This document shows, piece by piece, positions 1 through 42,691 of a stretch of 42,691 bases of DNA; the first letter of the stretch is position 1, and the number at the start of each line of letters is the position of its first letter. Under the pieces are notes generated by a model. The model saw only the letters and a program-made list of their open reading frames with translations, was not told the origin of the DNA and did not search any database. A program made the position numbers and the translations under genes. The stretch comes from a virus, in IMG/VR virus record IMGVR_UViG_3300010883_000095, positions 1 to 42,691 of that record, one strand, 5' to 3'.

Positions 1-2
1 CA

Positions 3-353
3 TGTGCTGGAAAAGTCACTAGAGCTACGGAAGCTGGTGATTGTGGTGGGTATGTAAAATTAGAATGTAATAATGGGGATGCCGTTGGGTATTGTCATTT
101 AAGAGTTGTTAATGAGAATTTATACGGTCTGACTGTTCCTAGAGGGTTCCCTATAGGTATTTCTGGTGGTGGTTCGGACAAAGAAGGTAAAAAAGAAAAA
201 GGTAGTGGTAATTCTGGTGGGGCCCACTTACACTATATCACCTGGTCTGGGGATGAAAAAATTAATCCTATACATATGATTGCTGGTGGTACGACTATCC
301 CTACCGGTTCTGGGGGGAATAGTAAGGGTGGATTCTGTGACCCAAAAAAATAG
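3..353 (+). CDS. M23 family (LytM-like) metallopeptidase, C-terminal part
   Basis: This reading frame is open from the left edge of the window and stops at TAG 351-353, so only the last 116 residues are visible. They contain the second half of an M23 zinc endopeptidase: a GYCHL segment matching the family's conserved Tyr-x-His-Leu strand and, after a Gly/Ser/Lys-rich loop, GGAHLHY, which supplies the HxH zinc ligands. The first zinc ligands (HxxxD) would lie before the window. Members of this family cut peptide cross-bridges in peptidoglycan. In a phage the role would be lysis or local cell-wall opening at entry; which one cannot be told from this fragment. It is the only gene on the plus strand, and its stop codon directly abuts the stop of the convergent minus-strand gene, with no gap for a separate terminator. 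Confidence 0.85.
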   Translation, partial: CAGKVTRATEAGDCGGYVKLECNNGDAVGYCHLRVVNENLYGLTVPRGFPIGISGGGSDKEGKKEKGSGNSGGAHLHYITWSGDEKINPIHMIAGGTTIPTGSGGNSKGGFCDPKK

Positions 354-749
354 TTAATGGTTATATCTTCCTTCTATTATCTCTGTTGTTGAGTATCTTT
401 CTATCCTATCAAAAAATTCAAGTTTCTTTGCATATTGTTCTCCTATTACTGTTTTACCTTTCCAGTCTGAACCTATAACCATTATATCTGGACTTATACG
501 TTTTATTAGTTGTTCTAACTCATAGGTGGACCCAAATATATATGTACTATCTACATATTTTATCGAGTTGACTAGACATCTTCTATCGTCTTCACTAAAA
601 AAAGGTCTGTCGGGTCCTTTATCTTTATTTACTTTGTAGTCTGAGTCTATCCCCACATAAAGTTCACCACCTAAAGATTTAGCGTATTTAAATAATTCTA
701 TGTGTCCCCTATGTAAGATGTCGAAACACCCATTTGTCCATATTTTCAT
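354..749 (-). CDS. Heptose-1-phosphate nucleotidyltransferase (HldE C-terminal/RfaE2-like)
   Basis: This 131-residue single-domain protein is a cytidylyltransferase-fold enzyme. It starts with [12 protein letters not shown], carrying the HxGH nucleotide-binding signature, has the KGPDRPF segment typical of the heptose adenylyltransferase branch, a [10 protein letters not shown] strand, and ends with RYSTTEII, the ISTT-type motif. In bacteria the corresponding C-terminal half of HldE joins ATP to D-glycero-beta-D-manno-heptose 1-phosphate to give ADP-heptose, a lipopolysaccharide core precursor. Length fits a stand-alone RfaE2 domain. It overlaps the upstream kinase gene by 4 nt (ATGA), so the two are probably translationally coupled, in the same order as the two halves of fused HldE. 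A glycerol-3-phosphate cytidylyltransferase is the main alternative, but the RfaE1-type partner makes the heptose role more likely. Confidence 0.85.
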
Positions 750-1468
750 ATTGTTGTTACTCCTCTTTCTTGCACAACTTTACTTGCACATTTATTAGCG
801 AATATTATAGCTTTTTCTATATCTTTATATTTTACAAACTCATAAACTAGTGCAGCAACAAATGTGTCTCCCGCACCAGACACATTACTTATCTTAATTT
901 TATTATCAACTGGATACATTTTACCGTTATACTCACAACCTTTACTACCTTTAGTTATTATTAATTTTTCTGATTTAAAATTTTGACTTAGTTTATGTTC
1001 GGTTTCATTTATTTTTATGTAGTCTATACCTTCACACCACTTACCTAAAATCTTTTTACTGTCTAAAAATACTGGACATTTTGCGAGTTCAATACATTTT
1101 TCAATATCTTCTATAAGTAAAAAACCTTTATTATAGTCAGAGATAATCATCGCGTCATAATTATAATCCCATAAATGGAAATCATCTAAACATACCCTAC
1201 CACAATTGTCATTCTCATCTAACCTCATAACCATTTGACCTGACTTATCGTCAATGTACCTAATTTTTAAAATATCTTCAGTATTAGTTATGACATCTAC
1301 CGTAGCACCTAGAGATTCTAAGTTTTTAACCACATTACTTGCCATACCACCATTCTGTGTAATGTGTGTTGGTTTGAAGACTGGTACCGGTGCTTCTGGA
1401 CAAATCCTATCTATGTCCCCATAAATAAATTTATCAACACAACTATCACCTATAACTAATATAGTCAT
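746..1468 (-). CDS. Compact PfkB-type heptose-7-phosphate kinase (HldE N-terminal/RfaE1-like)
   Basis: This 240-residue sugar kinase carries the RfaE1 landmarks in order. They are [12 protein letters not shown] with [11 protein letters not shown] near the N-terminus, [24 protein letters not shown], a SDYNKG segment, [13 protein letters not shown], an LIITKGSKG strand, and the PfkB anion hole/catalytic motif GAGDT. RfaE1/HldE-N enzymes phosphorylate D-glycero-beta-D-manno-heptose 7-phosphate at C1. The usual domain is over 300 residues, so this version is clearly shortened, mainly between the GGMASNV and KIRYIDD segments. Its stop overlaps the start of the nucleotidyltransferase and its start overlaps the stop of the DUF1360-like gene. 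The pathway also needs GmhA and GmhB activities, which are not in this window and would have to come from the host or elsewhere in the phage. Confidence 0.86.
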
Positions 1469-1782
1469 ATTTTATCTTCTTTTGGTTTATTTTCCTCAAA
1501 CCACTCTACCACCGCATTTATAGCCCATACTGAACCACTAGCTAACATTCCATCAAAAAACACATTACTATAAGGTATGGTTACCATAGTTAATGTGGGT
1601 GAATAAAAAGTAATAGCAAAAAAGAACCCTACCCAGGTTGACGTACACATCATACATGATAGTAGGTCACCAAAAAATGTTGAGTTCTTAGTTATCCAAT
1701 CTCTTGGTGTGTCAAATATACTCCCAAATACTAAAATCTGAGACATTCCGTAAGCGGCAAAAATCCATATAATTGTTTCCAT
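1465..1782 (-). CDS. Small membrane protein, DUF1360-like
   Basis: This 105-residue protein has an N-terminal hydrophobic helix (about residues 3-20), a central segment with CMMCTSTWVG (Cys43, Cys46, Trp50) running into a second hydrophobic stretch, and a charged tail. The C-x-x-C...W-V-G motif inside a membrane segment resembles the DUF1360 family, whose function is unknown and which occurs in bacteria and phages. It is predicted to sit in the inner membrane. The gene overlaps the downstream kinase gene by 4 nt and follows the coiled-coil gene after a 4-nt gap, so it is in the same transcription unit. Assignment to DUF1360 rests on motif and size only. Confidence 0.55.
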   Translation of the reverse strand: METIIWIFAAYGMSQILVFGSIFDTPRDWITKNSTFFGDLLSCMMCTSTWVGFFFAITFYSPTLTMVTIPYSNVFFDGMLASGSVWAINAVVEWFEENKPKEDKI

Positions 1783-1786
1783 AATA

Positions 1787-2251
1787 TTAATCTAAATAGG
1801 GGTCTTGTAAGTTAGATGACTTCATATACTTTGCTCTCCTATTTACTGTTACGTTTTTAAAGTGTTCGAGTACATCATCTTGTTCTTTTATTTTATTTTT
1901 TTGTTTTTTAATTGTTATTTCTTTTTCTACTAATTCTTCTTTTAAAGTTTTTAACTCCGAAATTATATGTTCGTTATCTACTTCCCTAGTTACTATTTTT
2001 TCTACTATAACTTCTTTTTCTACTATAACTTCTTTTTCTACTATAACTTCTTTAATAACTTCTTTTATTATTTCCTTTTCTACTGGTACTTCTTGTACTT
2101 GTGATTTTGGGAGGAATGGTGCTACACCATACTTATCTAGTGTTAGTCCGTCTTTTGTGCACTTTATTATAAACTCATCTATTAGTTCAATTTCATTTAG
2201 TTTACAATATTCTATAAACTGATTTTTTAATACCTTACTAATTTCAACCAT
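1787..2251 (-). CDS. Coiled-coil protein with VEKEVI hexapeptide repeats
   Basis: No family is recognised. The 154-residue protein has an N-terminal part of about 60 residues that looks globular (MVEISKVLKNQFIEYC onwards), then a Glu/Lys/Val-rich low-complexity stretch made of KEVI/VEKEVI units, and a long heptad-like helix (HIISELKTLKEELVEKEI onwards). The C-terminus is polar. The design suggests a rod-like oligomer. The hexapeptide repeat is encoded by near-identical 18-bp DNA units, so it can expand or contract. The start overlaps the stop of the SbcD-like gene region by 8 nt, indicating coupling with the recombination genes upstream. Confidence 0.6.
   Translation of the reverse strand: MVEISKVLKNQFIEYCKLNEIELIDEFIIKCTKDGLTLDKYGVAPFLPKSQVQEVPVEKEIIKEVIKEVIVEKEVIVEKEVIVEKIVTREVDNEHIISELKTLKEELVEKEITIKKQKNKIKEQDDVLEHFKNVTVNRRAKYMKSSNLQDPYLD
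2001..2054. repeat. Three tandem 18-bp units encoding VEKEVI
   Basis: The unit TCTACTATAACTTCTTTT occurs at 2001-2018 and 2019-2036 without change and at 2037-2054 with one change in the last base. Each copy encodes one hexapeptide on the minus strand. Flanking sequence contains more degenerate copies. Confidence 0.9.
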
Positions 2252-3026
2252 TTATTAAAATTTCTTTTTCATTTTCAATATCATCTATATCACGTATTCT
2301 AAAGTTAAGATAAGGTTGTGAATTATCAAGATTAAAAAACTTGTATTTTTCTGTTTCTACATTATACACACCATACCCATGATTTTTAATACTTTCCCCA
2401 AAATTTTGGATTATCATAGAGCCGACCATGTACGCTTTTTTATTTCCTGGAATTTTAAAAGTTTGTTTTTTATGTATGTCCCCAGCAAGTACCACGTCAC
2501 AACCCGTAAACCTATCTACACTATACCCATCACTAAACACAAACCCAAAATCATTAGATGCTCCTTCTATCGGTCCGTGAAACAGGCCTACCTTATAGTG
2601 TGTGTTGGTGGTGGGGATGTCCGGACTAACATTATGGTCTCTTAGTGAATAAACACACCATAATATATTTTCGTCTTCATAACAACCTTTATCTTTAAAA
2701 TACACTATATTTTTATTATTTAAAGTATCTATAACAGGTGATAGTGCGTCCAACCTATCCATATTATTTTCTAAAAAATCGTGATTACCAATAAGATAAA
2801 TACATTTACATATTTTGGATGTCTCTTTCATAAACCAGGACATTAAATTTATTAACTCTGGAGTCATTTGATTTTTAGAGTGTACGAAATCCCCAGTAAA
2901 AACTATCCGGTCTGGTTTTAATTTTTTCCATTTAGTTAATGCTAGCTCTAAAACTTTTTTATCCCTAGAGTGTTGTTTGTACAATTTAAGATGTAAGTCA
3001 GAGTAATGTACTATTGTTTTAATCAT
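2244..3026 (-). CDS. SbcD/Mre11-like metallophosphoesterase (T4 gp47-like recombination nuclease subunit)
   Basis: This 260-residue protein has the calcineurin-like phosphoesterase motifs in the right order: SDLHL (Asp10, His12), TGDFVH (Asp46, His49), GNHD (residues 80-83), LFHGPIEG, and AGDIHKK. This pattern matches the nuclease subunit of the SbcCD/Mre11-Rad50/gp46-gp47 complex, which trims DNA ends for recombination-dependent replication. It is shorter than T4 gp47, with a reduced C-terminal region, so it may keep mainly the catalytic core. No gp46/SbcC-like ATPase partner lies in the window. The start overlaps the stop of the DGNHR membrane protein by 8 nt. Confidence 0.85.
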   Translation of the reverse strand: MIKTIVHYSDLHLKLYKQHSRDKKVLELALTKWKKLKPDRIVFTGDFVHSKNQMTPELINLMSWFMKETSKICKCIYLIGNHDFLENNMDRLDALSPVIDTLNNKNIVYFKDKGCYEDENILWCVYSLRDHNVSPDIPTTNTHYKVGLFHGPIEGASNDFGFVFSDGYSVDRFTGCDVVLAGDIHKKQTFKIPGNKKAYMVGSMIIQNFGESIKNHGYGVYNVETEKYKFFNLDNSQPYLNFRIRDIDDIENEKEILING

Positions 3027-4050
3027 CGTCTTGAGGTTCAGGGTAAAATTTTAGTTGAATGGTTTGTATTGTTAGGAATATTACTGTTACGATTAGGAAT
3101 CCAATTGTATCATAAATCACTAGATTCCCACAAAATATTAGTAAGGTTAATGCACATATAACTAATCGTAGATTGTGGTATATGGTCATCATAACACCAT
3201 ATATCGTCTTATAGTCATCATATAACCATCTTAATTTCTTATGTGGTATATGTGTTTCACCTTCTTTTTTAAACGATGGTAGTAGTATAAAGGCTAACCC
3301 CATTACAAGTACCATTAAAAGCATATATTTTAAATGAAATATAAAAAGGTATGAACATATGGTTAAACCTTTAAGATATTCTAATATTTTTCTTGGATTT
3401 TTTAGGTCCTCTTTGGTTGGTTTTGCGTTTTCTACACAACTGTGTACCTTTGGTGTGTGTATCTCTACGTCAATTGTGTATGTTGGTGGGTGTATCTCTT
3501 TTAGTACTTTTATTCGGTGGTTCCCATCATAACATACATACGGTAACTCTAATACATTCCCTACATTATCTGCATCCTCATCGGTACTACTTTTCACCTC
3601 AATGTAAGAAAAATTTTGTGGGTCATAATTATTGTCTGTAAAGCTGTGACGTAACATACCCCAACTATACGCTTTAATTCTTATGTTTATCCATTGTTTT
3701 TGCATTTTTGTGAAATTATGCTCATCATCAAAAACCCCAAAAATATCACCTAAAGGGATACTTACTATTCTAGCTTGTTTTTCAACCTCAACCTCGTAGT
3801 CATCACCATATAATTCTTTTAATATTTTATATCTATGATTACCGTCTTTAATTTCGAATGTGTTATTTGCTTCATCATGAACTACTGCTGGGTATCCATA
3901 TTTTTCTGGATTAAACCCTTCTTTTTCTATACTTGCTGTTATATTTTTATAGTTGGGGTGTGTATGTATGTCTACATTTTCAAAAGGAACGTCAAATGAA
4001 GACAAGTTCCTCATATCTGTAATTTTAACTTTTATTATATTTTTGTCCAT
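3019..4050 (-). CDS. Double DGNHR (ParB/Srx-like) protein with C-terminal membrane segments
   Basis: This 343-residue protein has two similar modules. Residues 69-80 read DGNHRYKILKEL and residues 175-185 read DGNHRIKVLKE. The DGxHR box is the nucleotide-binding signature of ParB/sulfiredoxin-fold proteins, some of which are nucleases or CTPases. After the second module come three likely membrane helices at about residues 230-257, 294-311 and 312-331, then an acidic tail. A ParB-like cytoplasmic head on a membrane anchor is unusual. The gene lies between a PD-(D/E)XK nuclease (1-nt TAATG overlap) and the SbcD-like gene (8-nt overlap), which suggests a DNA-related role, possibly tethering DNA or replication at the membrane. 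That role is inference; catalytic activity is unproven. Confidence 0.7.
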   Translation of the reverse strand: MDKNIIKVKITDMRNLSSFDVPFENVDIHTHPNYKNITASIEKEGFNPEKYGYPAVVHDEANNTFEIKDGNHRYKILKELYGDDYEVEVEKQARIVSIPLGDIFGVFDDEHNFTKMQKQWINIRIKAYSWGMLRHSFTDNNYDPQNFSYIEVKSSTDEDADNVGNVLELPYVCYDGNHRIKVLKEIHPPTYTIDVEIHTPKVHSCVENAKPTKEDLKNPRKILEYLKGLTICSYLFIFHLKYMLLMVLVMGLAFILLPSFKKEGETHIPHKKLRWLYDDYKTIYGVMMTIYHNLRLVICALTLLIFCGNLVIYDTIGFLIVTVIFLTIQTIQLKFYPEPQDDD

Positions 4051-4814
4051 TATTTCATTATTTTTAATATTTCACCCTTAAAATCATAACATTTTATAAT
4101 TTTGTAGGTGTCGTTATTTTCATTAAACCAAACTATATAACTATCACCTAATTGTAGTGTGGTGTTTCGTTCTACTATTAATTTATAAAACGATAATTGT
4201 AGTGAATATGTGTTTAATTCACAAACATCTAGATGAGATAATGGTTCTTTAAATTGTTGCCATTTATTTTTATCTTTTATAGCTTTATTGGTTTTCCAAT
4301 CCCATATTTCTAATTTCTTAGACTTTTCATTGTAGAAAAGTTGGTCAATCATTCCGGTAACCCCCCATTCAACATCACCCACAACTACTTCAGCTCTTAC
4401 TGGTATTAATTTACCAAATGACTTATCGTAGAATTCTTGAAACATATTTTGTAGTGTTGTTACAGCTTCCTTACAAGTTAACATATTATCCTCACTACCT
4501 AATATTTCTGTTATTTTATGTTCTGGGAATGGGAATAATTTATTGGTTAGAAAGTTTTCCGCGTATTCGTGAAAAGCTGAACCTTTTTCACAAGAAAAAT
4601 CTGATTTATATTTCCACTCTTTTAATATTTCTTCTTTAGTGATTCCTCTTTCATCTGCTTTTTTTTGTGACCAATACTCCTTATCAAAAGGATGTTTATA
4701 GTCAGATAAAATTCCTGTTACCGATTTTGTTTTAACACCATCTAAATAATAAATGTGTTCTTTATCGTGAAACTTAATATTATTAAATTTAGCTAATTCT
4801 TTTGTTATTTTCAT
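4050..4814 (-). CDS. PD-(D/E)XK superfamily exonuclease (RecB/Cas4-like)
   Basis: This 254-residue protein shows the RecB-type nuclease layout. It has GSAFHEYAE around residues 78-86 (the His of motif I), GMIDQLFY with Asp157, IWDWKTNK with Asp172 and Lys174 as the catalytic D-x-K, and YSLQLSFYKL with Gln206 and Tyr210 as motif III. Such enzymes are Mg-dependent single- or double-strand DNA exonucleases; in phages they act in recombination, repair or host-DNA breakdown. It sits between the primase (1-nt gap) and the DGNHR membrane protein (overlapping TAATG), so it is in one cotranscribed DNA-metabolism block. Confidence 0.85.
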   Translation of the reverse strand: MKITKELAKFNNIKFHDKEHIYYLDGVKTKSVTGILSDYKHPFDKEYWSQKKADERGITKEEILKEWKYKSDFSCEKGSAFHEYAENFLTNKLFPFPEHKITEILGSEDNMLTCKEAVTTLQNMFQEFYDKSFGKLIPVRAEVVVGDVEWGVTGMIDQLFYNEKSKKLEIWDWKTNKAIKDKNKWQQFKEPLSHLDVCELNTYSLQLSFYKLIVERNTTLQLGDSYIVWFNENNDTYKIIKCYDFKGEILKIMK

Positions 4815-4815
4815 T

Positions 4816-5730
4816 TTATAATAATGTTATTTCTTTTAACCCATCAATGGTACCTAATTCTCCAACGTCTTTATCTTTTGGTAATTTAATAAGTCTTATC
4901 CTAGTGGTTAGTCTTCCACCATCTAATTTCCTATATAATTTTTCAGCATCTGCCCATGCATCACCATCTAAACAAATAATAACATTTTTTTTACAATTAT
5001 CATATAGTTTAGACCATAATTTATCACTAACACTTTTCCCTAAAACGGGAATAGAATTATCTATAAAAAACATATCGAAAACACCCTCAACTAAATAAAC
5101 ATCTTCGTCCCAATTAATTAAATGTTCGTTAAATATTATTTTATCTTTTTCTGCTTCCGGATTTTTATATTTATTTTTATGTCCAACATAAGAACGTGAG
5201 ACAAAATAATTAATTTCCTCATTTTCGTCAAACGAAGGTATTATTATTCTTCCTCTATACTTTCCTTCTGTAGTGTACCCTATAGTGTATTTGGATATTA
5301 GTTGGTCGGTTATATTTCTTTTACGTAAATAATTATAAGCTTCTTTATATGGGATGGTTAGTTTATTTCCTTTAGTGAAAGAAATATATTCTTTCGGTAA
5401 CCTAACGTCTTCATACTTTCGTTCTGTTTTTTTAATGAACTCACCACCGATTAACTCCCAGGTTGCTTTATTTCTTTTGTTTCCCCACTTTAAAAATAAT
5501 TTATTAAGTGAACCATGAGTACTGTATGTTTCAGAACATGCCCAACATTTATAAACTCCTTGGTAGTAGTTAACTTCAAAATTACCTTTATTGTCTCCGT
5601 TATCTAAGCCTTTTATGTCATAAGAACATACGGGACAATCAAATGATATTTGTCCCTTATTAGGGTAATGTGAGTTTATTTCACCTAAAACGTCCTGTAA
5701 TAATTCTAATAATAGTGGGTTATCATCCAT
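4816..5730 (-). CDS. DNA primase (zinc finger plus Toprim, DnaG/gp61-like)
   Basis: This 304-residue protein begins with a zinc-binding domain, CPVC at residues 32-35 and CWAC at 62-65. It continues with a middle domain (YLRKRNITDQLISKYTIGY, residues 134-152) typical of primase catalytic cores, and then a Toprim domain with VYLVEGVFD (Glu215, Gly216) and CLDGDAWAD (Asp255, Asp257). It would make RNA primers for lagging-strand synthesis. Length is close to T4 gp61. No helicase-like fusion is present; the helicase must be encoded elsewhere. It is followed by the PD-(D/E)XK nuclease after one base and preceded by the RuvC-like gene's end after 35 bases. Confidence 0.88.
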   Translation of the reverse strand: MDDNPLLLELLQDVLGEINSHYPNKGQISFDCPVCSYDIKGLDNGDNKGNFEVNYYQGVYKCWACSETYSTHGSLNKLFLKWGNKRNKATWELIGGEFIKKTERKYEDVRLPKEYISFTKGNKLTIPYKEAYNYLRKRNITDQLISKYTIGYTTEGKYRGRIIIPSFDENEEINYFVSRSYVGHKNKYKNPEAEKDKIIFNEHLINWDEDVYLVEGVFDMFFIDNSIPVLGKSVSDKLWSKLYDNCKKNVIICLDGDAWADAEKLYRKLDGGRLTTRIRLIKLPKDKDVGELGTIDGLKEITLL

Positions 5731-5765
5731 ATGGTAAGTATATGGAATGTTTAGTAATTAATCAA

Positions 5766-6362
5766 TTACCAAATTTCTTTTTGTTTCATGTGACCTAACA
5801 CACACGCATATGCGTCACACATATCAAAATTTTCTTTCTTTAAGGTATTATTACGAGTATAAGTCCACGTTAAATGTGGTTCTTTATCAGATACACGTTG
5901 CCAAATAATATGTTTTTTATCACACCCAATCTTGTATTTTCCAAATAAAACTTTTTTTCCTTTAGGGTTTTCAGCGAATAACTCGGGAAAAGCAAATTTC
6001 CTAGAATTATATGTAGATATATATTCGGGTACCAACTCTAAAACATCATAAATAATTCTAGTAATAAATGAATTATATCTCAATAAAACAGCTACTGTTC
6101 TTATATTATTAGAATTGATTAGGGGTTCTTCAATTATAATCTTAGTTATTCCTATATTTTTATAATCAATTAATTTGTTTCTGAATTGGTCCGCTTTTAA
6201 CAGCATCTCTTCTATCTTATCTTCTGGTTGTGGTTTAATCTTTGGGGAAAAATGAGTTAGTTCTAACAATTCTTCTTTTAGAATATCAAATAACGCCCAC
6301 CCTATAGTCTTAGTAGAAATATCTAGACCTAAAACTTTCGGGGTTTTTCCGTTTTTTTCCAT
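5766..6362 (-). CDS. RuvC-like Holliday junction resolvase
   Basis: This 198-residue protein has the RNase H-fold signature of RuvC-type resolvases. LGLDISTKTIGWALFD places the first catalytic Asp at residue 14, KIIIEEPL gives the acidic second motif (Glu78/Glu79), and NFDMCDAYACVLG supplies the C-terminal acidic pair (Asp180, Asp183). Such enzymes cut branched DNA, including Holliday junctions, before packaging. Size fits the family. It begins 9 bases downstream of the stop of the first tail-type gene, so the structural and replication genes appear to share one minus-strand array with no clear boundary element. Confidence 0.83.
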   Translation of the reverse strand: MEKNGKTPKVLGLDISTKTIGWALFDILKEELLELTHFSPKIKPQPEDKIEEMLLKADQFRNKLIDYKNIGITKIIIEEPLINSNNIRTVAVLLRYNSFITRIIYDVLELVPEYISTYNSRKFAFPELFAENPKGKKVLFGKYKIGCDKKHIIWQRVSDKEPHLTWTYTRNNTLKKENFDMCDAYACVLGHMKQKEIW

Positions 6363-6371
6363 ATAGTAAAC

Positions 6372-7538
6372 TTACGACCTAAGTACTAATTGTAAAGTAG
6401 TGGGTGTGTTTTTTGCTTTCTCTATTGGTCTATCGGGTTTTGCTATGGCTAATAACCTATTTTGTGCGTCATATAACCCTATTTCAGTTATATAGGTAGA
6501 AGTTACATCGGTTAAATCCCACACAGAATATACATCACCAAAAGGGGTTGCAAATTGTATTCCGGTGTCTGAACCTCCAGCACCAAAATTAGGTGCGTTT
6601 GCGTTGGCTGCTGTCTGATTTTCCGTCACATAAAATTCCCCCGAATCTGCTAAAATATTAATTTCCATTAGAATGTCTCGTTGGAAGGAATAGAACTCAC
6701 ATGAGGCTGATGTAACTGAGCTGAAATGGATTTGAGTGAAAGCGGAACTACCTCCACCATATAAATTGGTTCCTCCTGTCGAACCTGACATATAAGCAAA
6801 ATTATCTAAAATAAGTGGGTGTGTTAATACCGCGAACCCTTTGTCTAAATAACAAATACCTACTGGTAAATCTTGTGATTGTGCATAAGCTTTAGGTGTG
6901 TTAGATGACGACACTGTGTCTGTAAACCTAAAATTATCAACCCCAGCTCCATTATACCCTGTTGGTGTTACCCCTAATGACCATCCATTGGACCAACTAG
7001 TAATGTTAGTGTTTGTTTCAGCTAAACTTGGTGACTTAATGTCGTCCGAAAATAGGAAAGCTACGTTGGATGATGCTAGTCCGGGAGTTCCTGCTGGATT
7101 TCCTTGTATAACCGGATTCCCAAAATACTCTGCGTTAGTAGAATTATCTGAAGACATAGGTAAAGGTTCATAATAAGAACTATATAAATTCATCGTACCC
7201 CCCGTATTCATTGGTATTTTTAGTTTCATAGTTCTCCCATCTATTAACTCACCATAGGTTCCTCCTGGTATATCCACAACAATTATATTATCAGTAGATA
7301 GTCCAGACATACCATTTCTTGCCCAAGTAGATAGGTAGGTTATGGTTTGGGATGATAGTATTGGTAGATTAAATGAAGAATATAAATTAGAGAATGCCCT
7401 TCCGTTTGTTGGATTATTTTGTACTGCTGTAAAAGTTAAACTGGTACCACTATTTTGTGACCATCCATTTACTGAAAATGGTATTATTACCGTTCTTATA
7501 CTTTTTTGATTAGGTTGTATTTTTTTAAGTTTTCCCAT
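6372..7538 (-). CDS. Tail fibre/virion protein with C-terminal ITEIGLYD module
   Basis: This 388-residue protein is rich in Ser, Thr, Asn and Gly with short beta-type strands, as in phage fibre proteins. No enzyme motif is seen. Its last 50 residues contain YITEIGLYDAQNRLLAIAKP, followed by a polar linker and a terminal beta strand. A matching segment (IKITEIGLFD...LMAIAKL) ends the 797-aa protein encoded at 10684-13077. The 'EIGLYD...LLAIAK' pattern is a known feature of phage tail-fibre proteins near their attachment region. It is the first in a string of virion-type genes after the replication block and lies 1 base from its upstream neighbour. Exact role and position on the virion are unknown. 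Confidence 0.6.
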   Translation of the reverse strand: MGKLKKIQPNQKSIRTVIIPFSVNGWSQNSGTSLTFTAVQNNPTNGRAFSNLYSSFNLPILSSQTITYLSTWARNGMSGLSTDNIIVVDIPGGTYGELIDGRTMKLKIPMNTGGTMNLYSSYYEPLPMSSDNSTNAEYFGNPVIQGNPAGTPGLASSNVAFLFSDDIKSPSLAETNTNITSWSNGWSLGVTPTGYNGAGVDNFRFTDTVSSSNTPKAYAQSQDLPVGICYLDKGFAVLTHPLILDNFAYMSGSTGGTNLYGGGSSAFTQIHFSSVTSASCEFYSFQRDILMEINILADSGEFYVTENQTAANANAPNFGAGGSDTGIQFATPFGDVYSVWDLTDVTSTYITEIGLYDAQNRLLAIAKPDRPIEKAKNTPTTLQLVLRS

Positions 7539-7539
7539 T

Positions 7540-7971
7540 TTAAATCCAGTTTTTATAGTTTGGTGAGTTAGGATTAGTTTCTAATCTTAGTGACGCTCTA
7601 CCAGGAAAGTAAAGTTTTACCATATGAAATGGACTAGCTTCCTTTCTTCCGTTATTATTTTCTTGTATCCCAGGAAATACATTGTTAGATGTTAACCTAG
7701 TGTCTGATGGATAATTTACATACCATATTTTTCCCGCGTTTGGTGGGCTGAGTACCGATATATACTTTGATGTTTTATATAGTGCACTATATTCTCCCGG
7801 TGTACCGAAAAATTTAAGCCCTCCTTTAGATGGCATTACATCCACAAATCTATTTCTACCACCACCTACTCTTTGTGTGTCAAAATATCGTATAGGTTGT
7901 CTACCTGCCTTAATACTATTCTCAGTATAATTTACATTTTCTCTGTACCACTTTAATGACGCTATATTCAT
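7540..7971 (-). CDS. Small virion-associated protein of unknown function
   Basis: No family is recognised. This 143-residue basic protein has many Gly, Pro, Arg and Asn residues and no membrane segment, coiled coil or cysteine. A central part (KIWYVNYPSDTRLTSNNVFP) and a C-terminal part (FHMVKLYFPGRASLRLETNP) look like beta strands. It lies between two fibre-type genes with gaps of 1 and 6 bases, so it is likely a structural or assembly partner of those fibres. That is inferred from position only. Confidence 0.5.
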   Translation of the reverse strand: MNIASLKWYRENVNYTENSIKAGRQPIRYFDTQRVGGGRNRFVDVMPSKGGLKFFGTPGEYSALYKTSKYISVLSPPNAGKIWYVNYPSDTRLTSNNVFPGIQENNNGRKEASPFHMVKLYFPGRASLRLETNPNSPNYKNWI

Positions 7972-7977
7972 AATATT

Positions 7978-9861
7978 TTATATTTCTTGTCCTGTTATTA
8001 CTTTTCTAAATAAATTCTTCCCACCACTAGTTTGCCATGTGGTTGCTGCTCCTGTTAGATAATTATACCCTCTTGGGTCTGTAGAATGAGTGGCTAAGGT
8101 TGCACCGTCTTCCCCATAAAACTTAAACGTCGCGTTATCAAACATTCTATAATAGTTTTCTGAACCAGCTCTTGTATACCCAATAGACTCTTTTACCGCA
8201 TCTTTGTTGAATATAAAATTAACGGTTACTTTACAAGGTGTGGAATTCGGTGATTCGGCTGAATGTACATTCCAAGTAACCGGAATAGATATATTATACC
8301 CACTTACACTAGTACCTGATAGTCCTGCTCTAAACCCTCCTGAATATTTATTAGTTTCCCAATACATGTTATTTTGTCCAGCTATAGTAACAAAAACATC
8401 GTCTGCCATTTTATAAGACCTAGTAGCTAGAGTGTAATAAGGTTTTTGTTGGGACACTACTTGGTTGGACTCTATAGCTACACCAGCGTCGCTAGATGGG
8501 TATATATTTAGGTATGGTGCAGAAGATTTAAATCCTTGTTGACTTCTAACCCAATTAGATGAATACTCTAGATTACCCATTAACAACCCAAACGTATCCG
8601 TTGGGTGGGGTGTATCTGTTATTTCTAGACCTATAGCTCCGTTGTCATTAACAGGGACATATCTATTCCCAACATTTGTTAACCTGGATAATTTTATAGG
8701 GTAATATAATGGACTGATGGAAAGGTTATCAGCTATATTCAATACCATTCTACAACTAGGAATTGTGGTACTAATATTATTATATCCTGTATTACCTAAT
8801 GCCGAGTTATCTAACCCAACCATTGTTTCCATATCAACCGCAGTAACAAAACCTACAAATATATTTTTTATATCATCTACAGATGTGGACCAACCATTTA
8901 ATGTATTATTCATATTAAATACTGGATAAGCAGTACCTTTTGTGTTCCACGGGTTTGCACCACCAGCATTTATATACCCCATACCAAAAGCAGCGAACCC
9001 AATAGAAGCTGCACCAGAACCTAACTTATATTTAGTAAGTTTCTCGTCTATACTTGGGGAGAATAGTAAAGAGAATGGTGATGCTACATTCACACCAGTA
9101 ATATTAGTCCCTTTAAAATTAACACCATTTTCTTCTCCTCTACTCATAAATGCACCACCTGCTAAAGCTAATGCATTATAATAAGAGTAATCTTTTTGTG
9201 GTACTAATTTTATATTGTGTGTATTAAATTCTGCTCCATCATATACTTTAATTGTTTCCCAAATATCTAAATATTGACTTACTCCGTATTCGGATAGCTT
9301 ATTTAGAAATTGTGAATAATCCTCATTACTTTCTAACCCTAATGTTGTTCCGAAATACGCGTTAGTGTTAGTTACTATGTTGGTGGGGTCAGAAGATAAT
9401 ATATCGTTATGGTCTCCCACATATCTAGACGCTAATAATTTCGTTAGAACGAAGTAATCGTGTAAATAGCAGTCTATAACTAAATTATCCCTATAATACT
9501 TTAAGGTATTGTTTGGTTGTCTAACACCTACCGCCACATAACTTCTGTTATATTTAAGTTGTGTTTTCCCTTCTGGGGTCATCCACACTATATTTCTTTG
9601 TTTGTACCCAGCATTAACTTCACTTTTGTAAGTATTTTTAACACCAGTTACGTCTGTTAAATACCCCAATTGCGCGGAATTATTAGAACTAGTCGTAGTG
9701 TCTGCGTGAGGTTGTGTGTTTCGATAATCAATATCCCCATCTGAAATTGCAAATTTATCAAATAAGTTTATAAAATTACCTCCTTGGCTTATCCTATTAC
9801 GGCCTTCTTCGGTTAACTCTATAGTTAATGTTGTTGCGGTTTGTCCACTTATATATCCCAT
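7978..9861 (-). CDS. Fibre-family protein, shared N-terminal module
   Basis: This 627-residue protein opens with a module, LTEEGRNRISQGGNF...LFDKFAISDGDIDYR (about residues 16-48), that is also found at the N-terminus of the 259-aa protein (9905-10684) and, in shorter form, of the 797-aa protein (10684-13077). The rest is beta-rich, with many Asn, Ser, Thr and Gly residues and almost no cysteine. A conserved N-terminal module followed by unrelated bodies fits fibres or spikes docking on a common baseplate site. No catalytic motif was found. The leader, 43 bases long, is A/T-rich without a ribosome-binding consensus. Confidence 0.6.
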   Translation of the reverse strand: MGYISGQTATTLTIELTEEGRNRISQGGNFINLFDKFAISDGDIDYRNTQPHADTTTSSNNSAQLGYLTDVTGVKNTYKSEVNAGYKQRNIVWMTPEGKTQLKYNRSYVAVGVRQPNNTLKYYRDNLVIDCYLHDYFVLTKLLASRYVGDHNDILSSDPTNIVTNTNAYFGTTLGLESNEDYSQFLNKLSEYGVSQYLDIWETIKVYDGAEFNTHNIKLVPQKDYSYYNALALAGGAFMSRGEENGVNFKGTNITGVNVASPFSLLFSPSIDEKLTKYKLGSGAASIGFAAFGMGYINAGGANPWNTKGTAYPVFNMNNTLNGWSTSVDDIKNIFVGFVTAVDMETMVGLDNSALGNTGYNNISTTIPSCRMVLNIADNLSISPLYYPIKLSRLTNVGNRYVPVNDNGAIGLEITDTPHPTDTFGLLMGNLEYSSNWVRSQQGFKSSAPYLNIYPSSDAGVAIESNQVVSQQKPYYTLATRSYKMADDVFVTIAGQNNMYWETNKYSGGFRAGLSGTSVSGYNISIPVTWNVHSAESPNSTPCKVTVNFIFNKDAVKESIGYTRAGSENYYRMFDNATFKFYGEDGATLATHSTDPRGYNYLTGAATTWQTSGGKNLFRKVITGQEI

Positions 9862-9904
9862 ACTCTATGCTATTATTATATAATTATCTCATTAATTATT
9901 TTAT

Positions 9905-10684
9905 TTAAATACATTTTAAACAATCTCCGCTACATGGTGATAAATCCCCTAATTGTTTACACAATACACAAAACACTTGTTTATCGCTACAGAAATCTGT
10001 AATATTTAAATTATTTTCGTTCATACATCTTAAAAAACTACTTAAATCTTTATTGTCAACCTTTCCGTCTCCGTTGAAGTCTCCAACTAATTCACTATCC
10101 TTTGTACTACCCCCAAGTAGACTCAGGAATATTTTTAAATCTTCCAAATCTACCCTACCATCTCCGTTAAAATCTGCACAAGTATAACAATAAGATGGAA
10201 AATACCTTGTTACTGATTTATCTAACGTCCAACAACTACTCATACTGCCACTATTTGGATTTTCTATCTCCCCTTCTTTTTCCGGCTTTTTATAATTTAA
10301 CCAAATAGTAGACGATGTTGGGTTTACCCCAACTGAAGTATTGTAGAAATTTAAAACCCCACTTTGTATATCAAACCGTGGTCCTTTCATAATACTAGAG
10401 TTTGGCATACCGTAGGTATTATTAAAACTAGTCTCTTCTCCACCTCTAGCGTCTGGTAAATCATAAAAACAATCTTCAGTCAACGCACTGGCCCCCATCT
10501 GTGACACACAATCTCCATCACCTACAAATCTACGATAATCAATATCACTATCTGACAACCCAAATTTATCTATAGCGTTAAAAAAACCACCCCCATGACT
10601 AAATAAACTTTTACCATAGTCGGTTAAATAAACACTAAATGTATTCCCTGATACACCATTATTATATATATTTAAAAATCCCAT
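9905..10684 (-). CDS. Fibre-family protein with tandem dockerin repeats
   Basis: This 259-residue protein begins with the shared module LTDYGKSLFSHGGGF...IDKFGLSDSDIDYR (about residues 20-52). Residues 171-190 and 202-219 form two dockerin type I-like calcium loops: DFNGDGRVDLED (Asp171, Asn173, Asp175, Asp179, Asp182) followed by the helix LKIFLSLLG, and DFNGDGKVDNKD (Asp202, Asn204, Asp206, Asp210, Asp213) followed by LSSFLRCMN. The repeats are 31 residues apart, the normal dockerin spacing. The C-terminal 40 residues are Cys-rich. Dockerins bind cohesins in cellulosomes and surface complexes; no cohesin is visible here. A calcium-stabilised fold or docking to another virion or host protein are both possible. 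The start overlaps the stop of the 797-aa gene by one base. Confidence 0.78.
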   Translation of the reverse strand: MGFLNIYNNGVSGNTFSVYLTDYGKSLFSHGGGFFNAIDKFGLSDSDIDYRRFVGDGDCVSQMGASALTEDCFYDLPDARGGEETSFNNTYGMPNSSIMKGPRFDIQSGVLNFYNTSVGVNPTSSTIWLNYKKPEKEGEIENPNSGSMSSCWTLDKSVTRYFPSYCYTCADFNGDGRVDLEDLKIFLSLLGGSTKDSELVGDFNGDGKVDNKDLSSFLRCMNENNLNITDFCSDKQVFCVLCKQLGDLSPCSGDCLKCI

Positions 10685-13077
10685 TAAAAATCAATAGCTA
10701 TTGTAAATTGTTGGGTTCCGCTTCTTAAAACCGGTGACTGCAATTTAGCGATAGCCATTAAATCTGGGAATCCATTTTCATTATCAAATAAACCAATTTC
10801 AGTTATTTTTATATCCGCTGCTGGACCTGGTGAGGCATTCAAATTATAGTCCACCCAAGTAGGATTTGTTGATGTTAGATATTGATTACTTCCTAGTTGT
10901 ACAATGTGTTTCATTTCATATATTGTTGCCATAATGTCAGTATCTATTGTACCATATAAAAAGTATTCGTCACCGAACTGTAATTCTCCATTATGTCCAT
11001 TTTCTGGTATAGTTATAAAATTATTTAAATTATAATCTACCATAGATGGATAGTTAGCACACGCACTATCAGTATAGTCTGCGGTTATATAGAAGGTATG
11101 ACCAATTAAATTAGTTGCTGCTATTTTATCACCATATGTGTGGTTTGGTATTTCATTTGTAACATCTCTGTATTCCCAATTTGCTGGGTCTAGTGTCGAA
11201 CCATTAGGAACTAACTGAGTTAAAATATATAATCTATCCGCGTCAAAGCCTGTACCATTACTAGCTAAATCTCTTAAATATGGAAATTCTGAACCAAGTG
11301 TAAGCCCAACATCAAACTCTAACTCTCCAATACCCTTAGATTCAGACACATAATAGTTACAATGTAACCCGGTAGTTCCCGAACCAGTATTATGAAATAA
11401 ATAAGTCATAAATAATTCATCACCTACAACTTGTACAGCTCCTTCTGTACACCCACTTGCACAGGTACTACCTGCTGGGAATTTTTCTGTTTTTGGAGCT
11501 GGTAAGGTCCAGTTTCTATTTGATTTGTATGACATTGCTGCTAGTAACTCTTCGTCATCAATTACTAACATCTTATAATCTGGGAATACCTTACCTACAC
11601 GATTAGGTGTGTCACCACTACCTACATTATCATCCCATAAATGAAAATAACGTAAACCTAAATCATTCATATTTGGATTCATGTTTGATTGCATTACGTG
11701 TGGGTTACCTGGAAAAGCGTTCGCATAACCCGGTGGGTCCACATAAAATGTCTGACCTAAAATATTTTCATTACCAGCTCCAGTACCATCACCAGAACCA
11801 TTAACGTTTTTCTTGTGCCACATTAACCATGGTAAGTGTAGTTTAAAATTTCTTGCTTCACCAATTGTACTTACTGGATTAAACCCGGTAGTTTTCATTG
11901 CAAATTTTTCACCGTAAAAATCTGTGGTTGTATTATTGGTGTAGTGAATCATACCTGCACATTTTTGTTCAGATGGTAATACAACTCTAATATTATCAAA
12001 AGAATCTAAGTACCACGTACCACCTATTTTCTGAGGGTTATACACCCCTTCAGCTACTTGGTTACTAAATGTTTGTCCATTGTCGCTTTCTAGACCAAAG
12101 TACTCTTTTGAACCACAATACCCACTGGACCCATATAAATTTTTATCTTCATAAGTTAGTGTATTTACTCCAGCAACTGTATGGGTCCAATTTATATTCA
12201 TGTTCCATATTTTAACGTCATCGGTTATACACCCAGCACAATTATTAAATGATAATGTATCGTCACACCAGTAGGTTCCTGTTGTAGCTGTATTATATAT
12301 ACTATTACTAGTAAGTGGGTTAGCAGAAAAAGATGGGTAGACCCTAACATGTGCACAAGTTGCGGAAAGTGCGGACATTGCAGCGTGTGGCCATAAATTA
12401 GGTATGTTTCTATCTACAGTTAAATCAACAATAGTTGTTGATTGTGCAGAATTATTATTACCAGCTAATATTTGATAAAATAGTGTTTGTGAAGCTGCGG
12501 TATAGTTAAGTTCGTAACAACTATTACCCGAATATTCGTAGGTTATAGAAATTAAATCCCCGACTACTGGTGTGTAGTATTGATTTGTACAAGTACCACT
12601 TACTAGTTGTACGTTACTAGTACCTGTCATAGCACTTGGGCATAGGTTCCAATTTGATGATAGTGTGTAATCTGCTCCTGTTTGTGCTGAAAATGATGTG
12701 TAACTACCGTTAGGGTTGGTTGTACCACTAAAAAACCCTCTAGCGGTTGCAGTGTTAAACACCTCTGTATGTTCATGTTGTGGTAATGTTGGCCCAAAAG
12801 TATCTCCTGTTGAAACCCCACCTAATATAGGGTATTTTATATGTCCTTTATTCTTTTCTGGTTGTGGTAATAAGTTTTGTGCGTTATGTTCTGCTTGTAA
12901 AATGTTGATTCCACCTGTTTCATTAGGTAATTGATTGTAACAATCATAACATATTTCACTATCACCTAACTGGAATAATCCTATATTTAATTTACCTTCT
13001 GAAAGTTTTTTCCTTCCAGCATCGGTTAATCTAGCTACAATAGCTCCTTGTGTACTGTTTTTAATTATATAACTCAT
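10684..13077 (-). CDS. Large fibre-family protein with N- and C-terminal shared modules
   Basis: This 797-residue protein combines two recurrent parts. The N-terminus (LTDAGRKKLSEGKLNIGLFQLGDSEICYD, about residues 17-45) is a divergent copy of the module in the two fibre proteins encoded downstream. The C-terminus (IKITEIGLFDNENGFPDLMAIAKL) matches the end of the 388-aa protein. Between them is a long beta-rich body with paired cysteines and no enzyme motif. The combination suggests it is the fullest member of the fibre family and that the shorter neighbours derive from it, or share parts by recombination. Its start lies 39 bases from the stop of the next upstream gene; that gap contains an ATAAATAC element described separately. 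Confidence 0.62.
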   Translation of the reverse strand: MSYIIKNSTQGAIVARLTDAGRKKLSEGKLNIGLFQLGDSEICYDCYNQLPNETGGINILQAEHNAQNLLPQPEKNKGHIKYPILGGVSTGDTFGPTLPQHEHTEVFNTATARGFFSGTTNPNGSYTSFSAQTGADYTLSSNWNLCPSAMTGTSNVQLVSGTCTNQYYTPVVGDLISITYEYSGNSCYELNYTAASQTLFYQILAGNNNSAQSTTIVDLTVDRNIPNLWPHAAMSALSATCAHVRVYPSFSANPLTSNSIYNTATTGTYWCDDTLSFNNCAGCITDDVKIWNMNINWTHTVAGVNTLTYEDKNLYGSSGYCGSKEYFGLESDNGQTFSNQVAEGVYNPQKIGGTWYLDSFDNIRVVLPSEQKCAGMIHYTNNTTTDFYGEKFAMKTTGFNPVSTIGEARNFKLHLPWLMWHKKNVNGSGDGTGAGNENILGQTFYVDPPGYANAFPGNPHVMQSNMNPNMNDLGLRYFHLWDDNVGSGDTPNRVGKVFPDYKMLVIDDEELLAAMSYKSNRNWTLPAPKTEKFPAGSTCASGCTEGAVQVVGDELFMTYLFHNTGSGTTGLHCNYYVSESKGIGELEFDVGLTLGSEFPYLRDLASNGTGFDADRLYILTQLVPNGSTLDPANWEYRDVTNEIPNHTYGDKIAATNLIGHTFYITADYTDSACANYPSMVDYNLNNFITIPENGHNGELQFGDEYFLYGTIDTDIMATIYEMKHIVQLGSNQYLTSTNPTWVDYNLNASPGPAADIKITEIGLFDNENGFPDLMAIAKLQSPVLRSGTQQFTIAIDF

Positions 13078-13095
13078 AATGTTTATTCTTTAATT

Positions 13096-13103
13096 ATAAA
13101 TAC
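13096..13103. promoter_or_regulatory. ATAAATAC element upstream of the 797-aa fibre gene
   Basis: The gap between two tail genes holds ATAAATAC on the plus strand (GTATTTAT on the gene strand), about 20 bases before the start codon. The same core recurs in three other gaps upstream of minus-strand genes. A late promoter or translation element is possible but unproven, because the surrounding sequence is very AT-rich. Confidence 0.3.
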
Positions 13104-13116
13104 ATTTTATTTTAAT

Positions 13117-16100
13117 TTATTCCGTATAAAAGTTATCTCTAGTTACAGTAAATTCTACAACCTCTGTTTGAGACTCTGTTATTGTTGTTTCACCGTTAAT
13201 TAAAGGGTAGTGTCGTCTTATTAATACTATATAATTATAGGTACCAGGTTTAGGTACTATAAGTTTAAATGACGTGGTGATATCACCGACAACATCTACA
13301 CCACTAGTATAACTTAATTCTTGTATAAGGTTCCCCTCACTATCCAATAATTTCATGATAATATCTTCTACTAAGTTTGTAACTTTATTGTAAGTTACTG
13401 GTATAACTGGTTCTTTAGTTAAACTTAACCCGATTACTTGGTATATAGTCTTATAGAATAGTACTATAACATCTCCAGTGTTATATGTACTGGTTGGTAA
13501 CATTAGTTGTATCTTACTAGGACCAACTTTTCTGTACCCTGACTCGTTTCGTTGTGCTAAACCATTAATAGCTAACATTACCGCACCTACGGATTGTTTA
13601 TCTAAATTAATATAATAATAACCATTTTCCACATAAAAAGTGTCAGCACTAGAGGTGGCGGTTGTGGCGGGTACGGTTAAAGATTGTGTATACGAGCCAC
13701 CATTCGCGTCATACATGAATTGTAAAATATCACCATTTTGTACTGTTTCAGTGAAAAATATAACTGTTTTGCTTTCAGGGTAATATCTATAATCACCACT
13801 TGCTGGTGTAGTTGTGGTTGCTGAAGTACCACCAACCAATACGACTCCATTTACTGTAACTAATGGTCTGGAGTTTACACTATTTTCTAATGTATGAATA
13901 TAAGTGGCTGAACTATAGGTGGTAGCGGTACTTTCAGTAAAATAACTAACCCTCTTAGTTTCTATATGGAAACTAGGAGAATACGTACCTAAATTAAAAC
14001 CCCCTAAGTTCAAATTAATCACTGGGGGATTATTTACTAACGCTATATAAAAGTCTGTGTTAGGATTGATATGTGGTAAAATTGGGTATTGTTGATTATC
14101 TACCCAAACATCTGTTTTAGATGTTTTATCTTTAAATAAGTAACTAGCTCTTAAAATATATTCCCACGTACTATTACTACAGAAATTAGATAATGGGATA
14201 TTAGTATCACCACTTAATAAAACACTTTTACTAGTTTCAACATACTGTTTTGGTAATTTATCAAAAAGTTTTTCGTATTCAGCTACTGATGATAATTCTT
14301 CGTTTTCAAATATATATGGATAAATACTAAATTTAGCGTATGCAGTCCCAAAAATCATATCCGTATTATTACCACCAAAATAGAACTGAATGTTTAAGTT
14401 TTTGGTTTTGTCACTATTATAGATAGCTAATTCTGGGACCCCACCTTTGTTTTTTGTTAAACTAATATTAGGCCTACTAAGTCCTACTATATTTAGGCTT
14501 GGCTCTTCCATATTTTGTAATGTTACGTTTACCCTTGGTTTTACTTGTGGTACACCTTTTTGTGTAGATGTATAAGTGGGACGTGGAGCAGTTTCTATCA
14601 TATTAGCGGTTGTTCCAGTTGTTGCGGTTATTATAACTTCATTACTTGGTCCGTCATCAAGACCACAATTAGGTGCTACAATATAACTTTCTGATGGTGA
14701 ACCTGTAAGTGTCATATGGTAGTAACTAGTAGATGGTTGGGATGCTTGTGAGAATCCTATCTGTCTGGACCCCAAATATTTACATAGTGCTTCTTCGTCT
14801 GCCCATGTAGGTGCGGATTTTGAACTTCCTGACCAACTAACTTTATCTAATAGATTAAAGTTTATATCGAAAAGACTATTATATGGGTTAACCGTTCCAG
14901 CCGCTATTGTCGCACTACCGACACCCATAGTATCTGTAAATTGTATGTTAAAATTTTCCCCCAAATATCCAGACCTAACTACCTTTACCCTTACGGACCC
15001 CATACTAGCCCAACCTGATGCTGCACTAAATGGTGTTGTTGGTGGTGCGTTACTTAATACTGTGGTTTTACCATAATTTGGGTTGTTGATACTTGTACAT
15101 CCTCCGGAACAATTTAAAAACTGAGTGGTATTACTAAGGTTAAACCCATACCCTGTTTGGTAATTATTATGTATGGCGACTGCTCCACTACCGTGCATTG
15201 TCATACTTAGTGTGTGAGTTAATCCAGTTATACCATATTTACCTTCTTCGTCTCTAAATGAAGCTAAAATTAAACTGATTGGTGTTGTTGCGGGGTGTGC
15301 AGAATTTAGTGATGTTTCCCAAGTATAGTTATTATAAGAACATAAGCTTACCATACCTGTTATTTGGGTATTATTTGTACTACTTCCCATCTTAAACTTT
15401 CCAAACGAACCTGTTAAAATACTACTTGCGTCGACTACCACACCTGAACTGTTTACCGTGTAATCACTACTTTGTACGGATACTGGGTACACCCCGTATG
15501 TCGCTCCAGTACATGGGGATGAAATAGGGTTACCAGCGTGTCCGTAATCCTGTGTTGGGTTTATTGTAACCCACTTTAATATTGAGTTGTTTGCTGGGTA
15601 CATCATAACAAATTTATTTATCACACTATTGTAATAAAATTTACCTATGTTTGCGACTACCGCAGAGATAGTACTGGGTCCTAAATTTTCACCTTCACTC
15701 ATGGTGATAGCACTAACACCAAAATACCAATCATCACCACTATTGGTTTGTCTACTACTGGTTGTTCCTGTATACAACCACGTAAATGGGTTTGATGTTG
15801 CAATTGTCCCATCTCCCTGTATACCACTTTCAAAGTACATATTTACACCAGATGAATTTGGTCCCCACCCATTTGTAAACGTTATTTGAGCTGGTGCAAA
15901 TGGTACATATTGACCCCATTTTGGGAAAATACTGGTTGTGTTAATTTCCCACCCATTAAAAACGGCACTATTATAATCGTATTGGGTACACCCGGTATTA
16001 TCTGGTCTTTCGGTAACAGTTAATGGCCTATCCTCCACTACAACCACAGAGTACATCCCGTTTTCTATATCAGTAAATTCATGAACTGGGTCACTTTTTC

Positions 16101-16518
16101 TACCATAATAGGTTTCTATTAGACTATTATTCCTATATAATTTATATTTAAAAGTATTAGTTTCGGTAAATGATGTACTGATGGTTATCGTCCCTAATTT
16201 ATTAGGGTTTGTTATAACATCATCATTTGTTAGGGTGGCACTAATACTTGGTTGTGTGACCCCACTAATAATTACTGAAGTTGTTCCCGTATTACCCGAT
16301 ACATCATTAATAATCGCTTCGTACTCACCTACACATAAATCTGCTATATCAAATGTTGATGCTGAATACCCATTTACACCGGACCATGATAATGTATAAG
16401 GGGGTGTTACACTAGTAGTGCCAGATACCTGTGTATTTAAAACACTACCATTACATTGCCCACTAATACTATGTGTTAATGTGTACCCCACCAAAACTAT
16501 ATTTCCACTAGTTGCCAT
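13117..16518 (-). CDS. Adhesin-like tail protein with SprB-like N-terminal repeat
   Basis: This 1133-residue protein starts with an Ig/PKD-like unit resembling SprB repeats of gliding-bacteria adhesins: Cys22, then PPYTLSWSGV, a hydrophobic strand, LCVGEYEAIINDVSG and a closing strand (about residues 15-90). Further on, residues about 890-1030 contain two copies of a strand pattern common in phage fibres, 'VNGVVLVGG...DYRYYPESKTVIFF...NGDILQFMYD' and a variant with AINGLAQR...PTSTYNTGDVIVLFYK. The final part has another Ig-like beta domain. No enzyme motif was seen. The make-up suggests a long, multi-domain host-contact protein. SprB-type sequence points to a Bacteroidota host, either through gene capture or common beta-sandwich ancestry. 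Confidence 0.6.
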   Translation of the reverse strand: MATSGNIVLVGYTLTHSISGQCNGSVLNTQVSGTTSVTPPYTLSWSGVNGYSASTFDIADLCVGEYEAIINDVSGNTGTTSVIISGVTQPSISATLTNDDVITNPNKLGTITISTSFTETNTFKYKLYRNNSLIETYYGRKSDPVHEFTDIENGMYSVVVVEDRPLTVTERPDNTGCTQYDYNSAVFNGWEINTTSIFPKWGQYVPFAPAQITFTNGWGPNSSGVNMYFESGIQGDGTIATSNPFTWLYTGTTSSRQTNSGDDWYFGVSAITMSEGENLGPSTISAVVANIGKFYYNSVINKFVMMYPANNSILKWVTINPTQDYGHAGNPISSPCTGATYGVYPVSVQSSDYTVNSSGVVVDASSILTGSFGKFKMGSSTNNTQITGMVSLCSYNNYTWETSLNSAHPATTPISLILASFRDEEGKYGITGLTHTLSMTMHGSGAVAIHNNYQTGYGFNLSNTTQFLNCSGGCTSINNPNYGKTTVLSNAPPTTPFSAASGWASMGSVRVKVVRSGYLGENFNIQFTDTMGVGSATIAAGTVNPYNSLFDINFNLLDKVSWSGSSKSAPTWADEEALCKYLGSRQIGFSQASQPSTSYYHMTLTGSPSESYIVAPNCGLDDGPSNEVIITATTGTTANMIETAPRPTYTSTQKGVPQVKPRVNVTLQNMEEPSLNIVGLSRPNISLTKNKGGVPELAIYNSDKTKNLNIQFYFGGNNTDMIFGTAYAKFSIYPYIFENEELSSVAEYEKLFDKLPKQYVETSKSVLLSGDTNIPLSNFCSNSTWEYILRASYLFKDKTSKTDVWVDNQQYPILPHINPNTDFYIALVNNPPVINLNLGGFNLGTYSPSFHIETKRVSYFTESTATTYSSATYIHTLENSVNSRPLVTVNGVVLVGGTSATTTTPASGDYRYYPESKTVIFFTETVQNGDILQFMYDANGGSYTQSLTVPATTATSSADTFYVENGYYYINLDKQSVGAVMLAINGLAQRNESGYRKVGPSKIQLMLPTSTYNTGDVIVLFYKTIYQVIGLSLTKEPVIPVTYNKVTNLVEDIIMKLLDSEGNLIQELSYTSGVDVVGDITTSFKLIVPKPGTYNYIVLIRRHYPLINGETTITESQTEVVEFTVTRDNFYTE

Positions 16519-16559
16519 TTATCTATTTTTTAACTTTCTCTATGATATGGACTCCATAC

Positions 16560-19500
16560 CTAACTTATTATCTTAGCTAAACAAGGTAACTTGTTGGATA
16601 AACACATGCCCTGACTTGCACACCAATACTCACCTTTATTACATATTTGTTGTTTTTCCGTCACTTTGTTAACTTTTTTTCTTTTTTCATCAATAACCAC
16701 CGACGAATTACTAGCGTAAGTAGGTTTACATGCAGCTTTACACACATCTAAACTACTATAAACCCCATCTACCGATAAAAAACACTCACCATTAAAACAA
16801 CCATATAGTGTTAGGTTATCACTACTAGGTGGTCTATCAATTGGTGGTTCACCAGTATTAGATTTAACTATATTTGTTTTTATAAGCCCTTTATAATTTA
16901 TCTTCTTAGTTTTATTGGTTGTAAGTGTGTTAACTTCCTCTTCGGAAGTTAAGTCCCAGTTGGTCGCTTCTTGTTTACAATTACCTACGATAACTGGTCT
17001 ACAACTAGAGTTTAATGACTGACAATATTTTTTAGCTTTTTCAATACAGTTACCACACTTTTCAATGGTTAAATCTTTAAAAACATTACTAGTGGAAAAA
17101 ATTGTATCTAACTCTAATTCTTCTGCCACCAGTGAACTACATTGGCAATAATACTCACAACCTATTTGATTGGGAAGTCTTGTTGGTGCAGGGTTTGCGT
17201 GTGATGTGTCAGAGACTATACTAATATCCCTACCATTTATTCTTATCTTTTTATCAATATTAACCAATTTCCAATCTTCTGGTTTAGTTTTATGTATAAT
17301 ATCATATGCAGAAAGTAATTTAGCTCCACTACATGGTTTGAAAAACCCACATTCTGGTGTGACAACGATATAATGTTCTAATACCCCACCAAAAAAGTTT
17401 CTAAATTTATTTAGTATAATATAGGATTGTGATAATTGTGGGAACTTATAATCACAGTTAGGTCCATAGTCATTATTATATGTTGGTAGGTAAAAACAGA
17501 AAATTCCATTATTTTTCATAGCAGTTAACTTACTACTATTATTTAATGTGTAATCCTTTATAGTATTATTTTCTATAAGTTTTTGCCAATTATTTGTTGG
17601 GTTGTTGGGCACTACGTCCCAAACTAATCTATCATGTGGACCACTAGAGTCTGTAAACCTTAAAGACCTAAAGGTTTTTGCGTTAACAGTAGGTACCTGT
17701 ATATTACCACAATCTTTATCACTAATATATAATACACCTGGTAGTGTGGTTGGTCTTGTGGTATTACCCACTTTCATATTAAATGGTTTTGATGATTTAC
17801 CAGCATCAAAAAATAAATTTTTAGGTACTAGTGCCTCAGCTGATTTTATCCCTCTAAACCAAGGAGCTGTTAATTTATTACCTTCTACATCTAATTCATG
17901 GCCCAAATTTATATCTATATTTGTATTACCCCCTAACCCATAGGACCCTCCTTTTGTAATGGTTTCCCAATTACTGTTATATATTAATGTTACGGTTTCA
18001 CCACTTGTTAAATTTATAAAACCGGTATCAACACTAACAGGTATTTGGTTGGTAAAGATAGTACTAGCTGATGCCCCACTTAAAATACATGAGTTACCAC
18101 CCTTAATAAACATGTCATTTTTTGTCACATCTAATGTTAAGTATGCTTGTGCATCACCGTCTTCTTCACTTCTTAAAACTTTAAATTCACTTAAAACCGT
18201 TTGGTTATTTCCTGAAGCGTCGGTTTTTACTATTGACACTGTAAAATCGAAATCTATGATTCCTGTATTGTTTGGCATATCACTCACCGAATCACCTTCT
18301 TTATATCTATATCCTGGATGGTATTTAAAACCTGTGTCTTGTACCACAGTATTGGTTTCATCCTGTCCCGCTTTAATTATTGATGTATTTATTAATCTTT
18401 TTATTTCGTAGTCTGTGGATGGGTAATCACCCATACTAGTGGGGTATGTTCTATCTAAATAGTAACACCATTTTTCATCAGTATAACTAATTTGTAGATA
18501 ACTTTTATAAGTGAACCTGAATACACCAGATGTGTCTGCGGAATAAGATGCGTAATTATTTGGTGTGTCGGTGTTTATTCTTAAGTTACCACCATTTTTA
18601 ATATATACATTAGGGAACGCATATGGTGCATAATCTTTACTAACATCATCTATTAATGGTAATAGTGTTTCTCTTTGTATATTGGTGATTGGTATGGTAG
18701 TAGTTGAAGCAGAGAATGATGTAGCTGATAGGTGTAAATCATAAGTCTTATTTTCTTCATATAATAAATTGGTCGCTGTAACCGCGGAATAGACCTCATT
18801 AGGTTTATTACTATAGGTTGTAAAAAGAAAATCACTACTACTATCTTTATCTATTGGTGCATATTGGTATAATTGCGTTAGTAGTTGTTGGTTTTTGGTG
18901 TTCGCATCCTTCCCTGTTACTACTTGAGACTTGGATGTTACATGAAAGTCACCTACATATCTACCTCCTGATGGTAATACATATTCACCCCCTAAGGTAG
19001 ATAAACAGTTTTCTTTACTAATATTTTTTTCATTAACCCTAGTTCGTTTATTAGGGCATACCAATATTGATGATAGGTCACCGTCTGATTCATATGAAAA
19101 AGTAACGTCATTAAAGACATGTAGGTTTGAACGTTCTAACCATTGAGATAGTTTAGAATAGTTTCTATCCACTAAACTTACTGTACCTTGTGTGTTAATT
19201 GTTGGGTATTGTTCTATTTTCCCAATCTGTTGTTGTTTTAACTTATCTGTAAAAGATTCTAGTTGTGCTTTACTAGTAAATCGTAGACTCATACACTTAT
19301 TACTACTACTAAAGATTTTATTTTCTCTTAGTTCATTAACCCAATTTAAAGGATATATTTCTTTTCCTTTATGCAGTATTTTTTTACTTTTTTGTACTTT
19401 CCCACCTATTATATTTCTAGAGATATTATATGGTAATTCTATTATATTAACTGGTGCTAGATTAAGTGAACTTAAATCTGTGGTAGCTACTATATTATTA

Positions 19501-20315
19501 GTAATCGTAAACACATTACTATCTATTAGTTCTAAAGCGTCTGCGTTAAAATTCTGTGGTATTAATTGTTTCTTATAATCATATAACATTTCTCTAGAAG
19601 CTAAGTCTGATTGGTTTAGTTTTATATAACTAGTTTCTAGTGTTATATTTGTAGGTTCGTTTATTATCTGTTCTGGTATTTCCATCCCTACTATATCACC
19701 CTCTAAGTTAACCATCTTTTCCAGACTTATTTTAAACCCTAACGATGTGGTATATTGTCCCCCGGTTTCCACATATATATCCATATCAAATGTTAGATGT
19801 TTTGTGTTCTCCAATAATTTGGTGCCAGGCAATATCATTTGTATTGTGTGGTTTTTCCCTACTGTTGGGGTTGTGAACGGTCTTAAAGCTCCTGTAGACC
19901 TGGACTGTTCAACCATAGTTGTGTTAAAATAGTTTTTGTGTGATAAAAAAGCTCCAAACTGAGTTCCTTTAATTGTTTCAAACCCAAATACCCCTTTACT
20001 GGTTTTAAAAACTTCTAGTACAATTGGTGCGTTATGTGTTGCAAATAAAGGTAAGTAACTATGCCTTCTTATTCCTTTACTGTCAAACATTAGGAACATT
20101 CTTTGGTTACCGACCTTATCCTCTTGTATAATGGTATCCACTAAGTGGGTTGTGTCATAATGAAGTTCTAAACATCTAGTTTTATTATAGGTTCTAGTCG
20201 GTAGTGTGGACTTTATAGGAGAATCAACCGTACCTGACGCTAGAAAATTAAATCTAATTTCTTTAGTTAAGATTTTAAAATCTACCTTACTTCTATATAT
20301 TTTATTATTATCCAT
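16560..20315 (-). CDS. Large virion protein with Cys-rich C-terminal region
   Basis: No full-length family is recognised. The 1251-residue protein has a long beta-rich body, with Thr/Asn/Ser-rich loops and no membrane helices. From about residue 1000 onward cysteines become frequent (CEYYCQCSS, KCGNCIEKAKKYCQS). Near the end, YGCFNGECFLSVDGVYSSLD followed by VCKAAC gives the pattern 'YxC...C...G-Y-S-S...C...C', which also recurs through the 2966-aa protein encoded at 24722-33622. The last residues repeat the theme (GEYWCASQGMCLSNKLPC). Shared Cys modules suggest the two proteins work in the same part of the virion. The gene lies 5 bases from the gpI-like baseplate gene and 41 bases from the SprB-like gene. 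Confidence 0.6.
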   Translation of the reverse strand: MDNNKIYRSKVDFKILTKEIRFNFLASGTVDSPIKSTLPTRTYNKTRCLELHYDTTHLVDTIIQEDKVGNQRMFLMFDSKGIRRHSYLPLFATHNAPIVLEVFKTSKGVFGFETIKGTQFGAFLSHKNYFNTTMVEQSRSTGALRPFTTPTVGKNHTIQMILPGTKLLENTKHLTFDMDIYVETGGQYTTSLGFKISLEKMVNLEGDIVGMEIPEQIINEPTNITLETSYIKLNQSDLASREMLYDYKKQLIPQNFNADALELIDSNVFTITNNIVATTDLSSLNLAPVNIIELPYNISRNIIGGKVQKSKKILHKGKEIYPLNWVNELRENKIFSSSNKCMSLRFTSKAQLESFTDKLKQQQIGKIEQYPTINTQGTVSLVDRNYSKLSQWLERSNLHVFNDVTFSYESDGDLSSILVCPNKRTRVNEKNISKENCLSTLGGEYVLPSGGRYVGDFHVTSKSQVVTGKDANTKNQQLLTQLYQYAPIDKDSSSDFLFTTYSNKPNEVYSAVTATNLLYEENKTYDLHLSATSFSASTTTIPITNIQRETLLPLIDDVSKDYAPYAFPNVYIKNGGNLRINTDTPNNYASYSADTSGVFRFTYKSYLQISYTDEKWCYYLDRTYPTSMGDYPSTDYEIKRLINTSIIKAGQDETNTVVQDTGFKYHPGYRYKEGDSVSDMPNNTGIIDFDFTVSIVKTDASGNNQTVLSEFKVLRSEEDGDAQAYLTLDVTKNDMFIKGGNSCILSGASASTIFTNQIPVSVDTGFINLTSGETVTLIYNSNWETITKGGSYGLGGNTNIDINLGHELDVEGNKLTAPWFRGIKSAEALVPKNLFFDAGKSSKPFNMKVGNTTRPTTLPGVLYISDKDCGNIQVPTVNAKTFRSLRFTDSSGPHDRLVWDVVPNNPTNNWQKLIENNTIKDYTLNNSSKLTAMKNNGIFCFYLPTYNNDYGPNCDYKFPQLSQSYIILNKFRNFFGGVLEHYIVVTPECGFFKPCSGAKLLSAYDIIHKTKPEDWKLVNIDKKIRINGRDISIVSDTSHANPAPTRLPNQIGCEYYCQCSSLVAEELELDTIFSTSNVFKDLTIEKCGNCIEKAKKYCQSLNSSCRPVIVGNCKQEATNWDLTSEEEVNTLTTNKTKKINYKGLIKTNIVKSNTGEPPIDRPPSSDNLTLYGCFNGECFLSVDGVYSSLDVCKAACKPTYASNSSVVIDEKRKKVNKVTEKQQICNKGEYWCASQGMCLSNKLPCLAKIIS

Positions 20316-20320
20316 ATTGT

Positions 20321-23300
20321 CTAATACTTACTTCCTCTATTTATACTTGGGGTTGTACCTGGTGATACGTCTAAAGTTGTACTATGTAGCCCGGTATTTA
20401 AAGTATACTGATTTATCCATTCAAGACCTTCTGTCCCAAATTCTTTTAACCCACTCACACATAATAAGTTAGTTGTGCTACCTTGTTTAGTATAAAGTGA
20501 TTCAGCTTTATATAATAATTTATTACTTTTAAATTGGTTTGCTAATAAATTTGTTTTTTCACTTACTAGTGTACTACCGAATAAATTACCATAATTATTT
20601 ATGTTATAACTATTAGCGTACGTTGATACTGGGTTTAGTGTTAAACCACTAAGTATATTGTTATATCGTTTACTACCTGGTGTTGGTAGTGATGCTGGTG
20701 GAAATCCTATGGACGCTCCCATAAATAATGGGGCGGGGTATCCTGTATATCCTGTTGGGGATACCGTAAATGTGGTTGTTAATGCACTAGCTATGGTTAC
20801 CCCTGTCATATCATAACACCTATAAACAAATTTATCTCTATGGAATACGGAATTCTCCACCTTTAAACCACTAGTCCATAATGTAGTAGTTGGGACCATC
20901 TGTTCTATTATCTTTATCCAATAATCACCCATAGACTCCGCATAGTCTAACATTTTTGTATATGTGTATTTATTATTGTCCCCACAATTAGTATATAAGT
21001 AATCTAAGTATAGTTGTTGCAATGTTGGGTACCCACCTGTTTTCCCATCATTAATTGTCATTCTATTTTTAGTATCTATAAAAAATTTCCAAAAATGACT
21101 TAAGAAACTTTTAAAATCATATTTTTTTGCGTTTATTTGTGGGTTGGTAGAGTCCCATCTCCCACCAAATGATGGATATGGTGATGGTAAACTTCCTCCA
21201 CTAAATACACAGTTATTTTGTACTGCTTGTTGCCATACGTCATATGTTAACCCTTGTCCTATATTTAAAGCTAAATCAACATTTTTAACATTTATAACTA
21301 ATTTTTCATTTCTCGTTTGGTAGTACGCGTCCCTATTGTTAAACGAAAAATCTCTAGTTTGTAATCCTGGTTTAAGTAGTGACCAAGATTTCTTATCGTC
21401 AATTGCTCTAGTTAACCCAAAACCAAAAGACATATGTGGAAACCTCCAAAATCTATCTAAATAAGGTGTATTTACATCATTAGAATATTTACCCATGGTC
21501 CAGAACCCACCATAAGTAAATTCACTAAATTTTGTTGCAATATAAGGACTACAACCACTTAATACTGATGTAGAAGCACTACTTTGTCCTGAAATAAAAT
21601 CTGTATTGATAATTACACTTGATTTGTGTTCCTCTGTTCTTTCAAACCACCCCGCTCCTCTTTGGAAGAAATAGTTATTAGTTATTCTTGGTTTTTTCGG
21701 GAACCCATCTTTATCAATAGGATAATCACTTAATGTGAATGGGTGTTCTGTTGTACCTGTTGCGTTATAAAAAGTATTAAATAATGGGGAGTATTTTAGT
21801 GTTTTGTTTGTATAACTACCACCAGATATTACTTGCCATTCATTATGAAATCTACTATTACAACTTAATGAAGTTGTGGTTGTAGAGGAGCTAGTCCCTG
21901 AGGAAGAATTTAGTGTATTGTCGTTAATTGGGTATAAACTACATAGGTTTATCTTAGCGTCTGCTAGTACTACGTACTCGTTAAATTCTACTAAAGCTGG
22001 AGGTGCTCCTAGTAACGACAGTAAAAATTCTATGGACTTTCTAGTACCTTTTGACCTAAATAGGTATGATGTATTCATCAATATTCTTCTATATAGTTCT
22101 ACATCTAATTCTGCTGGTGTTTTACTAACGCTACTTCCTGAAAACAATGGTTTAGTTACACCTAATACACTATCTAAGAAATTTTTATTATCTAGTGTTG
22201 ATGGGGTTGACCACCCTAAGGTACGTGCAAAATTCTTAATTAACTGGTTTGGTATGTCATTCTTACCGTCATACGTAACATTGGTCATATACGCAATTCC
22301 ATCTACAAATGTCTTAATATCATCAAAACTTCTTCCATATATTTGTAGTGTCTTTTCTATTTTTTGGTTTGTATTATCGAATTCTTTAAGGATTGGTGAA
22401 GTTAGGAATCTTGAGATTAGGTTTGTTTTTTCTCCATCTATCTCACTTCCTAGGTCTGATAAGGAAACTATATAATCAGTATAAGCACTTGTAGTGGTAT
22501 CTATATTTATCCTATCCTCTAGTGGCCATGTTTTATTTGTTTTCACATAAAAGCTTTTTCCTTCGTTGGTTTCTCTAACTAATTTAAATGTAGCTGTGTA
22601 TATTGGGGAGCATTCTCTATTTAATAAAAAAGCTTCTATATCTTTTAAGTCGTTAAAAAATTCTTCTGACTTAGTCGTGTTGGGTGTAATGTAGTAAGTA
22701 CTAGTTGTGGTTGTAGTGGCTGTATTTGTAAACCAATTGAATGGGTTTCCTTTTACGGTTAGTTCTATAAATGTTGTATTAATGGTTTGTGGGACTAAAT
22801 TAATTATTTTATAATTTTTTTCACCTAAAGCCCCACTAAAAGTAATAACATAATCTTTAAACTCAGTTGTTAAATTTCTTAATTTATTAATAGAGCCATC
22901 AGAAATCCTAACTACTGTATCTGCTGAATTACCAAACATCTCTAAATTATTTAGTAATTGTTGTGGTGTTAACCCTAATTGTGCTAAAGAACCGTTAGTG
23001 GTAAATTCTATGTTAAATGGGTTGGATAATCGGTTTACATTTACCCTAAATGTAGTTTCATCATTTATATTATTATAACCAATATTATAAGCTGTTGTGT
23101 TACCAGATATATAATTCTCGTCCATACCGTCGGCAAAAATGGCCCCAGGAAAAAAATTTACTATGTTTTCTACCGCAACACTTAATCGTTTGGTGAGTGA
23201 CCCATATAAAACAAAACTACTGAGTTCGTTAGTGTCATTATTTACAAAAATTTCTAAACTGTTCTTAACGAAAGTCTTAGCGGTATTTTCATTGTCTAAG

Positions 23301-23506
23301 TCTAGAGACTCTAGTGTAATTGGGCTAGTAAACACACCTAGGTTATACTCAGTACTAATAGGTCTACTATAGTCTTGAGCTACCGTAAAGGTTCCTGTAG
23401 TCATTAATGATGAACCGTCAGTGTATTGATTACCGACTAGATTGTCACTAAACGTATCACCTCCGTGTCCTGGTGCTGGTGGGTATCTAAATCTATTACT
23501 TGCCAT
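20321..23506 (-). CDS. Baseplate protein with tail gpI-like module
   Basis: This 1061-residue protein contains, at about residues 410-505, the layout of the P2 gpI/T4-wedge type tail proteins. It has an 'IPNQLIKNFARTLGW' helix and, after a linker, DVELYRRILMNTSYLFRSKG followed by TRKSIEFLLSLLG. The 'LYRRIL...R.KGT..SIE..L.LLG' pattern is the conserved core of gpI-like baseplate subunits, which link the baseplate body to tail fibres. Flanking regions are long, beta-rich and not recognised. The protein is much larger than gpI itself, so it is a fusion or an elaborated version. Context between other large tail genes supports a baseplate role. Confidence 0.68.
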   Translation of the reverse strand: MASNRFRYPPAPGHGGDTFSDNLVGNQYTDGSSLMTTGTFTVAQDYSRPISTEYNLGVFTSPITLESLDLDNENTAKTFVKNSLEIFVNNDTNELSSFVLYGSLTKRLSVAVENIVNFFPGAIFADGMDENYISGNTTAYNIGYNNINDETTFRVNVNRLSNPFNIEFTTNGSLAQLGLTPQQLLNNLEMFGNSADTVVRISDGSINKLRNLTTEFKDYVITFSGALGEKNYKIINLVPQTINTTFIELTVKGNPFNWFTNTATTTTTSTYYITPNTTKSEEFFNDLKDIEAFLLNRECSPIYTATFKLVRETNEGKSFYVKTNKTWPLEDRINIDTTTSAYTDYIVSLSDLGSEIDGEKTNLISRFLTSPILKEFDNTNQKIEKTLQIYGRSFDDIKTFVDGIAYMTNVTYDGKNDIPNQLIKNFARTLGWSTPSTLDNKNFLDSVLGVTKPLFSGSSVSKTPAELDVELYRRILMNTSYLFRSKGTRKSIEFLLSLLGAPPALVEFNEYVVLADAKINLCSLYPINDNTLNSSSGTSSSTTTTSLSCNSRFHNEWQVISGGSYTNKTLKYSPLFNTFYNATGTTEHPFTLSDYPIDKDGFPKKPRITNNYFFQRGAGWFERTEEHKSSVIINTDFISGQSSASTSVLSGCSPYIATKFSEFTYGGFWTMGKYSNDVNTPYLDRFWRFPHMSFGFGLTRAIDDKKSWSLLKPGLQTRDFSFNNRDAYYQTRNEKLVINVKNVDLALNIGQGLTYDVWQQAVQNNCVFSGGSLPSPYPSFGGRWDSTNPQINAKKYDFKSFLSHFWKFFIDTKNRMTINDGKTGGYPTLQQLYLDYLYTNCGDNNKYTYTKMLDYAESMGDYWIKIIEQMVPTTTLWTSGLKVENSVFHRDKFVYRCYDMTGVTIASALTTTFTVSPTGYTGYPAPLFMGASIGFPPASLPTPGSKRYNNILSGLTLNPVSTYANSYNINNYGNLFGSTLVSEKTNLLANQFKSNKLLYKAESLYTKQGSTTNLLCVSGLKEFGTEGLEWINQYTLNTGLHSTTLDVSPGTTPSINRGSKY

Positions 23507-23516
23507 TAGTTGTATT

Positions 23517-24431
23517 TTATATTATATTTGTAAATCTTTTACTAAAATCTATATTATTTCCACGGTTTTGTTTTACCTCATATAATTGGTCGTTAAATTG
23601 GTCTCTTACCTCAAATAAATCATATTGTTGATAGATGTTTTGGTTACCACTTAGGTCATATATTGTGTATATTCCGTCATCTATAGATTTAGTTTGGTCC
23701 CCATAAAGTGCAATTGCTAGGGTTTCAAAATCGTGGTCCACCATCTCAATATCTAACACTGTAGGGTTAAAGTATGTATTGGTTATTATAATACTTTGTC
23801 CTGGTACACCTATAAATGGTATAGCGTTAGGGTTGTTAGATGGTGCACTTGTAGGTGTTAAAGTACAGAAAATCTTTGTTGTTGGGGTGTTTGTATAAAC
23901 ATATCTAGGTGATACTTGATTTGGGTTTGTTAAATCCGCAGCTACGGGTTCACAATAAAAATTAGATGTTACTATTCTGAAAAAATTATGCACTTTTCTT
24001 CCACTACCATCAGCGGCTATATATTCAATTCTGTACCCTACTAACGCTTGAGAAGCAAAGGTTGCGTGAAATTGTGCTGGGATACTATTTAAATCTAAAA
24101 CCAACCCTTTCACATTAGGTAGTGACGCTAATATACCACAATCTATTATTGTAGTCCTAATCTCAACCGGTCTAATATATACTGTATATATTCCTGTGTT
24201 TGCGAAAATATTAGATGGTAATTTTAAATCATATAACCCACCTAAAACTTCACTAGGACCCCCACCTGTCGCTAAATTATGAAAATGGGGGGTAAGGACC
24301 GAAGTTGCGTTAAGTTGTGTTATACTAAAGACATTTGTGGAGTCTCTATTTGGGGTGTAGTGTACTATGACTTCTGCGTCTGTTGGTAAAACATCTGCTG
24401 GTCTTTTTATTCCGTATGCTCCTAATGCCAT
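23517..24431 (-). CDS. Virion-associated protein of unknown function
   Basis: No family is recognised. The 304-residue protein lacks membrane segments and enzyme motifs. It looks like two or three beta domains: an N-terminal one (VIVHYTPNRDSTNVFSIT), a middle part with GIYTVYIRPVEIRTTIIDCG and GYRIEYIAADGSGRKVHNFF, and a C-terminal helical/acidic tail (YDLFEVRDQFNDQLYEVKQN). The tail probably pairs with a neighbour. It lies 10 bases from the gpI-like gene and 3 bases from the next small gene, so a baseplate accessory role is likely by position only. Confidence 0.5.
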   Translation of the reverse strand: MALGAYGIKRPADVLPTDAEVIVHYTPNRDSTNVFSITQLNATSVLTPHFHNLATGGGPSEVLGGLYDLKLPSNIFANTGIYTVYIRPVEIRTTIIDCGILASLPNVKGLVLDLNSIPAQFHATFASQALVGYRIEYIAADGSGRKVHNFFRIVTSNFYCEPVAADLTNPNQVSPRYVYTNTPTTKIFCTLTPTSAPSNNPNAIPFIGVPGQSIIITNTYFNPTVLDIEMVDHDFETLAIALYGDQTKSIDDGIYTIYDLSGNQNIYQQYDLFEVRDQFNDQLYEVKQNRGNNIDFSKRFTNII

Positions 24432-24434
24432 TTT

Positions 24435-24668
24435 TTATGCTTGTTTATCTATCTTATAATACCCATGACCGTGTAACTCTAATTCACCTAAATTAGGTGT
24501 TTGGCCTAGTCTTTGTGGTTTTTCAAAAACTGTAACTTTACCTCTTTCAATAAATATATTGGACCTAGTCTCTGGCCTTTCACATACATTCATCAAAACT
24601 TCCTCTTTTGTGAGTGGTGGTATACACCCAGGTGATTTATAACCTATTTTATCAAAACTTGTTCCCAT
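24435..24668 (-). CDS. Small virion-associated protein of unknown function
   Basis: This 77-residue protein has no recognised domain. It is Pro/Gly/Glu-rich with two cysteines (Cys15 and Cys28) and a polar C-terminus (ELELHGHGYYKIDKQA). Its gene sits between the giant Cys-rich gene and the 304-aa gene, 3 bases from the latter. The 53-base leader carries a 14-base sequence also found before the gp25-like gene. Confidence 0.5.
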   Translation of the reverse strand: MGTSFDKIGYKSPGCIPPLTKEEVLMNVCERPETRSNIFIERGKVTVFEKPQRLGQTPNLGELELHGHGYYKIDKQA

Positions 24669-24674
24669 ACTTTA

Positions 24675-24688
24675 TTTTATAATAAATA
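24675..24688. promoter_or_regulatory. TTTTATAATAAATA element upstream of a small tail gene
   Basis: On the gene strand this reads TATTTATTATAAAA and ends 6 bases before the start codon. Exactly the same 14 bases lie 4 bases before the gp25-like gene at 42232-42245. The repeat in two gene leaders suggests a shared expression signal; the low-complexity AT content weakens the case. Confidence 0.33.
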
Positions 24689-24721
24689 TCTAATACTTAA
24701 TTTATATTACTTTTAACTTTA

Positions 24722-27700
24722 TCAGTTCATACATTTACAATATTCCCAATTCCAATACCATCCACGTCCACAATCTTCAGTTTGTATACACGGTGCTGCT
24801 GAATCCATTGGGCCTATTATATTCGGTAACTCACAGTCACATTTGGTGTAGTTAAATGTCTCACCGGGTGGACAACCTTGTGGTGGAGGAACACAGTTAC
24901 AACAATTTTTTGTGTCACTAGCACACCCACCATAAGTTGCATACCCAGAAGTTGCGTTCGCGTCCCAAATACAACTACATGGGACTTGGGAGGCTAGTAT
25001 AGCATTTTTATCTACTGATTGATTTGAGTCACTAGTAAGAGAAGGTTGGTTACCAACAACACAACGAAAGAATCCTTTTGGTGGTGCTACACAATTTGAG
25101 GATAGGTGACAGTCAGTTTGACTTGTAAATTGTCCACCGGCCATAATTACACATGTTGGGGGGAGAGTAGAATAGTTACATCCCCACATTGGTTGGCCGG
25201 TATTGGTACAAGGAACAATTCCTGTGTCAGTACAGCTCATCCACCCATAATAATTACCATACAAGTCTGGACCTAATCCCCAATATTGTCCACCATATAG
25301 TGAACATGGTTGCAACCCAGAAGATGGGTCATTAGTCCATGCTCCGTTCTCTCCTGGTGAGGTTTGATTTGGTGAACCTACACAACAATAACAACATCCA
25401 TTATTTGGGTCTACAACACACATACCAACACCGTAGTGATAGTTCCATGCCCACGGTTTGAATTGTGGGCTTATTTGTGTATAATTTCCTGACGCGTCCC
25501 ACCAACCCATATACGGTAGTAGGTGAGTTACACAATCATCTTGACATACATTGTATGGTTCCTGTTCACAATCTGAGGGTGTGTTATCTACATTAATATT
25601 ACAAGACTCCCAATGTGCTCCATTTGGGAGTTGTACATTTAGATGTTCTGGTGGGAAGTATCCAGCATTACATAGTGTTGCACTAAGAATACTTTGTGGT
25701 TTTTTAAAGGTTTCTGGTTCAGGATTAGTTAGACTCTGAATAATTGGTGGTTTACATTTACATTCTGACCAACTCCATGACCATCCTGCTGGACACATAG
25801 TTTGTACACATTCTTCTACACAACAATAACAACATTCTAAATCTTTACATATACATGTTTCATAATGAACGGTCCAGTCGTGTGCTACCCCAGCACTATC
25901 AGTATTTATACTTAAAAAATAATCATGGATTGTTGTGTAATCATGTGGGTTACCACCATTACCAGCTCCTGTTTGTCCCATAGACCAACCATTCCACGGT
26001 ACCCACCACACCGCAGGGTAAACAACTGCATTATTAAGGTGTCCCACTAAGTCACTCCAACCGTATGCTTGCATACTTGCTAGAGTACCAACATATAGTG
26101 GGTCACCTGGAGTTACTAATGGTCCGGAATCTATGGTAACATAGTCAACATAATGAAGACCCAACCCATTAGGTCCCTTACAAGTATTACCCCATGCTGT
26201 CATACCTTCAAATTTATATTGTGCAAACGCTGCTCCCTGCCATGCAGGTTGTGATGGTAATGAAAATATTACTTCAACTATATTATTAGGCATACTATTC
26301 CATATATTCTGTGGGAATGGTGGGTTAGTTATAAGTATTTTATCACCGCAATTTGTATCAAACGTTGTTGGTGGGATGGATATACATTGGTTTAGTTGGT
26401 AATTTAATGCGGCGTCCCATACTCCTACATACTGTACTGGCCCCGTTAGTGATGATGCTAGTGTTATACCACAATCTTCACACCCTGCTGGGTCAATAAA
26501 ATCACATGGAGCAGTATTATTAGCGAGAGCTGTAGTACAGTCAGTGAATGCTACGGGACCTGTAAAAAATCCTGTTAGTGGGAACGGGTCATAACACCCT
26601 AGAACTTGGTCACAATCATATGTTTTTAGGGGAGAATTCCCACAACAATTATTTACGTCAGTTAAACAGTTTGACATATTTAAGTAACAATTAGGTCCTG
26701 GAGCTGTACATAATAGGTTAAGGTTACAATTACATATTACATTATTACCACCGGGAGGCCCAATTATCACCTTCTTCTCACAACTATAGTACTTAGTTTG
26801 AGCTGTATAACAACAAGTAAGTGGGTCATTTTCACAGTCTGGTAGTGTAGCGTATCCAGTTACCGCGAGAGGGTCCCACTGACAACCACAGTCTGGGTTA
26901 CAAATGTAGAAACCTGTTGGTTGTTTAAAACAACATTTTCCCACAGGGCCTGGGTCACTTTGACAATCTATCATACTACTATATCCCACAGCCGCGGTTC
27001 CTGAATACGTACAATAACATGGGTTAGGAAATGGAACTTGCACACACACATAATACCCCATACCACTAGTGGTCGCTGAACAACAATTTTGTGGGGGAAT
27101 CATTTGTCCAGCTAGTATACAGTCATTATGAGTAGGATAAGGACCTTTAGGGTCTTGTATACAGTCACAACGTTTTGTAATAGGGTCCCGCTTACAATCC
27201 CATCTAATTTCAGGGTCTGGTTCTTCACCACAACAATTTGTAGTATCTGCAGTACATAATATATCGGTAAGATATCCTATCCCTGGTAAATTACCAACTG
27301 TATCTTCAACACATAAACATGGTGGGTGACAACATTTTACGGCACCAATTCTATCACACGAATCCGGGCCACCAGGACATGGAAACTGTCCGTAATTTAA
27401 CTCCTGATAAATAACGTGATTTAGACTAGATAGTCCAACTAGGTATCCATTTTCTACACCTGGACCTGGTGGAAGACCACTAACATAACTTGCGTTAACC
27501 CCAGCTGCTATAGCTCCATTTATATAGTCAATCCAACTAGTAAATGGTGTTGGTCCACCATTAACCCCATTTATGGTTAGGTTACTTATTGACTCAATTG
27601 TTTTCATCTCACGTTGTCCAGTACCATCACACCCACTACAACACCCCGGGACGTTTTGAAAAGTTTGTGGGCAACTGTTGTTTCCAACCCCATACTTATA

Positions 27701-30700
27701 ATCAGAAAATACTGCATTAACACCATAAGTTAACACTAAAGCTTGTATAGCTGTTTCATTATTTATCCAACAAGGATACCCAAATATAGATGACCAATTA
27801 TTAACATTATCAAGACCAGGCCCAGAACCTGTGTAACTGGAAGCCTGTATTGCACCATTAGCCCAAGTAAAGCTATCTGTAAACCCAATCATATTTTGTT
27901 TATTTGTTATAGAAAATTCTGTTTTTTGTGTACAAAAATTATCATACGGTAAAGTAACATCTTGAATACATTTCCATTCGTCTCTTGGGTCTATATAACA
28001 GCAGTTGTTGTTTGTTGTATCGTTTTGACAATCCCCTATATTTGCCCACCCACTAGTTGCTAATGGGTCATAGTTACAGAAACAGTTTTGACCTGCTGGT
28101 TGTTCACACACCCAAAAACCTGTAGGTGGGATATAACAACAACTGTTTACATTATTTTCACACAGACCTAGTGACGTATAACCTGCGATTGCTAGTGGGT
28201 CAAATGTGCAGAAACATGTTGGTGAATTACTGTCATCACATACCCAAAACCCACCACTTTGAATAATACAATTATCGTCACAAGGAACCCAAACTAATGT
28301 ACCTGTATTTGGGATTGGCATTCCTGCTGGAGGTCCTAGGAATGTTGGTTGGTTTCCTGTTACGTTACCTAAATATATGGTATAGTAATAATAAGGGTCT
28401 ATATCCCAATATACCCCAGTACCACTATAAACATTAACATAACAACAAGTTTGTAAATCGTAAGTAAACGTAACCACATCTCCTGGGCTATACCCTTGTT
28501 GATTAACCAGTGAGACACTACTAGGTACCCATGGTTCGGCACCAACACTCATTGGGTTTATATTTTGTGTGGCGAGAGCCCAACTTGTACCATTCCAAAC
28601 CTGGAAACTTACACTTACATTAGTTACACACTCATAACATGTACAACAATACTCATCATCAGCAAAAAAGATTAGTGGTGGTACAGACGCTAAACAGGTA
28701 CTTAAGTCTGTATAAGTGTTACATGTTAATGGTATAACCGAATTAACAAAATTACAAGCACATGTACTAAAACCACCTGGTTCACATGGACCACAAATAA
28801 AATTACATACTTCTAGACAATCATTTGAATTGAAGTATGGCCCTGAAGCGTATGTTGCTGGTGGTGATGTTTGGTTGTAACTACTACACCCGTTAACTGC
28901 ATCACAATACCATACAACAACAGTAGCTGCACTACAAGGATACCAACCGTAGAATGTAGTTGTATTACTTATACAATCAAATACATTAACTGCGGTAGGT
29001 GATAAATTATTACCTGCTGTTGTAGCACTACACGAAACTTGGTTCCAAGCTAGATTGTCACAGACACAACTACCAGCTGGACAAACATCACAACACCACC
29101 TACAACTATTTTCACAAGCTACCTGGGTTGGGAATCCTACTGCACCTGATGAGAAATTTGCGGAAGGTGGTCCTCCTATTCCCCATGCCTGTGTTTGGTA
29201 TATAAAAGTCTGTGAGGCCATAAATGTGTCTGTCACACAAGGTGAGTCTAAAGCCCCAGTATATAATCCAGCAGCAACCCCTGCTTCGTCACAGAACCAT
29301 GTAGATGCTGTCACACCTGAACTACAAAAACAATCATTAGTGTTTTGCCAACATTGATATGCTGAATTGTATGTGTTTGGTCCGACTGGTATTAATGCAT
29401 TAAATTGACATTGTTGCCATCCGTTTGGGTCACATTCCCACGTACACCATTCTTCACAATCAGCAAGACTAGTAAATGGTCCAGGGTATAATGGGTCACC
29501 TGGTGGTATAGGGAAACAACCCCCAGGGTTACTTGGGTTGGTAGAGCAATTTTGTAAACTATCACAATACCATGTCATTCCTGATGGACAACAATCCAAA
29601 GTTGGGAATAGGTTCATACAATCAGTATATGAAGCAAATGGGAATAATGGGTTAAATATTCCTGCTGGTACTGGTGGGTAGGTTGGGTATGGTGGTGCGA
29701 TAGTATTTACATTGGTGTTGTTTAAAAAATCTTGTTGTACGACGCATCCTGTCTCATCTATGGTAAGGGGGTCATTATCCAAATCACCACAATAACAACT
29801 TGCCATACACTCCGACTCACAAGTACTAGACGTATAACAATTTTGTGCTGTTTGTACAGCTAAACTAGCTGGAGCAATACATGGTATACCACTTACAATA
29901 AGTGAATTCTCACACCCATCCACAGTACATTCATATGTGGACCCACTAACACTACCAAGACATGTTTGACAACCTAATGGGGGTACTCCTGGTGTTTTAA
30001 GACATTTTTCCCAACAATTTGGTGTACCGTTAGGTGCAAATGGGTCTCCTCCAGGAATACCAGTGTTTGTTGGGTCATTACAATCATAAAAACCAAAATT
30101 AAAAGTACATGTGCATATGTAACAACATAGTGGGTCTGAAGGGTCTGCCCAAGATACTATATCGTCTTGTTGGTAATTGGTAAACATACTGTCCCAACTA
30201 CCCATATCATTAAAATTACTGGTAATACCAGAGCAAGCACACTCACAACCTGGTTCATCATCACATGTACCATATGGATTGCTTAACGTACAATCTACCA
30301 TAGTACAGTATGGTATACCTGGATTTGGTATCATAGGATTATAGGTATAGCATGTGCCGACCATAGCCCCAAATTGGTCATACATACATGGATAATTACC
30401 CAATGGTGGTACTTGGTTTGTTGGTGTTGGTCCTGGGTTTATTCTTTGGTCGTCTTCACAATTAACCACACAACATGTAGTAGCTGTACAACATTCCTCA
30501 AGAGTATCATAGATACCTCCAGGACTTGGGAACCATCCTTGGGAATTTTGCCAGAAAGTATCAGCTGACATACACATCCCTATACTAACTAAAGTACCAC
30601 TACCGTCGTCTTCCAACCAACAATCCCATCCTCCATCACAAGGACACTCCAAGTCACAGTCAGCTTCTTCTAAGTAAGTGCCTAGTGCTGGGTTCGCTCC

Positions 30701-33622
30701 ATATATACCCAAAGGATTTGGAGCTCCAGATAATGTAGGGCAGCACTCATGAAATTTGCATGGACATCCTGGTTCGGTTTGGTCACAGTACCAACAACCA
30801 TTACACTCAGTACAACCAGAAAGGCAGGCCATTATAGTAGTGTAATTACCACAACCAAAACCATTATAACACGGTTCACATGGTGTGGTTCCTGGTAATG
30901 GTGGAATTACTGTAATAGGAAGAGTATATGGTATATAAGGGTTTACACAGTTATAAGCACATACAGCAGTATATGGAGCTGTTAATGGTATTCCATAAGA
31001 CCAAACACCAGTTGAAGCACTGTATTCGCACTCAGATAGAGTCAGACTTTGCCCTGGTGTTAATTGACATCCTTCGTCACATGTCCAGAAATACCCCATT
31101 GTATCACAACAAGCAAATTCACAAGGAATGGAACTATTAAAGTATGGTGATACCCATAAATCATGATTATTAGCAATCCATGTTGGTACATCTGGTAATG
31201 GTGATGGTGGTAATGAACTATATATATTGGTCATTATACTAGTATAACTCCCTGGGTCACTTTGTGATATGCCGGCAGCCCAATCATATGCACATGATAT
31301 CACTGAACAACAAGGCCCTCCTGTAGGTGTAGTACATGACCACGCATCTGGGTCACACTGTACCGTACAACCTGTCTGTGAATCAAATAACACACCGTTT
31401 CCTATAGGACCTAAAGTAAAATAAAGTGGGTCTGTGTAGGTTAATTCAGTACACCCACTACAACCACTTAAACAATACCAAGCGGTATCTGCTGAACATT
31501 CACCAGTATTAAAAGAATCTATACATCCTTGGTTACTACCATAAAATGTAAAACTGTTAGGTGTCTGTCCGGAAATCATTTCACATATTAGTGGGCCAGG
31601 ATTTCCTAAGTCTGTAGGACATATCCAACTTACACAACCTATATAATCCCAACTAGATGAATTTGTTAAGGCGGTAGGTGGTGGTGCTGGAGCTACCATA
31701 TCTACGAGAGCTTGAAAACAGTCTCCATTTGGTCCTTCAACAAATTGTCCAATGTAATAGTTATTTCCTGGTATATAAATTCCACCATTCATATTTTGCG
31801 GTCCTGCTGAGGTCGTAAATTGTATTGGTGTTGTAGGATTGCCCGGCTGTCCGCCTAGGGACATATCATTACATGGTGTTTGAGTACCTGGTGGACACGC
31901 TACACAATCTGGTGAACACGCTTCCCAAATATGTGTAGAAGTTATAATTCCAGTGTTAGGGTCAATATCTTGATAAACTGCGGATGAAAGCATTAAAGCT
32001 GGTGGTGTTCCTGCCCATGGGTCTGGGGTTGTACTTGTTTGGTCTATGGAGTGTACCGCCATAAAACAACAACATGTGTTATATGTTTCGTCATATATAA
32101 TATCACCTACGGCATAATCCACAAATTGACTCCATAGCCCTTGATTTGTATTAAAAGCTATTGGGGTTGGCATAAACGTTACCCTATCCACATATTCATC
32201 CTTTGTTTCACACCAAACACAGTCTTCGTCCGGGCATGGGGCACATTCAGCACCACCAAACATATTAGCGTTAATACCACAACTAGTAGCTACAAAAATA
32301 GTAATCCCATTAGTAAAATCGTAAAACTCTATTGGTGTGTTGTTAAGTCCTGTAGATGTAACAGTATAACCTGTATACGTAGGTGTCGCAGCAAATATTT
32401 GTCCCTGCATACCTTGTTGTATCGTACCAGTTATTGGGTCCTCAACATCACCACCTATAGGTACCCACACACCTAACACGAAACCAGCTGCTAAATCTGG
32501 GTTTGTAATAACTGAACTATATGTTTGAAAGGTTCCTAGTATACTTTCTGATACACCACTAAATTCAAAACAGGTGGTAGGTGAGTTTGCACTATACGCG
32601 TTAATATCTATACCTGAATCTAATGGCCCCCAATCTTGTAGACCAGCAGACGTTGTATACATTAAATTCCCCAGTGGGTCAAATACTTGAACTGGTGCTG
32701 GTGGGTATGCTACCATTAAAGAAGCGTAAGATAAAGATGGGGTAGTTATAACTTTAGTGGTTTTCATCTTTCCCCAAGGAGTGTCTTGTGTAAGAATAAT
32801 CTTTCTCTGTATCGGTGTAGAAGGTGGGAAAGTATAGTTACCGGTTAGATTAGGGAATTGTAATGTTTCACAACCACCAGCACCAAAACATATCGGGTCC
32901 AAACAATCACACCCCATCCAACTTATTGTAAAAGGTGAGTCTTGAAATGTCTTATAGTAACCAAAATCAGTAGTGTTAGTTATTCGTATATCCAACCCAG
33001 TAGATGTCATAGAGGAAAATACAAAATTATTAAAAATGTCTTTTTGTTCTACATTACCATCCCACATAGAATAGTGACCTATATCATTAAAGTCTTGAGA
33101 AAGCATAATTGTTACTTGATTTACATTCTCATCTAAATAATTAACACAATTACATGGTGGGGCCATATTAGCTGTTAAATTAATAGCTACTTGAGTATGT
33201 AAAGGGAACCTTATATCCGAACCTGTTATTTGGTATATGTCAATTATTTCATTATAACTTCCAGTTGTCACTGTAGAGGCTGAAGTGGCTTTTAACCCCA
33301 TAAACATCATATATAGGTGACCGTCTAAACTTATACATTCTGTAAACCCTACTGTTGTTGGACTTACGTAGATTGTATCCCACAAAATAATACAAGGATT
33401 TGTGATTGAGCAATCCATCAGTTCTTGTGGGAAAGTACTCATATCCCCACTTAAAGCTTGGTCCACCATACTATAGGTAGAATTATACATAGTCATCCCT
33501 GAACAGTCATAACTAGTGTTTATAGGCCAGTAATTAGTTCCTCCACTACACGGAATACTCCCGTATGTTGCTGTTAGTCCGGATGATGGCGGTCTCTTTA
33601 TTCTTATTTTTTGTATTTCCAT
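24722..33622 (-). CDS. Giant cysteine-rich repeat protein with CBM5/12-like modules
   Basis: This 2966-residue single frame is the longest gene in the window. It is built from short Cys modules of the type '(F/Y/W)-x-C...C-x-C...GY-x-S/T...C...CC', for example near residues 1789, 1839, 2190, 2237 and 2849 (GFWVCDDSNSPTCFC, GFYICNPDCGCQWDP). Earlier ones have the form 'WYCD...C...F-x-S...C...C'. Between them lie segments resembling carbohydrate-binding CBM5/12 modules, with an aromatic start, 'Y-x-x-G/D-x-I/V', 'CCY-x-C' and a later Trp: about residues 492-545, 609-664, 1139-1171, 2391-2440 and 2702-2767. No signal peptide, membrane helix or enzyme motif was seen. A disulfide- or metal-rich surface fibre that binds host glycans is the likely role. 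The frame is intact throughout. Confidence 0.72.
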   Translation of the reverse strand: MEIQKIRIKRPPSSGLTATYGSIPCSGGTNYWPINTSYDCSGMTMYNSTYSMVDQALSGDMSTFPQELMDCSITNPCIILWDTIYVSPTTVGFTECISLDGHLYMMFMGLKATSASTVTTGSYNEIIDIYQITGSDIRFPLHTQVAINLTANMAPPCNCVNYLDENVNQVTIMLSQDFNDIGHYSMWDGNVEQKDIFNNFVFSSMTSTGLDIRITNTTDFGYYKTFQDSPFTISWMGCDCLDPICFGAGGCETLQFPNLTGNYTFPPSTPIQRKIILTQDTPWGKMKTTKVITTPSLSYASLMVAYPPAPVQVFDPLGNLMYTTSAGLQDWGPLDSGIDINAYSANSPTTCFEFSGVSESILGTFQTYSSVITNPDLAAGFVLGVWVPIGGDVEDPITGTIQQGMQGQIFAATPTYTGYTVTSTGLNNTPIEFYDFTNGITIFVATSCGINANMFGGAECAPCPDEDCVWCETKDEYVDRVTFMPTPIAFNTNQGLWSQFVDYAVGDIIYDETYNTCCCFMAVHSIDQTSTTPDPWAGTPPALMLSSAVYQDIDPNTGIITSTHIWEACSPDCVACPPGTQTPCNDMSLGGQPGNPTTPIQFTTSAGPQNMNGGIYIPGNNYYIGQFVEGPNGDCFQALVDMVAPAPPPTALTNSSSWDYIGCVSWICPTDLGNPGPLICEMISGQTPNSFTFYGSNQGCIDSFNTGECSADTAWYCLSGCSGCTELTYTDPLYFTLGPIGNGVLFDSQTGCTVQCDPDAWSCTTPTGGPCCSVISCAYDWAAGISQSDPGSYTSIMTNIYSSLPPSPLPDVPTWIANNHDLWVSPYFNSSIPCEFACCDTMGYFWTCDEGCQLTPGQSLTLSECEYSASTGVWSYGIPLTAPYTAVCAYNCVNPYIPYTLPITVIPPLPGTTPCEPCYNGFGCGNYTTIMACLSGCTECNGCWYCDQTEPGCPCKFHECCPTLSGAPNPLGIYGANPALGTYLEEADCDLECPCDGGWDCWLEDDGSGTLVSIGMCMSADTFWQNSQGWFPSPGGIYDTLEECCTATTCCVVNCEDDQRINPGPTPTNQVPPLGNYPCMYDQFGAMVGTCYTYNPMIPNPGIPYCTMVDCTLSNPYGTCDDEPGCECACSGITSNFNDMGSWDSMFTNYQQDDIVSWADPSDPLCCYICTCTFNFGFYDCNDPTNTGIPGGDPFAPNGTPNCWEKCLKTPGVPPLGCQTCLGSVSGSTYECTVDGCENSLIVSGIPCIAPASLAVQTAQNCYTSSTCESECMASCYCGDLDNDPLTIDETGCVVQQDFLNNTNVNTIAPPYPTYPPVPAGIFNPLFPFASYTDCMNLFPTLDCCPSGMTWYCDSLQNCSTNPSNPGGCFPIPPGDPLYPGPFTSLADCEEWCTWECDPNGWQQCQFNALIPVGPNTYNSAYQCWQNTNDCFCSSGVTASTWFCDEAGVAAGLYTGALDSPCVTDTFMASQTFIYQTQAWGIGGPPSANFSSGAVGFPTQVACENSCRWCCDVCPAGSCVCDNLAWNQVSCSATTAGNNLSPTAVNVFDCISNTTTFYGWYPCSAATVVVWYCDAVNGCSSYNQTSPPATYASGPYFNSNDCLEVCNFICGPCEPGGFSTCACNFVNSVIPLTCNTYTDLSTCLASVPPLIFFADDEYCCTCYECVTNVSVSFQVWNGTSWALATQNINPMSVGAEPWVPSSVSLVNQQGYSPGDVVTFTYDLQTCCYVNVYSGTGVYWDIDPYYYYTIYLGNVTGNQPTFLGPPAGMPIPNTGTLVWVPCDDNCIIQSGGFWVCDDSNSPTCFCTFDPLAIAGYTSLGLCENNVNSCCYIPPTGFWVCEQPAGQNCFCNYDPLATSGWANIGDCQNDTTNNNCCYIDPRDEWKCIQDVTLPYDNFCTQKTEFSITNKQNMIGFTDSFTWANGAIQASSYTGSGPGLDNVNNWSSIFGYPCWINNETAIQALVLTYGVNAVFSDYKYGVGNNSCPQTFQNVPGCCSGCDGTGQREMKTIESISNLTINGVNGGPTPFTSWIDYINGAIAAGVNASYVSGLPPGPGVENGYLVGLSSLNHVIYQELNYGQFPCPGGPDSCDRIGAVKCCHPPCLCVEDTVGNLPGIGYLTDILCTADTTNCCGEEPDPEIRWDCKRDPITKRCDCIQDPKGPYPTHNDCILAGQMIPPQNCCSATTSGMGYYVCVQVPFPNPCYCTYSGTAAVGYSSMIDCQSDPGPVGKCCFKQPTGFYICNPDCGCQWDPLAVTGYATLPDCENDPLTCCYTAQTKYYSCEKKVIIGPPGGNNVICNCNLNLLCTAPGPNCYLNMSNCLTDVNNCCGNSPLKTYDCDQVLGCYDPFPLTGFFTGPVAFTDCTTALANNTAPCDFIDPAGCEDCGITLASSLTGPVQYVGVWDAALNYQLNQCISIPPTTFDTNCGDKILITNPPFPQNIWNSMPNNIVEVIFSLPSQPAWQGAAFAQYKFEGMTAWGNTCKGPNGLGLHYVDYVTIDSGPLVTPGDPLYVGTLASMQAYGWSDLVGHLNNAVVYPAVWWVPWNGWSMGQTGAGNGGNPHDYTTIHDYFLSINTDSAGVAHDWTVHYETCICKDLECCYCCVEECVQTMCPAGWSWSWSECKCKPPIIQSLTNPEPETFKKPQSILSATLCNAGYFPPEHLNVQLPNGAHWESCNINVDNTPSDCEQEPYNVCQDDCVTHLLPYMGWWDASGNYTQISPQFKPWAWNYHYGVGMCVVDPNNGCCYCCVGSPNQTSPGENGAWTNDPSSGLQPCSLYGGQYWGLGPDLYGNYYGWMSCTDTGIVPCTNTGQPMWGCNYSTLPPTCVIMAGGQFTSQTDCHLSSNCVAPPKGFFRCVVGNQPSLTSDSNQSVDKNAILASQVPCSCIWDANATSGYATYGGCASDTKNCCNCVPPPQGCPPGETFNYTKCDCELPNIIGPMDSAAPCIQTEDCGRGWYWNWEYCKCMN

Positions 33623-33625
33623 ATG

Positions 33626-34513
33626 TTACGTTGCTATATATTCATAAAACATTATTTCGTCTCCAACCATGGTCCCTGTTTGGTTTGATACAACCCCTGA
33701 CATAATATTTAAACTACTAAATGGGTGTACCGTGTATCTATATTTTGGTGGTGCGTTACCACTATCTATTTTAAGTATGACTTGGTAGAAGAACCAATCC
33801 TCATACGAATAAGGTCCTGGAACAATGGCACCTGTCCCGGGATTGATTGGGGCTTGTGTTACCATTCTAATTACTTTTCCGTCTTTTGCGTTATAAAATT
33901 TACAACTCATATAGAATGAAGTACCAGTAAATAAATCTCTATTTTTTAACCATTGTATATAATAATTTTCATTTTTTCCTTGTTCCGGGGATAAGATTGC
34001 GTCGGGTACGTATACACCGTACATAGGCATTGGTGTTGGGATTGGTGGTAGGTTAGCCATTTGTGACCAGTATTCTACTGGGTCTTCGGAGAATGATATT
34101 AGTTTTTGTTCTTTCCTACAATTATTCGCTGGCATCACACTAGTAAACATTAGTTTTTGTTCTGATTTAACTGGTGAGTCATAAAAGTCAAATTTAAAAA
34201 AACTATTTTTAAATGATTGTCTAGTTCTTGCTAATTCATAATCTTTATACCCTAAAATATTAAAGTCGTCATAATAACTACCCGCTGAAAAAAATAAGAA
34301 CTTATAGTGTATTTTATAGTCGTCATATGGGTTATAGTGTGTGTACCTAGTTGTCTCATAATCTTGTATAAAATTTATATTATCTTGTAATTCTACTTCT
34401 TCCCAAGTTTCTATTAATTGTTCACGACCAATTTCATCAAAACTTTGACCTAATGGTATAGTTACTTGCTTCTCATCAAGTGAAACTTTCATATGTATTT
34501 TATTCGCAGTCAT
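33626..34513 (-). CDS. Baseplate-region protein of unknown function
   Basis: No family is recognised. The 295-residue protein is acidic and aromatic-rich (many Tyr and Phe, e.g. YKIHYKFLFFSAGSYYDDF), with no membrane helices. The start region (HMKVSLDEKQVTIPLGQSFD) and the C-terminal half (EDWFFYQVILKIDSG) look like beta domains. Its start lies 14 bases inside the end of the 605-aa gene, so the two are translationally coupled, and it precedes the giant Cys-rich gene by 3 bases. It is probably a structural partner of one of these, inferred from position. Confidence 0.5.
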   Translation of the reverse strand: MTANKIHMKVSLDEKQVTIPLGQSFDEIGREQLIETWEEVELQDNINFIQDYETTRYTHYNPYDDYKIHYKFLFFSAGSYYDDFNILGYKDYELARTRQSFKNSFFKFDFYDSPVKSEQKLMFTSVMPANNCRKEQKLISFSEDPVEYWSQMANLPPIPTPMPMYGVYVPDAILSPEQGKNENYYIQWLKNRDLFTGTSFYMSCKFYNAKDGKVIRMVTQAPINPGTGAIVPGPYSYEDWFFYQVILKIDSGNAPPKYRYTVHPFSSLNIMSGVVSNQTGTMVGDEIMFYEYIAT

Positions 34514-36317
34514 CGATAAATGTTGATATTACGTTTATGGTCTGAGCCGTGTAATTATGTAGAATTGGTTCTACTATAAATTCTAAATTATGGTGGGGGT
34601 AATGGGCATTATTTAGGTAAGGATAGCTCACACCGTTTGTATTATCATCGTAAAATTCTATTGGTAGTATAGGTCTCCATCTAAAGGTGTTATCAGCTAA
34701 AGAATAAACACTATACTGTGGTGCTGTAAATAATGCATCGTTAGTTCTTATGGACCTGGATAATTTTCTTATAGGAATCCTATTGTGTGGTCTATATTTG
34801 TATATGGATTTTACAAACTCTGGACCAGCCGGTCCACTACCGGTTCCCACTTCATACATAACATCTTTATTAAACTTTAAGGAATACCCTAATTCAGAAA
34901 TTATTCGTTCTTCAAGTTCTAACCCATTATATTCTACAAAAGCTCCTCTATATGTACTACCACTATTAGGTAGTGGTGAAACCCCACTGTTATTACTTTG
35001 TATGACATTCGAAGGGTTTGTATCGTTATCAACAAATGGGTCTATCATACCAATTTTTCTAAAATTCCAGTCCCAACCATATCCTGCTGGTGAACCAGCT
35101 GCTTGATAATTCCACATTAAGTTTCTGTTGGTTGGAAAAACAGTTAGGTATAAATCTGTTAGTGGTCGGTTTAAATTATCATAATAACCGTCCACATCAA
35201 TGTCTAGGGTACACACCCACGTATACGATTTATATTCCTCTAAAATAGTTGTTGTACCGGGAAAGTTTAGTGGTGTTTTTTTGGACTTAAAAACTCTTCC
35301 TTTTTTGTTGTACACACCTACTTCAAATCCTGTTCTATCTAGAGTGTAGTCGTTTGGTGTTGTTATTAACTTATGGGTGTGGGAATAATAATTTGACTTG
35401 CTTTCTATAGTATTGTTTGGGTTTATAATTCTTTTTAGTGTCCCTACTGGATTTGTAACTATAGAAGTTGCGTCTAAACCAACTGTATTAACATTTATAA
35501 CGTATTCATCAGTATTTGCAAACTCATTACCTAATGAATCTACTTTAAATAAATTTTGTTGTGTTGTAAAAGTTCCTCCTGGTGTTGTATACGTTAAACT
35601 AATATCGGTCATTAGATTAGCCGTTGAAGGAGGGCCTCCTACAGTAGGTGTTGATTGTAATTCAATATATTCTCCTGGTGATACCCCGTGTGGTACTGGT
35701 GTTGTAAACCTCATTGTTTCTCTACCAGAGTTATCTATAACAACCTCAACTGTAAATGGTATCCCATCAGAAGCAATAAAATCCATATATGAAGGTGTAT
35801 CATACTCCGTATAAAACCTCATTGGTTCGTCAGGGTTTGAGTCACTAATGTAGGATATATATACTACCCAGTTATCGGTATAAGCGGACAACACACTATA
35901 TGTTGACGCTGCAGCACTATCCCCGTAGATTTTTGTTGGTATAAAATCAAATGCCATAGCTGTTGGCATGCCCACACATGGTGGTCCTGCTGATGGGTTT
36001 GATGGGTATGCTACTGGGTCTGGACATCCAAGGTGGGCGGGAGTAAAATACATATTACCGAGAAAATTACTATTCGAAGTTTCTCCAGATATAATATTAT
36101 TATATAGTATATCTAATTTTCCGTACATTCTGTAAGTGGTACAATAATCCCTTTCAAAATCAAATTGGTCACTTAGATTTAACACCAAATTTCTATCTCC
36201 TTGGATTAGTGTTCTTTCGTCGGATGTTAATAGTGGTTTTAAAGTAATATCTTTATTAACACTTCCAGCGAATTTGGAGACACCCCTTACTATTCTTATG
36301 TTTTTTTCATTACTCAT
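34500..36317 (-). CDS. Baseplate-region structural protein of unknown function
   Basis: This 605-residue protein has no recognised domain. It is beta-rich, with a basic start (MSNEKNIRIVRGVSKFAGSV), a middle part with HGVSPGEYIELQS resembling strands in other tail proteins, and a C-terminal region with RIPIRKLSRSIRTND. There are few cysteines and no membrane helices. Its start overlaps the stop of the 1161-aa gene by one base (TAATG), so coupling is likely. By order after gp25 and gp6 it lies where T4 has gp8, but no sequence evidence supports homology. Confidence 0.5.
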   Translation of the reverse strand: MSNEKNIRIVRGVSKFAGSVNKDITLKPLLTSDERTLIQGDRNLVLNLSDQFDFERDYCTTYRMYGKLDILYNNIISGETSNSNFLGNMYFTPAHLGCPDPVAYPSNPSAGPPCVGMPTAMAFDFIPTKIYGDSAAASTYSVLSAYTDNWVVYISYISDSNPDEPMRFYTEYDTPSYMDFIASDGIPFTVEVVIDNSGRETMRFTTPVPHGVSPGEYIELQSTPTVGGPPSTANLMTDISLTYTTPGGTFTTQQNLFKVDSLGNEFANTDEYVINVNTVGLDATSIVTNPVGTLKRIINPNNTIESKSNYYSHTHKLITTPNDYTLDRTGFEVGVYNKKGRVFKSKKTPLNFPGTTTILEEYKSYTWVCTLDIDVDGYYDNLNRPLTDLYLTVFPTNRNLMWNYQAAGSPAGYGWDWNFRKIGMIDPFVDNDTNPSNVIQSNNSGVSPLPNSGSTYRGAFVEYNGLELEERIISELGYSLKFNKDVMYEVGTGSGPAGPEFVKSIYKYRPHNRIPIRKLSRSIRTNDALFTAPQYSVYSLADNTFRWRPILPIEFYDDNTNGVSYPYLNNAHYPHHNLEFIVEPILHNYTAQTINVISTFIDDCE

Positions 36318-39300
36318 TATACTACGGTATCTGCTAACTCTTCATCTACATATAACCTTAAAAACATATTATATGCGGTTCTACCAGGTCTTAACCCAAA
36401 GTAATAAAATAACGGTTGAGAGAATACTGTGGTGCTTAGGCTATTTTGATTAAGTACTGGGTAATTTCCTGGATGTACTAATCCACTACCCGGAGATGAG
36501 GTTAGTGAGTTACCCATATCATTTTGGAATTCCCCAGCCATTACTAGTGAGTTGGCAAATAGTCCGTAAATTGGTCCACCCCCGCCATCCGAGTCAACTA
36601 TCCAACCTGAACCACTTCCTAATGCGGTTTGATATGTACCTAGTGTAAATCCCCAATCATTATACTCAGAGCCCCATGCTGTACCTGGAGCCCCTTGGAC
36701 ATTCCATAAATAATAAGGAACTTCTTGAGTAGAAGCTGATAAATCTAAAGTTACACAATCTACCAATTCAAATCCTGTCATCATAGTATGTGTTACTGAA
36801 GTAAATATAAATGGTGTCCACCCTATATGGTATGTGCTGTCTATTGCATTTACTGCATTAGGAACAATAATTCCTGTATCGTTTTGGTCATTGGTTGGTG
36901 GGTAGGTTAATCCAGATGTGACTACTGTAGTGGTTGACGCAACACAATCACATTGGCTCATACCAAGAGTCGCTTCATACCCATAAACACCCAACATACA
37001 ATTTTGCATCAATGCTTGTGCAACGTCACCACCTATTTCTTTATGTGGTCTAGGAAACATGGTAGAGATAACAGAATCTTCTCTATCCATTTTCATATTA
37101 TATATATCTGAAACTAACTCAGTTATGTCTTGGAATGTGGTACTTCCTAGTTGGTCTGTAATTGCACATTCTTCCGCAAATTTTGGGTCCAGACAAACTT
37201 GTTGTACACACTGATTTCTTGACCCTAAGTCTGTTATTGTTGTAGGCCAATAGATATGTTTATCCATATCTCCCTCAGCGTGGTCTGGGTTTCCACTTCC
37301 ACCAGAACCACCCCAAAAATTACTATCCCACCAAGGTGCATAAACTCCTTCATCATCACCAATAAAAACACCAGTATTAGCTGTGACTCTATCAAAGGGT
37401 GTACATCTATAATAAAACACATTTTCTGTTGGGTGTAGGTATACGGTTTTTTTACAATATTGTGAGTCTGTTACGTAGTCATCATTTAGTACATTATATC
37501 TTAATTTTGCGTTAAATTGGAATTGGTATAGGAATCCTGTAACCCAATTATTTTCCCACACATAATTCATTAGTCCGTTACATAACGCTTGTGACATTTT
37601 TTCTCGTCTGCCCCATTCATGAAATATTACCATTGACAAGTTTTGGACAATACATGTTGGATTAATACATATAACTTTTACGTAACAACCACCACCTGCA
37701 GCATCATCTGCATTTCCTGCAACACCATCATCATTAAACCCATATGAGTCATCACAACAAATTTCTACATCGTCTGTGTCCCCACAACATATATGACCAT
37801 TCCAAATCCCCAGGCCTAACCAAGTACCACCACCATTACAGTTAGGTATACAACTACACGGATTACCATTATATCCATTTAAACTAGAATCTGCAGACAT
37901 TCCGTCACATGGCCAATTAGTTGCCAATGTCAGTAAATCACCACTTGCTGTACTTCTACAATTACATTTTTCACACTCAGGGTATTTGGTTTGTTTTAGA
38001 TTAAATAGTACAAACCCTAATGGTAAGCCTAGAATTTCACAGTTAGCTCCACAACCATTACAAGATACACAAAACTGTCCACACCCCAACCCTATTATAG
38101 TGGGTAATAATAGGTTATTAGAAATCAACCAATTAGGCAAGGAGTTTAGAATAGTATTAATCAGACATAATAATACACAAATCAGCATAATGACGAATAT
38201 AACCGCTACCATTATCATACCAACTATAAAAGCTAGTGCGGCTACTAGCATTGATAGGAACCCGTAGATGAAACTAAGAAAACTAATGAACATACTATAA
38301 AGAATAATCCAAAAATTATTATTTCTTATCGCACTATTAATTGGGAAAAACATTGCGGTCGTGGAACATTGTTGTGCTTGTTCTGGTAATATTTCTTTTA
38401 TACCTATAAACTGTCTTCTACCCCAATGTTTAACATGGTCGTGATGTTGAGCTGGTGAATAAACCCTATTAAAGGTCATGTCATAAAAGAAATCTTGTGC
38501 TCCAGGTATTAAATTAATTTGTGCATATGGATGATAATCATGATATTCTATGGAAAATGTATAACTCTGCATTTCTACCCCATTAAACGAACCAGTATTA
38601 CTAGTATTAAATTCTCTAATATTAGGGACTAGATAGGAACCAATTCTTCTTAGTCTTGCACTCCCCCCAGCTTGTTCTGGTCTAATCCTAAATCTACATC
38701 TTGCTCTTGTAGGTACCCCAACAGAAGGACTTGGTGATGTTACTAGATTACCAAATTCATCTGTAATTAAATAATCTAAGTTCATAGGGATGTGTGTTAA
38801 AAAAGCTCCAAACTGGTCTATAACTCTTCCACCATCTTGTAAGTAATATCGTTCTAATACGGGAACTGTACCCCCAACGCCACCATAGGCTAGTGCGTCT
38901 TCTTTAAAGAATGGTGTGTATCTTACACAATCTATTATTCCTGGGATGGATATAAGACTACATAACTCACCCATATGTTTTTTAGGTCTACAATTAAGAT
39001 TAACAGAATCTTTATCAGTATCAGTAGCTGTACTCCCCATAAAAACTGCGGTAGGTTCTAATTTAAAACCAGAATTTGCTAAATCAAAATCTACTCTAGT
39101 TATAGCTCCTTGACATATGTCTTCGTCACCCCAAAATGGTTTTATGTCTATAGATTTCTGTTGGTTTAGTATTTGTGGTAGTGCATCTATTGCGTCATCA
39201 TCCTTGAATCTCGGTCCGTCAAAGTCTGATTCCGGATATCCTTTTTGTTTAAAATCTTCCGGTAACATAGAGAAACACCCCATATCACTTAAATCCACAT

Positions 39301-39802
39301 CCATTATAATAGTTTGGACCCCAACAGGAATCCCATATATCATAAAATCACCTGCCTCATTAGTTTTAGCTGTATATTTATAGTACTTTTCAAAAACATA
39401 TCTAACTTCTTGTTGTTGTAGTACCGAAGATATGGTTGGGAATGTCCCTACAGCTAAATGACAATCGTGATTAGATTCAGAAGATAGAAGATTAAATCTC
39501 TTCCCATCCCCATCCTTATCAAAAGATTGTTTATAAGGATAAAGTTGGCTTATTACCTCATTATTTGCGTCCATTTCATCTAATGGGATAAATATACATA
39601 CTTTTGCGTTGGGTATGCCGTAACCTCCGTTAGCGAAGACCCTACCCACCACCACACCAAAATCGGAACACATTCTAGTATAAACATCTGATTGTGTAAG
39701 TGATAGACTTAATATTTCTAATAAATCAAAATCTTGTTTTAATTCAAAAGTTACATTTTGGGCTTTACCAACCTCTGTCCTTACTCTATATGATTTAGAC
39801 AT
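36317..39802 (-). CDS. Large baseplate-region protein with carboxypeptidase-regulatory-like domain and hydrophobic core segment
   Basis: This 1161-residue protein starts with a conserved-looking helix (FELKQDFDLLEILSLSLTQS) and then a CarboxypepD_reg-like beta domain at about residues 50-175 (VVVGRVFANGGYGIPNAKVC, TAKTNEAGDFMIYGIPVG). At about residues 490-575 a long hydrophobic stretch (FWIILYSMFISFLSFIYGFL and onwards) contains two to three potential membrane helices, directly followed by a Cys-rich part (CGQFCVSCNGCGANC and CCGDTDDVEICCDD). The C-terminal half is beta-rich. It lies just downstream of the gp6-like gene, the position of gp7 in T4, though similarity to gp7 cannot be shown here. 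A membrane-active or buried assembly role for the hydrophobic segment is inference. Confidence 0.62.
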   Translation of the reverse strand: MSKSYRVRTEVGKAQNVTFELKQDFDLLEILSLSLTQSDVYTRMCSDFGVVVGRVFANGGYGIPNAKVCIFIPLDEMDANNEVISQLYPYKQSFDKDGDGKRFNLLSSESNHDCHLAVGTFPTISSVLQQQEVRYVFEKYYKYTAKTNEAGDFMIYGIPVGVQTIIMDVDLSDMGCFSMLPEDFKQKGYPESDFDGPRFKDDDAIDALPQILNQQKSIDIKPFWGDEDICQGAITRVDFDLANSGFKLEPTAVFMGSTATDTDKDSVNLNCRPKKHMGELCSLISIPGIIDCVRYTPFFKEDALAYGGVGGTVPVLERYYLQDGGRVIDQFGAFLTHIPMNLDYLITDEFGNLVTSPSPSVGVPTRARCRFRIRPEQAGGSARLRRIGSYLVPNIREFNTSNTGSFNGVEMQSYTFSIEYHDYHPYAQINLIPGAQDFFYDMTFNRVYSPAQHHDHVKHWGRRQFIGIKEILPEQAQQCSTTAMFFPINSAIRNNNFWIILYSMFISFLSFIYGFLSMLVAALAFIVGMIMVAVIFVIMLICVLLCLINTILNSLPNWLISNNLLLPTIIGLGCGQFCVSCNGCGANCEILGLPLGFVLFNLKQTKYPECEKCNCRSTASGDLLTLATNWPCDGMSADSSLNGYNGNPCSCIPNCNGGGTWLGLGIWNGHICCGDTDDVEICCDDSYGFNDDGVAGNADDAAGGGCYVKVICINPTCIVQNLSMVIFHEWGRREKMSQALCNGLMNYVWENNWVTGFLYQFQFNAKLRYNVLNDDYVTDSQYCKKTVYLHPTENVFYYRCTPFDRVTANTGVFIGDDEGVYAPWWDSNFWGGSGGSGNPDHAEGDMDKHIYWPTTITDLGSRNQCVQQVCLDPKFAEECAITDQLGSTTFQDITELVSDIYNMKMDREDSVISTMFPRPHKEIGGDVAQALMQNCMLGVYGYEATLGMSQCDCVASTTTVVTSGLTYPPTNDQNDTGIIVPNAVNAIDSTYHIGWTPFIFTSVTHTMMTGFELVDCVTLDLSASTQEVPYYLWNVQGAPGTAWGSEYNDWGFTLGTYQTALGSGSGWIVDSDGGGGPIYGLFANSLVMAGEFQNDMGNSLTSSPGSGLVHPGNYPVLNQNSLSTTVFSQPLFYYFGLRPGRTAYNMFLRLYVDEELADTVV

Positions 39803-39843
39803 ATTTTTACTAATTTTTTTACCTACAAAATATTATTGTATAG

Positions 39844-39867
39844 ATTTATGTTTCTTATAACATAAAT
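39844..39867. other. Perfect 9-bp inverted repeat in the gap after the gp6-like gene
   Basis: The arms ATTTATGTT (39844-39852) and AACATAAAT (39859-39867) are exact complements around a 6-base loop TCTTAT. It lies in the longest gap between minus-strand genes (114 bases). The stem is AT-only apart from one pair and has no T-run on either side, so a weak hairpin or protein-binding site is more likely than a strong terminator. Confidence 0.45.
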
Positions 39868-39874
39868 ACTTCAA
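39862..39874. promoter_or_regulatory. ATAAATACTTCAA element upstream of the 1161-aa gene
   Basis: This 13-base sequence is repeated exactly at 42239-42251, upstream of the gp25-like gene. On the gene strand both read TTGAAGTATTTAT. Here it lies about 60 bases before the start codon, overlapping one arm of the inverted repeat. It is a candidate late-gene promoter or regulatory site. T4 late promoters use TATAAATA, but in the direction of transcription, whereas this core faces the other way. Confidence 0.38.
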
Positions 39875-39916
39875 CCACTAAAATTAAAAGTAAGTTTCTA
39901 TCCGTTATAGTAAAGT

Positions 39917-41758
39917 TTAGATGAAAGTTGGTTTGATTGGTTTTTTAACTCTGATAGCGATATCTTTATTTGGATATCTTATCTGTAAAACTTCGTTGGC
40001 TTGGGCAAAGACTGTATCATCTAATAGTCCAATTTGTTTGGTTGTTTGATTAATGTATGGTTGTGCTGAGACTGATTGTGAGTATTGTCCCCCAACTTTA
40101 TTAAAGACTTTTAAATCAACTATATTTAAAACTCCTGGTTGGTTCATTATTTCACTTTTTAACTGTCCTAGATTTAAGTCGGTACCCATTTCCATCTTAT
40201 CTACATTAAAATAATCAGAAACCTTAGTTATCACATTAGATATTACTTCACCTTGGCTTGATGAGTTGTCTAATATTAAATCTACTTCTATACCTAAGTC
40301 AACAACCTTTGCGGCACCTACATTTATATAGTCGTTTAACATTCTATAATTAGATAAATAATTAGCTATATTATTTACTAATGTTGGTGTTACATTAGAT
40401 GTTAATTTTCCGTCTGGTGTGTAGGACAATATGTTTATTATTATTTTATTTTCTATTTCAGTAGCACTTACTTTTGCGGGAGCACCATACGCGGATGGTA
40501 TAGTCCTTACTCTAGCAACATAATCTTTAATAGTAACAGCTCGTTGTTGTGCAGAAAAATTATAAGAAATATAATTTCTAATTTCTTCTACCGACATTTG
40601 ATTTGCTCCACCAATAGCTGCTGTAATATTTGTAAGGGATAGACTAGCAACAACTGATTGATTTATTTGTTGACTTGGTCCTGCTACCACAAAATCAATT
40701 GTTCCAATCCCATTAATTGCCCCCGCTCCAAGATTAGACGATTTACCACCACCTACCCTATATTGTATAAATAAAGTACTATTTGCATTTACCATATTAC
40801 CTAAAGATATATTATTCATAAATCTAGACATATTTAATTTTACTCCGTTGGATGAAAATTGATTTAGTAGGTCTTGTGATGTTTGATTACCCCCACCAAA
40901 GGTTAAAAAGAAATATCCTTGTGGTGTGTATTCTGTTATAAATCTTTGTGGAGCTGTAATATATTTACCAACCTTAAGTCCTGATTTGTCTGGTGGTGAT
41001 GATGGGTCTTCTACAAATACTTCAGTTTCTGCTAAGGCTTCTACTTCATACCAGTTGTTGGAGGTTGGGTTGATAAATTCTAAATTACTAGGTATGGTTT
41101 GATATCCTAGTCCGTCTTTCTGTATTACCCCGGTAACACTTATAACATTTTGTTCAGGTAGAAATAACTCATAAAATGGTTTACTCAGTGAATCTGTTAT
41201 TTCTTTTTTATATATTTTGGTAATACCATTTACAATAACTTCCCTCTTAGTCATAGTATAGTTTATTAGTATCCCGTTGGTGTCGAAATTAGGTATTTTT
41301 GTTCTATTAGGTATCCCTTCTGCACTATATGGTGATGAGAAATCACAATCGTCTATTAATTCAAATATTTGTCCACCACCTCTAAATTGTGAACCCCTTC
41401 TTAATAGTCCTAGGTATTTAAAATCTTCTTTATCACCCAATACTGGTACAATTATAGATAAGTCACACATAGTGACTGATGGTCTATTTCCTGGTATTTT
41501 TAAACCATAAGTTTTAGCTAAATTATATAAAGAACTTCTTTCTTGAGCAAATTGTAATACTGTTTCTTGGAATGTTCTATCTATTTGAAAATTTAAATTA
41601 TCAGCTACAGCAGCGTTTAAATCTAAAAATACCGAGTATATGGACGCGTCATTGGCGTTTTTAATTAAATCTGGATAATAAGTATTGGTTAGTCTTAATA
41701 ATTCATTTCTAATACCTAAAAAGTCTCTTTCAGTGTATGCTATTTTTTTTTCTGCCAT
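39917..41758 (-). CDS. Baseplate wedge protein, gp6/Baseplate_J-like
   Basis: This 613-residue protein has the Baseplate_J/gp6 layout. The N-terminal region reads YTERDFLGIRNELLRLTNTY, then a YPDLI...DASIYSVFLDLNAAVAD helix pair and an NFQIDRTFQETVLQFAQER segment. The middle of the protein is beta-rich. The C-terminal half has MSVEEIRNYISYNFSAQQR with VTIKDYVARVRTIPSAYGAP, the typical Baseplate_J signature, and INVGAAKVVDLGIEVDLILD. T4 gp6 forms the inner wedge ring that joins the baseplate and triggers sheath contraction. Length is close to T4 gp6. It begins one base after the stop of the gp25-like gene, the same order as in many myophages. Confidence 0.9.
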   Translation of the reverse strand: MAEKKIAYTERDFLGIRNELLRLTNTYYPDLIKNANDASIYSVFLDLNAAVADNLNFQIDRTFQETVLQFAQERSSLYNLAKTYGLKIPGNRPSVTMCDLSIIVPVLGDKEDFKYLGLLRRGSQFRGGGQIFELIDDCDFSSPYSAEGIPNRTKIPNFDTNGILINYTMTKREVIVNGITKIYKKEITDSLSKPFYELFLPEQNVISVTGVIQKDGLGYQTIPSNLEFINPTSNNWYEVEALAETEVFVEDPSSPPDKSGLKVGKYITAPQRFITEYTPQGYFFLTFGGGNQTSQDLLNQFSSNGVKLNMSRFMNNISLGNMVNANSTLFIQYRVGGGKSSNLGAGAINGIGTIDFVVAGPSQQINQSVVASLSLTNITAAIGGANQMSVEEIRNYISYNFSAQQRAVTIKDYVARVRTIPSAYGAPAKVSATEIENKIIINILSYTPDGKLTSNVTPTLVNNIANYLSNYRMLNDYINVGAAKVVDLGIEVDLILDNSSSQGEVISNVITKVSDYFNVDKMEMGTDLNLGQLKSEIMNQPGVLNIVDLKVFNKVGGQYSQSVSAQPYINQTTKQIGLLDDTVFAQANEVLQIRYPNKDIAIRVKKPIKPTFI

Positions 41759-41759
41759 A

Positions 41760-42227
41760 TTATAAAGTTATTATAACAAAGTCTCTTGTTTCAAATAAAT
41801 TATCACCTGCCGAATAGTCTATACGTACTCTTATTGTGTAATCTTTTTGTTTATCACTTACAAAACTAAATGTATTATCATCTAAAGATGGGTCTTTAGA
41901 TTGTAAGTTGTGTTTTTCTTCTTCTTTTACATCCTCATAAGTCTTAACCTCTACCTTACTTATTCTTAGATTAGGGATAAATTCTTTAACAGCTTCCCTT
42001 ATCTCTCGGTCTATAGCAATTTTAGTGGTTTGGTCCATTTGGTCAAATATATATTTGACTAGATTTGTCCCAAAATTCGGTAAAAAATACCTAGAACCTT
42101 TAACTGTTAATATTAAATGCACTAGGTTGCTACGTGCTTCACTAGTAATAGTACTATTTAACCCAAGAAAAAAACCTTCTTGACTATCTATAAATGGAAA
42201 TGTTATACCGTATCTTTGAGTGGGCAT
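41760..42227 (-). CDS. Baseplate wedge protein, gp25/GPW-like
   Basis: This 155-residue protein matches the gp25/GPW lysozyme-like wedge family. It has GITFPF near the start, a helix ITSEARSNLVHLILTVKG, and the hallmark GSRYFLPNFGTNLVKYIFD at residues 44-62 (Gly44, Arg46, Pro50, Gly53). An amphipathic helix with IREAVKEFIPNLRISKVEV follows. gp25 sits at the core of the wedge and primes sheath assembly. An acidic insert (VKEEEKHNLQSKDPSLDDN) lies before the last strands. It leads the baseplate gene set in this direction. The leader is A/T-rich without a ribosome-binding consensus and carries the repeated TATTTATTATAAAA element. Confidence 0.9.
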   Translation of the reverse strand: MPTQRYGITFPFIDSQEGFFLGLNSTITSEARSNLVHLILTVKGSRYFLPNFGTNLVKYIFDQMDQTTKIAIDREIREAVKEFIPNLRISKVEVKTYEDVKEEEKHNLQSKDPSLDDNTFSFVSDKQKDYTIRVRIDYSAGDNLFETRDFVIITL

Positions 42228-42231
42228 GCTT

Positions 42232-42251
42232 TTTTATAATAAATACTTCAA
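42232..42251. promoter_or_regulatory. Composite repeated element before the gp25-like gene
   Basis: Positions 42232-42245 repeat the 14-base element at 24675-24688, and positions 42239-42251 repeat the 13-base element at 39862-39874. On the gene strand it reads TTGAAGTATTTATTATAAAA and ends 4 bases before the start codon. That distance is too short for a normal promoter with a leader unless transcripts are almost leaderless. Confidence 0.4.
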
Positions 42252-42282
42252 AGATTACTTTGTGGTGGTTTTTGATTTTAAT

Positions 42283-42313
42283 AACCAACTAACTTAGTTG
42301 TTGGTTGTTTTTT
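42283..42313 (+). terminator. Hairpin with T-run, rightward orientation
   Basis: The arms 42283-42293 and 42297-42306 form a 10-bp stem with one bulged T (42290) and a TTA loop, followed on the plus strand by G and six T. This is the shape of an intrinsic terminator for rightward transcription. No rightward gene is present here, and the stem overlaps the stop of the minus-strand DUF5522 gene. It may block antisense transcripts. On the minus strand there is no T-run. Confidence 0.4.
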
Positions 42314-42492
42314 ATATGTTTAGGTTGGTACGGACAGTGTCTACACCCACCCCCACAACACACTCCTCTTTTTTTATGGTAGTGTTCTGTCATAACCATT
42401 TTACCATTTTCCAAATAAAAATCATTTGGTTGTATCTTTGGTTCTTTGTGGTACGACTTAGTCCCCAAATCATCACTTAGGTCATACTTCAT
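42289..42492 (-). CDS. DUF5522-like small Cys-rich protein
   Basis: This 67-residue protein contains FYLENGKMVMTEHYHKKRG followed by CCGGGCRHCPY, the pattern of the DUF5522 family, small proteins of unknown function common in Bacteroidota. The four cysteines (C45, C46, C50, C54) and nearby histidines may bind a metal. Its start lies inside the end of the upstream gene (ATGAAGTATGA, an 11-base overlap), so it is translationally coupled. A phage copy suggests acquisition from the host lineage. Family assignment is by motif memory, not by search. Confidence 0.65.
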   Translation of the reverse strand: MKYDLSDDLGTKSYHKEPKIQPNDFYLENGKMVMTEHYHKKRGVCCGGGCRHCPYQPKHIKNNQQLS

Positions 42493-42691
42493 TTAGCACT
42501 TTTACTTTTTTTTTATCAATGCTTTCTAAATCAACATCTATTTCACAGGTTCCACCAGCACAAGCTAATTCCCCTGAAAGGTTGGTATTATCGTCTAATT
42601 CCACCACTTTAGATAAATCAACGTCAGATAGGAAACCCATGAGTTCTATATATTTTTCTTCTGTAGTATCTTCAAATGGTGCTTGGATATA
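42482..42691 (-). CDS. C-terminal part of an unidentified protein
   Basis: The frame is open from the right edge and ends at TGA 42482-42484, giving the last 69 residues. They are strongly acidic (FEDTTEEKYIELMGFLSDVD onwards), have one short Cys pair (ACAGGTCEID) and end with a basic cluster KKKVKVLNEV. No family is recognised. It overlaps the start of the DUF5522-like gene by 11 bases. Being upstream of gp25, it might be a baseplate-assembly protein, but nothing in the fragment proves it. Confidence 0.6.
   Translation of the reverse strand, partial: YIQAPFEDTTEEKYIELMGFLSDVDLSKVVELDDNTNLSGELACAGGTCEIDVDLESIDKKKVKVLNEV

Follow-up and report, generated by a model that had tools for sequence, protein, structure and literature searches.

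What a 2966-residue protein with 242 cysteines (8.2%) might be doing among the baseplate genes of a phage is the question raised by the stretch of viral DNA analyzed here (IMG/VR record IMGVR_UViG_3300010883_000095, 42,691 nucleotides, hereafter the window). An initial annotation, made from the sequence alone, had described a single intact, Cys-rich frame lying between baseplate genes, and both points were borne out: the ORF is uninterrupted and is encoded on the minus strand, from 33622 to 24722, as are all 24 main genes of the window. In order of transcription, it is preceded by genes for gp25, gp6/Baseplate_J, and proteins of 1161, 605, and 295 aa, and followed by a 77-aa ORF and genes for proteins of 304 aa and 1061 aa, the last of these being homologous to a large protein at the wedge position of Flavobacterium phage immuto (Table 1).

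Table 1. Coordinates in the window of the giant protein, its modules, and the neighboring genes, with the evidence for each.
Feature	Position	Strand	Evidence or remark
Giant Cys-rich protein, 2966 aa, 242 Cys	24722..33622	-	ORF; full-length relatives in IMG/VR
PKD-like core, residues 169-441	32300..33118	-	HMM E 1.2e-19; blastp E 8e-16 to L053; Foldseek PKD1 (4l9d, TMt 0.60), low-confidence model
CBM5/12-like module a, residues 490-585	31868..32155	-	Iterated HMM, module alignment, profile comparison
CBM5/12-like module b, residues 615-668	31619..31780	-	Iterated HMM, module alignment
CBM5/12-like module c, residues 1142-1221	29960..30199	-	Iterated HMM, module alignment
CBM5/12-like module d, residues 1704-1787	28262..28513	-	Iterated HMM, module alignment
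CBM5/12-like module e, residues 2723-2798	25229..25456	-	Iterated HMM, module alignment
Six-Cys repeat 1, residues 1791-1829	28136..28252	-	HMM; AlphaFold model
Six-Cys repeat 2, residues 1835-1875	27998..28120	-	HMM; AlphaFold model
Six-Cys repeat 3, residues 2139-2181	27080..27208	-	HMM
Six-Cys repeat 4, residues 2189-2231	26930..27058	-	HMM
Six-Cys repeat 5, residues 2237-2271	26810..26914	-	HMM
Six-Cys repeat 6, residues 2277-2327	26642..26794	-	HMM
Six-Cys repeat 7, residues 2850-2908	24899..25075	-	HMM
YxC..C..GxYxSLxxCxxxC module, residues 1346-1397	29432..29587	-	HMM
YxC..C..GxYxSLxxCxxxC module, residues 1566-1610	28793..28927	-	HMM
YxC..C..GxYxSLxxCxxxC module, residues 2808-2848	25079..25201	-	HMM
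YxC..C..GxYxSLxxCxxxC module, C-terminus of neighboring 1251-aa protein	16719..16820	-	HMM; in all relatives checked
gp25-like baseplate wedge protein	41760..42227	-	Pfam 1.3e-11
gp6/Baseplate_J, 613 aa	39917..41758	-	Pfam 3.7e-8
1161-aa conserved protein, 41 Cys, hydrophobic membrane-like stretch	36317..39802	-	Used as parity control
605-aa conserved baseplate-cluster protein	34500..36317	-	Kept in relatives
295-aa conserved baseplate-cluster protein	33626..34513	-	Kept in relatives
77-aa anchor ORF	24435..24668	-	HMM E 3.5e-28; homologue of C-terminal ~60 aa of short slot proteins; overlooked in the initial annotation
304-aa protein, syntenic marker just downstream of slot	23517..24431	-	Synteny
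1061-aa wedge-position baseplate protein	20321..23506	-	Homologous to immuto 1265 aa, Mel-JY01 1336 aa

The cluster is T4-like in that gp25, gp6, and wedge homologues are present in order, and a T4-like terminase is found in a relative (G001) whose 155.9-kb contig also encodes a sheath-type protein, HSP70, DnaJ, and glutaredoxin. The nearest isolates by gp6 and terminase, at ~26-28% identity, include Flavobacterium phage immuto and also Microcystis phage Mel-JY01; both share the gp25, gp6, wedge order, but HMM searches found in them no homologue of the core or anchor described below, and they have no Cys-rich giant. Two small G001 proteins begin with Bacteroidota-style signal sequences (e.g., LLPLFTFAQT), and from these, together with the presence of immuto among the nearest isolates, we infer that the host is likely Flavobacteriia-like and marine. 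The phage group is probably one of T4-like phages of marine Bacteroidota.

About 25 relatives of the giant, full-length or partial, were found in IMG/VR, with the same gene order and 35-75% identity, and since this layout recurs in many independent contigs, the giant is not an assembly artefact. Searches of the full-length protein against Pfam (E up to 10) gave 0 matches, and those against PHROGs and the PDB nothing significant; likewise, neither the giant nor the short proteins that occupy its position in other phages matched any of 50,697 phage records by tblastn. Pfam and PHROGs gave no match to the structural domain of Tal or to the belt of Dit. Two scans of 84,980 genomes retrieved no cellular relatives, these scans using short patterns that distant relatives would escape. 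Within the chain, the motif [YFW]x[STN][LMIVQ]xxC occurs 14 times, versus 1.5 +/- 1.2 in the shuffled protein, and CC (26 versus 19 expected) and CxC (28 versus 20 expected) are mildly enriched.

Iterated HMMs resolved five modules resembling carbohydrate-binding modules of family 5/12 (CBM5/12) in the giant, and 5-7 in close homologues. An alignment of 30 such modules gives the consensus GxWxxxxxYxxGDxVxxxxDxxxCCYxxV...P...WxxC, in which the modules keep the aromatic and GD residues that characterize CBM5/12 (W, Y, GD, V, Y/F, and the final W). When the module profile was compared to CBM5/12 with hhalign, scores of 23.5 and 21.6 were obtained, versus shuffles with a mean of ~7-9, 8.5 for the higher score, and a maximum of 15.8. 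The five PDB profile matches of the module (E 0.44-1.7) are without exception CBM5/12-bearing deacetylases, which the ChiA1 chitin-binding domain matches as well. The best Pfam family of the modules is CBM_5_12, with E 0.22 in the giant clade and 19.2 bits (E 0.0013) in an intermediate form, L058; no module reaches the Pfam gathering cut-off for this family (PF02839; 26.2 bits). An AlphaFold model of residues 1-700 has a pLDDT of 45 overall and of about 55-70, still low confidence, in the CBM-like stretches. The modules share with CBM5/12 (PF02839; ChiA1, 1ED7) a W-x5-Y-x2-GD-x-V ... Y/F ... W pattern, length, and order, but score below the Pfam cut-off and have additional cysteines, namely a CC pair that precedes the core aromatic and a C..C that follows the last W. 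We consider the sequence evidence for kinship with CBM5/12 to be weak but specific.

The same searches resolved seven six-Cys repeats of ~40 aa, [YW]xC..CxC..GxYxSLxxC..CC, and four related YxC..C..GxYxSLxxCxxxC modules. A two-repeat AlphaFold model of the six-Cys repeat is confident (pLDDT 83) and folds as a beta hairpin followed by a short helix (beta-beta-alpha), and a Foldseek structure search of this model against the PDB and viral models returned no match, Kunitz/BPTI included. The model is that of a candidate new small disulfide-rich repeat fold, or family. A Kunitz/BPTI assignment of the YxSLxxC modules was considered and set aside, as 24 modules were scanned with no Kunitz match and their profile has no PDB relative. 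The initial annotation had counted dozens of short Cys modules and at least five CBM-like segments; its CBM count agrees with ours, whereas the number of strictly defined Cys modules was somewhat overstated. It had also let its reading depend on the repeats folding as domains and matching CBM5/12 profiles, and here the outcome is divided, with no full-length match in Pfam and every module below the Pfam cut-off, and with the profile comparison well above its controls and the six-Cys model confident.

Cysteine is by far the best kept residue of the giant. Between homologues that are ~37% identical, Cys identity is 0.84-0.89, with Trp next at 0.44-0.54, and a relative that is 75% identical overall (L002) keeps every cysteine of the giant (fraction 1.0). 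Up to residue 1650, nine of ten homologues have 130 cysteines and one has 128. In seven complete homologues held out from the analysis, the counts over the first ~1650 residues are 138, 126, 130, 126, 126, 136, and 130, all even, and given the kinship among the homologues these 17 even counts represent fewer than 17 independent events. At most anchors as far as residue ~1729, the ten homologues agree in the parity of the cumulative Cys number along the alignment, and net differences settle to multiples of 2, as where a 4-Cys loop (238-251) is present or absent as a block. Relative parity is even at 0.90 of positions, versus 0.52 +/- 0.045 in the null (maximum 0.67 of 5000). In the same alignment, nine other residues gave 0.44-0.54, and the cysteines of neighboring proteins gave 0.50 (1161 aa) and 0.70 (1251 aa; p 0.10).

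We would like to note that the parity statistic is inflated by close pairs of misaligned cysteines, while counts at an anchor are independent of local alignment, and that the result covers residues 1 to ~1730: whole-chain totals are odd in several relatives, and the C-terminal third, which is outside the result, may hold unpaired cysteines or be misaligned. No significance was reached when parity was tested on segments cut at arbitrary points, because the cuts fall inside pairs, and single Cys steps were both even and odd because the two cysteines of a pair can be gained at separate places; cumulative parity replaced both of these tests and was then checked on the held-out sequences. Cys partners of identical pattern within 40 columns are mildly more frequent than expected (31 versus 21.6 +/- 3.6). 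Over residues 1 to ~1730, cysteines are gained and lost in pairs, with an even number per closed unit, as in disulfide-bonded extracellular proteins. That they are both the best kept residue and gained or lost in pairs points to disulfides rather than metal, and the chain appears to be held together by ~120 disulfide bonds.

Using the wedge protein as a marker, we fetched 80 loci and compared the slot occupied by the giant, defined by its two flanking genes, the 295-aa-like and the 304-aa-like one. The slot protein has 303-490 aa and 0-0.7% Cys in one large clade, 348-359 aa and 0-0.9% Cys in another, 1139-1156 aa and 4.4-4.6% Cys in an intermediate form, and 2440-2966 aa and 7.4-8.9% Cys in the giant clade of the window; elsewhere the slot is split into two ORFs of 986 and 225 aa (4.6% Cys) or of ~1020 and ~1070 aa (6% Cys). 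Residues ~169-441 of the giant are shown by HMM and blastp to be homologous to the core of the Cys-free slot proteins of ~350 aa (300-490 aa). Homologues of this core carry a DWGDG motif and match Pfam PKD/PKD_4 below the cut-off (E 0.0024-0.16), and the Foldseek resemblance to PKD1 domains was obtained with a low-confidence model of the core. The 77-aa ORF, with the motif IFIERGK..VFE..QRLG...NLGELELHG.GYYKI, is likewise shown by HMM to correspond to the C-terminal anchor that the slot protein had ancestrally and that has become a gene in its own right: the anchor is fused to the slot protein in the short and 1.1-kaa forms, and is encoded separately, by a gene of ~73-77 aa, in all loci of the giant clade that extend this far (E ~1e-26 to 1e-29). 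The initial annotation had suggested a new type of adhesion fibre or tail decoration; the giant is better described as the vastly enlarged form of a protein that is conserved in the baseplate cluster, a link supported by synteny and HMMs.

Whether the slot protein grew or shrank was weighed against the wedge tree, in which the giant clade has a support of 100 and the series is unrooted. In intermediate lineages (L048, L052, L057, L058, and L060), the same slot carries GCxDPxAxNYxPxAxxDDGSC repeats. A relationship between these and the six-Cys repeat was considered and rejected (hhalign 8.2 versus 7.4 +/- 1.5 for shuffles), and the presence of a different Cys repeat in the intermediates suggests that the slot was inflated more than once. 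The short Cys-free proteins could instead be reduced descendants of a giant ancestor, for which the unrooted tree and the lack of a slot homologue in the nearest isolates leave room. We judge this quite unlikely, as the unrelated repeats of the intermediates and the fused anchor of the short and 1.1-kaa forms both fit parallel growth better than repeated loss, and growth would be the simpler reading of these sequences.

The adhesion-type role within a baseplate cluster foreseen in the initial annotation is supported, as is the distant but specific resemblance to CBM5/12. In our assessment of the sequence evidence, this T4-like phage probably has in the giant an enlarged, "evolved" adhesin that is associated with the baseplate, locked by disulfides, and glycan-binding. 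The initial annotation had left metal binding and oxidation after lysis as options. A metallothionein- or zinc-finger-like protein holding Zn, Fe, or Cu by thiolates in the cytoplasm would suit the very high Cys content of a product made in a reducing compartment, but we find this class highly improbable and rejected it for the giant, because CxxC is not enriched (22 versus 20 expected in the shuffled protein), His is rare (21 in 2966 aa), and Cys changes are paired, with parity kept in 17 complete sequences. The dominance of Cys pairing in conservation, the sub-threshold CBM matches, and the beta-beta-alpha repeats with no known binding relative would all be compatible with structural armour: a shell, fibre, or whisker hardened by disulfides would shield the baseplate or tail or make it stiffer, and the CBM-like modules would be compact building blocks that bind no glycan. 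Nevertheless, this reading is unlikely, as the CBM5/12 aromatic and GD positions are kept across 30 modules and other lineages too carry CBM5/12-like modules in the same slot. It is very unlikely, in turn, that the giant is a non-virion protein released at lysis (a public good, decoy, or surface-binding product) and encoded in the tail cluster by chance; its enormous size would allow this, as would its being known here from sequence, but its core and anchor are homologous to a protein at the same baseplate-cluster place in many T4-like phages, and no export signal is apparent by eye.

If the giant is such a disulfide-locked adhesin, the core and the anchor ORF would hold it at the baseplate, and it would be translated and assembled in the reducing cytoplasm. 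Once the cell lyses, each chain would be locked by oxygen through as many as ~120 disulfides into a rigid arm or apron that resists proteases. Before the tail contracts, the CBM-like modules of this structure would bind a polysaccharide on the surface of the host, or of particles, which would act as the primary or a secondary receptor. Oxidation after lysis is the best available idea of how the disulfides may form; a search for a phage-encoded sulfhydryl oxidase of the Erv/VKOR type found none, in a scan whose Erv control matched nowhere. A bolder version is offered tentatively, as a conjecture that may well fail: a virion appendage of ~3000 residues and ~120 disulfides would be built reduced and locked after lysis by seawater oxygen, as the maturation of a glycan-binding baseplate device, and related phages would have inflated the same slot independently with unrelated Cys-rich repeats. 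If confirmed, the giant would show that disulfide formation on a large scale can be put off by a phage until its host has lysed, and would provide a new fold for small disulfide-rich repeats as well as a stepwise record of the path from baseplate-cluster protein to giant adhesin. The giant may be a device for gripping host cells that is hardened to an unusual degree, and since short, intermediate, and giant forms exist, the way in which phages evolve new structures for host binding can be tested directly.

Among secreted eukaryotic and bacterial surface proteins, multidomain adhesins rich in disulfides are typical, and no virion protein of a tailed phage is known to us in which the paired cysteines come anywhere near 242; a literature search found no described counterpart of the giant. 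By sequence, the known kind to which it would belong is a baseplate protein enlarged with carbohydrate-binding modules, and its disulfide density, new repeat family, and traceable growth path would be the unusual features. Each part of the proposed design has a precedent. In the Oenococcus phages OE33PA and Vinitor162, a CBM-rich long Tal and an evolved Dit have been described (PMC8540738). Similar to the giant, these are long chains (up to ~2000 residues) in which a core baseplate protein is enlarged with several CBMs and for which ancillary host binding has been proposed. In contrast, the core of the giant is a PKD-like protein of a T4-like cluster, neither Dit nor Tal, its modules are CBM5/12-like and theirs CBM4/15/22, and the giant has disulfide-rich repeats and an anchor encoded by a gene of its own. 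In AlgoCIS, the phage-tail-like machine found in the marine Bacteroidota species Algoriphagus machipongonensis, two potential CBMs are part of a baseplate cage, and firing is blocked when a baseplate disulfide is removed (PMC13314943). By description, the cage protein Alg11 resembles what is proposed for the giant in belonging to a tail-like machine of marine Bacteroidota with potential CBMs near the baseplate, as possible binders of a secondary receptor, and with a baseplate disulfide. The AlgoCIS cage, however, is formed by Alg11's own domains and has a single key disulfide, whereas the phage has an ordinary gp6 (613 aa), and a separate gene encodes its modules and ~120 potential disulfides.

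Several further observations were made in the window and its relatives. G001 encodes a very long sheath-type protein of 1144 aa with a Cys-containing insert (CNDAWYYALFDYSGDTTCCSG; G001 66422-69856, L029 9422-12856), as well as a glutaredoxin (4729-5142; Pfam 3.4e-10), which is not specific to giants, as it was also found in short-slot relatives. HSP70 is present in three phages with Cys-rich slots (G001, G008, and G010) and absent from four of four large contigs with short Cys-poor slots (G011-G014, 211-335 kb), a small sample in which the contigs may be incomplete. In the 1161-aa protein, the region of residues ~495-620 has a long hydrophobic, membrane-like stretch with a cluster of cysteines behind it; this protein does not keep Cys parity. 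In some genomes, an ORF of 190-225 aa, possibly an inserted mobile gene, lies between the giant gene and the anchor ORF (L016 17960-18532; L046, L049, and L051 near 8150-8850).

Homology among the baseplate-cluster proteins themselves yielded a sole strong pair, the tail proteins encoded at 7978-9861 and 9905-10684, which weaker hints link to the protein at 10684-13077. The smaller tail protein (9905-10684, minus strand) has a Dockerin/EF-hand-like Ca-binding pair at residues ~157-230 (Pfam Dockerin_1 1.5e-6), which also occurs in G001, and dockerin-like segments are found inside the L058 slot protein. At 354-1468 (minus strand), the window carries an adjacent cytidylyltransferase (4.1e-18) and pfkB kinase (9e-21), which resemble a split HldE/RfaE pair for ADP-heptose synthesis.
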